The position numbers and the translations under genes were made by a program. 63,049 bases of DNA, from contig JALZUQ010000020.1 of assembly GCA_023301465.1 (NCBI GenBank), forward strand, positions 1 through 63,049, given 5' to 3'. This DNA comes from Oligoflexales bacterium. GTDB taxonomy: Bacteria > Bdellovibrionota_B > Oligoflexia > Oligoflexales > JALZUQ01. Of this stretch, positions 1 through 63,049 are shown piece after piece; the first letter of the stretch is position 1, and each line of letters opens with the position of its first letter. A model generated the notes under the pieces. That model was not told where the DNA came from and made no database searches. It saw nothing but the letters and a program-made list of their open reading frames with translations.

Positions 1-69
1 TTCTGGCTGAAGGAAAACATTTAATTATTAGAATTGTATCAATGTTAAGTAAATTGTGTCGTTAACGAC

Positions 70-106
70 GATCAGGATCACCGCTCTTTGAGCTGATCAG
101 GATCAC
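70..106. repeat. Two direct copies of a 12-bp motif
   Basis: The 12-mer GATCAGGATCAC occurs at 70-81 and again at 95-106, a period of 25 bp. The match continues for a few bases past each copy with one mismatch. Spaced repeats of this look occur at the ends of some insertion sequences, IS21-like ones among them, but no transposase of that kind is visible here. The nearby IS200-type remnant at 220-324 makes IS debris a reasonable reading. The repeat itself is seen; its origin is inference. Confidence 0.5.
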
Positions 107-219
107 GGCTACGTTCACGTTAGAGCGTGAATCTAAATGATTCTTTTTCTTTGGAGTGTGTGCCCATACATGATGGTGATTTGGGTAATTTTTTCTCGGT
201 TATTAGGCCGCTTCGAACT

Positions 220-324
220 CTTAAAGATTATTGATTAGGTTTTGAAGAAGAGAAAATCAAAACCTATATTCAAAACCAAGAGCAGTTAGATAATGTCGGT
301 TCAAATGAAGTGGGTAGTTTTTAG
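220..324 (+). pseudogene. C-terminal remnant of an IS200/IS605 TnpA transposase
   Basis: One frame reads LKDY, a stop, then LGFEEEKIKTYIQNQEQLD and a short tail ending at a TAG at 322-324. This matches the C-terminal helix of IS200/IS605 Y1 transposases, which carries the catalytic tyrosine (here the Tyr of KTYIQNQ). It also parallels the better-preserved copy at 45683-46068, which reads VGFEKEKIKSYVIKQ at the same place. The N-terminal two thirds, including the HUH metal site, is missing and a stop interrupts the remainder, so the element is dead. Bases 1-219 contain nothing else I can assign except the repeat at 70-106. Confidence 0.6.
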
Positions 325-370
325 CAAGTGGTTTAACAATAGCATTCCCCCGGACTGCTCACAACCGTCG

Positions 371-392
371 AGCTCCCAGCTTTGCTAGGACC
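371..392. other. Hairpin resembling an IS200/IS605 right end
   Basis: CCCAGC at 375-380 and GCTAGG at 384-389 pair around a TTT loop with one mismatch. It lies about 50 bp downstream of the transposase remnant, where IS200/IS605 elements carry a subterminal hairpin that the transposase recognises. The position and shape fit a decayed right end. The stem is short, so this is suggestive only. Confidence 0.35.
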
Positions 393-538
393 GTTCTGAT
401 TATCTGGTAGGTGAGTCACTAGTGTAATTCTAATCATTACCGCATTTCTTGAAAAAAGAGTATAATAAAGCATTGTCATTTTAAGATAGAAATTTTGACA
501 TATGCTCAGCTATAAAAAACTACTTGAGGATTAGATTC

Positions 539-1258
539 TTGAAATTATTTTGGATCATACTTTTTATATTATTTTCAATTGCTTGTAAAACAAACCATAA
601 AAGATCGAGTGAAATTCATGGTGCTTCACAAAATGAGTTTTCTCTCCCAGAGGGTAGGCAAATATTTGGGTTGTATGACGACGAGGTGCTGGTGGTATTA
701 TTCTGGCAAAGTAACAAGGGTCGTTTAACTGACTGGGACGATAAAATAAGTTTATATATCAAGTCAAAAGCAAATTTATCTTATCATAAAGCACTTTTTA
801 ACGATTCATTCTTGGAGTATGAAACCTTAAATGAAGACGTGAGCTTTTTAAAGAAAACTAAAAATCTTGAGATACCTAAAGATGCTGATCCTCAACAACA
901 GTATAGAGCTGGGGGTTTTATTTACATCGATGCAAAAGAATTAAATGATTTTTTTGCAATTGAAAAAACACATGAAAATAAATTAATCGCAAATGGTACA
1001 GATAAACATTTTGCTAGAACCTATGTAAAAAACGTAAAGAGAAACATTAGATTAGATTTGATGGAAGATGATGGCGTTATAGATGACTCATTAGGGAACG
1101 CAACCTTAACAAAAGAAGCTATAGAAGTGCTTCGTGCTTTACCAAATAAAACAGGTTATTACACTCTAGAAGCAAAAGAAGGTGTTATTTATAGTTTAGC
1201 TCTTAGAATATATAAACGCACTGATTTCCCGGACGCTCAAGAGAAGTCTAAACAATGA
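539..1258 (+). CDS. Lipoprotein of unknown function
   Basis: About 239 residues. The N-terminus is a hydrophobic signal segment ending in the lipobox FSIAC, so the protein should be lipid-anchored at that Cys. The reading frame is open from a TTG at 524, but the TTG at 539 is the better start: it has GAGGA eight bases upstream and gives a normal short signal peptide. The mature part is hydrophilic with no motif I recognise, and I cannot assign a family. It stands alone between IS debris upstream and a 550-bp gene-poor stretch downstream. Codon use looks ordinary for the window. Confidence 0.65.
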   Translation: MKLFWIILFILFSIACKTNHKRSSEIHGASQNEFSLPEGRQIFGLYDDEVLVVLFWQSNKGRLTDWDDKISLYIKSKANLSYHKALFNDSFLEYETLNEDVSFLKKTKNLEIPKDADPQQQYRAGGFIYIDAKELNDFFAIEKTHENKLIANGTDKHFARTYVKNVKRNIRLDLMEDDGVIDDSLGNATLTKEAIEVLRALPNKTGYYTLEAKEGVIYSLALRIYKRTDFPDAQEKSKQ

Positions 1259-1399
1259 ATGAATAAATATTGATTCTTAGCCTGTTTACTAGACAAGCGT
1301 CTCCATATTTATATAGATTTCAAATGAATTTACCTTAGGGGTTATTGAGTTCATTTTTGTGAGTAGTACCCATGATGATAGAGCATTACAGTGAGGACA

Positions 1400-1625
1400 A
1401 CCTCAATCGTACATCCAGAAATCATTGAAAAACCATGCGGGGAAGTGGTTGTTCGTCATAATCATTAGAAGAGAAACCACCTAATTCTCATCCTGCTTGT
1501 TCAGGTGCAATCGTACATAAAACCGTTGCAGCTGTAATTCCATCTATAGAGCGATAATACATCTAACGGCAGACTTTGTTGGAAACCGTCCACCTACGAC
1601 AAGTCCTAGTGTGACTTTAGGGTTT
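1400..1625 (+). pseudogene. Possible decayed secreted serine protease (S1-like) fragments
   Basis: This stretch has no long reading frame but holds short peptide fragments typical of secreted trypsin-like proteases: SIVHPEII from 1403, CSGAIVHKTVAA from 1498, and VGNRPPTTSPSVTLGF near 1580-1625. In S1 proteases, 'C-S-G-x-I-V-H' precedes the catalytic His segment, but TAAHC itself is not found here. The fragments are separated by stops and frame changes. This is the only content I can suggest for the gap 1259-1808. It is pattern recognition on short peptides, so confidence is low. Confidence 0.25.
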
Positions 1626-1808
1626 AATTAAGTGATAACCAGAAGTACGACCTAGTGATTTGGCTTGTTTAAGAGTTCATTTATGAGGACTTGAAAAGAA
1701 TGAGCTCTTTTTTTAGTAATGTTATTACTTCTTTAAGATAATTTCTCTGCTTCTAGTTTAAATAAACGATGTACATGCAAGGCGTTTGGTTATTTAGAGG
1801 AGCAAGCC

Positions 1809-2786
1809 ATGAGTCAATTTTTTTCTGTATGTTTCATTTTTATAGTATTTACTGTTTTATCTGCTTGTGGTGATCAAGCTGCAATAGACCGAAGTTCATT
1901 TGTTGCCGCTCAAAATGAGTATGATAATACAGAAGATTCCACTTTAAAAATCCCTGAGCTGGATCATGAAGATGTCTCTGATGAAACTAAGTCAGATAAA
2001 ATTTCTTCTGATGCTGATAAAGATCAAGAAAAAGTTGAAGATGTAGATGTAGATGTAGATGTAGATGTAGATGTAGATGTAGATGTAGATGTAGATGTAG
2101 ATGTAGATGTAGATGTAGATACTGTAGAAGAAAGTGAGTGGAAGTCACTTCTTTTTACAGGAGACAATAGTATTTCTGCATTTGATAATGCTGTGGAAGA
2201 CCTAGGGTATTTATTTTTAGATGCAGGTTTTTTGTCTGAAAATATGAGAAGATTAACAATGGATCAAAACATTATAAGGCAAGATGCTGGTGTGGATCAA
2301 ACTTCACTAACAAATATTGAGTCATCTCTAAGAGATTTAGATGTTGGTGAAAATGATAAATGTTTAGTTCATATGACGAGTCATGGAAGTCGAACAGGAT
2401 TTTACTTAGTAGGCCAAGGTGAGATGAGTCCTGATCAATTAAATGGTATTTTAGAAAGAACCTGTGGAGATAGGCCTACTGTCCTTCTTATATCTTCTTG
2501 TTTCTCAGGGGTTCATACAAAAAGCATTAATATGCAAAAACCAAACAGAATTATACTCACAGCAGCGATTCACGATAGAACCTCATTTGGTTGTAGTCCA
2601 GAAAATCAATATACATATTGGGACGGTTGTTTATTAGATAATTTACAGTCATCTTCTGGTTGGAGTAATCTTTATGACAATGTAAATGAGTGTATTGAAA
2701 GAAAAGAAGCAGGCATGTTTACACCGTCACTACCTCAGCTTTATATCGGTGACGATATGAATGATTTTGAATATCCGTTTAACTAA
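1809..2786 (+). CDS. C13-family (legumain-like, caspase-fold) peptidase lipoprotein
   Basis: 325 residues with three parts. A lipoprotein signal peptide ends in the lipobox LSAC (Cys20). A strongly acidic linker (residues about 35-110) contains an Asp-Val repeat encoded by 13 GATGTA units. From about residue 112 there is a domain resembling bacterial peptidase C13 proteins. The expected catalytic dyad is present: His192 in TSHGS after a hydrophobic strand, and Cys231 in ISSCFSG. The stretch TAAIHDRTSFGCS also matches the family. Members are cysteine endopeptidases with a caspase-like fold; the bacterial versions are poorly studied. The acidic linker probably holds the domain away from the membrane. 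RBS GAGGAG lies just upstream of the ATG. The gene ends flush against the convergent MscS gene. The family is fairly secure; substrate and role are unknown. Confidence 0.8.
   Translation: MSQFFSVCFIFIVFTVLSACGDQAAIDRSSFVAAQNEYDNTEDSTLKIPELDHEDVSDETKSDKISSDADKDQEKVEDVDVDVDVDVDVDVDVDVDVDVDVDVDTVEESEWKSLLFTGDNSISAFDNAVEDLGYLFLDAGFLSENMRRLTMDQNIIRQDAGVDQTSLTNIESSLRDLDVGENDKCLVHMTSHGSRTGFYLVGQGEMSPDQLNGILERTCGDRPTVLLISSCFSGVHTKSINMQKPNRIILTAAIHDRTSFGCSPENQYTYWDGCLLDNLQSSSGWSNLYDNVNECIERKEAGMFTPSLPQLYIGDDMNDFEYPFN
2040..2120 (+). repeat. Hexanucleotide tandem repeat, (GATGTA)13, inside a gene
   Basis: Thirteen perfect GATGTA units run from 2040 to 2117, followed by GAT. They encode alternating Asp and Val in the linker of the C13 peptidase lipoprotein. 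Because the unit is six bases, gain or loss of copies keeps the frame and only changes linker length. The lack of any third-base variation suggests recent expansion by slippage. Confidence 0.95.
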
Positions 2787-3872
2787 CTACACCGTTTGTA
2801 GAGATTCTTTGTTTTTGATGTATATAGATTGTGATGGAAAAGCAAAAGAAACCCCGATACTTTTTGAAAACTCAAGGATTTCAAGATAAATAGATTCTTT
2901 TTGCTTTAGTTCTTCAGACCAGTTTTTTGCATCAATGAAAAAATAGAGCAGTACATTCAAGCTGCTTGGTCCATACTCATGGAAGCTAACTTCATATGAC
3001 TCTTTTCTTGTGAGTGGGTTTTTTTCTATAATGTCTTTTATGCCATTCATAAAATCTTTTAATTTTTTTGAATCTGTTTGATATTCAATGCCAAGCACTG
3101 TTCGAATGCGTCTGTATTGTCTTTTACCCATATTATCAATATTAGAATTTGCAAGGGTAGCGTTTGGTATAGAAACCAATGAGTTATAGAAAGTGCGAAT
3201 ACGTGTAGATCGTAATCCAACATCTTCTACGCTTCCTTCAATTTCATCGACAATAACCCAGTCTCCAAGAGCAAATGGTTTGTCGATGAGGATCATAAAT
3301 GACCCAAAAAGGTTTGCAGCAGTGTCTTTTGCGGCGAGAGCTAAGGCAAGTCCGCCTAACCCTAAGCCAGCAAGGAGACTCATGACATTGATACCAAGGT
3401 TTTGTAGTATGATGAGAATTCCTAAAACAATAATGACAGCACGCAGTATTTTTTGAACTGCGTTTAATACATAATCTGCAATATGTGTATCCGTTTTTTT
3501 TGTTGCAAACTGTATGATGTCAGATAGAAAATCAGCCATGATTAAGAATATCCAAATGATACAAATACCAAATAATATTTTTAAAACAACAAAAATACTT
3601 TTTTCAAATACTGCAGGGAAATCTAAACTTATACTAAATATAAACCATAACCCAACAACTGAAACATAACTTAATGGTTTTTGAATTGCTTTTAAAAAAC
3701 GATCATCCAAAGTATGTGTTGTTTTTTTTGCAAAGTAACTTAATACGGAAATAATCATTGTCACTAATTTAATGATAACAGGAGTAATAAGCAGCATCGA
3801 ACCCAAGGCGACCCATTGAAAAGCACTAAGGTAAAAATATTTCTCTAACATCCAACCTGATAAAGTTGTCAT
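2787..3872 (-). CDS. MscS-family mechanosensitive ion channel
   Basis: 361 residues with about four to five hydrophobic helices in the first 190 residues. The pore-lining helix is Gly/Ala-rich (SLLAGLGLGGLALALAAK), followed by the conserved MscS beta-domain stretch (IDKPFALGDWVIVDEIEG, then VGLRSTRIRT and SIPNATLAN). A C-terminal alpha/beta domain completes the family architecture. Such channels open under membrane tension to release solutes during osmotic downshock. The size and extra N-terminal helices resemble mid-sized paralogues such as YnaI rather than the minimal MscS. It is convergent with the C13 gene with no gap. Family assignment is secure; the particular subtype is inference. Confidence 0.93.
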   Translation of the reverse strand: MTTLSGWMLEKYFYLSAFQWVALGSMLLITPVIIKLVTMIISVLSYFAKKTTHTLDDRFLKAIQKPLSYVSVVGLWFIFSISLDFPAVFEKSIFVVLKILFGICIIWIFLIMADFLSDIIQFATKKTDTHIADYVLNAVQKILRAVIIVLGILIILQNLGINVMSLLAGLGLGGLALALAAKDTAANLFGSFMILIDKPFALGDWVIVDEIEGSVEDVGLRSTRIRTFYNSLVSIPNATLANSNIDNMGKRQYRRIRTVLGIEYQTDSKKLKDFMNGIKDIIEKNPLTRKESYEVSFHEYGPSSLNVLLYFFIDAKNWSEELKQKESIYLEILEFSKSIGVSFAFPSQSIYIKNKESLQTV

Positions 3873-4027
3873 AATGAACTTTCTTTTTATTTCTTTTAAA
3901 ATTATTTATCGGAACTTTTCTCAAATAATTCAGCTTAGTTTGTATCTTTATGCAGCTTTTTCTAAAAAAGTGAATGAAGCGTGCTAGGTGGGAAATTAAC
4001 GCCTAGCATTTAACCAGCTTGAAATTC

Positions 4028-4056
4028 TTGCCGTAGTGATGAATGAAACGTATAAT
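4028..4056 (+). promoter_or_regulatory. Sigma70-like promoter of the bufferin operon
   Basis: TTGCCG at 4028-4033 and TATAAT at 4051-4056 are separated by exactly 17 bp, near the consensus for a housekeeping sigma factor. The start of bufA is about 30 bp downstream of the -10 box, behind an AAGGAG ribosome site. No metal-sensor operator is obvious, so any copper control is not visible here. Confidence 0.7.
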
Positions 4057-4085
4057 AGCGATGTTCATTCAATAAGGAGATAAGC

Positions 4086-4385
4086 ATGAACAAGAAGCAA
4101 CTAATCTTGACGGCAGCAATTTCAGGTGCTCTTTCTATCGGAACGACAGCTTTCGGTGGAAAAGTAAGTAAAGCAGGCGTGGAAAAATGCTATGGTGTGG
4201 CAAAAGCTGGGCAAAACGATTGTAGTGCAAAAAACGGATCTCATGGATGCAGCAAAAGAAAAAAAAGCGCTGATGGTAAAATTATAAAGGATTACGATCC
4301 AAATGAATGGAAGTACGTAAAAAAAGGCACTTGTGATGCGATGCAATCAAAAGTCAAAGCAATGATGTCAAAAAAGAAAAAGTAA
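4086..4385 (+). CDS. bufA: Bufferin-type RiPP precursor (DUF2282-like, BufA)
   Basis: 99 residues. An N-terminal signal-peptide-like segment (about 1-24) is followed by a hydrophilic region with four cysteines: Cys35 (EKCYG), Cys46 (NDCSA), Cys55 (HGCSK) and Cys83 (GTCDA). The EKCYGVAKAGQNDC block and the ending 'WKYVKKGTC' are hallmarks of the DUF2282 family, now known as bufferin precursors. Their cysteines are modified by an MNIO enzyme, and the exported peptides bind copper. The next two genes encode that enzyme type and its usual partner, which makes the assignment strong. The Lys-rich C-terminus (MMSKKKK) is notable. A good promoter and RBS lie directly upstream. Confidence 0.88.
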   Translation: MNKKQLILTAAISGALSIGTTAFGGKVSKAGVEKCYGVAKAGQNDCSAKNGSHGCSKRKKSADGKIIKDYDPNEWKYVKKGTCDAMQSKVKAMMSKKKK

Positions 4386-4395
4386 GTTCAATCAA

Positions 4396-5214
4396 ATGAA
4401 TTCAATATCGGGAGTAGGGCTATCGTACCGCTCCCAACATCACAAAAGTTTGCTATCTTCAAGCACTCAGGTCAAACCTAATTGGCTTGAGCTGCTTACA
4501 GATAACTATCTAGGTTATGGCCTACCCAACCAAAATTTACGAGAATTAGCACTTTATTACCCATTTGTTTTTCATGGTGTGGGATTGAATGTTATGGGCA
4601 GCGATCCATTTGATAAAAAATATATTAAACGATTAAAAGAGCTTTTCTCAGAGTTTAAGCCTGCTTGGTTTTCCGATCATCTGTGCTGGACATCCATAGA
4701 AGGTGCACAAAGCCATGATTTACTGCCGTTTCCTTTTCAGGAAAATTTTTTAGAGCACGCTGTTCAGCGTATTCATAAAATTCAAGATTTATTTCAAATG
4801 CCATTTATTATTGAAAATGTATCTGCTTATCATGAATTTCCAGACTCTCAAATGAGTGAAGTTCAGTTTTTAGCTGAACTGTGTAAGAAAACCAGTTGTA
4901 AACTACTTTTGGACGTTAATAACATATTTGTTAACGTCTCTAACCAAGGATATGATTTAGAGCAGTACTTTGAATATATTGACACTGACATGGTTGCACA
5001 AATCCATCTTGGTGGTCATGCCAAAGAAGGTAAAATATTGATTGATACGCATGGTTCTAAAGTTTGCGATGAAGTTTGGGAGATTTTTGAAAGATTTATA
5101 AAAAAAGTGGGCCCAGTTCCTGCCTGTATTGAATGGGATAATGACATTCCTGATTATGACACTCTTTCTGGTGAAATGCTAATCGCAGCTTCTTACTATA
5201 GAGGTGATAAATGA
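4396..5214 (+). CDS. bufB: MNIO-family (DUF692) multinuclear iron oxidative enzyme, BufB
   Basis: 272 residues, a TIM-barrel-type MNIO enzyme. The metal-ligand motifs occur in family order: WLELLTDNYL near the N-terminus, FHGVGLN, FSDHLCW, IENVSAY, LLDVNNIFVN, IHLGGH, IDTHGS and CIEWDNDIP. The family uses two or three iron ions and O2 to remodel cysteines in peptide substrates, as MbnB does in methanobactin synthesis. The gene begins 10 bp after bufA and overlaps the next gene by 4 bp (ATGA), so the three are translationally coupled. Its likely substrate is the BufA peptide next door. The length is normal for the family. Confidence 0.9.
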   Translation: MNSISGVGLSYRSQHHKSLLSSSTQVKPNWLELLTDNYLGYGLPNQNLRELALYYPFVFHGVGLNVMGSDPFDKKYIKRLKELFSEFKPAWFSDHLCWTSIEGAQSHDLLPFPFQENFLEHAVQRIHKIQDLFQMPFIIENVSAYHEFPDSQMSEVQFLAELCKKTSCKLLLDVNNIFVNVSNQGYDLEQYFEYIDTDMVAQIHLGGHAKEGKILIDTHGSKVCDEVWEIFERFIKKVGPVPACIEWDNDIPDYDTLSGEMLIAASYYRGDK

Positions 5215-5723
5215 GTGTGAAAGACTTTCAACGGAAGTATTTTGATTGTATTCGATATGGGTCTAAAGAATTTCGAGTTTTGCCTCTTGAAGAAGCTGAG
5301 TCTAGGTTAAGTATTTATAGTCATCAATTTTTATTTAATCATTATGAAATATTACAAAAAATATTTCCAGTGACTCAAAAATTTCTTGGCTCAGAGAATT
5401 TTAGGTTTTTTTGTAAAGAGTATATTGAAGCTTTTCCTAACCAGAGTATTGACCTTCATTTATATGGTCAAGGATTTGGTGGCTTTTTAGATGCTAGAGA
5501 TGAAGTCGAATATGATTTTTTAAGAGATTTGATGGATTTAGAATGGAACTTCCATGCTGCTTATTACTTAGGTTCGGATTTTAAAAAAATTATCACCTCA
5601 GAATTTCCTTTATATGATTTGTATTTTCATATTAAAGAAGAAAGTCCTTTAGAGAGCCCTGAGGCACAGTCGGTTATGATTTGTCTTAAAGAATTAAAAC
5701 CGGTGATTGAACTTTCTTCATAA
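5211..5723 (+). CDS. bufC: Short DUF2063-family partner protein, BufC
   Basis: 170 residues. The N-terminal helical domain matches DUF2063: a SRLSIYSHQFLFNHYEIL-type segment, then KIFPVTQKFLG, FFCKEYIEAFPNQS and LYGQGFGGFLD. DUF2063 proteins accompany MNIO enzymes and are thought to present the precursor peptide. Most are around 250 residues with a second C-terminal domain. Here the protein stops soon after the PLYDLYFHIKEES region, so most of that second domain is missing. No frameshifted continuation is visible before the convergent neighbour at 5744, so the short form may be genuine. Start by 4-bp overlap with bufB. Confidence 0.82.
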   Translation: MSVKDFQRKYFDCIRYGSKEFRVLPLEEAESRLSIYSHQFLFNHYEILQKIFPVTQKFLGSENFRFFCKEYIEAFPNQSIDLHLYGQGFGGFLDARDEVEYDFLRDLMDLEWNFHAAYYLGSDFKKIITSEFPLYDLYFHIKEESPLESPEAQSVMICLKELKPVIELSS

Positions 5724-5743
5724 TGATTTCTTAAATATTTTGG

Positions 5744-6847
5744 TTATAGCGGTATATTGTTTTTTAAGCATTGATTGTAGTAATTCTCAAGTTTGTTTTT
5801 AAATTCTATTTTAGATCGATTTTTTGCAGAAAGACATGCACTCAAAAAATCACCATAGAAAAAATGGTAGGGATTGAAATGGTCAAATTTCTGAAATGAC
5901 TCCGACATTAGCATAGGAATTTGATGGCCGATACTCAGTGCAAAAGCACCACTGAACTTATCTTGTAAGTAGTCTTGATATTCTTTTTTATAGGGGTGGA
6001 TGAGAGGTAGAATTATATCTGCACTTGAGATTAAGGCGTGAAACTCTAAATCATCGAAATCACCAGTTTTATCAGCCAATATTAAAATGTCACTATATTG
6101 ATTATCTGTTATCCATTTTTTTAATTTTTTTCCATCACCGTATTTATGTAGTGAAGATCCTAGGCACCTGAAGACAATCTTCTCTTTACGAAATACTTTG
6201 TGGTGCTTAGAAATCTGTTCCATTAAAAATTGGTAGTCTCTCCTTTTAAATTCAACTTGACCTGGAATAATAAACTCAGAATATTCATTTTCTATATGAT
6301 TTTGTTTAAACTCTTCAGGGAAATAAACGGGTTGAAAGACTTCGAATTTATCTTTTCTTTGTTTGGTGAGTATTTGTGGGCTTAAGAGGATTTTTTTATG
6401 TAGTTTTTTTTCGATGAGCCACTGAGACATGCTTTTGTTTGATTTAATTGGGTTGTGTATATATCCACAACATTTGGATTTTCTTAGACCAGAAAAGTAT
6501 AAAAATTTAAGTACTTTTTTTCCACTAGCAGAATTTAAGAAGATGTTTTTGATCTGGTGAGTGTTGCAGTATTTTGCTGCCTCTAACCACTGTTTGTTTT
6601 CTGTTAGAACGTGAACCTTATGTCCTTGATACATTTTAAGTTTTTGCATTCTTTTGGCTGTATTTTTGGTTACTAGAAAGTGAAGTTCACACCTGTCATT
6701 TTTTAAGTGATTTACTGTAGTGTGAATGCATTCAAAATGTGAATTTTCAAACTCTAAAATAGCCCATTTTTTTTTCATTGCTTCGCTTTCTGTGGAATAC
6801 AATTTCTCATAATTGGGTAGTGTAGTTTTAATGTGGCTTTGATTCAA
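5744..6847 (-). CDS. Glycosyltransferase-like protein (probable GT-B fold)
   Basis: 367 residues if the TTG at 6847 is the start; an ATG at 6778 (MKKKWAILEFEN) would give 344 residues and starts directly on the first predicted beta strand. Neither has a strong ribosome site. The arrangement resembles a GT-B glycosyltransferase: an N-terminal Rossmann-like half, then FIIPGQVEFKRRDYQFL, a VFRCLGSS strand, and a C-terminal segment (SADIILPLIHP, DKFSGAFALSIGHQIPML) where the donor nucleotide usually binds. No signal peptide is present, so it is cytosolic. Sugar and acceptor cannot be inferred and there is no neighbouring glycan operon. The assignment rests on overall pattern and is tentative. Confidence 0.5.
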   Translation of the reverse strand: MNQSHIKTTLPNYEKLYSTESEAMKKKWAILEFENSHFECIHTTVNHLKNDRCELHFLVTKNTAKRMQKLKMYQGHKVHVLTENKQWLEAAKYCNTHQIKNIFLNSASGKKVLKFLYFSGLRKSKCCGYIHNPIKSNKSMSQWLIEKKLHKKILLSPQILTKQRKDKFEVFQPVYFPEEFKQNHIENEYSEFIIPGQVEFKRRDYQFLMEQISKHHKVFRKEKIVFRCLGSSLHKYGDGKKLKKWITDNQYSDILILADKTGDFDDLEFHALISSADIILPLIHPYKKEYQDYLQDKFSGAFALSIGHQIPMLMSESFQKFDHFNPYHFFYGDFLSACLSAKNRSKIEFKNKLENYYNQCLKNNIPL

Positions 6848-7012
6848 GTTTGAGCTGTTGTGTACTCTTTTTTTCTTAGTAAGTATTCGTTATCAAAGAT
6901 CTAGGTCTGTAACATACTAAAACAACAAACTAATATCGTCTGGGTAAGCTTTTATGGATGGGCTCCGAATATTGTTATTGAGGCAGAATTGTCTCTCTTT
7001 AGAGGAGAAATT

Positions 7013-8134
7013 ATGAAAACAGTAGTTCAAAGCTTGGCGATTGCCTTGTTTGTATTCATTCACGTTGCATGTGGTAGTTCTGACTTTATCAGTGATGGTA
7101 AAACAACGCAAACTGCGTCTGAACTAGATTCGACACCTGGTACTCAAAACTCAAAGACAGCACTAAATCTTGATTGGAGTTGGAACTGTTCTGACTCATC
7201 TCTTAAGTCGAATGCATCTAGTTTAGCGGTTGAGCGAAATGGGCTAGTAGATTTACCTAACTTAAGTAAAACCAGTAAAGTAAGTCTAGCAGTTGATTTA
7301 GAGCTGTGTGAGCAGACACAGAACCCAAGTAAAATTGTATTTTACGTAGATGTTTCTGGTTCTATGGCAAGTTCGTCTTCTGTAGGTTTTGGAAGTGATC
7401 CAATAGTTAATGGAACTTGTGGCAGATTAGATGCAATTCGTGGGATTATGAATAAAAATAACCGTTCAACAGAATATGCGATAGTAACATTTAGCTCATC
7501 AGTTGATGCAAAAAGCTCTGGTTTTTTTAGAAATGAAGATGAACTTACAAACGACTTCTCAGTAGAGGAATTATCTGAAGTAGTTTGTGACGGTACGTTT
7601 TCTACAAACTTTGAATCTTTAAGTGATGTACAAGATCTTTTTGATGATTTTGCAGAAGCGAACGATTTCAAACATGTATTTATGATCTCTGATGGACAGC
7701 CTAATAGCCCAGAAGAAAACGGTATGGTAGCAGCTGAAGCATTGAAATCTAATGATGTCGTGATTGCTACAACTTATATTGGTAATGATAAGTCTGCTGA
7801 GCAAGTTCTCATGGATATTGCGAGCTTAGACAGTGACGGTAAGCCACTACATAGCTCGGTGGGAGAATCAGGTGAATTAGTTGACGCGATTGAAACCTTG
7901 ATAGTACGTGAAATTACAGGTGCTTATATGGATGTAGATGGTCTTTCCCCGAACTCTTCGGACCCTTACTCTATTAAGTTAGACGTGAATTATACCGATT
8001 TAACAGTTAAGCAGCCAATCATTGAAGATTTACTTGGACTAGGCCTGCTGAATCAAGATTTAACAGCAACTTTAAGGGTCGTGTATTCAAATGGAGATGA
8101 AGAAACAAAATCAGGTAGGATCCAATGGAATTAA
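7013..8134 (+). CDS. von Willebrand factor A domain lipoprotein
   Basis: About 373 residues from the ATG at 7013, which has AGAGGAG in front of it; the frame is open a little further upstream. The signal peptide ends in a lipobox (HVACG), so the protein should be lipid-anchored. A vWA domain begins near residue 105 with the metal-ion-dependent adhesion motif DVSGSM. It continues through strands AIVTFSSSVD and HVFMISDGQPNSP, the latter with the conserved Asp. A beta-rich tail follows. vWA domains mediate metal-dependent protein contacts. The 3' end overlaps the next gene by 44 bp, so the two are probably co-translated. The partner is unknown. Confidence 0.82.
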   Translation: MKTVVQSLAIALFVFIHVACGSSDFISDGKTTQTASELDSTPGTQNSKTALNLDWSWNCSDSSLKSNASSLAVERNGLVDLPNLSKTSKVSLAVDLELCEQTQNPSKIVFYVDVSGSMASSSSVGFGSDPIVNGTCGRLDAIRGIMNKNNRSTEYAIVTFSSSVDAKSSGFFRNEDELTNDFSVEELSEVVCDGTFSTNFESLSDVQDLFDDFAEANDFKHVFMISDGQPNSPEENGMVAAEALKSNDVVIATTYIGNDKSAEQVLMDIASLDSDGKPLHSSVGESGELVDAIETLIVREITGAYMDVDGLSPNSSDPYSIKLDVNYTDLTVKQPIIEDLLGLGLLNQDLTATLRVVYSNGDEETKSGRIQWN

Positions 8135-9095
8135 GTTTTTACTTTTTTTAATCCTTGTTTCTTCATATCAACTTCAAGCAGCGTCATGTACGTCATCAAT
8201 ATCTGGATTAATTGTTATTGAAAACCCGACATGTTATTCTGTGAACCCTAATCGTTTTTTTTCAAGTTTAGATAAAGTAGATTTTTCATGGATTAAGGAT
8301 TTAGATCCAGTTCAAAAAAAGAAGTTTTATAGGTCTTATGATGGTGTTGTTATCAAAGGCAAAGTAGTTTCTTCTCAAGCGGTTCAAAAAGGTTTAGAAA
8401 CTAAAAAAGGCGTTCTCAAAAATCAAAATGTTCGTATATTCTACCCTAGAAAAAAATGTCCTAAAATTAAAACTTCAAACGTAGCACTTCAGTTAAGAGA
8501 GGTTTGTTGTCAAGGTGGTGGTGAAAGCCCTTGTTTGTTAGGTAGTGGTTTGTATGCAACAAAAGTATTTGATGCAGCAAATGTAAAAATAAAAAGCACA
8601 AAAAATATCAATCGTAGAAAAAGATCAAACTCCCCGAGTGTTTTAAAGGCAAAAAAATACTACAAACAAAGAAAATGGGATTTAGCTGCAAAATCATATA
8701 TGCGTGCTTATAAGCAGAGTGAAGCGTCTGTTGTTGATATTTATAATATGGGGCTTTCTTTTCGCAGGGCTGAAAAGTGCTCAAAGGTGTTTAAACCACT
8801 CAGTGAACTATATGACAAAATGATTGATGATAAGCTCTGGGTTGGTGAAGAAAAAGTTGCTCGTAAAGCTAGTTTTTTACTAGCTCGTTGTTACGCTAAA
8901 GAATTAAAATCTGCTGAATCAGTTCAGATTTTAAGCGGCTACTTATTAGAAAGTAAAAAGTATCGTTCTGAGATCCTTCGTAGTTTAAAACATTCAGACT
9001 TTAGGCCTATAAAACTATCTAATGAATTCCAAGAATATAAAAAAGCTGCGGAGTCTAGTCTAAGAAAGAACCCAGCTTACGTACCTGTGCATTAA
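8091..9095 (+). CDS. Secreted TPR-like protein
   Basis: 334 residues from the ATG at 8091; a second ATG lies at 8097. A hydrophobic stretch KFLLFLILVSSYQLQAAS looks like a signal peptide, but it sits about 14 residues in, giving an unusually long hydrophilic lead. An ATT directly before that stretch has AGGTAGGA upstream and could be a rare start. A Cys-containing beta-type N-terminal domain has paired cysteines (KKCPKIK, REVCCQGGG). From about residue 180 there are helical repeats of TPR type (AKKYYKQRKWDLAAKSYMRA, then NMGLSFRRAEKC and ARCYAKELKSAE). It is coupled to the vWA lipoprotein by a 44-bp overlap, so the two may form an envelope complex. Confidence 0.65.
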   Translation: MEMKKQNQVGSNGIKFLLFLILVSSYQLQAASCTSSISGLIVIENPTCYSVNPNRFFSSLDKVDFSWIKDLDPVQKKKFYRSYDGVVIKGKVVSSQAVQKGLETKKGVLKNQNVRIFYPRKKCPKIKTSNVALQLREVCCQGGGESPCLLGSGLYATKVFDAANVKIKSTKNINRRKRSNSPSVLKAKKYYKQRKWDLAAKSYMRAYKQSEASVVDIYNMGLSFRRAEKCSKVFKPLSELYDKMIDDKLWVGEEKVARKASFLLARCYAKELKSAESVQILSGYLLESKKYRSEILRSLKHSDFRPIKLSNEFQEYKKAAESSLRKNPAYVPVH

Positions 9096-9826
9096 AATAC
9101 AGGGGTTTGGCCTGACTTATTAGAGTCTAGCTCTTCAATTTTATTTTCGTAGTATTCTTTTGTCTCTTCTAGAACTTCTTCTAGTGTTTTTCCTTTTGTT
9201 TCGATTTTTTTGCCAATATGCATTGTTACAGTTTTTCCCGGGTGAACATAGAAAATACCGTCAGGGTTGTAGCGAGGCATACCAATCAGCGTAATAGGGA
9301 TGATGGGTGCATCCATTTGAGTTGCAAAATAAAAGGTACCTTTTTTGAATGGTTTGAGGGGGCCGACAGGTTTTCTGGTGCCTTCAGGGGCAATAATTAA
9401 GTTGCCACCATTTTTAAGTCGCACTTTTAAGTCTTCTAGTGCTTTTACGGATTGAGAACGATTTCCACGATCAATTCCTATGTTTCCCCACTTTTTTGAG
9501 ATAAATCCATACATTGGAATTTTATGATTGCTAGCTTTCTCGACTCCAAACATGAGTGACTTTAGGTAACCAACAACAACAAAATGATCTAAAAAACTAT
9601 TATGATTAAAAGTGATCACGGATCCAGAAAATGGAATGTTTTTCTCCCCCGTAACTTTTATGCGAACGCCAAAACATATGATGCATAGTTTACAAAATAA
9701 TCTAAGTAATGACTCTAGTTTTACAGAAGGAAAGATAATAAGAGATATTGCGATAAGGCTTCCACCACTTGCAAACAGAAGAATATATAATACCCATCTG
9801 ATCCATGTGTTTAATTTTAATATCAT
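9092..9826 (-). CDS. plsC: 1-acyl-sn-glycerol-3-phosphate acyltransferase (PlsC family)
   Basis: 244 residues. A hydrophobic N-terminal segment (about 10-35) should anchor the protein to the inner membrane. The acyltransferase motif NHNSFLD holds the catalytic pair His75 and Asp80, and the substrate-binding motif EGTR is at 148-151, with IPITLIGMPRY further on. The family transfers an acyl chain to lysophosphatidic acid to make phosphatidic acid. Its start overlaps the upstream hydrolase gene by 4 bp (ATGA), so the two form an operon. Its end overlaps the convergent TPR gene by 4 bp. Substrate specificity within the LPLAT superfamily is not certain. Confidence 0.9.
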   Translation of the reverse strand: MILKLNTWIRWVLYILLFASGGSLIAISLIIFPSVKLESLLRLFCKLCIICFGVRIKVTGEKNIPFSGSVITFNHNSFLDHFVVVGYLKSLMFGVEKASNHKIPMYGFISKKWGNIGIDRGNRSQSVKALEDLKVRLKNGGNLIIAPEGTRKPVGPLKPFKKGTFYFATQMDAPIIPITLIGMPRYNPDGIFYVHPGKTVTMHIGKKIETKGKTLEEVLEETKEYYENKIEELDSNKSGQTPVF

Positions 9827-10563
9827 TTTTCAATCCAATCAGTGATGACACTTGATAACCACTCAGGTTCATCCAGTGGAATTTCATGGCCAGAGGTTTC
9901 GTGTATTCGAAATGTCGCTCCACAATGTTGTGCAATGCTTTCAGAGCATTCCCAGTGGCATAAACGATCTCCACGCGAGGCTACCACTAACATAGGGATA
10001 GGGCATGGTACGTTAAAACCTTTGAAGGTTTTTGCCGCAATGAGTTGTTTTGCAATATTTTGAAACTTCATGGGGGTTTGCTTTGTTGCATCCATCCAAC
10101 CGCCCAAAAGGGTTTCTTGCTCGCTAGAGTCTTTGTTGGAAACTAAACGGAGAATTCCTTTTTCGGTTTTGAGGGTAGAGGTGGAAGTGGCAATTTTACT
10201 AAACTCTAAAGCCGCTTTTGGGCGTAGCCTTTTTAAGCTATGAGACAACTTTCCGTAGCTAGTGTTTACGGTAATAAGTCCTTTAAGTTCTTCTGGGTAA
10301 TGATATGCCCAATGGGTTGCAATCATACCTCCAAGTGAAACACCAAGAACGAGTCGCTCTTTTTTTGTTTTTGGGAGCGAGTTTCTAATATGGTCTACAT
10401 AATCTTTGATTTGAGTAGATGCAGGTTCTAAATAATGTTCACCCGTTCCAATATTGTCTGGAGCGATAACTTTTTTGATAGCTTTCACAGATTTTAAATA
10501 CTTAGGGAAGTCTCCCCAGTGTTTAGACCATCTTGCTAGACCTCTGATAATGACGATTTCCAC
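9823..10563 (-). CDS. Alpha/beta hydrolase
   Basis: About 246 residues if translation starts at the GTG at 10563, which follows AAGGA at a suitable distance and begins on the first beta strand (VEIVIIRGLARWSKHWGDF). The frame is open to a TTG at 10650, giving 275 residues. The nucleophile elbow is GVSLGG, the acid lies in the ASRGDRL strand, and the His is in SGHEIPLDEP, so a full Ser-Asp-His triad is present. There is no signal peptide, so it is cytosolic. Coupling with plsC by a 4-bp overlap suggests a lipid or acyl-ester substrate, but that is inference from context. Confidence 0.8.
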   Translation of the reverse strand: MEIVIIRGLARWSKHWGDFPKYLKSVKAIKKVIAPDNIGTGEHYLEPASTQIKDYVDHIRNSLPKTKKERLVLGVSLGGMIATHWAYHYPEELKGLITVNTSYGKLSHSLKRLRPKAALEFSKIATSTSTLKTEKGILRLVSNKDSSEQETLLGGWMDATKQTPMKFQNIAKQLIAAKTFKGFNVPCPIPMLVVASRGDRLCHWECSESIAQHCGATFRIHETSGHEIPLDEPEWLSSVITDWIEK

Positions 10564-10751
10564 TTCAGTGTATTCCTTTTCAGGTGGCTGGTCTTCACTC
10601 CTTGCTATAGCAAGAAGTTTAAAATACTCAGTAAATATCTGGTAACACAAGACTTATCACTTTGACCCTCTACCTGCCAACCACCAATGATTTGATCTAA
10701 AAGATAGAAATTTTATTTGCATAATATTCAATCATCTAATAGACTCTGACG

Positions 10752-12302
<1,551 letters not shown>

Positions 12303-12311
12303 GGTTTTTTT

Positions 12312-13847
12312 ATGCAGTCTTTTCTGATTATCGACTATGGTTCACAATACACAGAGCTGATTACACGAAGACTTCGTGAATTAGGGGTCTATGCTGAGGT
12401 TATCTCTCATCAAGCTTCAAAACCAGATAGTGATACAAAAGTTGTTGGGGTGATTCTTTCTGGAGGCCCTGATTCTGTAGGTGAGAATAACTCACGTACC
12501 TTGCCGTCTTGGGTTTTGGGGTTGAATGTACCAGTATTAGGAATATGTTATGGTATGCAGCTTTTAAACCAAGCTTTTAACGGCAAAGTACATACAGGGA
12601 CAACAAGAGAGTACGGTAAAGCTCAGGTAAATTTTAAAACAGAAAGTATTTTATTCAAGGGATGCCAATCAAGCTCTACTGTTTGGATGTCTCATGGAGA
12701 TTCATGTTTGATTGATCAAGCTGAGTTTAAAGAAATTGCAAGAAGTCAAAGCGATGTGTTGTCTGCAATCTCACATGATTCAAAGCCACTCTATGGTTTG
12801 CAGTTTCATCCTGAAGTTTATCATTCTCAAGAGGGGACAAAGGTACTCAAGAATTTTGTTTTTGAAATTTGTCATGCAAATAAAGAATGGAATAGTCAGA
12901 GTATCTACGAAGAGTGTTGCGAAAAAATCCAATCGACTATGCCCGGAGACTCAAAGGTATTGATGGCTGTTTCAGGTGGTGTGGACTCAAGTATTGCTTA
13001 TGCGTTGATGGTGAAAACCTTAGGTTCAGAAAGAGTGGTAGGGGTAATGGTAGATCACGGTCTACTCAGGCATGACGAAGCAACTAAAGTGAAGAAAAGC
13101 TTTGAAGTTGCAGGAATTAAGCCCCCTCATTTAATAGATGCCCGCGATGACTTTCTTAGTGCTTTAAAAGGGGTTTCTGACCCTGAGCAAAAACGAAAAA
13201 TTATTGGAAAGAAGTTTATTGATGCTTTTGAGGCCTTTTCAGAAAAACAATCGGGTATCACCCATCTTGGTCAAGGAACACTATATTCAGATGTGATTGA
13301 GTCAGCGGGTGGGGGAAGTGGTTCTCATAAAATCAAAAGCCATCATAATGTAGGTGGTTTACCTGAGCATATGAAACTAAAACTATTAGAGCCCTTTCGT
13401 CATCTATTCAAAGATGAGGTCCGAAAAGTTGGTTATGAGATAGGGTTGAGTAAAGAGCTTATTGAAAGGCACCCATTTCCGGGGCCGGGTCTTGCAGTCC
13501 GTATTTTAGGTGAGATAACAGCTGAGAGAGTGACAGTACTCCAAAAGGTGGATAATCTATTTATAAAAGCGTTGTGGGAGAGCAACTTATACCATACACC
13601 TTGGCAAGCTTTTGCAGTCTTGCTACCGGTTAAATCTGTGGGTGTCATGGGTGATCAGAGAACTTACGCACACTGTGCTGCTCTTAGAGCAGTTGGATCA
13701 ACAGATGGAATGACTGCAGAGGTTTCAGAGCTTCCTATGCAATTTTTAACAGATACGGCTCGAAAAATAGTATCTGAAGTAAAAGAAGTAAACCGAGTGG
13801 TGTATGATATTACTTCAAAACCACCCGGCACTATAGAGTGGGAATAA
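12312..13847 (+). CDS. guaA: GMP synthase (glutamine-hydrolysing)
   Basis: 511 residues, full length. The class I amidotransferase domain has Cys79 in LGICYGMQ and the His166/Glu168 pair in LQFHPEV. The ATP-pyrophosphatase domain begins with the P-loop SGGVDSS at 221. The dimerisation domain has FPGPGLAVRILGE and ends PPGTIEWE as expected. It converts XMP to GMP using glutamine and ATP, directly after GuaB. The ATG lies 9 bp after the guaB stop, with only a weak ribosome site, so translation may depend on coupling. The end is nearly flush with the convergent lipoprotein gene. Confidence 0.98.
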   Translation: MQSFLIIDYGSQYTELITRRLRELGVYAEVISHQASKPDSDTKVVGVILSGGPDSVGENNSRTLPSWVLGLNVPVLGICYGMQLLNQAFNGKVHTGTTREYGKAQVNFKTESILFKGCQSSSTVWMSHGDSCLIDQAEFKEIARSQSDVLSAISHDSKPLYGLQFHPEVYHSQEGTKVLKNFVFEICHANKEWNSQSIYEECCEKIQSTMPGDSKVLMAVSGGVDSSIAYALMVKTLGSERVVGVMVDHGLLRHDEATKVKKSFEVAGIKPPHLIDARDDFLSALKGVSDPEQKRKIIGKKFIDAFEAFSEKQSGITHLGQGTLYSDVIESAGGGSGSHKIKSHHNVGGLPEHMKLKLLEPFRHLFKDEVRKVGYEIGLSKELIERHPFPGPGLAVRILGEITAERVTVLQKVDNLFIKALWESNLYHTPWQAFAVLLPVKSVGVMGDQRTYAHCAALRAVGSTDGMTAEVSELPMQFLTDTARKIVSEVKEVNRVVYDITSKPPGTIEWE

Positions 13848-13856
13848 GAATACATT

Positions 13857-14714
13857 TCACTGGATAGTTTGTTGTTCGCTTTTTATAATTCTAGCAGAAA
13901 GTGCGTTATTCGAATTTTCTTTGTGTAAGTATAGCTTAATAAGTTCTTGGTTTTTTACTTTTAGAACAAAGCATTCATCAGCTTTAAATTTTATCTTTAT
14001 GCATCCTTTCCAAATAGGGTGTTTAAGATCGTTAAATCCTGCACTGATGCTTGTTGAGTACACGAGTTCAATGTCGTGAATCCAATTTAACCCGGAAGGG
14101 CTTACTTCTGCAAAAGATGCATTATAGTTGCCGTTGTTTAGTGCTTTGATGCCGATGCCTATGGGTTTTGAACTTGTCTCTAGTGTTCGTGGTGATTGTG
14201 CAAGGTAATCATACCGATTGTATACATCCTTTGTTATGGCGAGTATGTTTTGTTGATTTTCTTCTTTTGTCCAAATAATTTCATTAGGAGTTTGATCAGT
14301 TTGGTTTAAAATATTTTCAGAAATTTCAATATTGGTTTGGTTTTTAGAAATATAGAAACAATGAAATTTTAAGTTTTCGAGTATGCCGGTCTGATGGCAA
14401 GCTCTTTGTGTTTGCTCGTTACTTGTGGTGTCTTTAAAATTTAGTATTTCAGTCTGCCAAATAATCTTATCAATCTCCGCTGTTCCTCGTTTAGCTTCGT
14501 AGTGATCGTTACGAATCCAAACACCTAGTAGTTGTTCGTTTTGAGATTGAAAAACAAAGTCAAATTGGTTGTTTTGAAAATCAGTCGCTCTATTAAATGT
14601 AGATAAAAGGTCCGTCTCTTTTTGTTCGGCTTGAGAGTCGCGTAAAAAGCTGTTCGATGTTTTACAAGATACAAAAAATAAAGCTATCGTAGAAACAATA
14701 AAAAAAACTTTCAT
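13857..14714 (-). CDS. Lipoprotein of unknown function
   Basis: About 285 residues. The gene begins with two ATGs; the second, at 14714, is better spaced from AAAGG. The signal peptide ends in the lipobox FVSCK. The mature protein is polar with probable beta structure, for example GVWIRNDHYEAKRGTAEI and INKIIW-type strands in alternating polar pattern. I do not recognise a family. It stands alone between convergent guaA and the same-strand YqgE gene 60 bp upstream. Late cysteine residues (KGCIKIKF, DECFVLK) could form a disulfide in the periplasm. Confidence 0.65.
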   Translation of the reverse strand: MKVFFIVSTIALFFVSCKTSNSFLRDSQAEQKETDLLSTFNRATDFQNNQFDFVFQSQNEQLLGVWIRNDHYEAKRGTAEIDKIIWQTEILNFKDTTSNEQTQRACHQTGILENLKFHCFYISKNQTNIEISENILNQTDQTPNEIIWTKEENQQNILAITKDVYNRYDYLAQSPRTLETSSKPIGIGIKALNNGNYNASFAEVSPSGLNWIHDIELVYSTSISAGFNDLKHPIWKGCIKIKFKADECFVLKVKNQELIKLYLHKENSNNALSARIIKSEQQTIQ

Positions 14715-14774
14715 CATGAGCCTTTCAGATAATAGTTACCTATTATTCTAAACTATTTTAGTTGTTTTTGTATA

Positions 14775-15341
14775 TTAATGAATGTGCGAAACCGTTTGAG
14801 CGAACATTTTTGCTGGGGCAAGACCAATAGCACCAATCGCTTGTGGCCAGATGTTTCCTGTAGAAGTGTTGAATACTAGCTCTTTGTCGTATGGAATGAC
14901 CATCCATTTTCCTTCTCGGATTTCTTTATCTAGTTGTTTTGATTCCCAAGCAGTATAACCCGATATAAACCTATAAGGGTGTCGTGGAGCTTCAGTAGGT
15001 TCTGGTTTGTAAAGTAGTTCAATGGTTTCAGGTGCTGTTGAGATATAGCAATCTGGTGCCACACTATCATCTTCTTCAGAAACTCTTTCATGAGATAAAA
15101 TTAGACCACGATCAGCTTCGGCAGGCCCGCCAAACCATGTGGGTATGTCTTCTGGAATGTCATCATGGCTATTTTTTATAACTTCATCGAGGTTTTCGTG
15201 GCACCTGCGGTTTATTAAAAAACCAATAGAGCCTTCTTCATCATGTTCGATGATGAGAAAGACACCTTGAGAGAAAAAATCTTCGCTCATTTCAGGTGAC
15301 GCAATGAGTAACCATGGGGGGGTAGCTAGTAAGCCCATCAT
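14775..15341 (-). CDS. yqgE: YqgE/AlgH family protein (DUF179)
   Basis: 188 residues. The characteristic start LLIASPEMSEDFFSQGVFLI is followed by EEGSIGFLINR, a central FGGPAEADRGLILSH and a C-terminal KELVFNTS region, all in DUF179 order. The family is widespread in Gram-negative bacteria, often beside yqgF, but its biochemical role is not established; a link to alginate regulation was proposed for AlgH. Here no yqgF is adjacent. It is divergent from the DUF2183 lipoprotein gene, and about 190 bp separate the two starts. Confidence 0.92.
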   Translation of the reverse strand: MMGLLATPPWLLIASPEMSEDFFSQGVFLIIEHDEEGSIGFLINRRCHENLDEVIKNSHDDIPEDIPTWFGGPAEADRGLILSHERVSEEDDSVAPDCYISTAPETIELLYKPEPTEAPRHPYRFISGYTAWESKQLDKEIREGKWMVIPYDKELVFNTSTGNIWPQAIGAIGLAPAKMFAQTVSHIH

Positions 15342-15533
15342 TCACTTTCTTCATGTAATAAATGTTATAAAATACTTAACAAAATCAATGAGCTCACGCA
15401 AGTGAATGATTTTAATATACTTTTTGTCGGAGTGAATCTTGTTCTAGTGGGGTTTGAGGGCTTCTTTGCTGTTTAAATGACAATTAATAATACAGCAATG
15501 TTATGATGAATAAAGACATGAGAAGGCTTTTCA

Positions 15534-16367
15534 ATGACTCTAAAAAACCAAACCATCAATTGGCTGCTTATTTTAACAGCTGTTTTGTGGGTAACAAGTT
15601 GTGTCACTGCACCAGTTTTTTCGAGCTTCTTTTCATCTTCAAAAGGTTGGACCATCATTAGTGACTTTGACGATACTTTAAAGCAAACAAATTGTACTAG
15701 TAAACGCTCTACCATTAAAAATGCACTGTTCACCCAAAAAACGTTTACAGGCATGCGTACTCTTTTAGAGGCAATCCATTTAATGGATAGGTCTAAAAAC
15801 CTTACGACTCAATTCTATGTGCTTAGTGCTTCTCCGAAGGTGTTGAAAAATAAAGTGAAAGACTTACTTCAAAAGTTTAGGTTCCCAAAACCAAAACAGA
15901 TTTTGTTGCGTGAGAGCCTTATATCTTTTGATATATATGCTTTTAAGAAAAAATCTCTCAATAATATCATTCGTTCTTCAGGCAAGAATATACTTTTACT
16001 TGGAGATAACTGCGACACAGATGCCAAGGTTTATGCTGAGCTTAAACGTGAAAACCCTCATTTAAATATACATGTGTTTATTAGATCCATTAAACCTACT
16101 CAACCACTTCCAATGACTACAAACTTTGTTACTCCTTTAGAAATTGTGATTGGATTAAAAGATAGAAAAGCTATTGATGATAATCACGCTATAAAGCTTG
16201 TAGAATTGTTGAAGGGTGAAATTTTGTTATCAAAAAACTTGATTCCAGACTACGCATATTGCCCGTTAGATTATGAGCTATTTCCTGGGCAGCCAAAACA
16301 GGGCAGTATAAAAAAGGCTTATTTACAAGTGGAAAATAAAATAGAAAGTTTTTGTAGTTCAAGGTAG
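15534..16367 (+). CDS. DUF2183/App1-like phosphatase-domain lipoprotein
   Basis: 277 residues. The signal peptide ends with VTSC, a lipobox, so the protein is probably lipid-anchored. Immediately after comes WTIISDFDDTLKQTNCT with the HAD-type motif Asp44-x-Asp46-x-Thr48, as in the App1 / DUF2183 phosphatidate phosphatase domain. Later motifs fit the fold: YVLSASPKVLKNK (Ser/Lys motif) and LLGDNCDTDAKVYAEL (the acidic motif). Known relatives dephosphorylate phosphatidic acid. An envelope location suggests a lipid or phosphoester substrate outside the cytoplasm. No operon partner is evident. Function is inferred from the family. Confidence 0.78.
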   Translation: MTLKNQTINWLLILTAVLWVTSCVTAPVFSSFFSSSKGWTIISDFDDTLKQTNCTSKRSTIKNALFTQKTFTGMRTLLEAIHLMDRSKNLTTQFYVLSASPKVLKNKVKDLLQKFRFPKPKQILLRESLISFDIYAFKKKSLNNIIRSSGKNILLLGDNCDTDAKVYAELKRENPHLNIHVFIRSIKPTQPLPMTTNFVTPLEIVIGLKDRKAIDDNHAIKLVELLKGEILLSKNLIPDYAYCPLDYELFPGQPKQGSIKKAYLQVENKIESFCSSR

Positions 16368-16413
16368 TTTGTAAAAAAATGTATGGTGAAAAACAAATTA
16401 AACATTTCTTTTT

Positions 16414-16881
16414 TTAGTATAAATTACATCCTCTACCGGGATTCTTGTCAAAATACTTTTGGTGATACTCCTCTGCAGCAAAGTAGTTAGTGAGAGGGCT
16501 AATTTTCGTTACAATTGGTTTCGAATACTTGGTTTGGGATGTTTCTTGATTTTGGTTTGCAGTCAATATTTGCTCATCACTTGTGGTAAAAATTTCAGAG
16601 CGGTACTGCGTTCCAATATCAGGTCCCTGTTTATTAAGTTGAGTAGGATCATGAAGTTCCCAAAATAAATTTAATAATTTTTCGTAAGAAACAATTTTAG
16701 GATCAAACTCGAGCAAGACGACTTCGGCATGGCCTGTTTGGCCGGTGCAAACTTGTTCGTAGGTGGGGTTTTCTGTGTGACCACCAGCATAGCCAACCTG
16801 AGTCTTTTGAATGCCTTCGATTTTTTGATAGGCAGCTTCAACGCCCCAAAAGCACCCTGCTGCAAATACTGCTATTTCCAT
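16414..16881 (-). CDS. msrA: Peptide-methionine (S)-S-oxide reductase MsrA
   Basis: 155 residues. The N-terminal AAGCFWGVE motif contains the catalytic Cys10; a second cysteine near the end (GRGCNLY, Cys152) is placed to resolve the disulfide. Between them are the expected THTENPTYEQV-type region (GGHTENPTYEQVC) and GPDIGTQYRS. The enzyme reduces S-epimers of oxidised methionine and is recharged by thioredoxin. No signal peptide, so cytosolic. It is divergent from exbB with about 120 bp between starts. No msrB is fused or adjacent. Confidence 0.96.
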   Translation of the reverse strand: MEIAVFAAGCFWGVEAAYQKIEGIQKTQVGYAGGHTENPTYEQVCTGQTGHAEVVLLEFDPKIVSYEKLLNLFWELHDPTQLNKQGPDIGTQYRSEIFTTSDEQILTANQNQETSQTKYSKPIVTKISPLTNYFAAEEYHQKYFDKNPGRGCNLY

Positions 16882-16952
16882 CGCCTGTCTCCCAAGACTT
16901 TCATCAATTGCTTAATATAATCATAGTAGACTATACCTGCCAAGTTGAAAAT

Positions 16953-16961
16953 TGCTATAAT
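16953..16961 (+). promoter_or_regulatory. Extended -10 promoter before exbB
   Basis: TGCTATAAT at 16953-16961 is a consensus extended -10 element (TG-n-TATAAT). It lies about 40 bp upstream of the exbB ATG. No good -35 hexamer is found 17 bp upstream, which is normal for extended -10 promoters. Confidence 0.5.
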
Positions 16962-17003
16962 AGATAGAGCACATCATTAACGCATAGAAGATGGAGTACG
17001 GTC

Positions 17004-17648
17004 ATGGAAGGTCAAGCGGTTGAGTCTGGGTTTAATATCGTTGAAAAGCTATTAGGTATTACACTTCTCGGTAGTGAATGGGTTCTTTGGTTACTAATGT
17101 TTCTAAGTGTTGTCTCCATTGCTGTGATTATTGAACGATTTTTCTTCTTTAAAAAATATAAGTTAGGCATTACAGATTTCAGTGAAAAACTGACAGGTTT
17201 TTTGCAACAAAAAGACTACGATGAAATTAACACTCTTTGTAAGGCGGATATTAGTCCTGAAGCTGCAGTGGTTTTAAAGGGGATGGAGAGTAAAGAGCGT
17301 GGATCAAAGGCTATGGAAGAAGCAATGGATGGTTACCTTATCGGTGAACGTCATAAAGTAGATAAAGGTTTGCTCTTTTTAGGAACTCTCGGAAATAATG
17401 CACCATTTATTGGTTTATTTGGAACCGTCATTGGTATCATTCAGGCTTTCAATGATTTGAGCATGAATGCAGGTGGAGGTCCGCAAGTTGTTATGGGTGG
17501 TATTTCTGAAGCATTGGTTGCAACGGCTGTCGGTCTTTTTGTGGCAATACCAGCTGTCATTGCATTTAACGCATTTAACCGAACTGTGAAGAAACACTTC
17601 TCAAGAGCTGAGTCCATTAAAAAGCTAGTTGTCAGCCATTTTTCTTAA
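17004..17648 (+). CDS. MotA/TolQ/ExbB proton channel family protein
   Basis: 214 residues. Three membrane segments are visible: about 25-45 (EWVLWLLMFLSVVSIAVII), about 115-140 (LGTLGNNAPFIGLFGTVIGI) and about 160-185 (ALVATAVGLFVAIPAVIAFN). The second carries the family signature GxxGTVxG. With an ExbD/TolR partner these proteins form a proton-driven motor in the inner membrane that energises TonB-dependent transport or Tol-Pal. ExbB and TolQ cannot be separated from sequence alone. The next gene is the ExbD-type partner, but no tonB or tolA follows. RBS ATGGAG precedes the start. Confidence 0.92.
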   Translation: MEGQAVESGFNIVEKLLGITLLGSEWVLWLLMFLSVVSIAVIIERFFFFKKYKLGITDFSEKLTGFLQQKDYDEINTLCKADISPEAAVVLKGMESKERGSKAMEEAMDGYLIGERHKVDKGLLFLGTLGNNAPFIGLFGTVIGIIQAFNDLSMNAGGGPQVVMGGISEALVATAVGLFVAIPAVIAFNAFNRTVKKHFSRAESIKKLVVSHFS

Positions 17649-17675
17649 TTCACTTTTTAAGGCAGGGAGTCTTTT

Positions 17676-18095
17676 GTGGCAGGTTCTTTTAATGATAATG
17701 AAGATGAAATTACCAATATTAATGTAACTCCTTTTGTAGATGTTGTATTAGTTTTGTTGGTTATCTTTATGGTGACAGCAAATTATATTGTAAACGAAAG
17801 CATTAACATGAGTTTACCAAAAGCATCTACAGGTGAAACAAGAATCGATGAGCCAACAAACCTTGCTTTTGTGATAGATAAAAATTCAAATGTATTTATC
17901 AATGGTAAGCCTAGCTCCTTTGCAGAAATTGCGAATGAAGTTTCAAAATACAAAGAAGAAAATCAGGATAAACCTTTGCAAGCTCTGATATCAGCGGACG
18001 CTGATGTGTCTCATGGAGCAGTTGTAAAACTTCTTGATGAGGTTAGAAAAAATGGTATCGCAGATTTTGCGATTAATGTAGAAGCATCTGAGTAG
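17676..18095 (+). CDS. ExbD/TolR family biopolymer transport protein
   Basis: 139 residues from a GTG start behind GGCAGGGAG. The short cytosolic N-terminus is followed by INVTPFVDVVLVLLVIFMVT, a single membrane helix with the conserved proton-carrying Asp in TPFVDVVLVL. A periplasmic domain follows, with the typical DKNSNVFINGK and SADADVSHGAVVKLLDEVR strands. It partners the ExbB-type protein 28 bp upstream. Two genes of unrelated metabolism, gshA and gdh, follow on the same strand with short gaps. Confidence 0.93.
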   Translation: MAGSFNDNEDEITNINVTPFVDVVLVLLVIFMVTANYIVNESINMSLPKASTGETRIDEPTNLAFVIDKNSNVFINGKPSSFAEIANEVSKYKEENQDKPLQALISADADVSHGAVVKLLDEVRKNGIADFAINVEASE

Positions 18096-18118
18096 ACTAA
18101 CTATAGGCGGCAAAATAT

Positions 18119-19510
18119 ATGGCAGTGGATTTCGATTTTTGTCGTCAGTACGTCAAAAAAAACTCTTTTCGCACAGATCTTAACTCTTCTGTAGAAGATA
18201 GTTTTGGAATTGAGTGCGAGTTAACACCGGTTTATGAGCTAAATGGTAAAACAAAACCAATGGGGCTCTACAAAGATGCTAGTCAATCAAAATCATCGGC
18301 TGAGTTGATTCTTGAAGTTTCAAAAACACAAGATAATTGGAATCCTATCATTGAAAAAGACGGTGGTCTTGGCGGTGTTGATTTAGGAAAATCTGGAAAC
18401 ATATCTTTTGAGCCGGGTGGTCAGATTGAAATATCGACAAAACCTTTTCGTTGTTTGGATCATGTACTTGCTGATTTAGATGAATCTCAAAAGCTACTAA
18501 AACAAAAGTTTGCGGATCATGGTATTCGTCTACTCCATCTCGGTATAAACCCGTGGCACACTATTGATGAAATTGGTTTACAAAGAGATAAAGCTAGATA
18601 TCAATGCATGGATCAATACTTCAAAAGCATAGGGCCATTTGGTCAGAGAATGATGCGTCAAACTGGAACGATCCAAGTGAATATGGACTTTGGTCCCACA
18701 GAAGAGGTTTTAGCAAAGCGTTACTTGCTATCCCAGCTTTTATCTCCTTTTGCGACGGCTATTTTTGCAAACTCACCAATAGCAAGCAATAAGCCAACGG
18801 AATACAAAACCCAAAGAGCAGTTATTTGGCAAAATACAGACCCACTTCGAACTGGTTTTACAGAGTTATCTAAAATAGCAAAAAACTTGAACTTAGAAAC
18901 ATGCGTAGATGCTTATTTAGACTGTTTACTAGATTCTAGATTTATTTTTGATCAAAATGCAGAACCCATCAAAGAAAGTGTTTCATTGCGTGATTGGGTT
19001 GAGGGAAGAGCTTCTTTTGATGAAGACCCATCAAAGATATTAGATAGGTTTCTATCATTACAATTTATGGAAGTACGCCCTAAAAAATTTCTCGAAATCC
19101 GTGGAATTGATGGGCAACCTCGGGCACTGCAACGTGTTCCAGCAGCACTTTATGCCGGCCTTTTATACAACGAAAAGTCACTTGATCAGGCACTTGACTA
19201 CTTATTGCCTCATATGGGTGACGTTAGGGCAAATTGGGTGCGTTCTGCATACGGGCTCGAAGATGAGAATCTCTGGAAAATATCCAAGAATATTATAAGC
19301 TTAGCATGTGAAGGATTTGAGGCTTTGCCGGAATGTCATCGTCACCCAGAAACTGCAAAAAGTTTAATACATTTTAAAGAGTTTTTTACCGATCAAAAAA
19401 GGTCACCAGCTGACATGTTGCTTGAAAAATACAGCAAAAAAGGCAAGTTGGAGATAGAGGATATACTTGATTTAGAATCTCGTATGAGAGAACTGATGAA
19501 TTGTCGTTAG
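18119..19510 (+). CDS. gshA: Glutamate-cysteine ligase (plant/EgtA-type GCS2 family)
   Basis: 463 residues. Conserved blocks of the GCS2 family are present: FGIECELTPVY near the start, ISFEPGGQIEISTKP at about 95-115, RYQCMDQYF, RMMRQTGTIQVNMDFG and FANSPI. The enzyme couples ATP to joining of glutamate and cysteine, the first step of glutathione synthesis; EgtA homologues do this for ergothioneine, so the exact pathway is not fixed. No gshB is in the window. A glutathione-type economy would suit the Prx-Grx fusion at 51.5 kb. The start lies 23 bp after exbD, with AGGCGG as ribosome site. Confidence 0.88.
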   Translation: MAVDFDFCRQYVKKNSFRTDLNSSVEDSFGIECELTPVYELNGKTKPMGLYKDASQSKSSAELILEVSKTQDNWNPIIEKDGGLGGVDLGKSGNISFEPGGQIEISTKPFRCLDHVLADLDESQKLLKQKFADHGIRLLHLGINPWHTIDEIGLQRDKARYQCMDQYFKSIGPFGQRMMRQTGTIQVNMDFGPTEEVLAKRYLLSQLLSPFATAIFANSPIASNKPTEYKTQRAVIWQNTDPLRTGFTELSKIAKNLNLETCVDAYLDCLLDSRFIFDQNAEPIKESVSLRDWVEGRASFDEDPSKILDRFLSLQFMEVRPKKFLEIRGIDGQPRALQRVPAALYAGLLYNEKSLDQALDYLLPHMGDVRANWVRSAYGLEDENLWKISKNIISLACEGFEALPECHRHPETAKSLIHFKEFFTDQKRSPADMLLEKYSKKGKLEIEDILDLESRMRELMNCR

Positions 19511-19556
19511 ATGAGTCGTAGTTGCATTTGTTTATTATTTGTCGAGGTATAGGAAG

Positions 19557-22500
19557 ATGGCTTCACAAGAAAATTTAAATCCACTCACAAAACAACAAGA
19601 AGAAAACCGCGAAGAAGATCAAGCTTCTATTGATACGGTAGTTGATGAAGGCGTTAAGTCTGGTGACGAACTCAATCAATACATAGAAGATATCGCTGGT
19701 TCTGTTCGTATGGGTATACACCGCAGTATTTCTATACTGACCCCGTGGTTTTTTAATAATATGCCGCAAATATATTACCAAACAACACCAAGAGAAGAAA
19801 AAGTAAAACATCTTTCTGCGATTATTACTGGGCATGTTTTCGAGACAAAGCAAACAGTTCAACTATGGGATAAAGATCACAAAAAAGTTACTTATATCGG
19901 CCCCGGAAGCAAGGAAGGTATTTTGTTTCGAATGGCCGAAAAAGTCACTGAACAAAAAATCAAGATGGGTGCAATTTATTTTTCCCATGATAATATGCTT
20001 TTCTTGTCTACTTTTTTTAGTTCTGACTACAAAGCTTTGGATATTAAAAACCCTCGAATCACCGAAAAAATAGATGCTGCGAAGGCTGAAATATTGAAGC
20101 TCTACCCAGAAGAGGTTGAGCAAATTGATGACTATTTACAAAATCTTGATAATGACCTTGTCATTTATGCAACAGTAAAACGTTTATTAGTGACGTATCA
20201 AATGTATCGAGTGATTTCGAATCATGAGGGTGCGTATACCCAAGTTGAACAACTCCCAAAGAAAAACCGTGTAAGGTTAAGTCTTGGTCTAAAAAACATT
20301 AATCCGGCACCGCTACTACCTGAAATCATATCATTGATGGACAAATATAATTTCCGATTAAATCGTTCTGTTATTATCAAATTTCAAAAACGAAATGATG
20401 CTGAGTTAAGTGTGATGAACTTCGTTCTTCAGCATGCCGGTAAAGATGAGGATAAAGAAGTTGAATTAGTAAAACTGACAAAAGCACTCAGAACCTTAGC
20501 TTGGGTTGATGTTGATGAGTATACGGAGTTCAATAAGTCTCCATACAATGTTTCTGTTAATGGTGTGAATCTACTACGTGCCATCAGTGTTTGGCTTCAG
20601 ATCTTTTTAGGAAAAGAAAATTCATACTATTATTCAAACTACAAGATTCTTGCGACATTCAAAAAGCATGATGATGTTACTCGCGAGTTTGTTGAGCTTT
20701 TTAGAGAAAAGTTTGATCCTCTTAGGGTGAAGTCAGAGGATAATGAATCATACACTCTCAAGAAAAAAGGTTTTTTTCAGTTATTGCGTTCTAAAATCAT
20801 GGATGAGCTTGAGAGAAGGATTTTTTCTTCTTCCGTGCATTTTTTAGATCATGCATTAAAGACAAACTATTATATGCAGACTAAAACCGGCCTTGCTTTT
20901 AGGCTTTCACCTGATGTGTTAGATGAAAAATACTACCGACATAAACCGTTTGGAATATTTTTTATTGTAGGCAGAGACTATAGATTCTTTCAGCTTCGTT
21001 GGAGAGATATTGCTCGTGGTGGACTTCGTGTGGTCATGCCAAAAACGAAAAGTGATTACGATGGTGATTGTGCCGGATTATTTGATGAGGTCTATGGCCT
21101 TAGTTATGGTCAACAACTCAAAAATAAAGACATTCCAGAAGGCGGCTCAAAAGCAGTCTTATTATTAAAGCCCGGTGGCGATCGTGACCGTGCAGTGCGT
21201 GGTTCTGTAAACGCACTACTAGATTTGCTGGTAGCACAAGATGAGGTTCATGAAGAGTCTACTGATGAGCTAGTAAGTTACTATAAAAAAGAAGAAATTC
21301 TTTATCTTGGTCCAGACGAAAACATGACTAATGAGTTGATTGAGTGGATTCCTAAGCAGGCTGGTCGACGTGGCTATAAATATGCAAAAGCATTTATGTC
21401 ATCGAAACCATCAGAAGGTATTAACCATAAAGAGTATGGAGTTACTTCTGAAGGGGTGAATGTTTACGTTGAAAACACCCTGAACTTTTTAGGGATGGAG
21501 CCGAGAAAAAAATCTTTTACAGTGAAGCTAACCGGTGGTCCCGATGGCGATGTGGCTGGTAATGAACTTAAAATTCTTCACAGAGAATATGGTGAAAACC
21601 CTAGGGTTGTAGCAATTGCGGATGGTTTTGGAGCTGCGTATGACCCTGACGGCTTAGATTGGCCAGAACTTCTTCGTCTTGTAAAAGAATCGCAATCTAT
21701 TATTCATTTTTCTGAGAAACTCCTAAAAGGCAAAGATGCTTTTGTCATAAAAGCAGATAACGCTGAGAATATTCGTACTCGAAATGAGCTTCATTTTAAA
21801 GTACCTGCGGATGTTTTTATTCCTTCTGGTGGTAGGCCGTATACGGTGAATGATAAGAATTGGCAGAAATTTTATGATGAAGATGGAACTCCGAGCTGCA
21901 AGGCGGTTGTGGAAGGTGCTAATATTTTCTTTACAGAAGGTGCTAGAAAACAGCTTCTGCAAAAGGGGATGATTATCATTAAAGATTCATCTGCTAATAA
22001 AACAGGTGTGATTTGTAGTTCGTATGAAATTTTAGCTTCATTGATCTTAAAATCAGAAGAGTTTGCAGAGATTAAGCCTAAATATGTTGAGCAAGTGATC
22101 GGTATCCTTCGAAAGAAGGCAGATGCTGAGGCAAAGCTTTTATTTAAAGAGTATGCAAAACATGCTGGTTCCAAAGACCTTGTGGAGCTCTCCAAAGAGA
22201 TTTCAAAAGAAATCAACAGTGTGACAGATGCTATGTTGTATTACCTACCAAAAAACAAAGAAGTTCTAGAGAGTGATGTTTTCAAGAATGCTATCTTAGG
22301 GCACTGTCCAAAATTATTAGTAGAAAAGTTTCAAGATCGCTTTATGGATGGTTTTCCTCAAGCTCACCGGATTGCTATGGTTTCAGCATTTATAGCGAGT
22401 CATATTGTTTACAAAGAAGGGCTAGGGTGGATCCCAATTGAAAACCCGGAGGCTTGTTTTGAATTATGTATGGAATATATGGCTCATGATCAGGTTTCTA

Positions 22501-22634
22501 AAGACCTGATCCGTTCCATAAGAAACTCTGAGATTCCAAATAAAGAAAAAGTAGAAGCAATATTGAAAAGGTCAGCTGCGAGAGATTTAACCGAAATTCA
22601 ATTAGATAGCGGTTTTTTTGAGGATTCAGATTAG
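19557..22634 (+). CDS. gdh: NAD-dependent glutamate dehydrogenase, 115-kDa class
   Basis: About 1025 residues from the ATG at 19557, behind GAGGTATAGGAAG. The frame is open to 19539. The catalytic part is recognisable from RWRDIARGGLRVV onwards, with the substrate lysine Lys532 in the PEGGSKAVLLL block. These are followed by GPDENMTNELIEW, EGINHKEYGVTSEGV, KLTGGPDGDVAGNELK and VEGANIFFTEGA. The long N-terminal half is probably regulatory, as in yeast Gdh2. The length sits with the 115-kDa class rather than the 180-kDa bacterial class. The enzyme deaminates glutamate to 2-oxoglutarate, letting the cell burn amino acids. It follows gshA by 46 bp; the shared substrate, glutamate, may be coincidental. 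Confidence 0.9.
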   Translation: MASQENLNPLTKQQEENREEDQASIDTVVDEGVKSGDELNQYIEDIAGSVRMGIHRSISILTPWFFNNMPQIYYQTTPREEKVKHLSAIITGHVFETKQTVQLWDKDHKKVTYIGPGSKEGILFRMAEKVTEQKIKMGAIYFSHDNMLFLSTFFSSDYKALDIKNPRITEKIDAAKAEILKLYPEEVEQIDDYLQNLDNDLVIYATVKRLLVTYQMYRVISNHEGAYTQVEQLPKKNRVRLSLGLKNINPAPLLPEIISLMDKYNFRLNRSVIIKFQKRNDAELSVMNFVLQHAGKDEDKEVELVKLTKALRTLAWVDVDEYTEFNKSPYNVSVNGVNLLRAISVWLQIFLGKENSYYYSNYKILATFKKHDDVTREFVELFREKFDPLRVKSEDNESYTLKKKGFFQLLRSKIMDELERRIFSSSVHFLDHALKTNYYMQTKTGLAFRLSPDVLDEKYYRHKPFGIFFIVGRDYRFFQLRWRDIARGGLRVVMPKTKSDYDGDCAGLFDEVYGLSYGQQLKNKDIPEGGSKAVLLLKPGGDRDRAVRGSVNALLDLLVAQDEVHEESTDELVSYYKKEEILYLGPDENMTNELIEWIPKQAGRRGYKYAKAFMSSKPSEGINHKEYGVTSEGVNVYVENTLNFLGMEPRKKSFTVKLTGGPDGDVAGNELKILHREYGENPRVVAIADGFGAAYDPDGLDWPELLRLVKESQSIIHFSEKLLKGKDAFVIKADNAENIRTRNELHFKVPADVFIPSGGRPYTVNDKNWQKFYDEDGTPSCKAVVEGANIFFTEGARKQLLQKGMIIIKDSSANKTGVICSSYEILASLILKSEEFAEIKPKYVEQVIGILRKKADAEAKLLFKEYAKHAGSKDLVELSKEISKEINSVTDAMLYYLPKNKEVLESDVFKNAILGHCPKLLVEKFQDRFMDGFPQAHRIAMVSAFIASHIVYKEGLGWIPIENPEACFELCMEYMAHDQVSKDLIRSIRNSEIPNKEKVEAILKRSAARDLTEIQLDSGFFEDSD

Positions 22635-22672
22635 AAAGGTATTGAAATACCAATCTTTAAAAAAAGCTGTGA

Positions 22673-22714
22673 TTTTAGTGGTTTACTAGAGTTGTAGTCA
22701 GTAAACCCACAAAA
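22673..22714 (+). terminator. Possible terminator after gdh
   Basis: GGTTTACT at 22680-22687 pairs perfectly with AGTAAACC at 22700-22707, and flanking TTTT/AAAA can extend the stem across a mismatched patch. The position about 40 bp after the gdh stop suits a terminator. There is no strong T-run after the hairpin on the plus strand, so this is only a candidate. Confidence 0.35.
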
Positions 22715-22779
22715 TTTATATAATTCATAAAATTTCTATTGATACCTTGCTAAGATTGTTGGGATTTGTTATCAAGGCT

Positions 22780-22990
22780 CATCGCTAAAAGGGATGACAA
22801 TTGTACCAAGAATTAACGAGCCTTAATAAGACTACTAATACTCCAAAGTATTATACGTCATCTCGTACTCTTCGTGCTGCTTCAAGTCGTCCGACATGGC
22901 GTCACCGCCATCCAAAACCCTAGGCGAGTTTCAATAAATTTTGTGCCGTTCGTGCACTTGCTTCTCGCCCTTAATCATTTTGCTACATAG
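22780..22990. other. Structured gene-free segment, origin unclear
   Basis: The gap 22635-23021 holds no reading frame. Its second half looks less AT-rich than its surroundings. ATGGCG at 22896-22901 pairs with CGCCAT at 22906-22911, and GGCGAG at 22923-22928 pairs with CTCGCC at 22964-22969. The stretch could be IS debris, a non-coding RNA or an old pseudogene. I see no transposase peptide in any frame. Confidence 0.35.
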
Positions 22991-23021
22991 TTAAGTAAAC
23001 GATTCTAGTCGGAGTTAAGTT

Positions 23022-24149
23022 TTGAATACGTTAAGATTTAGTATGCTCATTTTGATGTTTTTTATTTTTTCTGAATTACCATTGGATAACTCATATGCAG
23101 TCGCTCAGGGTGAAAGTGATGAGGTAACATTAGATATTCCATCAACTGCTGATTTAATAAATGCTGATATAAGCCTTAAAGATAAAAAAAAGTGGTCAAG
23201 AATCAGATTTATCAGTATTGGGGTTTTGGCCACGCTAGGTTTGTATGCTGGTGATCTGAATTTAAGTTTTTTTGATGTGCTAAACTCCAGACCTTTTCAA
23301 AACCTAGATGAGTTTCAAAACCGAGATGAGTTTTTGACTTTACTATTAGCGGGAGGATCTGCACTAGTACCAGCAATAGAATCAGCTGGGTTTTCTTATT
23401 ATTATTCTGTTTTCCAAAGGTTTCTTGGATACCCTAAGTTTCTTTATTTCTTAACAAAAGCAATTGCTCACTACCCATTAAAGTTGGTTGGTTTAAGCAC
23501 TGATCAAAAATGGTTCCAACCCTTTTTGTTAGCTGCTAAAGAAACGGACTCCATGTCTCGTGCTGTATTTAGTGAAGTTGTTTATATGATTCCGGTATTT
23601 GCTACGCTTATTCTTGCAGGCTTTAAAGAGTATGAAGGTATACCAAGTTTTTTATATGATACATTGATTGCTAGTGGAGAAATAACAATAGCACAAGGAT
23701 TTACAGAGATTGCTGTTTCAAACATGATTGTTTCAAAAAAGAAACGCATGAAGTCTGTGTCTGATGCTATGAAAGTTCAGTTGCTAGGTACAAAAATTGG
23801 TGTTTTTGTTTCTGTATTTGTAACTGTTTCTGTCATTTTAAAAGAGTTAGGTCTGTCTGCTTTTGAGTATGGCGTTTATGGACTTAGTGTAGTTGCATTA
23901 GGCTTATATGGTTCTTATGTATTAAAAAAAATATATAAGATACTTAGATTTAATGAAAAGGTCGTTGATGATGTTGCATCTAGTCCAACAGAGTATTTCA
24001 GTAATTTGTTCCAGAAAATAATATCTATTCCTAAAATAGCCGCACAAAAAACAAAAGCAGGTATTGTGATTTCAGCTAAAACCGTTAAGAGAAAAGCGGG
24101 TGAAGTGGTTAATGCATGCTTTAATAGTATTCAAGATAAGGTTTTTTAA
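23022..24149 (+). CDS. Integral membrane protein of unknown function
   Basis: 375 residues from a TTG start with GGAG at a proper distance. A signal-like N-terminal helix is followed by a polar stretch. Around six hydrophobic segments then follow, for example IRFISIGVLATLGLYAG, LTLLLAGGSALVPAIESAG, VVYMIPVFATLILAGF and the pair VFVSVFVTVSVILKEL / YGVYGLSVVALGLYGSYVL. The C-terminal tail is basic (KTKAGIVISAKTVKRKAG) and probably cytosolic. No transporter or enzyme motif is recognised. It has no operon partner. Confidence 0.65.
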   Translation: MNTLRFSMLILMFFIFSELPLDNSYAVAQGESDEVTLDIPSTADLINADISLKDKKKWSRIRFISIGVLATLGLYAGDLNLSFFDVLNSRPFQNLDEFQNRDEFLTLLLAGGSALVPAIESAGFSYYYSVFQRFLGYPKFLYFLTKAIAHYPLKLVGLSTDQKWFQPFLLAAKETDSMSRAVFSEVVYMIPVFATLILAGFKEYEGIPSFLYDTLIASGEITIAQGFTEIAVSNMIVSKKKRMKSVSDAMKVQLLGTKIGVFVSVFVTVSVILKELGLSAFEYGVYGLSVVALGLYGSYVLKKIYKILRFNEKVVDDVASSPTEYFSNLFQKIISIPKIAAQKTKAGIVISAKTVKRKAGEVVNACFNSIQDKVF

Positions 24150-24358
24150 CTTTAAAAATGAATTGGTTTTACATTTAAAGTAATGAAATTATCTTATATG
24201 CAAATATGAGTTGTAGATTATTTCATCACTTCCATGAATGAGTCTGAGTTAAGTGTATTGCTATACATATGTTTATTTCTTATTTTTAAATCTTAGATTG
24301 TAAAAAAAAATTGAATCCATAACAGTGATGTCATTCTACAATTATTTTAGAGGTCATC

Positions 24359-25396
24359 ATGCAAGCGAAATCATATGCAAACCATTCAGCTGAAAAACCA
24401 TTTGTACCTTATTCTTTTGAAAGACGTAAAACTCTAGCAAATGATGTTGCTATTGATATTGAGTTTTGTGGGATTTGTCACTCTGATATCCATACAGCTA
24501 GAAGTGAGTGGGGGCCAGCAACTTACCCATGTATTCCCGGACATGAGATTATTGGTGTTGTAAAAGAAGTGGGTTCTCATGTTTCGTCTTTTAAAGTAGG
24601 TCAACGAGTTGGCGTTGGTTGTATGGTTGATTCATGTCGTAGTTGTAAGTCTTGCGATGAGGGTTTAGAGCAGTATTGTGAAAAAGGTTTTACCGGAACT
24701 TATAACAGTCATTCTGAAACGGAAGTTTATACGAAAGGCGGCTATTCAAATTATATTGTTGTAGACCAAAGGTTTGTACTTCATGTTCCTGAAAACTTAG
24801 ATCCAGCAGCAGCAGCTCCTTTGCTTTGTGCGGGTATCACTACATATTCACCTTTGAAACATGTGGGAGTAAAAGCAGGTGATAAAGTAGCAATTTTAGG
24901 TTTAGGTGGTCTTGGTCATATGGGTGTAAAGCTGGCTAAATCTTTTGGTGCTGATGTTACCGTTTTATCTCGTTCAGAGCATAAGCGTGCTGATGCTCAA
25001 AGGCTTGGTGCAGAACATTTTGTGATCACGTCAAACCCTGATGAGGTTGCAAGTCACGCCGGTAGTTTTGATTACATTCTCGATACAGTTAGTGCTCCTC
25101 ATGATCTTACTCAGGCGTACTCTATGATAAAGCGTGATGGCACACTAATCATGGTGGGAGCTTCAGAGAGACCACTTGATTTAAATGTGTTTTCTTTAAT
25201 AGGCGGTAGAAAAAAAATGCTGGGTTCGTTGATAGGCGGTATACCGGAAACTCAAGATATGCTGGATCACTGTGGGAAGCATAATATTGTTTCTGATATT
25301 GAGCTCATCAATCCAGATCAAATTAATGATGCTTATGAGAGAGTTCTTAAGAGTGATGTGAAATATAGGTTTGTGATGGATTGTTCAAAATTGTAA
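24359..25396 (+). CDS. Zinc-dependent alcohol dehydrogenase (cinnamyl-alcohol type, YahK-like)
   Basis: 345 residues. The catalytic zinc ligands are visible as Cys37 in CGICHSD and His62-Glu63 in PGHE. The structural zinc site has Cys93, Cys96, Cys99 and Cys107. The Rossmann motif GLGGLGHMG follows at about 180. The Cys-His-Ser-Asp and GGYSNYIVV signatures place it with the CAD/YahK branch, which usually reduces aldehydes with NADPH; SRSEHKR after the third strand fits NADPH rather than NADH. It has its own RBS (AGAGGTC) and no operon partner. The physiological substrate is unknown. Confidence 0.93.
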   Translation: MQAKSYANHSAEKPFVPYSFERRKTLANDVAIDIEFCGICHSDIHTARSEWGPATYPCIPGHEIIGVVKEVGSHVSSFKVGQRVGVGCMVDSCRSCKSCDEGLEQYCEKGFTGTYNSHSETEVYTKGGYSNYIVVDQRFVLHVPENLDPAAAAPLLCAGITTYSPLKHVGVKAGDKVAILGLGGLGHMGVKLAKSFGADVTVLSRSEHKRADAQRLGAEHFVITSNPDEVASHAGSFDYILDTVSAPHDLTQAYSMIKRDGTLIMVGASERPLDLNVFSLIGGRKKMLGSLIGGIPETQDMLDHCGKHNIVSDIELINPDQINDAYERVLKSDVKYRFVMDCSKL

Positions 25397-25492
25397 ATAT
25401 TTATTAAATAAATTAGGTGTTTACAGGTCTATAGTTACGTTTTTTTATGCCGATACGTAAGTGATTGTTTCTATTCGGGTAAAAGGACCTCA

Positions 25493-26572
25493 ATGAAAAA
25501 AGGGCTTAAAAAAATTTTACAAACCTTGGAGGTTGAACCTTCAAATAAGAAGCTTGAGAAAAGATTCTTGTCGCTAGTTCGTGACTTATCTCTAGAAGAG
25601 CAAAAAGAAGTATATATTGAATATGCAAAAGTTTTTGCGAATACCAATCCTGTGAGAGCGTTAAGTTTACTTCACAAACTAAATAAGAAATACCCAGATG
25701 ATACCGAACTATTATCTATTGTAAAAGAGTGCATGTTAAAGTTAGGTCGGCTAGGTAAAGCAGAAGTTATCGGTTTTAGGATAAAAAGCTTATCTGGTTT
25801 GTCAGTGGGTGAGGCTTCTGAGTTGAGGTTTGAGTCTGATCGCAGGTCTCAGCACTCTATGCCCAAAGAGTCTGGGTTAGAAGAACTAACCTCAAAAAAC
25901 ACGATTGCTGCTGCTGATGCCACGCAAAAAAACACGATTGTTTTTGAAATGAATACTGATAATCAATCACATGATAAAACTCAGTCTTCACGCCAAACGG
26001 TTCGTATTGCTGACATGAAAGAGAATAGTAATATACCTTTGCCTCGCCAACCTGAAGTAAGTGTGGCTGAGATGCTAAATAACGCTAGTAGTCAGTTTGA
26101 CACAAATAGGCTGATGATGTTTCCAAATAGTGAAATGATGGTTTTTTTAGCCACTAAAAATATTGAAGACTCAGTATTTGATGATTTGGATCAATGGATT
26201 GGAAAAAACAAAACGAGCCCTCTCGTGGTGGATTTTATAAAAGGTTTTTGGATGTCTGAAGTAAGTGAAGATGCTGTGCGTATTCTGGAAAAATATCATT
26301 TAATAACATCCTCTCCAGAAAACTGGGGGATTTATTTGGATCATTTGTTGGTGTCGTCATCACCGCTGATTGCTTATCGCAAAATCTGTCAAGTGATTCA
26401 AAAAAAGAAAAAGTTAAAATGGTGCGAAATAGCACTGCCAAGGTTAGAACAAATATACTTCCGGCAAAAATGGTACCCATTTCAATGGAAAGAAACCGAT
26501 GGTTTAAATCAGTTTTTTGATGAACTCTCAAAAAAGCCTGTGCCGAAGCTTGGTGCTTTGTTAGTCGCTTAA
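25493..26572 (+). CDS. TPR-like helical protein of unknown function
   Basis: 359 residues, no signal peptide. The first 110 residues are helical with tetratricopeptide character (VFANTNPVRALSLLHKLNKK, then DTELLSIVKECMLKLGR). Residues about 115-195 are polar and Ser/Asn/Gln-rich, probably disordered. The C-terminal part is again helical and contains WGIYLDHLLVSSSPLIAYRK. I do not recognise a family. It ends 8 bp before the convergent FHA/HD-GYP gene, but convergence is not evidence of a shared function. AAAGGACCTCA precedes the ATG. Confidence 0.6.
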   Translation: MKKGLKKILQTLEVEPSNKKLEKRFLSLVRDLSLEEQKEVYIEYAKVFANTNPVRALSLLHKLNKKYPDDTELLSIVKECMLKLGRLGKAEVIGFRIKSLSGLSVGEASELRFESDRRSQHSMPKESGLEELTSKNTIAAADATQKNTIVFEMNTDNQSHDKTQSSRQTVRIADMKENSNIPLPRQPEVSVAEMLNNASSQFDTNRLMMFPNSEMMVFLATKNIEDSVFDDLDQWIGKNKTSPLVVDFIKGFWMSEVSEDAVRILEKYHLITSSPENWGIYLDHLLVSSSPLIAYRKICQVIQKKKKLKWCEIALPRLEQIYFRQKWYPFQWKETDGLNQFFDELSKKPVPKLGALLVA

Positions 26573-26579
26573 ACTTGTT

Positions 26580-28148
26580 CTAAGAAGCTTTATTACCAGT
26601 GCGTCTATGCAGTTTGGTCTCTTCTTTTTCTAGGTCTTCACTAGGATTATTATTTTTTGTAGATGTTTTTTGTGAAAGAGAACCGTTTTCATATGCTCTT
26701 ACAAATGCTTTGAATATTTCGGGGTCAAATAGATCTGTTTCTGCAGAGAGTCTTTCAACTGCTTCAGATTGGTCTAAAAATCCAGAGTAAGACCTCCCAG
26801 AAACCATTGCATCAAAGACATCTGCAATAGCTACGATACGACCAAAGAAAGGTATCTCCTCTCCTGCAAGTGCATCAGGGTAGCCAGTTCCATCCCATTT
26901 TTCATGGTGATGCTTGACACCAGACATGATTTTTTGAGCATTTGGCAATGAAGCCATGATTTCAGCACCAATACTTGGATGTAGTTTGATTTCTTCATAC
27001 TCATCAGCACTTAGTATACCTGCTTTTTTTAGAATGCTATCTGGAATACCTATCTTTCCGATATCGTGGCATAGAGAACTCACCAATAATGATTTTTTTG
27101 TTTCTCTATTCAGCTTTAATTCATCTGCAATTGCCATAGAGTATTTTGAAACTCTTTCCGAGTGTCCACGTGTATAAGTGTCTTTTGCTTCAATGGTAGC
27201 AATCAGCGTTTCAACAATCCCTACTAACCACCCATCAATGTCCTTCCTAAGGAGTAAAGATTCAAATCCAGGAGCACATCTTTGAACAATGCTTTGCATC
27301 ATGGATATTTCGTGCTTTAAAAATGGTTTTGCAGGGTGTTTTGATTCTATGTGTAATACACCTAGAAGAGAGTCATTGTGAACAACGGGTAATATAACTC
27401 TATTTGTTCCTGATTGCGTTACAAATGCCGAGTCAGACTGAAGCATTAAACCTTGTTTTCTGCTGATTACATCTTCGAAAGAACGTTGAGATAGATTAAA
27501 AGGTGTTTCACCTTTGATATATTGATTTGTAGCAGTTGGCACTAATTGCTTTGTGGTGTCATTCCAAACAAAAAAAGCCGCTCTGGCAGCGTTATCAATG
27601 ATTTTTCCTAAGTATTTTAAAAATGTTTTTGTGCATTCTTCTAAATCATTGACAACAAAAACATTTCCTTGAACTTCGTAGATGTTTTTTAAGTCCTTAA
27701 AAGAAACTTTGCCAAGATTAATTCTTGTTTGTGGGCTGATCCTTGTAGGTGCAAAAGACTTTCGTTGGCCTTTTTTTATATGAATAGGGCCTTCTAGTCC
27801 AAGATCATTGGCAAGTATCATGTTGAAATCTTCAAGGTTAGAGACTACTTCAATTCCAGAAGTAGCAGCAACGAAAAGAAGTTCAGTGGTGCCTATTAGG
27901 ATTTTGTCGCCATTTTTAACAATGGAGTTTAAAACTTTATCGCCATTGATAAAAGTGCCGTTTTTAGATTGTAGATCTTCTACTACATAGATGCGTCCAC
28001 GCTTTTTAATACGTAGGTGATACCTAGAAATTTCATCATCATCTATCTGAATAGTGTTTTCGGCATCACGACCAACGGTTGCTGGAAACTCTTTAATAGA
28101 GATTCTTTTTCCTAGTTTTTTTCCACGTTCAATAATGAGAAATGACAT
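26580..28148 (-). CDS. FHA-GAF-HD-GYP protein, probable cyclic-di-GMP phosphodiesterase
   Basis: 522 residues in three domains. Residues 1-95 are an FHA domain (TVGRDAENTIQIDDDEISRYH, then VEDLQSKNGTFING), which binds phosphothreonine. About 150-305 is GAF-like (FFVWNDTTKQLVPTA, ILPVVHNDSLLGVLHIESK). About 320-490 is HD-GYP: HSERVSKYSMAIA, the His361-Asp362 pair in CHDIGKIGIPD, HHEKWDGTGYP with Gly422-Tyr423-Pro424, and ADVFDAM. All the usual metal ligands appear to be present, so it should hydrolyse c-di-GMP. The FHA domain suggests input from a Ser/Thr kinase; none of the ordinary type is in this window. It is divergent from ctpA. Confidence 0.93.
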   Translation of the reverse strand: MSFLIIERGKKLGKRISIKEFPATVGRDAENTIQIDDDEISRYHLRIKKRGRIYVVEDLQSKNGTFINGDKVLNSIVKNGDKILIGTTELLFVAATSGIEVVSNLEDFNMILANDLGLEGPIHIKKGQRKSFAPTRISPQTRINLGKVSFKDLKNIYEVQGNVFVVNDLEECTKTFLKYLGKIIDNAARAAFFVWNDTTKQLVPTATNQYIKGETPFNLSQRSFEDVISRKQGLMLQSDSAFVTQSGTNRVILPVVHNDSLLGVLHIESKHPAKPFLKHEISMMQSIVQRCAPGFESLLLRKDIDGWLVGIVETLIATIEAKDTYTRGHSERVSKYSMAIADELKLNRETKKSLLVSSLCHDIGKIGIPDSILKKAGILSADEYEEIKLHPSIGAEIMASLPNAQKIMSGVKHHHEKWDGTGYPDALAGEEIPFFGRIVAIADVFDAMVSGRSYSGFLDQSEAVERLSAETDLFDPEIFKAFVRAYENGSLSQKTSTKNNNPSEDLEKEETKLHRRTGNKAS

Positions 28149-28331
28149 GATAGCCTTGACTTTGGTTTGATTTCTTATCGGTTCCTATACTAAAATTTAA
28201 AATCTCATTGCTTTGTATTTGAACAACTAAGTTAAATTACTGCTGTAATATTAGTTATCTTTACTTGACCGTGTGGCCAAATAACCTTACAGTGGGATTA
28301 CATTCATGATTATCCTTGGGGGAGGGGCGGT

Positions 28332-29981
28332 ATGTTTCGCAATGCATTGGCAATTTGTTCAATATTGTTTGTGGGGGCTTTATTAAGTCAGGTCGCAATT
28401 TCAAAAGACCTCGATGAACATTGGCAAGATGTCGGAATGGACTCTGATACATTCCAAAAAGTTATTAATCAAACAGATTGCCAAAAGAATTTACGTACAT
28501 TTTTAGGTTGTACCCTTGCACTTGGGGAATTGTCTGGGTCTCTTAAACCAGCTCAGGTTCTTGTATCAAAGGAATATCAAAAAGCTTTCCCGAAGCGTTT
28601 TGGAAAAGTAACCAAATCTTTTGGTGATCTTGACCTTGTAGAAGATAAATTTAAAATTCCAAGTGGTGCTAGTATTGAAAAATCTATTGAGCTTGGCATT
28701 AGATCTCGAAATAATGGCGTAACATACATAGATAAGTTATTCGAAGCATCTGGGTCATCTATAGATATTGATAAGATTTTTGAATACATTGAGTCAAAAT
28801 TAGACTCTGCCTCTGTGAGTGCGTTATATCCTAAAGCTTTGAATAGTTACTATGGAGCTATTATGGATCCCCATAGTTATTTGATGCCTATTGGGTATAT
28901 CATGGAGCAATCACAAAACAGCTCAAGCTCCACAACAGGGATTGGTGTTTCTATCCAAAAAGTAGCGACTGGATATTTGGTGCGTCAGGTTTTTAAAAAT
29001 GCACCTGCGATCTCAGCAGGGGTTCGTGCTAGAGATGTTATTATAGAAGTTGAAAGTGAAGACGTTTCAAAGATGCCTATTGAAGACTTTATTTCTAAAC
29101 TAACAGGGCAGGTTGGAACAGAAGTAGAAATTACTGTCAAGAGACCTGATAACTCTAAGAAAAAGATCAAAGTAAAAAGAGCAAAGTATACTGTAGCTAA
29201 TCTTGAAGTGGATAAGGTTGGTGATTATGGATTAATAAAGCTAAGGAGTTTTATTGAAAGAACTACAGGTGCTCAGGTAGGCGATGCTATCAAATTACTA
29301 AAACAAGATTCTAAAGGTCTGATTTTTGACCTTAGGGGAAATGGTGGCGGCCTTTTAACTGCTGCAAAAGAAATTGTAGGACACTTTGTTGGCGGTGATA
29401 AAGTCGTGATCACAGGTGAAAACTGGAAGACAAATAAGGTCATAGAAACCATAAAGACCGACTCAGGTGCTCAGAAATTAACAGATCTACCGGTTGTCAT
29501 TTTAGTGGACGGGAATTCTGCCTCAGCATCTGAAATTGTATCTGGTGCTTTGCAAGACTATGAACGGGCATATGTACTTGGGGAAACAACTTTTGGTAAA
29601 GGAACAGCCCAAGGACCAGTACGTTGGCAACATGATTTCTTTCGGGTTCTTTTTTATCAGACACAGATGCGGTTCCATCTTCCATCAGGAAGGTCTAATC
29701 AGCTTACCGGTGTTGTTCCCGATTTTGAAGTTCCAAGCACTCCAAATGCTTCGGCGGCAGATAGGTTTTTTTATCGTGAAAAATTTGAATTTTTACCAAT
29801 TCCTGCTAGTAAAACTGTACGTGCTCAAGGGCAAGGTTGGTTATCCAAAGTTTCAGGTGTGAAGTCATGTGTGAATGGTTTTGCAAAAGCTAAAAAAGAG
29901 TTTGCTAAGAACTCATCTAGTGTTGCAAATCCAGACTATCAGCTGTTTGCTGCGATGGATTTATTGAAATGTGCTAAATAA
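28332..29981 (+). CDS. ctpA: C-terminal processing protease, S41 family
   Basis: 549 residues. The signal peptide (about 1-25, ending VAISKD) sends it to the periplasm. A PDZ domain lies at about 200-280 (GIGVSIQKVATGYLVRQVF, PAISAGVRARDVIIEVE). The S41 core follows with FDLRGNGGGLLTAAKEIV, the catalytic Ser398 in NSASASE, Asp409, and Lys423 in TTFGKGT. This is the Ser-Lys dyad of Prc/CtpA proteases, which trim the C-termini of envelope proteins and often control peptidoglycan hydrolases. The long N-terminal region of about 190 residues is unusual compared with minimal CtpA. GGAGGGG is the ribosome site; a terminator follows the gene. Confidence 0.95.
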   Translation: MFRNALAICSILFVGALLSQVAISKDLDEHWQDVGMDSDTFQKVINQTDCQKNLRTFLGCTLALGELSGSLKPAQVLVSKEYQKAFPKRFGKVTKSFGDLDLVEDKFKIPSGASIEKSIELGIRSRNNGVTYIDKLFEASGSSIDIDKIFEYIESKLDSASVSALYPKALNSYYGAIMDPHSYLMPIGYIMEQSQNSSSSTTGIGVSIQKVATGYLVRQVFKNAPAISAGVRARDVIIEVESEDVSKMPIEDFISKLTGQVGTEVEITVKRPDNSKKKIKVKRAKYTVANLEVDKVGDYGLIKLRSFIERTTGAQVGDAIKLLKQDSKGLIFDLRGNGGGLLTAAKEIVGHFVGGDKVVITGENWKTNKVIETIKTDSGAQKLTDLPVVILVDGNSASASEIVSGALQDYERAYVLGETTFGKGTAQGPVRWQHDFFRVLFYQTQMRFHLPSGRSNQLTGVVPDFEVPSTPNASAADRFFYREKFEFLPIPASKTVRAQGQGWLSKVSGVKSCVNGFAKAKKEFAKNSSSVANPDYQLFAAMDLLKCAK

Positions 29982-30006
29982 ACTATCATGAGAACTCATT
30001 TATCGT

Positions 30007-30035
30007 ATGCTCCTTCTTTGGAAGGGGCATTTTTT
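30007..30035 (+). terminator. Rho-independent terminator after ctpA
   Basis: ATGCTCCTTC and GAAGGGGCAT form a 10-bp stem with one G-T pair and a TTTG loop, followed by six T residues on the plus strand. It starts 26 bp after the ctpA stop. Confidence 0.85.
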
Positions 30036-30112
30036 ATAAGCTCACGCATTGAAATTTATCAAATTATCATGAATCATGGCATATACTCTGGTTTATTTTG
30101 AAGGGAATTTAA

Positions 30113-33100
30113 ATGCGTTACCTAATTCTAGTTTTAGTTTTTTTAGTAAGTTGTGATGGTTTGAAGCCAAAAGGCAAGCAGTCCTCAAATATCAAAAAAT
30201 CTCAAACTCAATCTGTGTTTAATAAAGATAAGCAAAGTGATCTGTTGGATGAGGCAAGAACGGAGTCTGTCGTTTCCTTGCCAGATGCGGAAGTTGGCAC
30301 AGTAGAAGAAGATGAGGCTGTAAGTGTAACTCCGAACCCTTCAATAAATAGTTCGGTTGTGAATTTAGTTGAACCAGTACAGCCTAAAATCATTAAAAAC
30401 GACCGTAAACTTATTCTAGATTATGGTTCATTTTCTACGTCAGGAGAACGCTTAAGTTTTAGTGTTAATTGCTTTGTTTATGATAAACGTTATAGCTATA
30501 AAGATGAATATCGCTGTGATATCGACCCTCTCGTCGCATATTCTAAAATTACAGTTGAACCAAAAGTATCTTTTACCGTTAGAAATCAAAGAAGACGCAT
30601 CACCTTAGTAGGAGACTTTAAACCTAGTGTTGACTATAAAATATCATTTAATAAAGGATTAACGACTAGGTATGGTTATCAGCTTTCTGAAGATTATGTC
30701 TCTAATAAGAAAGCTCCTAATTTTTCTAAAAGTTTTCAGTTTTTAAGTAAAAGCCGATATGTTCCAAGAAGCTTTCAACATCGCCTAAAATTTAAAGCAA
30801 GAAATTATGAAAAAGTTAAATTAAAAGTCTATAAAATCATTCCTAGAAATACGATTTTTTGGTTGATGAAGTCTGAAAGTATTGATGAGAGTGTTGCCGA
30901 GTTAGTTTCGGATAAAGTGTTGAATATTAAATCTAAGGACAATTACTTTACCAATGGAGAAATTGAATTAGATCTAAGTGTAAAGGCAGAACAAGGTGTT
31001 TACGCTATTCAGGCTATTGATGCTGATAGCTCTTGGGAAAATGTCATTGATAGTGCACAAATTGTCATATCTGACATGCTTACCATTGCAAAGTCAGGGG
31101 ATAAATTGGTTGATGTTTGGGTAAAAGACCTAAAGTCATTAGATAGTATGAGTGGTGTGAAGGTTGACCTAAGAAACAAGTCTAATAGAACCTTATCAAG
31201 TTGTAATACTGGTAGTGATGGTCATTGCTTACTAGAGTTACCTATTGATGAAAAAGCCGAACCGTATGCAATTATTTTTGGAAAAGACGATGATTATACT
31301 CATTTAAAATTTAGCGATCTAAAGCTACATGTAGAACCAAAGTTGATTGGCTCTAAGGCTTATCCAAATCCACAAATGCCAGTCAGTGGATATTTGTATT
31401 CTGGGAGAACATTATTTCGTCCTGGAGATGAAATACCTATTATTGGTGTGTTTCGCGGTGCTAAAATTGATGCTCAAGCTGATATACCCGTTGAGCTAAA
31501 AATCACAGACCCGAGATCGAGAGAAATATATAAACGTGTCCACCGTACGAATGAATCTGGTTTAACGGAAACGATGGTTTATTCATCTATTGATTCACCA
31601 ACGGGAGCATACAATGTTTCTGCTAGCATAGGTGGAGAGCAAGTAGCATCATTTCGTTATCACCTCGAAGAATTTATGCCTGAAAGAATCAAAATAACCA
31701 TTGATGACTCTAAAGTTTCAGAAATTATTAGTGCAAGTGATTTAGACCCTACATTTCCAGTTGCTGCCGAGTATCTTTTTGGTGGCTCACTTGCTAATGC
31801 ACCTTATAATGTAAATTGTCGCTTAGGATCTAGAATACGAAACATTACCTCGCAATACGTGGTTGGCCCTCTTCCAAGTGAAAGCAAAAAATTTCAGCCA
31901 AACTTAAAATCTGTGAACGAAAAACTAAATGAAAAAGGTGAAGCTGAGATTGATTGTAATATTGCTAGCGTTAAAGAAAATATTTACGGGCTACATGATA
32001 TGACTTTGAGAATAGAAGTGAATGAAGCCGGTAGCCCAAGACCAAGTGTTTCGCAATCAAAATTCAATGTTGCAAGAAGTGACAGGATTGTTGGTCTAAG
32101 GTCACTTGGTGATGACCTTAATAGCGAAGTGCAGTTGTTTGGATTAGACCGAAAAAAGAAAATGTCTAGTGTGGAGTTAAAATGGCATCTTTTTAAGAAT
32201 GATGGTGATTGGCGTTACACATATGACTCTAAGTCAGGTAGATATAAATGGGACCGTGATGTCGTGCTTTTGCCAGTTTTGGTGGGTAAAACCCTTAAGC
32301 TTAACGAAAAAGGCTTTGCAAAACTAGAAATTCCAAAACAATCTTATGGTCAATATATCCTTAAAGTTGAAGACCCTATTACAGGCGATTACTCCCAGAT
32401 GAGTATGTCTTCAGGGTACTCTTGGTGGTATTCCGACTCTTCAAGAGGCAATGCAGGCAAGCCTTTAGACCCCGACGAACTGGTAGTAAGACGCTCAAAA
32501 AAAGTAGTAAAAGTCGGTGATTCGTTTGAGTTAGAGTTTGATGCACCGTTTGCAGGTGAGGGCTTGGTCACACTTGAAAGCACAAGTGTATTATCTAAAA
32601 AATGGATCAAGTTTGAAAAAGGTAATCAAAAAATTTCTATGACAGCACCAGACCAATTGCCGGGAGTTTATGCCACAGTGCTATTGTTTCGAAAAAATGA
32701 AAAAAAGTTTCTTCCAACAAGAGCATGGGGCATTACACATATAGGAATAGAGCCGACACAGTCTGTGAAAATGCCAATCGAAGTAAGTGTTGCAAATAAA
32801 GTGATGCCGGGCAAATCGGTTGAAGTAAAAGTGAAAGGTTCGCCAAATGCACATTATACGGTGAGTATGGTGGATGAGGGTATTCTGCAACTAAGAGGAG
32901 ACCCTCTTGCTAGCCCTTATAAATCATTTTTCCAAAAAAGAAAGCTAGCTACCGCTACTTTTGAATCTATGGGCTGGACCATGGCTAACGGCGGTCTTGA
33001 AGGAGCTAAAGGCAACCAAGGCGGCGGTGCTGGTCTAAAAAGTTCGTCTGCTAGGCAAGGAATGAAAAAGAAGGACTTCGCTGTATTTTGGTCTGGACTC

Positions 33101-35119
33101 CTTAAATTAGATAGCCAAGGAAATGGTGTTGTTAGTTATACCCCGCCTAGTGCGTTTCAAGGTACTTTGAGTATCAATGCAGTTGCTGCAGGACTAAAAG
33201 ACGTTGGTGCTAAACACCAAAAAATGAAAGTAACCAGTCCAGTAGTTGCACAAGTAACATTGCCAAGGTTTGTTCATAACTCAAATAAAATTGTAGTTCC
33301 TATTTTTGCTTCAAATACCACCAAAAAAACCCAAAATGTTTCTATTAAAATAAAGGCAAGTAAACATTTATCTGGTGATACAAATTCAATGAACTTAAAG
33401 CTTCTACCGGGCAAATCAGAAACGGTTTTAAAGACTTTTCAGGTAGTAGGTCACAAAGGTAAAGCATCCCTTGATATTGATGTTAAGGGCAGTAGTTTTT
33501 CTTATCAGCTAACTGAAAAATTTCCGATTTTTCCTAAAGGCCGACAGTTAGAGTATGTTCAAATGGTTAAAGCTTCTGAGCTTTCCGGTTTAAAAAGTAT
33601 GCTGCCAGATAATTTTGACCCTTCTATTGTTGACTATGAAGTACAGTCTTCAAAACACCCTGCATTGCTAGCTTTTGGAAAAGTAGATCAACTTGTGAAA
33701 TACCCTCACGGATGTATTGAACAAACAAGCTCGAAAACATTTCCGTTGGTGGCAATTGATGCCATGATGAAAAATGGTAAAAATTTGATGAAACCAATGC
33801 CTAAGCTCAAAGAGTTTTTAGAAGCAGGTATTTCAAGAATTATTTCTATGCAACGCTATGATGGGTCTTTTTCTTATTGGCCGGGTGCGTCTCATGGTGC
33901 GAGTGATTACGGCACCGTGTATGCAGCACACTTATTAGTAACTGCAAAAAATCTAGGTCACGATATTTCTGATAATGTGATCAAAAGCTCACTAGACTAC
34001 CTTGAGAAAACTTATTTAATAGAAAAGAAATTCTCACGCAATACTTCAAAGTATAACTATGACTATAAAAAACGTAACTACCATATGACTAGGCCTTACG
34101 GGTTGTTTGTCTTGGCCCTAGGTGGCAGAAAAGTAATGTCCCCAATCAATGATTTAATATTGCAGCAATCCAGCTTAAAAGATCTTTGGGGTTATCGTTA
34201 TGCAGAAAACAACTTATTGATTTATGCAACTTTAATACAACAAGGTGCGGTTGATCTTGCTAAAAAATGGAAGTCAAACTCAAACCTTTTAAATGCAAGC
34301 ATTCAAAAACCTAAAAAAAAATATGGTGCGTTTTGGTCGCCATTGCGTTCGCTGGGTTTTATGCTGGCAGTGTCAGAGCAAGTGAATTCAAATCTGGACC
34401 GCACTCAGTTGATCATTCATTTGAGTAACAAGTTAGTCTCTAAGAAGTACCTATCTACACAAGAGCTTGGTTGGTCTCTTTTAGGAATTGCACTTTATTC
34501 CCGAGGAATAGATTTATCAACGCCTTCAACGGATGTGAAGTTAGCGGGTTCAAGTCTTCAGCCTAGCTATAGCAAAGGTGCTATTAAAAGATGGAGTGTT
34601 GATCAAGACCAATTAGATTCGAATTTAGAAGCGTCCGGCAAAGGTTACTTTCTAGTAAAAATGCGTGGTTTTGAAAAAGATGGAGTAGCAAAACAGTCCA
34701 ATAATTTTACGTTAAAAAGAACAATATATGACATTGATGGAAATCCAGTGAATAAATTTGAAGCAGGAAAGGTCTATGCTGTTAAGGTTGAGGTCAAAAA
34801 TAATACTGCATCTAATTATGATTACTTTGCAATTACGGATTACGTGCCTGCTGGTTTAGAAATTGAAAATTCAAGGTTAAAAGGTACCGCTAGGCCGGCA
34901 TGGATGGATGAAAAAAGCCAAGTTTTTAATTATGTAGATGTCAGAGATGAAAGAATCTCAATATATGGTAATTTGCCAAGCTCAGGCTCAGCGTCTTATT
35001 ATTATTTAGTAAGACCTACCACGCGAGGAAAGTTTGTTTGGCCGGGGATTGTAGCAGAGCCGATGTATTTACCTCATTTAGTAGGAGTGTCTCCTCACTT
35101 TAATGTAGAAGTAAACTAA
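30113..35119 (+). CDS. Bacterial alpha-2-macroglobulin lipoprotein
   Basis: 1668 residues. The short signal peptide ends with the lipobox LVSCD, so it is a lipoprotein. The mid and C-terminal parts carry family blocks: SGYLYSGRTLFRPGDEI, a bait-like central region, DFAVFWSGLLKLDSQGNG with TPPSAFQGTLSINAVA, and the thioester motif HGCIEQT with Cys1201 and Gln1204. An alpha-helical thioester domain follows (QRYDGSFSYWPG, AAHLLVTAK), then a receptor-binding-like beta domain. Such proteins trap proteases in the periplasm through the thioester. The PBP1C gene starts 5 bp later, the classic A2M-pbpC pairing (as yfhM-pbpC in E. coli). It presumably protects or repairs the wall after protease attack. 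Confidence 0.96.
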   Translation: MRYLILVLVFLVSCDGLKPKGKQSSNIKKSQTQSVFNKDKQSDLLDEARTESVVSLPDAEVGTVEEDEAVSVTPNPSINSSVVNLVEPVQPKIIKNDRKLILDYGSFSTSGERLSFSVNCFVYDKRYSYKDEYRCDIDPLVAYSKITVEPKVSFTVRNQRRRITLVGDFKPSVDYKISFNKGLTTRYGYQLSEDYVSNKKAPNFSKSFQFLSKSRYVPRSFQHRLKFKARNYEKVKLKVYKIIPRNTIFWLMKSESIDESVAELVSDKVLNIKSKDNYFTNGEIELDLSVKAEQGVYAIQAIDADSSWENVIDSAQIVISDMLTIAKSGDKLVDVWVKDLKSLDSMSGVKVDLRNKSNRTLSSCNTGSDGHCLLELPIDEKAEPYAIIFGKDDDYTHLKFSDLKLHVEPKLIGSKAYPNPQMPVSGYLYSGRTLFRPGDEIPIIGVFRGAKIDAQADIPVELKITDPRSREIYKRVHRTNESGLTETMVYSSIDSPTGAYNVSASIGGEQVASFRYHLEEFMPERIKITIDDSKVSEIISASDLDPTFPVAAEYLFGGSLANAPYNVNCRLGSRIRNITSQYVVGPLPSESKKFQPNLKSVNEKLNEKGEAEIDCNIASVKENIYGLHDMTLRIEVNEAGSPRPSVSQSKFNVARSDRIVGLRSLGDDLNSEVQLFGLDRKKKMSSVELKWHLFKNDGDWRYTYDSKSGRYKWDRDVVLLPVLVGKTLKLNEKGFAKLEIPKQSYGQYILKVEDPITGDYSQMSMSSGYSWWYSDSSRGNAGKPLDPDELVVRRSKKVVKVGDSFELEFDAPFAGEGLVTLESTSVLSKKWIKFEKGNQKISMTAPDQLPGVYATVLLFRKNEKKFLPTRAWGITHIGIEPTQSVKMPIEVSVANKVMPGKSVEVKVKGSPNAHYTVSMVDEGILQLRGDPLASPYKSFFQKRKLATATFESMGWTMANGGLEGAKGNQGGGAGLKSSSARQGMKKKDFAVFWSGLLKLDSQGNGVVSYTPPSAFQGTLSINAVAAGLKDVGAKHQKMKVTSPVVAQVTLPRFVHNSNKIVVPIFASNTTKKTQNVSIKIKASKHLSGDTNSMNLKLLPGKSETVLKTFQVVGHKGKASLDIDVKGSSFSYQLTEKFPIFPKGRQLEYVQMVKASELSGLKSMLPDNFDPSIVDYEVQSSKHPALLAFGKVDQLVKYPHGCIEQTSSKTFPLVAIDAMMKNGKNLMKPMPKLKEFLEAGISRIISMQRYDGSFSYWPGASHGASDYGTVYAAHLLVTAKNLGHDISDNVIKSSLDYLEKTYLIEKKFSRNTSKYNYDYKKRNYHMTRPYGLFVLALGGRKVMSPINDLILQQSSLKDLWGYRYAENNLLIYATLIQQGAVDLAKKWKSNSNLLNASIQKPKKKYGAFWSPLRSLGFMLAVSEQVNSNLDRTQLIIHLSNKLVSKKYLSTQELGWSLLGIALYSRGIDLSTPSTDVKLAGSSLQPSYSKGAIKRWSVDQDQLDSNLEASGKGYFLVKMRGFEKDGVAKQSNNFTLKRTIYDIDGNPVNKFEAGKVYAVKVEVKNNTASNYDYFAITDYVPAGLEIENSRLKGTARPAWMDEKSQVFNYVDVRDERISIYGNLPSSGSASYYYLVRPTTRGKFVWPGIVAEPMYLPHLVGVSPHFNVEVN

Positions 35120-35123
35120 CATA

Positions 35124-37349
35124 TTGAAAAAGCGTTTTTACTATGTTGGTGCTATTTTGCTTTGGGTCGGTATTTGGTCTTTTGTGTTTTATCACAGAAT
35201 CCATGAAGATACCGACTCAACGATATTTGTAGACAAACATAAACAACACCTGCGTAGTTTTCTCAACCATAAAGAAGAGTTTAAATTTAATTTTCACTTA
35301 AGTGATATATCTGATGAGAATCGCCAAGCTATTTTATGTTTAGAAGATCGACATTTTTATTCTCATCCGGGAGTAAACCCATTGGCGATCATAAGAGCTT
35401 TGGCAGCAAATTTTCGTTCTAATAGAGTCGTGTCGGGAGCGTCGACAATTGATATGCAGTTGGCCAAGCAATATATAAGCTATAATCATGGTTTAATAGA
35501 TAAACTCAAACAGGCTTTCAATGGCCTTTGGTTGAATGTTTTTTTGAGTAAAAATGAAATTTTAGAGAAATATTTGGGATCTATTCCCTTTGGTGGAAAT
35601 TATGTTGGTCTTTCAACGGCAAGCTACGCTTACTTTAAAAAGCCTACGTCATCTCTGAGTTTAAGAGAAATAGTATTTCTGATGAGTTTGCCTCAACGGC
35701 CAGCAAGACTAAGCGAACTATCAAAGAAACAGTGGCGAGACCTAGTAAATAGGAGAATTGATTATTTGGCTTCTGCTTGTAAAAGTATTCCTCCTTCAAG
35801 TATTAAAGCTGCAAGAAACCAGTATTTTAATATTTCAAAACCAAGGCTCGCTCAGAGTATCCATAATCTCGCACCTCAACTGCAAAAATGGATGCCTCGA
35901 AAAGTCATTCAAACTAATTTAGATTTATCTTTGCAAAATAAAGTGATCTCTATTATCGAAAAATATCGAAGCCCATCATGGGCAGGGGGGATAGATAATA
36001 TAGGTGTGATCGTCGCTGAACAAAAAACAGGAAAAATAAGAGCGGCAGTGTCAAACTGGCGACCTTTATCTCATGAGAAAGCTCAGCAAATGAATACACT
36101 TATCGTTCCTAGGTCAGTGGGTTCAACTTTGAAGCCGGTCTTAGTTGCAGCTGCTATAGAAAAAAGACTCATCACCTCAAAGAGTTTACTATTGGATGCA
36201 CGGTTTTATGGGAAGTCTTACGATCCAAAAAATTATGACTATCAATATAGTGGTTTGGTGAGTGTTGAAAGAGCTTTACATCGCTCGTTGAATACGCCTT
36301 TTGTGCGTCTGTTAGATACTTACGGAATAAGAGATTACAGGCATTTACTCAAAAGAACAAATTTGCGAGTAAATAGATTTCTTGGTTTAGAAGGAATTAT
36401 TGGAGGTGTTCATGGAAGTCTGTTGGATATGATGGAGATTTATAGAGGGCTTTCATCGTGGGGTGATCTTAAAAAACTGCAATGGTTTGATACAAAAGTT
36501 CCCCAAGTGAGTGAACTTTTTTTAGAGCCTGAGAGTGTCGAAGTGGTAACCAAAATGATGAGGAGAAATCCTTCATTAGCAGAGCAAGGCCTTAGTAATG
36601 TCGCATGGAAGACAGGTACCTCCATGGGGTTTCGAGATGCGTGGAGTATCGGTTACGATGATGGTTTGCTAATTGGTGTGTGGCTTGGAAATCTTGACTA
36701 CCGATCCGCTCACGGCCTTTCTGGAGCAAAAAATGCTCAGCCTATTATGTTTGATCTTTTTAGAAGTGTTGGATCTTACAGTGCACCAAAGGTGGTGCGA
36801 ACAGGAAATCACTTTGGTAAAGTCCGTATTTGTAAACATAGTGGATATAGACCAACGCCCTGGTGTCCAATACAAGAAGTATCTGTGCCTGCGGGTTCTC
36901 CAATTGCAAAACAGTGTGAGTTTCACCTCCATTATTTAATGCACCAAGAATCTAAAAATCTGGTTTCTCCTGGTTGTAGTGTGAAAGGTAAAACGGTATT
37001 TCAAAGTAAATTTATTTATCCAAAATACGTGCAATATGCATATCATAAAATGGGAAAACCCATTAAAAAACTACCGGATGTACATCCAACTTGCCGCAAA
37101 GAACAAGTTGTTAAAAATGAAGCTAAGATCATATCTCCCGGCAACCAAAAAACCTACTTCACTGCAGATAAAAAAATAAGGATTCCTTTAATCATACATG
37201 GCAATCAAAGTATTGATCATTGTAGATTAAATGGAGTCAAAGTAAACTCTATTCATTCGATTGAGGTTACTCAAGGGACTCATGAAATGAACTGTTTAGA
37301 TAAATATAGTCGAATGATTCGTTCTAGATTTAAAATTGAAAGTATTTAG
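35124..37349 (+). CDS. pbpC: Penicillin-binding protein 1C
   Basis: 741 residues from a TTG start. One N-terminal membrane anchor (about 6-23) is followed by a GT51 transglycosylase domain with Glu74 in CLEDRHFYSHPG and the SGASTIDMQLAKQ motif. The transpeptidase domain has Ser334 in GSTLKP (SxxK), and the KTG motif starts at Lys496 (WKTGTSMGFRDAW). A C-terminal BiPBP-type domain with several cysteines (RICKHSGYRPTPWCP) completes the PBP1C pattern. It polymerises and crosslinks peptidoglycan. Coupling with the alpha-2-macroglobulin gene is tight (4 bp). Confidence 0.95.
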   Translation: MKKRFYYVGAILLWVGIWSFVFYHRIHEDTDSTIFVDKHKQHLRSFLNHKEEFKFNFHLSDISDENRQAILCLEDRHFYSHPGVNPLAIIRALAANFRSNRVVSGASTIDMQLAKQYISYNHGLIDKLKQAFNGLWLNVFLSKNEILEKYLGSIPFGGNYVGLSTASYAYFKKPTSSLSLREIVFLMSLPQRPARLSELSKKQWRDLVNRRIDYLASACKSIPPSSIKAARNQYFNISKPRLAQSIHNLAPQLQKWMPRKVIQTNLDLSLQNKVISIIEKYRSPSWAGGIDNIGVIVAEQKTGKIRAAVSNWRPLSHEKAQQMNTLIVPRSVGSTLKPVLVAAAIEKRLITSKSLLLDARFYGKSYDPKNYDYQYSGLVSVERALHRSLNTPFVRLLDTYGIRDYRHLLKRTNLRVNRFLGLEGIIGGVHGSLLDMMEIYRGLSSWGDLKKLQWFDTKVPQVSELFLEPESVEVVTKMMRRNPSLAEQGLSNVAWKTGTSMGFRDAWSIGYDDGLLIGVWLGNLDYRSAHGLSGAKNAQPIMFDLFRSVGSYSAPKVVRTGNHFGKVRICKHSGYRPTPWCPIQEVSVPAGSPIAKQCEFHLHYLMHQESKNLVSPGCSVKGKTVFQSKFIYPKYVQYAYHKMGKPIKKLPDVHPTCRKEQVVKNEAKIISPGNQKTYFTADKKIRIPLIIHGNQSIDHCRLNGVKVNSIHSIEVTQGTHEMNCLDKYSRMIRSRFKIESI

Positions 37350-37546
37350 GTTTTACTCATATGTTATTCCAAGATCTCTACTAAGGTGTTTTTAATTTTT
37401 TACCGTTTTTTCTCTTTATTTGATCGGGTAAGGTTAAGTGGAGTGCTATATTATAGAGTAAACTGTATTATTAAAGGTTTCATGAAATACCCCGATAAGG
37501 TCTTGCAATTCAAGGTTTTAAATTAACATTAAAAAGGCAGGAAAAT

Positions 37547-38347
37547 ATGAAGGTTTTAAAGAGTATGGTGTTGGTGGTTGTTACTCTAAGTATGGCGAGT
37601 GCGTGTAAGAACTTAGAGAAAGTGGAAGACGCATTTCCTGTTGCTGTTGATCAAGAAATAATTTCAGAGGTTTCAAGTGCACTTAACTTAACAGTTGCTA
37701 CTGAGGCGAGTGAAGCTTTCGAGGTTGAAGTTGAAGCTGATTTAACAGAAGAAATCATTGAAGAAGAAAAAAACGCTCTATCACTAAGAAAAATAATTAG
37801 AGAGATCAAAGGAAATATTGCAGAAGGTATTGCTGAATGTGCTGGTGTTGTAAGTTCAAGAACTCACAGACTTGAGATAAAGGCACAAGTTGATGCATTA
37901 GGAGAAGATCCGTCTGATGAAGCAAAGGCTGCATTGGCTACTGAGTTGAAAGTTCAAAGAGAAGCATTTAGACAAACGATTCAAGATAATAAAGAAAGTA
38001 TAGAGGCATGCTACGCTGCTCAAGAAGATAGCGATATGTTTGATCTTCTGAGTGATATCAGAGAATACTGTCCTATTAAAAAAGGAAAGCTAAAGAACAG
38101 ACGTGCTGCTAAAAAACGCGGTGAAGATCATGTTAGTAAATCAGGTTCTTCTGCTAAAAAGTTTGGTAGAAAAAATAAAATAAAAACAAAGCATGTAAAA
38201 AACATCAGAAAGTCTATTAAGAAGACAAAAGTTGTTGAAGCACAAGGTGAATTGAAAGAGATGATCTCTAAAGCTTCTCGTTCTAAAAACTTTGATGAGG
38301 TGAGTTGTCAGGAATCATTGTTGTCTGCATTAACTGTTTTAAATTAA
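37547..38347 (+). CDS. Charged lipoprotein of unknown function
   Basis: 266 residues. The signal peptide ends with MASACK, a lipobox. The mature protein has a striking charge split: residues about 25-90 are Glu/Asp-rich (EVEVEADLTEEIIEEEKN), while about 175-245 are Lys/Arg-rich (KKGKLKNRRAAKKRGED, SAKKFGRKNKIKTKHVK). It is predicted mostly helical. The basic end could bind nucleic acid, lipopolysaccharide or peptidoglycan, but nothing shows which. AAAGGCAGGAAA is the ribosome site. A strong terminator lies just after the stop, and about 200 bp without a gene precede it, so it is a single-gene unit. Confidence 0.7.
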   Translation: MKVLKSMVLVVVTLSMASACKNLEKVEDAFPVAVDQEIISEVSSALNLTVATEASEAFEVEVEADLTEEIIEEEKNALSLRKIIREIKGNIAEGIAECAGVVSSRTHRLEIKAQVDALGEDPSDEAKAALATELKVQREAFRQTIQDNKESIEACYAAQEDSDMFDLLSDIREYCPIKKGKLKNRRAAKKRGEDHVSKSGSSAKKFGRKNKIKTKHVKNIRKSIKKTKVVEAQGELKEMISKASRSKNFDEVSCQESLLSALTVLN

Positions 38348-38364
38348 TAAAATTATATATTGTT

Positions 38365-38400
38365 AAAACGCCTTTCTCAAAGAAGGGCGTTTTTTTATTT
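38365..38400. terminator. Terminator shared by two convergent units
   Basis: AAAACGCCTTTCT and AGAAGGGCGTTTT form a 13-bp stem with one G-T pair and a short loop, followed by a T-run on the plus strand. On the minus strand it is also followed by T residues after the DUF5522 stop at 38395-38397. It therefore probably ends transcription from both sides. Confidence 0.85.
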
Positions 38401-38532
38401 TTCTTTAGAGTCTTTCTTGTATGGACAATGCATACAGTTAGATTCACAGCAGTAACCACGCTTTAGGTGGTAAGCTTCCGTCATGACAAGAAGTCCTTCT
38501 TCATTAAAGTAGTAATCTATTCCTTCTTTCAT
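38395..38532 (-). CDS. DUF5522 small cysteine-rich protein
   Basis: 45 residues, below common size cut-offs. It begins MKEGIDYYFNEEGLLVMTE and continues with YHLKRGYCCESNCMHCPYKK. This matches the DUF5522 family, small proteins with a conserved HLxRGYCC and CxHCPY pattern. The four cysteines (CC, C, C) suggest a metal or Fe-S site. It lies 46 bp after the hemB stop on the same strand, so it is probably the last gene of the CAP-hemB unit. The ribosome site is weak (A-rich before the ATG). The stop codon overlaps the T-run of the shared terminator. Function of the family is not known. Confidence 0.83.
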   Translation of the reverse strand: MKEGIDYYFNEEGLLVMTEAYHLKRGYCCESNCMHCPYKKDSKEK

Positions 38533-38578
38533 TTCTTTTTTTTATCCACTTGTAACGTTTGGCTCGTCTATTTTAAGG

Positions 38579-39583
38579 TTATGAGTCTTGCATCCACTTT
38601 GCGAAGTCTTGAGCAAAGTAAGTGATGATCATAGACGCTCCAGCTCTATGGATTGCCATTAAGCTTTCGATAGCCGTAGTTCTAAGATCAAGCCAGTTGT
38701 TTTGGGACGCAGCATGAAGCATGGAGTATTCCCCACTGACATTATACGCAGCGATAGGCACCTGAAAGTTTTGTCTAATTAACTGAATGATGTCAAGGTA
38801 AGCTAGGGCAGGCTTTACAATGATCATATCAGTGCCTTCTAGAATGTCTTGCTCAACTTCCTTTAAAGCTTCACGTTGGTTGCTTGGGTCCATTTGATAT
38901 TGCCTACGATCACCAAAAGTAGGGGAGCCTTCTGCAGCTTCGCGAAAAGGTCCGTAAAACCCACTGGCATACTTTGCTGCATAGGACATGATGATGGTAT
39001 TAAAGAGCTCTTCTTCATCTAGTCCACTTCTGATGGCTTCTACCATGCCGTCCATCATCCCTGAAGGGGCAATGATATCAGCACCTGCTTCAGCATGTAC
39101 GACAGATGCAATCTTGAGATTGTCAATCGTTGGGTCGTTAAGTACATATCCTTTTGGGTGAACAATATCACCTTTGGTCTGAACAATTCCGCAATGACCA
39201 TGAGAGGTGTATTCACAAAAACACATATCAGAAATAAGAACAATATCTGGATGTGCGGATTTTATTTCTTGTAAGCACTTTGCAATAAATCCTTTTGGGT
39301 TTAGGTTCTCAGTTCCAATGTCATCTTTGTTTTTTGGGATGGCAAAAAGGATAAAGGAGTAAATACCAAGAGATTTGCTTTCGTGAATAAACTTTTGAGC
39401 ACTTGCGAGTGAGTGTTGATACTGGCCCGGCATAGAAGAAATAGCTTGTTTATCAGAAATTCCCTCTTTCAAGAAAATGGGTAGTATCAATTGGTCTGGT
39501 GATAATCTGTTTTCTCTGACAAGTCTTCGTACTTGTTCATTAATGCGAAGTCTTCTGTGTCTTTGTGTGGGGTATGTACTCAT
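38579..39583 (-). CDS. hemB: Delta-aminolevulinic acid dehydratase (porphobilinogen synthase)
   Basis: 334 residues, normal length. It begins with the family N-terminus RHRRLRINEQVRRLVREN. It carries the zinc-type cysteines in DMCFCEYTSHGHC, and two catalytic lysines in SYAAKYASGFYGPFREA and MIIVKPALAYLDII. It joins two aminolevulinate molecules to make porphobilinogen, an early step to haem. The three-cysteine zinc site marks the zinc-dependent form rather than the Mg-dependent one. A CAP-domain lipoprotein gene lies 57 bp upstream and a DUF5522 gene 46 bp downstream on the same strand. No other haem gene is nearby. Confidence 0.97.
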   Translation of the reverse strand: MSTYPTQRHRRLRINEQVRRLVRENRLSPDQLILPIFLKEGISDKQAISSMPGQYQHSLASAQKFIHESKSLGIYSFILFAIPKNKDDIGTENLNPKGFIAKCLQEIKSAHPDIVLISDMCFCEYTSHGHCGIVQTKGDIVHPKGYVLNDPTIDNLKIASVVHAEAGADIIAPSGMMDGMVEAIRSGLDEEELFNTIIMSYAAKYASGFYGPFREAAEGSPTFGDRRQYQMDPSNQREALKEVEQDILEGTDMIIVKPALAYLDIIQLIRQNFQVPIAAYNVSGEYSMLHAASQNNWLDLRTTAIESLMAIHRAGASMIITYFAQDFAKWMQDS

Positions 39584-39640
39584 AGATCAACCTTTTGCAA
39601 AAATATTATCAATGAACATAAATTTCATTGTGTCAAAAAC

Positions 39641-40183
39641 TTAAAACGACCTTCCAAAAACAGCAACCCACAATCTGCCGTTTGTTGCTAGCCCAAACTC
39701 AGCATGACTACTATTCATTAGATTGACGCAATGTCCGGGACTATCAACCCATGCTTGAAATGCTTCTTGAAGGTTTCTTTGCCCATCTGCAAGGTTTTCA
39801 GCAATGTTTTGAAAAATAAACCCAGACCTCTCGGCTCGATCACCTACGCTACTTCCGTCGCTACCTGTGTGGTCAAAAAAACCTCTATTTGCCATATCAT
39901 CTAAATGAATCTTTGAAGCTTGTTCGAGTTTTAAGTTCCAGGTAAGAGGCCCGGTTGCATTAAAGTTTGTAAGGCCGCACCTTCTGCTGGAGGATCTTAT
40001 GTTGTTTAAAATTTGCAGGGACTCATTGGCCAGAGTGGAGTTTTCGGCAGAGTCTACCGTGATTCCGTCTGGAATATTGTTTTCTTTGTTGGCGGCTGGC
40101 ACATCGGAGGAATCACTCCCACATTGGGTCATGATCATGCACATTAATAAAAGTAGGCTTTGTTTAAAATATAATAACTTCAT
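39641..40183 (-). CDS. CAP/SCP-domain lipoprotein
   Basis: 180 residues. The signal peptide ends in MTQCG, a lipobox. The remainder is a CAP domain (cysteine-rich secretory protein / antigen 5 / PR-1, often called SCP). It contains LTWNLKLEQASKIHLDDMA, GFFDHTGSDGSSVGDRAE, the FQNIAENLADG block with the CAP Glu, and WVDSPGHCVNLMNSSHAEFG with the second His. Two cysteines (RRCGL, GHCVN) match a common disulfide. Bacterial CAP proteins are envelope or secreted proteins of mostly unknown function. It precedes hemB by 57 bp. Confidence 0.88.
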   Translation of the reverse strand: MKLLYFKQSLLLLMCMIMTQCGSDSSDVPAANKENNIPDGITVDSAENSTLANESLQILNNIRSSSRRCGLTNFNATGPLTWNLKLEQASKIHLDDMANRGFFDHTGSDGSSVGDRAERSGFIFQNIAENLADGQRNLQEAFQAWVDSPGHCVNLMNSSHAEFGLATNGRLWVAVFGRSF

Positions 40184-40321
40184 TCTATTATTCTGACATA
40201 TTCTGTGTATTTATTCATCAGGAAGATGGTCTGGTTTATGGTTTTATTTAAAGTTTCATTTGTCTATTTACTAAAAAATCATTAGTATTATTCTAAATCC
40301 ATATGTTTATAAGAGTGTTTT

Positions 40322-43300
40322 ATGTGCGGTTTGTCAAAAGTATCAAGTTGTTGGAGTCGTAGTAGTTTCATAGCTTTAATGCTTATTATTCTTATTCCAA
40401 ATTTTTGCTTCGCTGATGACACTGATGACGCTGTTGAAGGTGCTGATAGTCAAATACTTGAAGGACAATACAGTGAACATGAAAGCATATTCCTTGATCG
40501 TAAAGAAATGCTTAGGTCGGTTATCAACAAAAACTACTCTTCATTACCGCCTGCAATGGAAGCATTTATTATTGGTTTATTTTCTATTGTAAATATAGAT
40601 ATTGATCCTCGAGGGTTTGAATACCACCAAACAACTTTACGTGATGGTGGTAATACTAGAACTAAAGAAAACCGACAGTATTTAGAATTTACAAAACTCA
40701 TAGAAATGATTCTTGATGTTTATGAGACACCTCGTAAAGTTCCTGATGATGCTAATGAAGTATTGTTTCCGGATATTGAGTCTTATATTTTAAAGACTCA
40801 CCCTCTGAAGGGGCAAACAGGTAAAGTAGAAGAAGACTTTGAGAGAATGCTGGAAGCCTACAAAAAAAATGTTCTTAAACGTGCTTATAGTGAGCGTTTG
40901 GCTACAGAAGAGTATCGTAGCAGCTTTGCAAAAGATGTTTTTACAGAGGCTCGATTAGTTCAAGATCAACGTGATATCCACTTTGAAAAAACGCTGGCAC
41001 AAGTCGTTGATGACGATGGAACTGCTGGTGCAAATATTGCTGGAACTTTTTTAAGGGGTATTTTTAACGGACTCATTCAAACTGCAACATCGTCTTTGCA
41101 GGGTGCAGCTGAAATTTTAGATTATACAGGCAGAGCTACAGAGCACTTAGATAAACTCGTTTATTCTAATATTGAAAGTGCAGAAAAAGCTGTCTCTGAG
41201 TTAACTGCGTTACAACATGCTGAAGCTCATTTACGTTCTGCTAAAGCTACATTTTCAAATTCCAATGAGTGGGACTTAATGGGTATTAGTCACTCTGAGT
41301 GGCGTAATAAGTCTAAATCCCAAAAAAGAACTCAAAAGAAACAGCTCATTAAAAGACAAAGAATGAAACTCGAAGAAATTCAAACAGAAATTGATTTGTT
41401 AAAAGAAAGTGAACAAGTTGGGAGGCTTTCTGATGCGATTAAAGAAAACGCATTATCAAAGATTTCTAGGAGTTCAAAAGAAGCAGCAAAAACACTTCGA
41501 GGGATTGACTCTTTTTTAAAATCAGAATCAGGTTTTATAGACCTCCTAAGGGAAATACACATACATTCTGCTAATACGAGAATGATCAAAAAATTGATTA
41601 AATCATTCGAAGCAGAAATTAATGGTCTTTTACAGCAACAACTGGTGTCGATTCCACAAAGAGCAATGCACTCAGAGTTGATGAGAAGTATTGATATCCA
41701 ACAAGATGATCAAGGTAAAAAAATTGTCAATAGAGTGCTGACTTTATTGTTTCGTGATTATCTTCCTAGGCTTCCGCCAGCAATATTAAAAGATATGATT
41801 ATTGATTTAATTAGTACTACATCTGAAGACTATACAGATGATGTTGCTCATGCTGATTTTGTTGCTATTACAAAAATTGCAAAACATTTTGATCCATTCT
41901 TTTACTCCATCATGCAAAACATTGCTGAGCAAGTGGATAGTCCTTATGTAAAAGGTCTTTGTAGAGTTCTGCAAGATCAAGGCTTAGTAGATCTTCCGGC
42001 ACTAGTATTGCAAACCATGTATGGTGAACCGATCAAGGATTTTGTGCTGCTGAGTAAAGAAGACTTTGGTGAGTTACTGCGTCTTAAGGAACAACATCCA
42101 TTTTATGAAAAGTTTAAAGAGGCAAAAACAGCATATGTTGATCTTTCACTTGATGCTATGTCGGCTGGTAAGTACTTTCAGGTTCATTCAGCAATCGAAG
42201 TAAATACTTCAACGCTTGAACAACAAAAAATTGTGTTGAGAATTCAAAAAACAGGAATGCCTGAGCTACTAAGGCACGGGTATCAAGTTGCAAATAGTTT
42301 GATCCCGGATTTAAAGACTATTTTTGAGTTGGCTCCGGGCAAAAACCTTGTTCACAATAACAGGTTAGAGCAATTTATTGATGTCCAATTTGCTAAGCTA
42401 GCAGAAGAATTAGATCTTCAGCGTACGGCAGTGAATTTTCAAAGAGGAAAACTACGTTTACAACGTGAAATATCACTCAGCCTGAAAAATCAGAAATATC
42501 AAATCAACCTTAAGATTCCTGAAGTTTCTGTCCCAGCAGAAGGCTCTAAAATGATTTCAATTGAATACGTCGATGATGTAGGTATTGATCACTTCAGGGA
42601 CAAGCATGAGCATGCTTCAAGGGTTCTAGGGCGAGAGATTTATCGTGCGGTTTATGAAGAGCTTTTTTTGTTGCCTTTGGTTGGGCACCCAATGCAAAAA
42701 ATGTATGAAGTTGTTTTGTCTCACTTCAAGTTAAAGCTTGAGGTTGTAAAATCTCAAGAATATGTTGTAACAGCTGACGGGACAAAGCTGAGTCAATCGG
42801 ATTTAGAAGCTCTTCGTTTTGATGACCCGGACTTTCTTGCGGGTGTGAATACGACAACAACAGAGGACTATTTACGACTACTGAGACAGCTTGAGTCTGA
42901 AAATATATATGATTTGCACCTAAAGATGAAAACCTTTCACCCGAAAGACGGGTTTACAAACTTTGACCCTCATGCAGGAAACTTCAGAATATCTAAGGTG
43001 AGTTTGCTTGGAGACCGCGAGGCTAGTCTGATTGAAGTCGTGATGACAGATTTTGGGATTATTCATGAAGTTCAAGGAAAGTACCTGAAGCTTCTTTCAA
43101 AGCTTACGATTGGGTCTGAGTACATGTCTCCAAAAGTAATTGCTAATGCGATTACATTGCTTGCAAATTTAGATGTTCATTCAAATGAGGATGAAGTTGA
43201 ATATAAAAATGTTCTTCAAATCGTAAAAAAGACCATTCGTATAGAACAAAGAAAAACCAAAAGCAAAGTGGCGTTAGGCCCAGGTGAATGGATTTATAGA

Positions 43301-43528
43301 ATGTTTTTCTATCACGATATCGGGTTTCCAAACTGGCTTATAGCACTATATCAACCAACAAATGGAGTTGCGGATAGTTTCAAAAGATTTGGTGGTTTAG
43401 AGGAAGACTTTATTACTATAGAAAAAGACTGGAGACTGGCTCATGGCATGAAATTATTTCATGGGTCTTTAGGCAGTATGGAGAAACTTAGAATCGCTGG
43501 GTCTCACTGTTTTTCTTCTTTTAAATAG
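40322..43528 (+). CDS. Exported UbiB/ABC1-like atypical kinase-domain protein
   Basis: 1068 residues. A Sec-type signal peptide is clear: basic n-region, hydrophobic core IALMLIILIPNF, then CFADDTDD. Residues about 35-600 are largely helical without a known motif. From about 600 a UbiB/ABC1/ADCK-type kinase core appears. KYFQVHSA corresponds to the family 'GQVH.A' loop, KIVLRIQKTG to the beta-3 strand, and EELDLQRTAVNF to the 'ElD...Ea.N' helix. FDPHAGNF at 881-888 corresponds to the catalytic DPHPGN, and TDFGI (Asp910) is the metal-binding DFG. The usual beta-3 lysine aligns with Arg640, so ATP binding may be altered. Ordinary UbiB proteins act in quinone biology in the cytosol or mitochondria; an exported one is unusual. 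It is 8 bp from the GTPase gene. Confidence 0.72.
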   Translation: MCGLSKVSSCWSRSSFIALMLIILIPNFCFADDTDDAVEGADSQILEGQYSEHESIFLDRKEMLRSVINKNYSSLPPAMEAFIIGLFSIVNIDIDPRGFEYHQTTLRDGGNTRTKENRQYLEFTKLIEMILDVYETPRKVPDDANEVLFPDIESYILKTHPLKGQTGKVEEDFERMLEAYKKNVLKRAYSERLATEEYRSSFAKDVFTEARLVQDQRDIHFEKTLAQVVDDDGTAGANIAGTFLRGIFNGLIQTATSSLQGAAEILDYTGRATEHLDKLVYSNIESAEKAVSELTALQHAEAHLRSAKATFSNSNEWDLMGISHSEWRNKSKSQKRTQKKQLIKRQRMKLEEIQTEIDLLKESEQVGRLSDAIKENALSKISRSSKEAAKTLRGIDSFLKSESGFIDLLREIHIHSANTRMIKKLIKSFEAEINGLLQQQLVSIPQRAMHSELMRSIDIQQDDQGKKIVNRVLTLLFRDYLPRLPPAILKDMIIDLISTTSEDYTDDVAHADFVAITKIAKHFDPFFYSIMQNIAEQVDSPYVKGLCRVLQDQGLVDLPALVLQTMYGEPIKDFVLLSKEDFGELLRLKEQHPFYEKFKEAKTAYVDLSLDAMSAGKYFQVHSAIEVNTSTLEQQKIVLRIQKTGMPELLRHGYQVANSLIPDLKTIFELAPGKNLVHNNRLEQFIDVQFAKLAEELDLQRTAVNFQRGKLRLQREISLSLKNQKYQINLKIPEVSVPAEGSKMISIEYVDDVGIDHFRDKHEHASRVLGREIYRAVYEELFLLPLVGHPMQKMYEVVLSHFKLKLEVVKSQEYVVTADGTKLSQSDLEALRFDDPDFLAGVNTTTTEDYLRLLRQLESENIYDLHLKMKTFHPKDGFTNFDPHAGNFRISKVSLLGDREASLIEVVMTDFGIIHEVQGKYLKLLSKLTIGSEYMSPKVIANAITLLANLDVHSNEDEVEYKNVLQIVKKTIRIEQRKTKSKVALGPGEWIYRMFFYHDIGFPNWLIALYQPTNGVADSFKRFGGLEEDFITIEKDWRLAHGMKLFHGSLGSMEKLRIAGSHCFSSFK

Positions 43529-43536
43529 GGTTTATA

Positions 43537-45522
43537 ATGATACGCATATTTTCCATCTTATTATTTATAATGCCGTTTTCAGTCCTTGCTGATGATTATG
43601 CAAACATAAAAGAGAAAGTACGCGAAACAGTTGAATTAGTTGATGAGCTGAAAAAACGTTTTGAGAAGCTTGGTATCAATTTGGATTTAACTGACTATGA
43701 TAGAGGGATCCAAAAGATAAAAGGCCATCTTGAGATGATGGATCGCCCTAGTATTGTTGCTGTTTTAGGGATGAGTAGTACGGGTAAATCAATGTTTGTA
43801 AATCAATATTTAGGCGAGGACTTTTTAAAGTCTGGTGCCGAAAGTGGTTTAACAAAAGCACCGTTGGCGATATTTCCTAGTTCTTTTTATTATAATCGCA
43901 AAAATGACGTCAAAAATATACTGACGGGTTTAAATCCGGTCTATGTAAGTAAAGCAGAAAAAGCGACTTATGTTCAAGAAACAGAAAATGATGTTCCAAA
44001 TGCTTACTGGACTACTAGAAAGACTATTTCGGATGAATTTATCTTAGTGGATTTACCGGATGTTGATTCTATTTTTATGGACAATGAGCTACATGCAGAT
44101 GCTGTCGCAAAGATTGCGGATGGTGTCGTTGTCTTAGTAGACGATCATTATAATAATCGTGAGCTCATTAAACACTTAAGAGTTGTGGCAACGCTTGGTA
44201 AGTCAGCAATCTTGGTTTTTAATAAGTCAGATATTGAGAGTGATGGACCAGACGTACGAAATTTTTGGGCGACAGCTATTAAAGGCATAAAGGAAGCTGT
44301 AGATATAAATATCTTAGCTTCATATGCGATTGAACGTAATTTTAAGGCAGCGTTAAGTGGTGAGTCTTTAAAGGTTTATGATGTTGGTTTAGACGGAACC
44401 AATCAGCCTAAAGAAGTTAGCTATCAAGAAATATTTGATCGTTTGTCGTTTCAGGAAATGAATTTTCGCTCTGAGGTAGGAGCTCTTCGTGAAGCTATTT
44501 CAGGAAGTAGTGGGCTTAAAGCCAATCTAAATGAAATTGAAGATATGCAATCAAAGGTTCAAACACTTTTAAGTGCTGTCGGTGGTGAGCAGTCGGTTAA
44601 GTCTGAAGATGATCAGCTTATCATCGAGTGGCCAGAATTACCGTCAGGTTTACTGATGGATGAGGTTTTGAATCATTGGCACAAAAAATATCGTGGATTG
44701 GTGACTAAAATTATAAAGTCTCCATCTATTTGGGCGTGGCGTTTACGTTTTTTTAGAAGGTTGAGTGAGTTAGTTGTACGTAAAGAGATAAACATAAAAG
44801 AAGGGTACTTACAAAACGAGAGTGATATATTAACCACAAAGGTTATTCAAACTCTTCTCTGCGAAATAGAGCGGCTTAAAACATCCGGTGTTCTAAAAGG
44901 CAAGTTACTCACTGCAGCAGAAGAGCTTCTTAATCCTGTAAATACCAGTCAAATGACATCAGATTTTGCAAAAGCTTACCATGATGATAAATCTGTTATG
45001 TCAGCCCTCCAAGAGTCTATTGCAGGTGAGTTTATAAAATTAAAAGAAGAAAACCCGAGGTGGTTTGATTTGATGGCAAACCTCGATTCTGCTTTAGCGG
45101 TAGCTGAGCTTGGGGCTCCTATTGCAATAGGTTTTGGGGCAGGTAATCTTCTTGCAGGTCCTATGATGGGGCATTTGGCGACTTCATTATTTGCTCCTGC
45201 AGTGCAAGGTGTTGTAACCGTCGTTGGTGGTGGGGCCTTGGCTCCATACTCATCGGTTTATGCAAATACTACTCGCAAAACATTTGTTGCCACTTTTATG
45301 CAAGAAGTTGTTACAGAGTACGCAAAAGCAAGAATGGTTTGGGCGTTACAATGGATGAGAAACAACCATTTAAAAGCATTTTATGACTTGCTAGAAGAGT
45401 CTGTAAAAGAGAGCGAAGACCCAATTTATAATACATTAAATATCAATCTTGTTGAGATAAAAAAATTTATAGAGTCTATTCCAATTTCTAACGACGGCTG
45501 TAATGCTGCTTTTCAAAAGTAA
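43537..45522 (+). CDS. Exported dynamin-like GTPase
   Basis: 661 residues. It begins with a signal peptide (IRIFSILLFIMPFSVLA, then DDYAN). The G domain has a P-loop GMSSTGKS at 78-85, a switch-II type DLPD at 172-175 and the base-specificity motif NKSD at 229-232, so GTP binding looks intact. A long helical region follows. Near 520-580 there is a hydrophobic Gly/Ala-rich segment (GAPIAIGFGAGNLLAGPM, then VQGVVTVVGGGALAPY) that could insert in a membrane, as in bacterial dynamins. The G domain resembles the dynamin/50S-binding GTPase superfamily. It follows the UbiB-like gene by 8 bp, and both predicted mature proteins start with Asp-Asp. A GTPase outside the cytoplasm is puzzling. Confidence 0.75.
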   Translation: MIRIFSILLFIMPFSVLADDYANIKEKVRETVELVDELKKRFEKLGINLDLTDYDRGIQKIKGHLEMMDRPSIVAVLGMSSTGKSMFVNQYLGEDFLKSGAESGLTKAPLAIFPSSFYYNRKNDVKNILTGLNPVYVSKAEKATYVQETENDVPNAYWTTRKTISDEFILVDLPDVDSIFMDNELHADAVAKIADGVVVLVDDHYNNRELIKHLRVVATLGKSAILVFNKSDIESDGPDVRNFWATAIKGIKEAVDINILASYAIERNFKAALSGESLKVYDVGLDGTNQPKEVSYQEIFDRLSFQEMNFRSEVGALREAISGSSGLKANLNEIEDMQSKVQTLLSAVGGEQSVKSEDDQLIIEWPELPSGLLMDEVLNHWHKKYRGLVTKIIKSPSIWAWRLRFFRRLSELVVRKEINIKEGYLQNESDILTTKVIQTLLCEIERLKTSGVLKGKLLTAAEELLNPVNTSQMTSDFAKAYHDDKSVMSALQESIAGEFIKLKEENPRWFDLMANLDSALAVAELGAPIAIGFGAGNLLAGPMMGHLATSLFAPAVQGVVTVVGGGALAPYSSVYANTTRKTFVATFMQEVVTEYAKARMVWALQWMRNNHLKAFYDLLEESVKESEDPIYNTLNINLVEIKKFIESIPISNDGCNAAFQK

Positions 45523-45682
45523 ATGGATACTTTGGTGTGAAAATTTAATTTTAAAAGAATAGTAAAAAAACAACCTATAATAATGTCATTGCTTACTCTA
45601 ACAGCCGTCATCCTCACGCTCACTTCGTTCCTTGGATTCAGTCGTACAACACTCCGTTCTGGTTTGCGAATTCCAGAAAGAA

Positions 45683-46068
45683 GCTTTATACTGTAATCTT
45701 TATCATGCCAAGTGGGATCGTGTTTATCATGTAGTATTTGTGCCTCATTGTAGAAAAAGAGTTTTATACGGTTAAATCTGTCAATTCTTCGGTCCAAAAT
45801 TTCGTGATTTTGCAGCTCAATGTTCCAGTAGTATTGAAGAGGGCCACATGGTTCAAGATCATGTGCATATGATGATCAAGTCTCCTCCTAAGTGTTCAGT
45901 GTCCGAAGTGATTGGTAGCATAAAGGTAATAGTGCTATAGCAGTAACTAGGCATTTCTCTGGTAGGAAACGGAATTTCAATGGTGAGAAGTTCTGGACTC
46001 GTGATTATGCAAGTTTTACGGTTGGGTTTGAAAAAGAAAAAATCAAATCGTATGTGATTAAGCAATAA
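45683..46068 (+). pseudogene. Broken IS200/IS605 TnpA transposase
   Basis: The frame reads ALYCNLYHAKWDRVYHVVF and VPHCRKRVLYG, then an in-frame TAA. It continues CQFFGPKFRDFAAQ, EEGHMVQDHVHMMIKSPPK and CSVSEVIGSIK. After a one-base frameshift near 45927 it resumes KGNSAIAVTRHF, EKFWTRDYASFTVGFEKEK and IKSYVIKQ, ending at a stop at 46066-46068. The HUH metal pair is HVH, and the catalytic Tyr is in KSYVIKQ. This is the complete IS200/IS605 Y1 transposase order, disabled by one stop and one frameshift. It lies between the GTPase and the MtnK-like gene. Confidence 0.85.
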
Positions 46069-46129
46069 CGACTTGACGGACTTGTTAATAAGGAAAACGG
46101 TAGATTTTAACACAGATTAACAACTGGCA

Positions 46130-46177
46130 CCCCTAGGGGGCGCTAAGGAATTCGCAAGCCTCCTGCTATGCGGGCGG
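46130..46177. other. Palindrome and hairpin at the right end of the IS200 remnant
   Basis: CCCCTAGGGG at 46130-46139 is a perfect 10-bp palindrome. CCTCCTGC and GCGGGCGG at 46159-46177 form a G+C-rich hairpin with one mismatch, followed by GTTATGACTTGA. This resembles IS200/IS605 right ends, which have a subterminal hairpin followed by a TTATGACTT-type tail. The element end thus lies about 10 bp before the ATG of the next gene. Confidence 0.65.
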
Positions 46178-46198
46178 GTTATGACTTGAGGGCTACTC

Positions 46199-47188
46199 AT
46201 GAAAAAAATTGATGAAAATAATTTAGAACTAATCAATGAACTTATTCAAATCAGCAATCTTTTAAATAACGAAATTGTATCTGTATCAAAACTTGTTTCT
46301 GGTAATATGAACCTGACTCTAAGGTGCGTAACAAATGACGGCAGATCTCTTATTGTGAAACAAGGAAGAGATTTTGTTGAAAAATATCCATCTATTGCTG
46401 CTCCTCTTGGGCGGACATCTGTAGAATATTATTATTACGAAAATATATCTTGCAATGAATATTTAAATAAAATGTCTCCAAAAGTTCTTAGTGTTTGTCA
46501 CAAAAATCAAATTCTTATCCTTGAAGATCTCGGTCAAGGAATTGATGGCATAAAATATTATGAAGATCCAGAATCTTTAACTGAACAGAATCTCTTAAAA
46601 GTAATTCAATATCTGGTTCATCTTCACTCCCTAAAGAAGAATCATCAAAGTAGTATTTTAGAAAACAAAAAAATGAAAGAGTTAAATTCTTTTCATATGT
46701 TCGATTTACCCTTTACTTCAGATGGGCATGATTTACTTGTAGAAAATTTTCCTGAACTCAGAGAGCTTGGGCGTTCTCTTATGAGTAACAGAATAGTAAA
46801 AAAAGTATCTACAAATCTCAAAGAACGTTATTTAAGAAGTGGAGAGTGCCTTATTCATGGTGATTTTTATCTAGGTAGTTTGTTTTTAGCAGATGAACTT
46901 GTTTATGTCATTGACCCTGAGTTTTGCTTTTGGGGGTATAGAGAGTTTGATATTGGCATCCTACTAGCACATTTATTTATGCTAAAAAAAACCAAAAGTG
47001 AATGTGCTTTGCTTATTGATTACTACTTAAAATATCAAGATGAAGTAGATATCAATATTGTTAATCAACATGCAGGCATCGAGATTTTACGACGTCTCTA
47101 TGGAGTTGCACAACTGCCATTTTCAGAAAAATTGTCAACACTAGAACATAAAAAACAACTTACAGATCTTGCTATAAGTCTGCTATAG
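46199..47188 (+). CDS. MtnK/APH-like kinase
   Basis: 329 residues, cytosolic. The order of motifs follows methylthioribose kinase: SGNMNLTLRCV (nucleotide loop), SLIVKQGRDFVEKYP with the ATP-binding Lys, LGRTSVEYYYYE, then LIHGDFYLGSLFL with Asp222 as catalytic base, and VIDPEFCFWGYREFDIG with Asp239. MtnK phosphorylates methylthioribose in methionine salvage; other relatives phosphorylate aminoglycosides or small metabolites. No other mtn gene is here, so the substrate is not certain. The gene starts right after an IS200 right end, which may supply its GAGGG ribosome site. Its 3' end overlaps the convergent ADP-ribosylglycohydrolase gene by 17 bp. Confidence 0.72.
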   Translation: MKKIDENNLELINELIQISNLLNNEIVSVSKLVSGNMNLTLRCVTNDGRSLIVKQGRDFVEKYPSIAAPLGRTSVEYYYYENISCNEYLNKMSPKVLSVCHKNQILILEDLGQGIDGIKYYEDPESLTEQNLLKVIQYLVHLHSLKKNHQSSILENKKMKELNSFHMFDLPFTSDGHDLLVENFPELRELGRSLMSNRIVKKVSTNLKERYLRSGECLIHGDFYLGSLFLADELVYVIDPEFCFWGYREFDIGILLAHLFMLKKTKSECALLIDYYLKYQDEVDINIVNQHAGIEILRRLYGVAQLPFSEKLSTLEHKKQLTDLAISLL

Positions 47189-48206
47189 AAATGAGGTCAT
47201 CAATACATTTAGGTAAATCAATGGATTGAGATGCTAAAAAACTTTTGATTTTAGCAAAGTCCTGTTCCAAAACGGGGTGTTTTTCAATCAAGTACTTATA
47301 GCCAAATTGAGCCCCAATAATCGCCCCCCAAATTGAGCCAATTGTATCAGAGTCTCCGCCAGAGGAGCTTACAAGTTTTAAGCCTGATAGTGGATTATCT
47401 GGAAAAAGAAGCTCTGCTATTGAAATGCAGATCATAAATTCAAGGGGGTTGTGTTTTAAAGGATAGACTTCATCAGGGAGTTGTTGTCTGAACTTATAAA
47501 AATGTAATCTTAACTCAGAAAATTTTGAGAGATCAGCAGATTTAACGAAATTTTGAACCTTGGTAAAATATTTTGGCTTATGTATTTTTAAACTCTTTGA
47601 GATTTTGGTGTTTTTGTTTCTTAAAGCATCTCCTAGATGATTAAATAGAAGTCGGGTTATTTTTTGTCCTTCGTTTGAATCAAAGTTTGTTGTGCTTGTT
47701 TTTTTTGTAATCGCTTGCCAATGAAAAAGAAATAATCCAAAACAAGCAGATGATTTGGGGTCATAAAAACTTTGAGTTTGTTTTTTCTTTTTTATTTTAG
47801 TTCTAATGTTTTCACTAAGATTACGTGGTAGTTGTATTTGATCAAGCATATAGAGCCAATCAATCACTTGAGCTTTCATTGCAGGAATGAAGGAAGGTTG
47901 ATCTAAGATTGCAAGGCAGTGCTCAGCAAAAGCTTCATCTGAGTAATATCCATATTTTTTTAAAAATGGAATTTGAATTTTTAGTTTGTAAAAAGAGTCG
48001 TCGCTTAAAATCCCTGATTGCTCTGGTAGGATTTGATCATATGAAGACCAACAAGCCCAGGGGTCGTTGCAATCTGATGGGCGCAAAAATTCTGACTTAG
48101 TTAAGAGTTCAGCTTTTCTTTCTTTATTAAATTTGAATTCATGAGGAAAGCCAAGTGCATCTCCGTATAAAGACAAAAAAACCATTCCCTTAATTCTATC
48201 TTCCAT
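47172..48206 (-). CDS. ADP-ribosylglycohydrolase (DraG/ARH family)
   Basis: 344 residues, cytosolic. The family's metal-ligand motifs occur in order: LSLYGDALGFPHEF near the N-terminus, GILSDDSFYKLKI (the acidic pair equivalent to TDDT), and the C-terminal SSSGGDSDTIGSIWGAIIGA with the second Asp pair. These enzymes use two Mg ions to remove ADP-ribose from proteins, small molecules or nucleic acids. The middle section is longer and more basic than in DraG. No ADP-ribosyltransferase is visible in the window. It is convergent with, and overlaps by 17 bp, the MtnK-like kinase gene. Confidence 0.87.
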   Translation of the reverse strand: MEDRIKGMVFLSLYGDALGFPHEFKFNKERKAELLTKSEFLRPSDCNDPWACWSSYDQILPEQSGILSDDSFYKLKIQIPFLKKYGYYSDEAFAEHCLAILDQPSFIPAMKAQVIDWLYMLDQIQLPRNLSENIRTKIKKKKQTQSFYDPKSSACFGLFLFHWQAITKKTSTTNFDSNEGQKITRLLFNHLGDALRNKNTKISKSLKIHKPKYFTKVQNFVKSADLSKFSELRLHFYKFRQQLPDEVYPLKHNPLEFMICISIAELLFPDNPLSGLKLVSSSGGDSDTIGSIWGAIIGAQFGYKYLIEKHPVLEQDFAKIKSFLASQSIDLPKCIDDLISIADL

Positions 48207-48614
48207 GCTGGCCCTGTTCTTTCATTAAGGTTGTATCGCATAAGTCTTTTAGTATCCAACGACTTGATCTTTTTCTCGTCTCGTTCACAACCGTATCTCC
48301 TTATACAATATAATACTCAAATGTGGTTGAGTAGGTATAGTGTCCTTTCAAGGTTCTATTCTGATTAGATTTAATCTTGATTTTTTGTAAAGAATGCCAA
48401 AGTTTTTCGTTGGTCTATGTGCCCGACTGAAGAACATTTCAGAGCATATTTACTCAGTTTGAATATTAGGTGCTTCGGCAATAGAACGCTCACTACGATG
48501 GGCTTAAAATCGCCCAACCACAAATAAAATTTCATCATAAAAATTCTATTTGTTTTCTATAAAGATTAGCAAAAAGACTCTTGATTCTTTGAATGTGAGA
48601 TTATATGCGGTGCT
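48207..48614. other. Gene-free stretch with no recognised content
   Basis: About 400 bp between the start of the ADP-ribosylglycohydrolase gene and the end of the secreted-protein gene. No reading frame of note, tRNA, clear hairpin terminator or IS peptide was found. The end near 48207 must hold the ADP-ribosylglycohydrolase promoter, but no convincing -10/-35 pair stands out. Confidence 0.5.
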
Positions 48615-49001
48615 TTATTTTACGAGTTCAGCAGTCATTGTAATGGCTAGGTCTTCAAACGGTTGGTCTTCAGACGAAATTTTAATAGTTGCTTTGCCGT
48701 GGTTTTTAACCGAGATCTTTGAGTTTGTTAAAAGTGTTTGATCGTCGTAGGTCTTTTTAATAACTTTGATTTTTGTAGTTATGATGTCACCGATCTTTTT
48801 AGAAAGTATATGAATCTCATAACCATCATCTTCTTCAGATTGAACACTGATGCTTGCAGATTCGTTCGATTTTGTGATGAATGTTGGTTTGCTAATTAAA
48901 GTATTGTCTACGTGAACTTCAAGACTCACTTTAATAGTATCTTGTTTTGCAATTAATAATGGGCACACTAAAAAAGAGATCAATAAAACGATAGACTTCA
49001 T
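48615..49001 (-). CDS. Small secreted protein of unknown function
   Basis: 128 residues with a signal peptide (VLLISFLVCPLLIA, then KQDTIK). The mature part is a likely beta-sandwich of alternating strands (TIKVSLEVHVDNTLI, ASISVQSEEDDGYEIHIL, KATIKISSEDQPFEDLAITM). It resembles the beta-rich domains seen in proteins scored for antagonising reactive species or secretin-like folds, but I do not recognise a family. It follows oxyR on the same strand after about 135 bp, so co-transcription is possible but not shown. Confidence 0.6.
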   Translation of the reverse strand: MKSIVLLISFLVCPLLIAKQDTIKVSLEVHVDNTLISKPTFITKSNESASISVQSEEDDGYEIHILSKKIGDIITTKIKVIKKTYDDQTLLTNSKISVKNHGKATIKISSEDQPFEDLAITMTAELVK

Positions 49002-49137
49002 ATGCTATTCCAATAACTGATAAGGTTATGTTCATTATACATCAAAATTCTAATGATTGGTATTGCTTGAGCTTTAAACTATCCTAAAAGATAATGACTT
49101 ACTTAGTATTTTGATGGATTTGTCATTTGTTTTTATT

Positions 49138-50079
49138 TTATAGTGGAGATAAAGGTTTTTTCGTATGCATAGAGTACCGGTGTTCTTGGGCAAAGCCTGC
49201 AATGCAATTCTCTAGCTCATGGAAAGGTTTTTCTTTTAGGTGTTGCCGGTACTTTACAATGCCAATCTCTCGATATGCTCCAGAGTCTTTGAGTTGTTTG
49301 ATTTGATTTGCTTGTTCTTGTCTTGATAAGAGGGCGGTAAAACTCTCAGGAATCAAGCAGTAACTAGGAATGTTTCTAACCATTTCAAAAAGGCTGGTGA
49401 TGCTTTGTGCTTCTATTTTTGTTTCATAAGATTTTAAGATTTTTTTTGCGTGAAGACTGCAAAGCCCTATGGTTTGTTGTCTGAGGCAGTTTTGATCGCT
49501 TAATAAAATAAGTTCAAATGATTCGAGTTCTTTTAGTTTTGGGTTTTTTTGTATTTTGATTTTTGGGTGATGAAAAACCACAAGTTTTTCTTGGTAGATT
49601 TGTGACTCGAATATATTTCTCTCTTCTAGTGGAGTTGATAAAACCCCACCATCAAGTTGTTCACTCTTAAGTTCTAGGATAATTTCATTGGTTGTTTTTT
49701 CTAGTAACTGTAGTTGGAGGCTTGGGTGTCTTTTGCGAAAATACTGAAAAATAATAGGTGATAAAACCGGTGCTATAGTGGGGATCACTCCAATGCGAAA
49801 GCTACCCGATAACTTATGCGTGTTCATTCTGGTCATTTCTTCTATTTGGGCGACTTCATTAAGAATCGTCTGAAATCTCTTAATGAAGCTTTGTCCGCGA
49901 TCAGTGACCATAATTGGTTTTTTTGAGCGATCAAACATGATTGTATCTAATTCGTTTTCGAGTTTTTGAATTTGCATGCTTAATGTAGGTTGTGTGATGT
50001 AGCAAGCCTTAGCAGCATTTTGAAAGCTGCCAAGGTTTGCAACGCTGACGACATAACGCATTTGAGAGATTGTAGGCAC
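49138..50079 (-). CDS. oxyR: OxyR-type LysR regulator of peroxide response
   Basis: 313 residues. The N-terminal winged helix is LysR-type (FQNAAKACYITQPTLSMQIQ). The redox pair expected for OxyR is present: Cys198 and Cys207 in SDQNCLRQQTIGLC, matching E. coli Cys199 and Cys208 in spacing and context. H2O2 forms the disulfide and turns on peroxide-defence genes. It lies 4 bp after a disulfide reductase gene, which follows a Prx-Grx gene, so the regulator and its likely targets are in one operon. A divergent Bcp gene may share control. Confidence 0.93.
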   Translation of the reverse strand: MPTISQMRYVVSVANLGSFQNAAKACYITQPTLSMQIQKLENELDTIMFDRSKKPIMVTDRGQSFIKRFQTILNEVAQIEEMTRMNTHKLSGSFRIGVIPTIAPVLSPIIFQYFRKRHPSLQLQLLEKTTNEIILELKSEQLDGGVLSTPLEERNIFESQIYQEKLVVFHHPKIKIQKNPKLKELESFELILLSDQNCLRQQTIGLCSLHAKKILKSYETKIEAQSITSLFEMVRNIPSYCLIPESFTALLSRQEQANQIKQLKDSGAYREIGIVKYRQHLKEKPFHELENCIAGFAQEHRYSMHTKKPLSPL

Positions 50080-50083
50080 GAGA

Positions 50084-51508
50084 TTAGCCTCCTACAGGTG
50101 GGTCTTGGCACCTTAAGAGTTCTAATTGATTAGAGGTGTTTTTAATCTTTCCTGCTGCGTCTCTCAGTGCGGTTCGTAGTCCTTCTTCAATCACTGGGTG
50201 ATAAAATGGTAGGCTCAGAGTATCGTAAACGCTTAAGTTGGTAGAAATAGCCCATGCAATCAGGTGTGCTAGGTGCTCACCGTCTGGAGCAAAAACCTCT
50301 GCTCCTTTTATTTTATGGGTTTTTTTGTCTACATAAACTTCAAGGCGTCCCACCTCTTGATGCTTGACGATGGCACGTCCTTGGCCTTTGAAGCTGACAC
50401 TTCCCGTCACAAAATCAACATCGGATTCAGTGAGCTCTTGGTGTCTCATGCCTATGGTAGCAATGTTTGGTTCTGAAAATGTAATACCAAGCTTGGTACG
50501 TCGTTGAAAGCATTGCGTGTCTTCTCTCACGGCATTATACCCTGCGATACGACCCTCATCAGAGGCTTCATGAAGTACCGCGTAGGTACCTGTTACATCA
50601 CCCACCAACGCAATATTGGTGTTGGGTAATAAGAATGTGGAAGGGTCATATTCTGGGATGCCGCGTCTATCCCTTGGGGTGTCTAAGTTTTCAAGCCCGA
50701 GGTTTCCAACATTAGAAGATCTCCCAAGGGTCAAAAATGCCTTTTCAACTTCGTAACGCCCGTTCTTAGTCGTGACAATGAGTTTGCCGTTTTCTTCTTT
50801 GAGGTTCTCCACACCACTGTCATCCGTTTTCATTTCGCTGCTAAAGTGCTCCCAAGAAGCCTTCACGACTTCAGGAGAGGTGAGCCCTCCTGTTGCCTGA
50901 CCAATGTTGATACCAACAACATCAACCCCCATGCGAGCAAGTGCTTGTCCAAGCTCTAAACCAATAACTCCCATTCCAATGACAGCAATTTTTTTTGGGA
51001 GTGTCTCTAGCTCAAAAAAGCTATCACTATCAAAAAAATACTTTGCAAGGGGTTTCCACGGTCCTGGTGTGATTGGAGATGAACCTGTAGCGATAATAAT
51101 GTGGTCAGCAGTGATTTTTTCGTCACCTAAGTCTAATGTGTTTTTATCTATAAATTTTGCTCTTTTAGCGATTAGGTTCGTTTTGGTCCACGAAACAATG
51201 TCATCGGTAACGCCACGTACAAAACGGTCGCGTAATTTACGAACTTCCTTCATCGCAGTAGTCGAGTTTAAACTAAGGTTCTCACTGCCTTCAATGCCAA
51301 GAACATCAAAGACTTTGCGAGAGTGGTATTTGTTTGCAATGTCAATGAGCACCTTTGATGGCATACATCCAACCCGTGCACAAGTAGTCCCTAAAGGGCC
51401 ATCATCAATGACCACATAAGAATCTGTTTCTTTTGCGACTTCACGCCTTGCGGATAAGCCGGCACTTCCAGCTCCTATGATCGCTACCTTGTAGTGCTTC
51501 AATGACAT
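50084..51508 (-). CDS. Pyridine nucleotide-disulfide oxidoreductase (Lpd-like)
   Basis: 474 residues. FAD-binding motif IIGAGSAGLSA, redox-active Cys43 and Cys48 in GTTCARVGCMPSK, NAD(P)-binding VIGMGVIGLELGQAL, FAD motif NIALVGDVTG, and the C-terminal HPVIEEGLRTAL with the catalytic His-Glu. This is the lipoamide dehydrogenase/glutathione reductase family. In this operon, between a Prx-Grx fusion and oxyR, it may act as a disulfide reductase of peroxide defence, perhaps for a glutathione-type thiol as in the Chromatium garA-garB pair. A single Cys467 near the extreme C-terminus (LLRCQDPPVGG) is unusual. True substrate not known. Confidence 0.88.
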   Translation of the reverse strand: MSLKHYKVAIIGAGSAGLSARREVAKETDSYVVIDDGPLGTTCARVGCMPSKVLIDIANKYHSRKVFDVLGIEGSENLSLNSTTAMKEVRKLRDRFVRGVTDDIVSWTKTNLIAKRAKFIDKNTLDLGDEKITADHIIIATGSSPITPGPWKPLAKYFFDSDSFFELETLPKKIAVIGMGVIGLELGQALARMGVDVVGINIGQATGGLTSPEVVKASWEHFSSEMKTDDSGVENLKEENGKLIVTTKNGRYEVEKAFLTLGRSSNVGNLGLENLDTPRDRRGIPEYDPSTFLLPNTNIALVGDVTGTYAVLHEASDEGRIAGYNAVREDTQCFQRRTKLGITFSEPNIATIGMRHQELTESDVDFVTGSVSFKGQGRAIVKHQEVGRLEVYVDKKTHKIKGAEVFAPDGEHLAHLIAWAISTNLSVYDTLSLPFYHPVIEEGLRTALRDAAGKIKNTSNQLELLRCQDPPVGG

Positions 51509-51519
51509 AAATGACCTTT

Positions 51520-52248
51520 CTATTTGCTTAAGTGTTTTTTTAGTTCCTCGTACCCACCAATGTGTTTTTGGTTGATAAAGATTTGAGGTGTCGTTGAGTT
51601 TCCAGTTAAATTAGCAAGTGAACTCACTGACGCCCCATGTCCCAGCTCAAACTCTTCATAAGAAAGACTATTTTCTTTGAAAAGCTCTTTTGCTTTTTGG
51701 CAAAAACTACATCCAGATTTTGTAAATATGGTTACTACGTCTGGTAACTCAGCTTCTGCATTTATATAGTTTAACATAGTATCTGCGTCAGATACATCAA
51801 ATGGGTCGCCTTCAACATCAGCCTCTACAAAACCTTTCTCGATAGTCATGTTGTTTACAAACATTGAGTATCTCCAAGAACGCTTTCCAAAGTTGAGAGA
51901 AGACTTGTCAGTCAACATTCCTATAGATTCTGTAAACTCGCCGTTTCCGTCAGCTAGAAAAATAATGTCTTTTGCATCTTGGTCTTTTTGCCAAGCCTCC
52001 ATGACAAAGGGATCGTTGACTGAAACACAAATAATGTGATCAACACCTTCTTTGAACAGGGTGGAAGCAAGCTCTTGATACCTTGGTAGGTGAGTTGAAG
52101 AGCATGTTGGTGTAAATGCACCAGGCAAACCAAATACAACTACTTTCTTGTTGTTGAATAATTCATGTGTATTGTATTCAATCCACTCTCCGTTTTGTCT
52201 TGCTTTGAGTGTGATGCTCGGTACTTTTTTTGATAGTTGGTAACTCAT
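51520..52248 (-). CDS. Peroxiredoxin-glutaredoxin fusion (Prx5-Grx)
   Basis: 242 residues. The N-terminal peroxiredoxin 5 domain has the peroxidatic Cys49 in LPGAFTPTCS. The C-terminal glutaredoxin domain (from about 170) has Cys180-x-x-Cys183 in SGCSFCQKA and TPQIFINQKHIGG. The Grx domain recycles the Prx domain using glutathione, as in Haemophilus PGdx. First gene of the operon with the disulfide reductase (11 bp gap) and oxyR. It is divergent from bcp. The glutathione needed would fit the GshA at 18.1 kb. Confidence 0.96.
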   Translation of the reverse strand: MSYQLSKKVPSITLKARQNGEWIEYNTHELFNNKKVVVFGLPGAFTPTCSSTHLPRYQELASTLFKEGVDHIICVSVNDPFVMEAWQKDQDAKDIIFLADGNGEFTESIGMLTDKSSLNFGKRSWRYSMFVNNMTIEKGFVEADVEGDPFDVSDADTMLNYINAEAELPDVVTIFTKSGCSFCQKAKELFKENSLSYEEFELGHGASVSSLANLTGNSTTPQIFINQKHIGGYEELKKHLSK

Positions 52249-52317
52249 GTTAAAAATTCCTTAAATATGTTTCTTTCATGTAGTAACTATCGTACAAAAA
52301 AAGCCATATATAAAATA

Positions 52318-52335
52318 GATAATGAAAATATTATC
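52318..52335. promoter_or_regulatory. Palindrome between the peroxide operon and bcp, candidate operator
   Basis: GATAAT and ATTATC form a perfect 6-bp inverted repeat with a 6-bp spacer. ATAG occurs at 52315-52318 and again at 52336-52339, a spacing of 21 bp, close to the 22-bp spacing of ATAG elements in OxyR sites. It lies between divergent prx-grx and bcp. A weak match, and AT-rich, so it may be chance. Confidence 0.3.
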
Positions 52336-52472
52336 ATAGATATAATCAATAAAAGAAGATGTTTTGCAACGTACTGATGTAATTGGGTATTAGGCTGCTT
52401 TATTGGGGGCAGAACTCGACAGTGAGTAAGATTTTAGGTACAAACCCGTATATAAAAAATGGAGAACCGACC

Positions 52473-52943
52473 ATGACCGAGCTAAAAGTAGGGCGAAAAG
52501 CACCAGCATTAACTCTCGTAAATGCAAAAGGTAAAAAAATTAAATTAAGTGATTTTCGCGGTAAGAAAAATGTTGTTTTGTATTTTTATCCTAAAGACAA
52601 TACACCCGGTTGCACAAAACAAGCAGAAGCTTTTAGAGATGATATTGATCAATATAAGAAAGCTAAAACCGTCATTTTAGGAGTAAGTCCTGATAATGAA
52701 GCTTCTCACCAAAAATTTACCGACAAATTTGATCTGCCTTTTGAGCTTCTATGCGATGTTGATAAAAAAGTATGTGAAAAGTACGGAGTCTGGGTAGAAA
52801 AAAGCATGTATGGACGCAAGTACATGGGAGTTCAAAGGGCTACTTTTCTGATTGATAAAGAAGGCACCATGACAGCCATATGGCCTAAAGTTAAAGTAAA
52901 AGAGCATAGTCATGAAGTGTTAGAGGCTTTATCTGAGCTATAA
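52473..52943 (+). CDS. bcp: Thioredoxin-dependent peroxiredoxin (Bcp/PrxQ family)
   Basis: 156 residues from the ATG at 52473, behind ATGGAGAACC; the frame is open to 52383 but [15 protein letters not shown] is the usual family start. The peroxidatic Cys47 lies in [13 protein letters not shown]. In many PrxQ proteins a second cysteine follows five residues later (CTxQAC); here that position is Glu52, so resolution must use another cysteine or an outside thiol. Two cysteines further on ([14 protein letters not shown]) are candidates. It reduces hydrogen and organic peroxides. It is divergent from the Prx-Grx operon and possibly under the same OxyR control. Confidence 0.95.
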
Positions 52944-52966
52944 TTATATTTGAAAGGTTCTTCGCA

Positions 52967-53236
52967 ATGGGTGATTATCAGTTTATCTTGGTGTGGTGTG
53001 TTCTCGGTTTTGGTTCCGGGCTTGCTGCAAAGTATATCCTTCCAGGAAAAGATAAGGGTGGTTTGTTGACCACTACTTTAGTGGGGATCTCTGGAGCGTT
53101 TGTTGGTGGTTTGTTAGGGAAGTACTTTGATGTCGTTCATGAAGTGGGTGGCCTTAGCCTTATGAGTGTCTTGACTGCGGTTGCTGGTTCTTTAGTTCTG
53201 TTAATTTTAATGCGAATTGTGAAAATACTTATATAG
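52967..53236 (+). CDS. GlsB/YeaQ/YmgE-like small membrane protein
   Basis: 89 residues with three hydrophobic segments (ILVWCVLGFGSGLAAKYIL, TLVGISGAFVGGLLGKYF and VLTAVAGSLVLLILMRI). The Gly-rich pattern, including PGKDKGG after the first helix, is that of the 'transglycosylase-associated' GlsB/YeaQ family of stress-related membrane proteins. Function in the family is not established. It follows bcp by 23 bp and may share its transcript. Its stop is flush with that of the convergent DUF1456 gene. Confidence 0.87.
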   Translation: MGDYQFILVWCVLGFGSGLAAKYILPGKDKGGLLTTTLVGISGAFVGGLLGKYFDVVHEVGGLSLMSVLTAVAGSLVLLILMRIVKILI

Positions 53237-53701
53237 TTATTTTTTTGGTCTTAGCTTTATTTGTAAACCGTTCAAAAAATTCCTGAGAACCTGATCTTTA
53301 CATTGTCTAAAGTTTTTATGGTCTTTTTTTCTAAAAAGAGCACTTAACTCATGTTTGCTAAGCCTAAAATCTGCGAGGGCTAAAATCTCCAGAATATCTT
53401 CAGCTTTTAGACTCAAGGCAATTTTAATTTTACGAAAAATGACATTATTAGATAAGGGGTCAATTGCTTGGGGTTTATCATCCTCGCGTTTTCCTCTTTT
53501 TAAAGTGATAAAGCCATCTAGAAACCTAGAAAATGGTAGGTGGTCAAGCTTTTGGAAGTCTTTATCATCGTCGGCTTTTAACCAGTTTTCTACTTGAAGC
53601 TTTGTAACATCTTGATTTGCAAGGTGAAATATATCTACGATCTGTTGATCTCTTAGATTGAAACAGTAACGAAGTCGCTTAAAAATGTCATTATTTGTCA
53701 T
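53237..53701 (-). CDS. DUF1456 (YehS-like) protein
   Basis: 154 residues from the ATG at 53701, which begins MTNNDIFKRLRYCFN; a GTG five codons upstream is possible. The protein contains two copies of a helical unit, the first about 1-70 (IFKRLRYCFNLRDQQIVDIF, then VENWLKADDD) and the second about 90-150 (IFRKIKIALSLKAEDILEI, then ELSALFRKKDHKNFRQC). The paired RYCF / RKIKIAL units define DUF1456, a bacterial family of unknown function. Tail-to-tail with the GlsB-like gene with no gap. Confidence 0.93.
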   Translation of the reverse strand: MTNNDIFKRLRYCFNLRDQQIVDIFHLANQDVTKLQVENWLKADDDKDFQKLDHLPFSRFLDGFITLKRGKREDDKPQAIDPLSNNVIFRKIKIALSLKAEDILEILALADFRLSKHELSALFRKKDHKNFRQCKDQVLRNFLNGLQIKLRPKK

Positions 53702-53741
53702 GTTTGGTTCTTTCACTTCAGGTTAATTAGTGCTAAAAGCT

Positions 53742-53778
53742 ACCGTGTTCGAGGAACATACACGGTTTAACATATAAT
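53742..53778 (+). promoter_or_regulatory. Inverted repeat and -10-like box before the RRM gene
   Basis: ACCGTGT at 53742-53748 and ACACGGT at 53760-53766 form a perfect 7-bp stem; inside, TTC/GAA can pair further. TATAAT at 53773-53778 follows, 14 bp before the ATG. If the TATAAT is the -10 box, the repeat overlaps the -35 region and could be an operator. If transcription starts further upstream, it is a 5' leader hairpin. The sequence does not decide between these. Confidence 0.45.
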
Positions 53779-53792
53779 TCAAATCGAGACTT

Positions 53793-54038
53793 ATGAAGAT
53801 ATTAGTTAGAAACCTAAATAGAAACGTTAAAGAAGAAGAAATAAAAACTCTTTTCGTCGAATACGGTGAAGTAGAGTCATGTACTCTTATTTTAGATAAG
53901 GTTACAAACAAGTCTAAAGGGTTTAGTTTTGTGTCTATGCCTGTGCCTAGAGAAGCCAAGGCTGCGATAAAGAACCTAAATGGCAAAGAAGTTTCTGGGC
54001 AAAAAATACGAGTAAAAAAAGCAGTTGATCCACAATAA
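53793..54038 (+). CDS. Small RNA-binding protein with one RRM domain
   Basis: 81 residues, a single RNA recognition motif. RNP2 is ILVRNL at the N-terminus and RNP1 is KGFSFVSM at about 43-50, with the helix EEIKTLFVEYGEVESC between. The short basic tail GQKIRVKKAVDPQ is typical. Bacterial single-RRM proteins, such as those of cyanobacteria, are often cold-induced and bind RNA. There is no operon partner. A 7-bp inverted repeat in front may regulate it. RNP1 has Ser where an aromatic is usual in the second position (GFSFV), a mild departure. Confidence 0.93.
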   Translation: MKILVRNLNRNVKEEEIKTLFVEYGEVESCTLILDKVTNKSKGFSFVSMPVPREAKAAIKNLNGKEVSGQKIRVKKAVDPQ

Positions 54039-54107
54039 TATTTTACAATTCGCAGTTTTTTCGCTCTTGTAAGGTGTGTTTTAATGCTTTTTTAAAATGT
54101 ACTGTTT

Positions 54108-55391
54108 TTATTCACCAGAAAATTTAAGAATATAGAGTAACCCTAATTCTGCAAAACGATGGGCTTGAGTCCAAGAAATACCTTTTGTGTTAACGGTGTC
54201 TTTTCGCGTATGAATATTAGGGTTGTAATCCTTTGGGTTTTCACTTGGGAAAACTGCAGGGTAACCAGCGTTAAACCAAGAAGCATGATCACTTGAGGCA
54301 AACTTTAGGCTGCCTTCTTTAATTTGCACATTATCGAGGTACGCCTTTGCTAAGGTGATCATGGTGTCAGTTAGTCTTTTGGTGGTTTTATTTCTTATAA
54401 ACCAAATCGTGTCTTTTGACTCGCTTCGAAACAAAGTCATATCTAGTTGTAACATGGCAAGTACATCTTTCTTTTGTTTTTTATATTGTCTTGCGATATC
54501 TCCACTACCTTTTAATCCTACTTCTTCAGCAGCATAAGCATGTATTTCAATAGTGTATTTAGGTTGAAAGTCTAGTGCTAGTAGCGTTCTAAAGATTTCA
54601 AAATTTGATGCCGTGCCAGATGCGTTGTCATCTGCTCCCGGCGAGATACTATCTGAAAAAAGCTTAAGTCTTCTAGCAATGCTATCAAGATGACTTCCAA
54701 GAATGACAATTTTTTCTGGGTTTTCACTTCCTTCAATTCGAACGACAACACTTTTTTGTCTTGTGATAGATCCATGGTTGATCTTAGAAACTGTAATATC
54801 TGTTCTTCCTGATTCATCGACTAATGTTTGGTATTGTTTGGCAAGTGAAGTAGAAAACAACTCACCTTGAATCGTGCTGTGAAGTCTTGTTGAGCGTTTA
54901 GATATTTGAATGACTTTATTTTTGATGTTTTCTATGCTTAGTTCATCTAAATACTCTTGAAACCTATCAGGCTCATTATTACTGAGAAGGGTATTCCATG
55001 TGTTGGGTTTTTGTGGGGTGATGGGTTCGCCGTTCAGGTGAACTAAACTACCACATCCAAAACCGTCGCTATGAAGTATGCTAGAAACGTTTTTTACAAA
55101 AAATTCTGGGAGCCTTACAAGAACATGCTCTTGGTGTTCATCAACAATTCTTCCCATTTGCTTTATCAGTCTGTAAGAGTCTGCTTTTTTAGGTTTTGGG
55201 ATCACGTAAAGGTCTTTGTAAAAGTCAGTTAGTTTACGGACGCCGTTATCGAGGATTTGTGTGTTGCCTGATTCGTATAGGGAGTAGAAATGATTTGTTT
55301 GTATGATATTTCTTGTAAAGAAAAGCTCTGGGTTTGGAGTGCTTGCTTGTATGAAGAGTCCCATGCCAAAAATCACTGCAATATACTTCAT
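54108..55391 (-). CDS. Secreted M28-family zinc aminopeptidase
   Basis: 427 residues with a signal peptide (AVIFGMGLFIQAS). The M28 ligands are seen in order: GSHLDSIARR (His, Asp), GADDNASGTA (bridging Asp), AAEEVGLKGS (Glu-Glu), LQLDMTL (Asp) and SSDHASWFNAGYPAVFPSE (His). It is probably a leucyl-type aminopeptidase acting in the periplasm or outside. The roughly 190-residue N-terminal part before the catalytic domain may be a propeptide; it includes a pair of Cys-free segments, and a single GFGCGSLVHLNG Cys. It lies on the same strand as secDF but about 190 bp after it, past secDF's terminator. Confidence 0.92.
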   Translation of the reverse strand: MKYIAVIFGMGLFIQASTPNPELFFTRNIIQTNHFYSLYESGNTQILDNGVRKLTDFYKDLYVIPKPKKADSYRLIKQMGRIVDEHQEHVLVRLPEFFVKNVSSILHSDGFGCGSLVHLNGEPITPQKPNTWNTLLSNNEPDRFQEYLDELSIENIKNKVIQISKRSTRLHSTIQGELFSTSLAKQYQTLVDESGRTDITVSKINHGSITRQKSVVVRIEGSENPEKIVILGSHLDSIARRLKLFSDSISPGADDNASGTASNFEIFRTLLALDFQPKYTIEIHAYAAEEVGLKGSGDIARQYKKQKKDVLAMLQLDMTLFRSESKDTIWFIRNKTTKRLTDTMITLAKAYLDNVQIKEGSLKFASSDHASWFNAGYPAVFPSENPKDYNPNIHTRKDTVNTKGISWTQAHRFAELGLLYILKFSGE

Positions 55392-55520
55392 GGTTTCCTC
55401 CTGTAAATGAGTGCTGCTATTAAAAGGGTAGGGCTCTTCTAGGTTTGGGTCAATCTGTGATGTTTTAATTCCTTGGTGTAGTTTTGAATAGGAATTGGTG
55501 ATTTGTAAAATAATTTATAA

Positions 55521-55557
55521 AAAACGGCTTCATAGCAAGTAACTATGAAGCCGTTTT
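55521..55557 (-). terminator. Rho-independent terminator after secDF
   Basis: A perfect 15-bp inverted repeat, AAAACGGCTTCATAG at 55521-55535 and its complement at 55543-55557, with a 7-base loop. On the minus strand it is followed by a T-run. It starts about 25 bp after the secDF stop at 55583. Confidence 0.93.
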
Positions 55558-55582
55558 AGCATTTGTCATTTTGACGTATTCG

Positions 55583-58288
55583 TTATTTTGCTCTAAGAGC
55601 TTTTGCACTTTTCATTGCACGCCATTTTTCTAAGTAAATAATCAGGTAGCTACTGATAAAGATAGAAGAAAGCGTCGCTGCAATAACGCCGATACCCATA
55701 GCCATTGCAAAGTTTCTGATTTGAGAAGTACCAAACACAAGGATACCAACAATCGCTAAGAAGGTTGTAACCGAAGTGTTGATAGTTCTTGAAAATGTGT
55801 CGTTTAACGCCGCATTGATGTTTTCACGTAGGTTACGCTTAGGGAATGTTGATAGATTTTCTCTGATACGGTCATAGATAACGATTGTATCGTTCACCGA
55901 GTAACCAATAACAGTGAGTAGAGCAGCTACAGAAGTCAAATCAAATGAAACCCATGCAAAGATATAGAAAGCTAGGATTACAAAAACATCCACAACCATC
56001 TTTGCAACAGCACCTGGTCCAAAACGCATATCAAAACGCAAGAAGATGTAAATCAATACAAACAAGATAGCTAAGAAAGCCGATTTAAAACCTTCAGTAC
56101 GTAAACTCTTACCAACTTTTGGTCCAACAGAGTCAACCCTAAGGATTTCTGGTGAGTAAGAAGCTAGTTTTTCACGGATAGCAGATTGAAAGTTAATGGC
56201 TAGCTTGTCTTTGCCAGCTGTAACTTCTTCGCCTGCGTCTTTACGGCGATCAAACCTCATAGCGTACTTTTTTGCAGAGTTGTCTAATTGTTGGAGGTCA
56301 AAGTTCTTGATCCCAACGTTTTGTCCAATTTTACGAAGCTCTTGTGGATTAACATCTTGTGCAAATCCTACTTCCATTTCAGTACCACCAGCAAAATCAA
56401 CAGACCAGTTGAGCCCGCCTTTTGCAAAGAATGAACCAATAACAACTACCATTAACACTATCCCGCCGATTGAAAATACAGGGCTAAGTTTTAAGAAGTT
56501 CAAGTCCCACTTTTTAAGAGGGCGATCACTGAACCATTTTCTGATTTCGCCGTCTGATTTAAACTTTGAAACAATACGGGTAAAGAAGACACGTGTACAG
56601 AAAAGTGAAGTGAACATAGACACAAGAAGACCAAGCATGAGTGTGATGGCAAAACCTCGGATAGGGCCTGAAGAGTTGGTTTCTAGTAGTACAATAGCAG
56701 CAATCAAAGTCGTAACATTGGCATCCATAATCGTCCAAAAAACTTTGTCAAAGCCGTTTTCTATTGCCTTGCGTGCGTTACGACCCTCTTGAAGTTCTTG
56801 TCGAATACGTTCGTTAATCAGTACGTTTGCATCAACTGCCATACCAAGGGTTAAGATAAAACCTGCAATTCCCGGTAGTGTTAAGGCAAAACCAAAACCT
56901 GCCATGAGAGCAATAAGAAAAAGACCATTTAAAACAAGTGCAACACAAGCAACAAGTCCCGGACGACGGTAGTAGATCATCATATAGATAAGGACAGCAA
57001 GTAGTCCTAGTCCAACAGCCTTTACACCCTTAGATGCTAGCTCAGGGCCCAGGCTCGCTCCAACTTCACGTTGTTCAAGTACTTCGATGGTTGCCGGAAG
57101 TGCACCAGATTTAAGGATTAAAGACAGCTCGCGTGCGTCTTCAATCACTTCGTTGTAGCTACGTCCACCACCAAGGTTAATGGAAGCTCGGCCACCAGAA
57201 ATCTTTTCGTTAATTTGTGGGTCTGATTCAACGATGTCATCAAGAACGATGGCCATGCGTTTTTTGATGTTTTTTTCTGTGATGTCAGCAAAACGTTTTC
57301 CACCTGGTCCTGTAAATGTCAAAGAGACTAGTGGGCGTTGGTCAGGTGAGTTTGGATCTGTGCCTAGGGAAGCGTCAAGTACATCGTCACCAGTTAGCTC
57401 AGTAGCAGCTTCTACAACAAATGTTCTAAATTCAGCAACTTTACCGCCTTGAAGTTGAGTCCTTTGTAAAAGGACGTCTTTGTCTTCTGGAATGTGTTTT
57501 CTTGCATAAGCAAGAAGAGAGTCTTTATCTTGAGAAACGAGAAGTGTTCCTGTGCCTTCTACTTTTTCTTTGCGAACGCCCTCAGGAAGGTCAGTGAGCG
57601 TACTAAAACCATTAAAGTTTTCGTCAACGATTTTGAATTTAAGCTGAGCAGTACGACCTAGCAATTCCTTTGCTTTATCTGGGTCACTAAAACCCGGAAG
57701 TTGAACGAGTACAGTATCATTAGAGCGGCGAGCAACTAATGGCTCAGAAACACCCCATTTATCAATCCTGTTGCGGATAACTCGTTGAGCTTGCTCTAAT
57801 GCAGCTGATTTAATGGTTTTGATTTGAGATTCATCAAAGATAAAGTCGATGCTTTTGGTCCCGTCTTGGTCGAACCTTCTGATTTGTGGGAACTCGATGC
57901 GGATTTTAGAGATAAGATCTCCAATATCACCCGGTTGATCCTTAAGGGCAACGCGTAATCTCTTTTGGCCTTTTATAGAGTAAGATGATTTTACGCCTAA
58001 TTTATTTTCATCAGACCACTCTGTGATGGAAGTACCAATTCTACCCAGCTTATTTTCAACAGCTTGGTCTGTATTCACACCAAGGACCAACTGAACACCA
58101 CCTTGAAGGTCAAGGCCAAGGTTGACGTAAGAGCCCGGAAGCCATGTTGGCATCATCTCTTTAACCTTTTTCTGGTCTTTTTTGATTTCGTCTGGTTGTG
58201 CGAAGTAATAGAAAGTTGGTGCAGCTGCGTAGAAAGCAAAAAGCGTCACGGCAACAATCATCCATAGACGAAAGTTGTTTTTGTTCAT
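55583..58288 (-). CDS. secDF: Fused protein translocase subunits SecD-SecF
   Basis: 901 residues, a fusion of SecD (about 1-570) and SecF (about 590-900). The SecD part begins with a membrane helix, then NLGLDLQGGVQLVLGV and the P1 domain. Its transmembrane block includes LGMAVDANVLINERI. The SecF part has FSIGGIVLMVVV, NWSVDFAGGTEMEV and the matching IGYSVNDTIVIYDRI. SecDF uses proton motive force to finish protein export through SecYEG. Many Gram-negatives carry separate secD and secF; a fusion is less common there. No yajC is in the window. GGAGAGAG is the ribosome site and a strong terminator follows. Confidence 0.97.
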   Translation of the reverse strand: MNKNNFRLWMIVAVTLFAFYAAAPTFYYFAQPDEIKKDQKKVKEMMPTWLPGSYVNLGLDLQGGVQLVLGVNTDQAVENKLGRIGTSITEWSDENKLGVKSSYSIKGQKRLRVALKDQPGDIGDLISKIRIEFPQIRRFDQDGTKSIDFIFDESQIKTIKSAALEQAQRVIRNRIDKWGVSEPLVARRSNDTVLVQLPGFSDPDKAKELLGRTAQLKFKIVDENFNGFSTLTDLPEGVRKEKVEGTGTLLVSQDKDSLLAYARKHIPEDKDVLLQRTQLQGGKVAEFRTFVVEAATELTGDDVLDASLGTDPNSPDQRPLVSLTFTGPGGKRFADITEKNIKKRMAIVLDDIVESDPQINEKISGGRASINLGGGRSYNEVIEDARELSLILKSGALPATIEVLEQREVGASLGPELASKGVKAVGLGLLAVLIYMMIYYRRPGLVACVALVLNGLFLIALMAGFGFALTLPGIAGFILTLGMAVDANVLINERIRQELQEGRNARKAIENGFDKVFWTIMDANVTTLIAAIVLLETNSSGPIRGFAITLMLGLLVSMFTSLFCTRVFFTRIVSKFKSDGEIRKWFSDRPLKKWDLNFLKLSPVFSIGGIVLMVVVIGSFFAKGGLNWSVDFAGGTEMEVGFAQDVNPQELRKIGQNVGIKNFDLQQLDNSAKKYAMRFDRRKDAGEEVTAGKDKLAINFQSAIREKLASYSPEILRVDSVGPKVGKSLRTEGFKSAFLAILFVLIYIFLRFDMRFGPGAVAKMVVDVFVILAFYIFAWVSFDLTSVAALLTVIGYSVNDTIVIYDRIRENLSTFPKRNLRENINAALNDTFSRTINTSVTTFLAIVGILVFGTSQIRNFAMAMGIGVIAATLSSIFISSYLIIYLEKWRAMKSAKALRAK

Positions 58289-58540
58289 AAGGTCTCTCTC
58301 CGGTTTCAGTATTAAGAGAGTATTTTTATCATTTAGGCATATAAAAGACTAGTATTTTTAGTGCTTTGTTTGTGTGCATAGAGGAGAGTTCAAAGAAGAG
58401 GCATCTGATTAACCTCAATGACCTAGAAGCTAAAAAAAAGGTGTGTACCCCCAATATAAGCAAAACAATTTATTCAAGTTGTTTGTATATAAATCAGTAT
58501 CATCTTTTAATATCGGTGACCAAAACCAGTCAGTGTTCTT

Positions 58541-58750
58541 TTAGTGATAAATCATACTTTTGATTTTCTGGCTTAGCACTTCAACGCCAAAAAGTTCTTT
58601 AGATGTCAGTGTTTCTGGTGTGTATATGTTGAAGGTTATATTTGGAATGGATATATAAAATAGATACGTACCATTTAAAAAAACATGAGAGCTCTCTGCA
58701 GAGTATGCAGCTGATGCTAGCGTTAAGTAACAAAGAAGAAAGCTAATCTT
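58541..58750 (-). CDS. Possible small secreted protein lacking a standard start codon
   Basis: A 69-codon frame with a classic signal-peptide look, KISFLLCYLTLASAAYSAES, then HVFLNGTYLFYIS and a polar end KIKSMIYH. The codon before the Lys is TAA, not ATG, and no ATG, GTG or TTG gives the signal peptide in frame. So it is either a gene that lost its start, uses a rare ATT start (the codon after Lys), or is chance. It lies between secDF and the large surface protein. The remainder of the 58289-58769 gap holds only the secDF upstream region. Confidence 0.25.
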   Translation of the reverse strand, partial: KISFLLCYLTLASAAYSAESSHVFLNGTYLFYISIPNITFNIYTPETLTSKELFGVEVLSQKIKSMIYH

Positions 58751-58769
58751 TTAGAACTTGTGTAAATGA

Positions 58770-61700
58770 TTACCGAAGCCCAGGGTATGATCCAGTAACT
58801 TCTTCCCAAATATTAATAAAATCCCAGCTAATATAATTATTTATGTCCAGCATTTGAGAGGTGGTTAGGTCATTGCCAGCACCCTGAAAAGTAGTATCGA
58901 TACCAGATATTGAAGTATCCCAGTAAGTATTTAGCACTGTATAATTACCGCCGATGGCACCGTTTGCAGTAATGCCACCTAGTGAAGATCCGCCAACAAA
59001 TGTAGTGGCTGCGTATGAGTTTGTAATGATGACATTATCTGAAGTTGCTACGGTTTCTCCAATGAGGCCGCCAGCTCTTAGCGTGTCTCCAAAATTTGCA
59101 CGTACAAAAGAGTTTTTAATTTCAAAATTACCATATGCTAAACTTCCAATAATCCCACCCGTAGAAATCCTGATGTCTGTGGAGTTTTCAGTGTTCGTTT
59201 CCGTTGGGTTAAAACTAGAGTTTTCTACCGTCACTGTTAAATCAATAGCTTGCTCAAAGGATTGAGGGAAATTTCCTGTATCAAATTTATAGTTATTTCC
59301 AATAAGCCCACCGCCAACTTGGTTGTTGGAAATATTTCCAAAGTTATGGCTGTTTTGAATAGCGATTTCGTGAGTTTCAAATCTTAGTGGGTTATTATCT
59401 GAAATAGCATAAGTAGGTACATTAATAGTTCCAATAAGTCCACCAACGGCGTAATTACTTGAGCTACTGACTCCGTTTACGGTTCCGTAGTTCATACTAT
59501 TATTGACGCCAGATGTGAGGGGAGTTGTTGTTCCATCATAACTGCCTTCAATTCTTCCTGTCAACCCACCAACTGAATCGTTGCCGGAGATTCTTCCAAA
59601 ATTTTGCGATTTTTTTACCAAAATATTAGAACCTCCGCCAATGATACCTCCAACGGCATTTGAAAAACGGAAATCATGAAAATTTTGGAAGGCATTAAGG
59701 GATGTAGCAAAACTAATGATTTCTCCATAGTTTTGGGTGTTTTCAAAAACGGCTGTGTCATTGATGACTTCAGTGCCTGTCTCCGAAGTATAATTATACC
59801 TGCCTGAAGCTTCTCCAGAAATTCCCCCAATCGTCATGGTAGAGTACCCTGCGAAAGAAGTAGAAATTTTTCCGAAATTACTAAGGTTCTTTCGTACTCC
59901 AATACCACGGGTAAAGCCAAACACCCCTCCTATGCGAAAGCTTATACTAGCAACCGCGGCTGATGAGTTGATGTTGACATGGTTTTCAATGTTTTCAAAA
60001 TCACGTCGGTAGATTCCTGCGTTTTCTGATGATTGCGTTTCATCAACAAGCCCAATAAGGCCACCGCTTCTACCTGAAAGATTGCCGTTTATGTTGCCAA
60101 AAACACGGATGTTTTTAAAGTCTGTAATGACCCCGTCTGAATTTGAAGCTATCACTCCTCCAACCCCACCAACGTCTCTCAATTGATTGTTGTTTGGGCC
60201 AGAAGACATGTCAATGTATACGTCAGTGTCATGGATGGTTCCACAAGCTATGCGACCAAAAAGGCCGCCTGAACGAGTGACAGTTGTTGTTGACGCTGTA
60301 GACATCATGCTAATCTCAAAAGTATTTGGAGGCTGATTTATTCCGGCTTTTAGGATAAAACCACCATTTGTTGATCTTCCTATGATTGCTCCTGACTCAA
60401 ACTGTGTTCCTGCGTCTTGTGTGATGGTGAGATTACCTTGAAAATAAAGGTTTTCAAGGTAATTTTGTGCAGAATCTTCTTCGCATCCATTGGAATCTGC
60501 TGCAAAAAGGAGTGCACTTGGTCTACCACTTCGAACATCAAAGTTCACCATGCCGATGTTTCGTATGTCAAAACCACCATTAGAATAAGATGTAAATAAT
60601 GAAGCACTAACCCCACCACATGAGCTCCCACCAAAGTTTACAATAGCGTGGCCTTTGCCATCTATATGAGTTCCATTCCTTAGGGTTGTGCACCCACGGG
60701 TAACTCCACTAAAATCTAAGTTTTCCCAAATTTCAAAATGCTGTAAATTACCCACCTGAGTAACATTTTGAAAATGATCAAGATTACAAATAATATAAGG
60801 GTCGTTCTCACCTCCAGAACCGCTATGAAATAGACTTCCGCTAGGGTTTAAATCACAAGGGTTGGTGGAGTTGTTTGTGTAAGTATACGCATTTGCTAAT
60901 TGTGATGAACTGCCATCAGGGTTTGTTAGATTTACGTCAACTGCCCCAAGAGTCCCTGCAGGAGCTGTGCAGGTGAGTACTGTGCTTCCATGCACTTCGA
61001 TGTTTTCACACGGGTTTATGCCGATATCAACTAGTGTTCCAGGAGCAAAGCCTTTTCCTCGAATAACGAGTGTTTCTCCACCAAGAGGGGAGCCGTCTAC
61101 CCGTCGTATTTGATAAGCAATGATCTCATTATCGGAAAGAACAGAGTAAGTAGCATAAGATAAGTTGATTCCATCATCTACGCGAAGAATATAGTTAATC
61201 CATTCTCGTTTATTTAGTCGTCCAGTATCGGTAGTCGTAAGTTTAGTAGTATTATTAGAGTTATCAACACTAACGGCTTCTAAGCTTAGATCTACAATAT
61301 CAGAGGCTTGATATGAGATAGGTCGTATGTCTGAGTACCCTCTAAAAAGCTGAACACTTAAATGAGTAATATCTGTATTGGGAGCATCACTTAGTTCCCA
61401 TGTAAGATTCCAGGTTTTAGAGGTATCTGTCTTGTCGCTTGTAAAGTTAGTAATGGCTGGAGGAGCAATGTCTGGAAGTGTCTCTCTAGTAAAATTAGGG
61501 TTGCAAGCTCGGTTAGAAGAAGCATCTTCAACACATATGGCGTAATAATAAGTTGTATTGGATTCTAAACCTAGGCTATTAATAAATGATACCGTGTCAC
61601 TAGTATCATTGGGTGTCTCATCTGTAACAGAATGCAGCGGAGTACAAGCATTGGCAGCTGCCAAATCAAACTGTGTACCGGTACGTCTACAGATCAAATA

Positions 61701-63049
61701 AGTAAGGTCGCCGGAGTCTTGATTGTCTGTAGCTTCTTGAGTCCAATTTAGTTCGATGGCACTTAAAGTTTCATTGTATGTTGCTGCAGTAATAGTGGTG
61801 AATGCTGGGACGCTAATATCTGCGGTAGTTACAGTACGAGACTGAGCTTCAATATTTAAAATAGTAAAATTTGCAGGTACTTGCTTGTCAAATGCACGTA
61901 CATGCACATGGTATAAACGGTTAGGTTTTACTTGGCTTGAAAAGATTTGGTAATTCGTTGGTGTTAGGCTTCCGCCATCACAGTCATTAGATCCTACCGT
62001 ACAAGTAAAAACAGGTGTTAGAAGAGGGTCTAGAAGTTCTGCGTTTGTGATTGAACTAAGCTCTTTTGCTCCGTCAATTAAATAAATTTGGAAACCACCA
62101 TAATCACTCCAATCACCACCACTAACTGTCCAGCTAACGTCAAGCTTCGTTTCTTGGCTTGTGGCGGTTAATGAAACACTATTTGGCTGCAAATCAGAAA
62201 TCCCATCAAACCCTGGAGGTGGCTCTACATCAGCAACTGTTAAGGACTTTGCATCTGAGTCTGAAAATAGAGTGCAATTTTGAGGTGCGTCAAGAGTATT
62301 TAACAATTGGTGTGCATTATCACACGCATTAACAACCACCATTAATGTATCACCAGTTTCTATGTTTAATATTCCGCTGTCTCTAGCAACATCAGTAAAG
62401 TCTATATTTGAAGTTAATGATGTGCTGACTCTAAATTCTAGTCTTGAGCTCGGGGTTTTTTGATTCCAAATTTCACCGATGTACTCAAAAATATCACTTG
62501 AGGTAGAAGGGTTCCAAGCAATACGAAATAACTGTTGCTCTGAAATGAAGGACAAAGACTGAGCACCATCAAAGTCAGGAGTAATCAAGTCGAATGTCGA
62601 ACGATATAAGAAATTAATATTCCCAGAAAGGTTGCCAGCAGAGTCAGATGCTTTAACGCAAAAGCTATAAACAGTCTTTGGGTTAAGGTTATTAATGGTT
62701 GTCTGAATGTCGGTGTTTGCTGCCAATGTACTAGCTTCAATTGATTTTTCAAAATCAAAGTTATCACATGCATTTGCAACTCCTTGCTTCCAAAAAACGT
62801 GATAACTGTTCGCTCCGGAAGGGTCTACGCCCTCTAGGGCTATGGTTTTAAATGAAAGGGTAATTTCGGAGTCTTCGTTTCCGGGAGTTCCTTTTGAGAG
62901 GTTACTAATCCCAGCAAAACTAGGAGCAGTAATGTCATTTACGGCAACAGTTTGAAACACGGTATTTTGGTTGATGTTTCCATGTACGTCTTCATCTCGT
63001 ACGATGATCTGGTATTGTTGTCCTTCATTAATCCCACTAAGTAAAAACT
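58770..63049 (-). CDS. Very large FN3/TIG/GLUG surface protein, 5' end outside window
   Basis: At least 1425 codons; the frame runs open to the end of the window with no stop and no convincing start, so it continues beyond 63049. The first part has about six fibronectin-III-like units, each opening near a 'D-x-x-x-P-x-F' and ending with a strand such as TVYSFCVKASDSAG. Next is one IPT/TIG domain (GGETLVIRGKGFAPGTLVDI, then LTNPDGSSS). The last 650 or so residues hold GLUG-type repeats, each with GGLIG, GGVFG or GGIIG. It ends with 'TYWDTSISG' and GSYPGLR, a common close for filamentous GLUG proteins. Likely a large cell-surface or secreted adhesin. Confidence 0.85.
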   Translation of the reverse strand, partial: FLLSGINEGQQYQIIVRDEDVHGNINQNTVFQTVAVNDITAPSFAGISNLSKGTPGNEDSEITLSFKTIALEGVDPSGANSYHVFWKQGVANACDNFDFEKSIEASTLAANTDIQTTINNLNPKTVYSFCVKASDSAGNLSGNINFLYRSTFDLITPDFDGAQSLSFISEQQLFRIAWNPSTSSDIFEYIGEIWNQKTPSSRLEFRVSTSLTSNIDFTDVARDSGILNIETGDTLMVVVNACDNAHQLLNTLDAPQNCTLFSDSDAKSLTVADVEPPPGFDGISDLQPNSVSLTATSQETKLDVSWTVSGGDWSDYGGFQIYLIDGAKELSSITNAELLDPLLTPVFTCTVGSNDCDGGSLTPTNYQIFSSQVKPNRLYHVHVRAFDKQVPANFTILNIEAQSRTVTTADISVPAFTTITAATYNETLSAIELNWTQEATDNQDSGDLTYLICRRTGTQFDLAAANACTPLHSVTDETPNDTSDTVSFINSLGLESNTTYYYAICVEDASSNRACNPNFTRETLPDIAPPAITNFTSDKTDTSKTWNLTWELSDAPNTDITHLSVQLFRGYSDIRPISYQASDIVDLSLEAVSVDNSNNTTKLTTTDTGRLNKREWINYILRVDDGINLSYATYSVLSDNEIIAYQIRRVDGSPLGGETLVIRGKGFAPGTLVDIGINPCENIEVHGSTVLTCTAPAGTLGAVDVNLTNPDGSSSQLANAYTYTNNSTNPCDLNPSGSLFHSGSGGENDPYIICNLDHFQNVTQVGNLQHFEIWENLDFSGVTRGCTTLRNGTHIDGKGHAIVNFGGSSCGGVSASLFTSYSNGGFDIRNIGMVNFDVRSGRPSALLFAADSNGCEEDSAQNYLENLYFQGNLTITQDAGTQFESGAIIGRSTNGGFILKAGINQPPNTFEISMMSTASTTTVTRSGGLFGRIACGTIHDTDVYIDMSSGPNNNQLRDVGGVGGVIASNSDGVITDFKNIRVFGNINGNLSGRSGGLIGLVDETQSSENAGIYRRDFENIENHVNINSSAAVASISFRIGGVFGFTRGIGVRKNLSNFGKISTSFAGYSTMTIGGISGEASGRYNYTSETGTEVINDTAVFENTQNYGEIISFATSLNAFQNFHDFRFSNAVGGIIGGGSNILVKKSQNFGRISGNDSVGGLTGRIEGSYDGTTTPLTSGVNNSMNYGTVNGVSSSSNYAVGGLIGTINVPTYAISDNNPLRFETHEIAIQNSHNFGNISNNQVGGGLIGNNYKFDTGNFPQSFEQAIDLTVTVENSSFNPTETNTENSTDIRISTGGIIGSLAYGNFEIKNSFVRANFGDTLRAGGLIGETVATSDNVIITNSYAATTFVGGSSLGGITANGAIGGNYTVLNTYWDTSISGIDTTFQGAGNDLTTSQMLDINNYISWDFINIWEEVTGSYPGLR

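Follow-up and report, generated by a model that had tools for sequence, protein, structure and literature searches.

The UbiB family is ancient, and its biochemical role is still debated. Two yeast members, Cqd1 and Cqd2, are exposed to the intermembrane space of mitochondria (PMC10214851, PMC8346625). Cqd1 builds a contact site between membranes and influences the processing of Mgm1 jointly with Ups1 (PMC10214851). In flies, ADCK1 acts upstream of OPA1, on which it works through YME1L1 (PMC6553794). The bacterial dynamin LeoA was located in the periplasm, and its authors noted that it has no signal sequence and that there are no nucleotides in the periplasm (PMC4159319). A sequence-only reading of the DNA described here had noted that UbiB kinases and dynamin-like GTPases work where ATP or GTP is available; given that Cqd1 and Cqd2 occupy the intermembrane space and LeoA the periplasm, a restriction of both families to the cytosol requires qualification (PMC10214851, PMC8346625, PMC4159319).

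The gene pair comes from a single draft genome of 66 contigs with 96% completeness, within the 63,049-nucleotide stretch of DNA that was analysed as a whole (the window). Gene 1 (40322-43528, plus strand, 1068 aa) encodes a predicted exported UbiB/ABC1-like protein and is followed after 8 bp by gene 2 (43537-45522, plus strand, 661 aa), which encodes a predicted exported dynamin-like GTPase, as assigned by domain matches. Both genes are intact, and the coordinates, lengths, and spacing previously given for them were reproduced. From the 8-bp gap, we infer a single transcription unit; promoter and terminator scans at the locus remained at chance level. GC and GC3 of both genes match those of neighbouring chromosomal genes, and the neighbourhood is ordinary (alpha-2-macroglobulin, penicillin-binding protein, ALAD, CAP-domain protein, and SecDF). 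A transposase remnant is located immediately downstream of the pair.

Signal peptides were scored by using a home-made rule based upon n-region charge, h-region hydropathy, and the presence of an AxA site. By this rule, a Sec signal peptide was predicted at residues 1-31 of gene 1 (40322-40414, plus strand), with cleavage between CFA and DDT (score 4.74), and at residues 1-18 of gene 2 (43537-43590, plus strand), with cleavage between VLA and DDY (score 4.62). These signals rank first and third, respectively, among the approximately 43 genes of the window, and their strong scores bear out the Sec signals and Asp-Asp mature ends that had been read by the first analysis. Shine-Dalgarno-like motifs (AAGAG or AGGG) precede the annotated starts of both genes. 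Within the first 120 codons of gene 1, no later in-frame start with such a motif was found, and the sole later start with one in gene 2 (AAGG) is codon 67, within the folded part. Given these predicted signals, both products are considered very probably exported.

The ABC1 domain (PF03109) was matched by gene 1 in Pfam at 1.7e-10 and 40.9 bits (cut-off 22.9). The cut-off of the UbiB equivalog TIGR01982 was not reached, no NCBIfam model was over its cut-off for either gene, and neither gene had a convincing sequence match among PDB chains. The kinase-like core of gene 1, residues 613-914 (42158-43063, plus strand), was delimited from alignments, with COQ8A as the best Foldseek match, and contains QVH (620-622), VLRIQK, EELDLQRT, DPHAGN (882-887), and DFG (910-912). 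The QVH, DPHAGN, and DFG motifs from which a UbiB/ABC1 core had been proposed are therefore all present, together with the Pfam match. That proposal stands for the fold motifs, with Asp882 and Asn887 (DxHxGN) and the DFG Asp910 kept, but not for the ATP site, where two canonical residues are lost: the alignments placed Arg640 (VLRIQK) at the ATP lysine position and Thr702 (EELDLQRT) at that of its partner glutamate. The KxGQ position aligns, in a stretch where the alignment is weak, as DPFFYSIMQ, with the Gln kept and the Lys replaced. Approximately 600 residues precede the kinase core, and within them the module YLPRLPPAILKDMIIDLI...DPFFYSIMQ (residues 480-532, 41759-41917, plus strand) aligns with the pre-core module of other exported ABC1 proteins, among which it recurs.

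An AlphaFold model of gene 1 was generated from a shallow alignment and had the low confidence of a mean pLDDT of 46; its best Foldseek match was COQ8A (1.6e-4), followed by the related MSMEG_1954. Structure prediction of the kinase, one of the checks proposed with the sequence-only reading, thus returned the expected relative but only from a model of that quality. From these matches and motifs, gene 1 is regarded as a divergent member of the ABC1/UbiB fold whose N-terminal part is long. It may be a pseudoenzyme and, given that it lacks the ATP lysine and the glutamate that pairs with it, a regulatory pseudokinase role is considered as likely as catalysis.

For gene 2, Dynamin_N was matched in Pfam at 1.8e-5 and 25.3 bits, slightly below the cut-off of 27, and at 28.5 bits in a genome-wide search; MMR_HSR1 was matched at 2e-5, above its cut-off (Pfam). 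The G domain motifs were located by alignments at 43768-44232 (plus strand), with G1 (GMSSTGKS, residues 78-85), a G2-like SGLTKAP (103-109), and G4 (NKSD, 229-232) intact, and with a non-canonical G3 (DLPD, 172-175) where DxPG is expected. The cytosolic relative L047 is likewise without the G3 glycine (DTPP). A paddle-like hydrophobic, Gly/Ala-rich segment was located at residues 516-570 (45082-45246, plus strand), presumably where BDLP-type proteins have their paddle. GMSSTGKS, DLPD, NKSD, and the hydrophobic C-terminal stretches had all been listed previously, and all were recovered. The gene 2 model, also from a shallow alignment, had a mean pLDDT of 49, and its best fold match, over most of its length, was the Campylobacter dynamin pair (5oxf_C, 2.6e-3). 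A BDLP-like mitofusin appeared further down the match list of this low-confidence model. Because both AlphaFold models are poor (pLDDT 46 and 49), the fold matches were taken as weak support only. Based upon its motifs and domain matches, gene 2 is predicted to encode a paddle-bearing dynamin-like protein of the bacterial kind, possibly a pseudoenzyme given DLPD in place of DxPG at G3.

In order to place gene 1 among its relatives, the Pfam ABC1 domain was searched over 56 phylum genomes, and unusual long frames were then read for signals. Thirteen complete ABC1/UbiB-like proteins of the class, gene 1 counted in, carry a Sec signal or lipobox. The set besides gene 1 consists of L067, L068, L070, L073, L075, and L082 (Sec-type signals), L071, L076, L077, L151, and L152 (lipoboxes), and L150; six relatives carry lipoboxes. 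The signal-bearing proteins are spread over several families. L072, close kin of the first Sec-signal set, was not counted given that its start is lost at a contig end, L154 is outside the count since it appears split, and the ABC1 ORFs L063-L066 (approximately 950 aa) were excluded as having no signal by eye. By the same kind of home-made rule, 0 of the 27 canonical UbiB controls of the class had an export signal. Profile A1, built from nine exported ABC1 proteins, recovered a further exported member from the genome of the pair: a 1510-aa lipoprotein, encoded on contig 9, that combines an M48 peptidase domain with a UbiB match (1.9e-13); this genome accordingly has two predicted exported UbiB-like proteins plus ordinary UbiB and AarF-like proteins. 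A GTDB scan with the narrower alignment A4 returned three already-seen genomes, Oligoflexales bacterium DT_79, nzgw171, and CH-Oct18-10. All five catalytic residues are kept in most exported relatives, and L152 shares with gene 1 the Arg at the ATP lysine position. No paper on exported bacterial UbiB proteins was found in the open-access papers searched. Proteins of the UbiB/ABC1 type with predicted export signals recur in the class, which strengthens the reading of gene 1 as an exported UbiB-type protein and generalises it beyond gene 1.

The membership of gene 1 in this group was assessed by using profiles. A profile built from seven exported members, none of them from the ankyrin loci, matched residues 474-955 of gene 1 at 34 bits, compared with at most 4.0 bits for 200 shuffled copies of gene 1, and A3, a five-row profile built without gene 1, recovered it in its own genome at 6.2e-6. 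Gene 1 scored 15.5 bits against a canonical-only profile and 33.8 bits against one of canonical plus exported members. Its position was not placed by a maximum-likelihood tree of ABC1 cores, and gene 1 is therefore regarded as likely, short of proven, to belong to the exported ABC1 group.

The partners of the other exported ABC1 genes are different. In L067, L068, L070, and L073, the gene adjoins one or two large, weakly ankyrin-like proteins, most with signals, and in L075 it lies next to a glycosyltransferase-like protein that carries a signal. Partners elsewhere are mostly exported and of cytosol or host-interaction type, and no dynamin was found in the loci that were read. The L073 partner was tried as a second GTPase on the basis of a P-loop-like GVSSFGKS and dropped, the protein being weakly ankyrin-like. 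Single-sequence searches of 58 phylum genomes and a plasmid search returned an orthologue of neither gene, and pattern scans found no gene 1 orthologue in GTDB (peptide patterns) and no gene 2 orthologue in viral contigs. Since neither gene has an orthologue in the 58 genomes or the plasmids, the pair is considered an orphan. Across the phylum, plasmid, and GTDB/viral pattern searches, the pairing of a UbiB-like protein with a dynamin is a single observation from this genome. The search of related genomes for the same two genes, suggested at the outset, found exported UbiB-like proteins with other partners but did not find the pair; with no orthologues and differing partners, a conserved kinase-GTPase system is unsupported. 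The PADLOC anti-phage defence models were matched by neither gene.

The reading that we prefer, although it falls somewhat short of probable as a whole mechanism, is that the exported pair acts jointly on the membranes of another cell. Both products would leave the cytoplasm through Sec and would subsequently cross the outer membrane, one possible route being the type II system of their own genome, for which a gene cluster was found on contig 38 (GspG confirmed by profile, the remainder read from gene order). Their target would be the membranes of another cell or a vacuole, where ATP and GTP are available. The dynamin-like product of gene 2 would remodel the target membrane, and the UbiB-like product of gene 1 would regulate the dynamin-like protein or give a lipid- or nucleotide-dependent input. 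The membranes of another cell are preferred because such proteins normally need ATP, GTP, or, for the partner of one relative, sugar nucleotides. Further reasons are the ankyrin-like neighbours of other exported ABC1 genes, the replication of an Oligoflexales-assigned bacterium within algae (PMC12865303), and the abundance of Oligoflexales, which follows algal symbionts (PMC10701089). Given that the related genome DT_79 is placed in Oligoflexales, the genome of the pair probably belongs to this order as well. Against this reading, several of the relatives are lipoproteins, an indication of the envelope more than of release, and the altered ATP-site and G3 residues weaken the case for anything that needs nucleotide turnover. 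The presence of the pair in one genome only was also counted against the mechanism.

The main rival to action on another cell is a periplasmic membrane module like Cqd1/Mgm1, in which both proteins would shape or connect the inner and outer membranes, or move lipids or quinones, with little or no nucleotide turnover. Such a module is consistent with the envelope anchoring suggested by the lipoprotein relatives, with the missing ATP-site Lys and Glu of gene 1, and with DLPD as the G3 of gene 2, and it has parallels in Cqd1, with its exposure to the intermembrane space, its contact site, and its influence, jointly with Ups1, on Mgm1 processing (PMC10214851), in ADCK1 upstream of OPA1 in flies (PMC6553794), and in the periplasmic dynamin LeoA (PMC4159319). 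However, the periplasm is considered free of nucleotides (PMC4159319), the complete catalytic residues of most exported relatives suggest that ATP is used somewhere, and the sporadic orphan distribution is unlike that of a housekeeping envelope system. We consider this module somewhat unlikely.

A location outside the cytoplasm is common to both of these readings, and the sequence-only reading had allowed for the opposite, namely that the N-terminal segments serve as anchors, remain uncleaved, and keep the catalytic domains cytosolic. A hydrophobic segment by itself would be compatible with an uncleaved anchor, but both proteins have positive n-regions, short h-regions, and AxA sites, a segment of such polarity would put the C-terminal domain outside even if uncleaved, and six relatives have lipoboxes; this alternative is accordingly disfavoured and seems very improbable. 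It is improbable, to a lesser degree, that there is no joint function and that the two genes are adjacent by accident or are recent arrivals being lost. The failure to find orthologues of either gene and the transposase remnant immediately downstream would fit that explanation, against which stand the long intact ORFs, the neighbour-like GC and GC3, the two separate intact signal peptides, and the 8-bp spacing.

A broader interpretation, which is rather unlikely in its entirety, is that the UbiB-type kinase fold has been relocated from the cytoplasm repeatedly by bacteria of the class and that here an exported dynamin has joined it in a two-protein tool for membrane remodelling, in another cell or in the envelope, which would parallel in bacteria the connection between UbiB and dynamin in the intermembrane space of mitochondria. 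For exported bacterial UbiB members, cytosolic quinone synthesis would be an unlikely function in their compartment, and the exported group would offer a direct test of the fold as kinase, ATPase, or scaffold. The clear Sec signal predicted for a dynamin-like protein brings back the question, prompted by LeoA in the periplasm, of whether dynamins work outside the cytoplasm. If delivered to other cells, the products of genes 1 and 2 would constitute a novel kind of bacterial effector.

Compared with known systems, gene 1 shares the ABC1 domain, DxHxGN, and DFG with UbiB/COQ8/ABC1 proteins, and the fold of its low-confidence model appears closest to COQ8A; it differs in its predicted Sec signal, the approximately 600 residues before the core, the Arg and Thr substitutions, and the apparent loss of the KxGQ lysine. 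With the exported ABC1 group it has in common the export signal, the ABC1 core, and, in most members, the pre-core module, whereas most of that group have intact catalytic residues and, in the loci that were read, are accompanied by ankyrin-like proteins or others and in no case by a dynamin. Gene 2 resembles BDLP1, Cj-DLP1/2, and LeoA in its N-terminal helix and its G1, G2, and G4 motifs, and apparently in a helical trunk and an equivalently placed paddle-like segment, but has DLPD rather than DxPG, and its partner is UbiB-like rather than a second dynamin. LeoA is further alike in its periplasmic finding, although it is without a Sec signal and gene 2 has a textbook one. Cqd1 and Cqd2 are like the predicted exported product of gene 1 in working on the side of the inner membrane that faces away from the matrix. 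The ADCK1-YME1L1-OPA1 system of animal mitochondria, unlike the gene pair, has no operon, and no direct pair has been shown in it; it nevertheless links a UbiB-family protein genetically to a dynamin-like GTPase, in a compartment equivalent to the periplasm.

The genome that contains the window encodes a second UbiB-like protein predicted to be exported: a 1510-aa lipoprotein on contig 9 (L150, 9105-13637, minus strand) in which an M48 peptidase domain and a UbiB-like domain with FDPDRHPGNYRI are joined in one chain. Contig 38 of the same genome carries a type II secretion cluster that looks complete (L161, about 2297-17072); of its genes, only that for the pseudopilin GspG has profile support, and the others were assigned by their order and sequences. 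Immediately 3' of the pair, a decayed IS200-type transposase fragment (AKWDRVYHVVFVPHCRKRVLYG; window 45661-46160) is flanked by 14-nt inverted repeats whose arms are 472 nt apart. Separately, a cytosolic dynamin-like protein of a relative (L047, from 550, minus strand) carries DTPP in place of DTPG, another departure from the expected G3 motif.

In related genomes, exported ABC1 kinases with intact catalytic residues adjoin one or two large ankyrin-like proteins, mostly with signals, at four loci (L067, 531-7661; L068, 2886-10321; L070, 1248-8258; L073, 6423-11881), and these gene sets look like candidate effector operons. A further exported ABC1 gene (L154, 6430-8356; G003 contig 451) apparently lies in two frames and is adjoined by unknown bases; the split would reflect a pseudogene or an assembly error. 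At L075 (158-3780), an exported ABC1 kinase is followed by a glycosyltransferase-like protein with a signal, glycosyltransferases being a further enzyme type that depends on cytosolic nucleotide-sugar.
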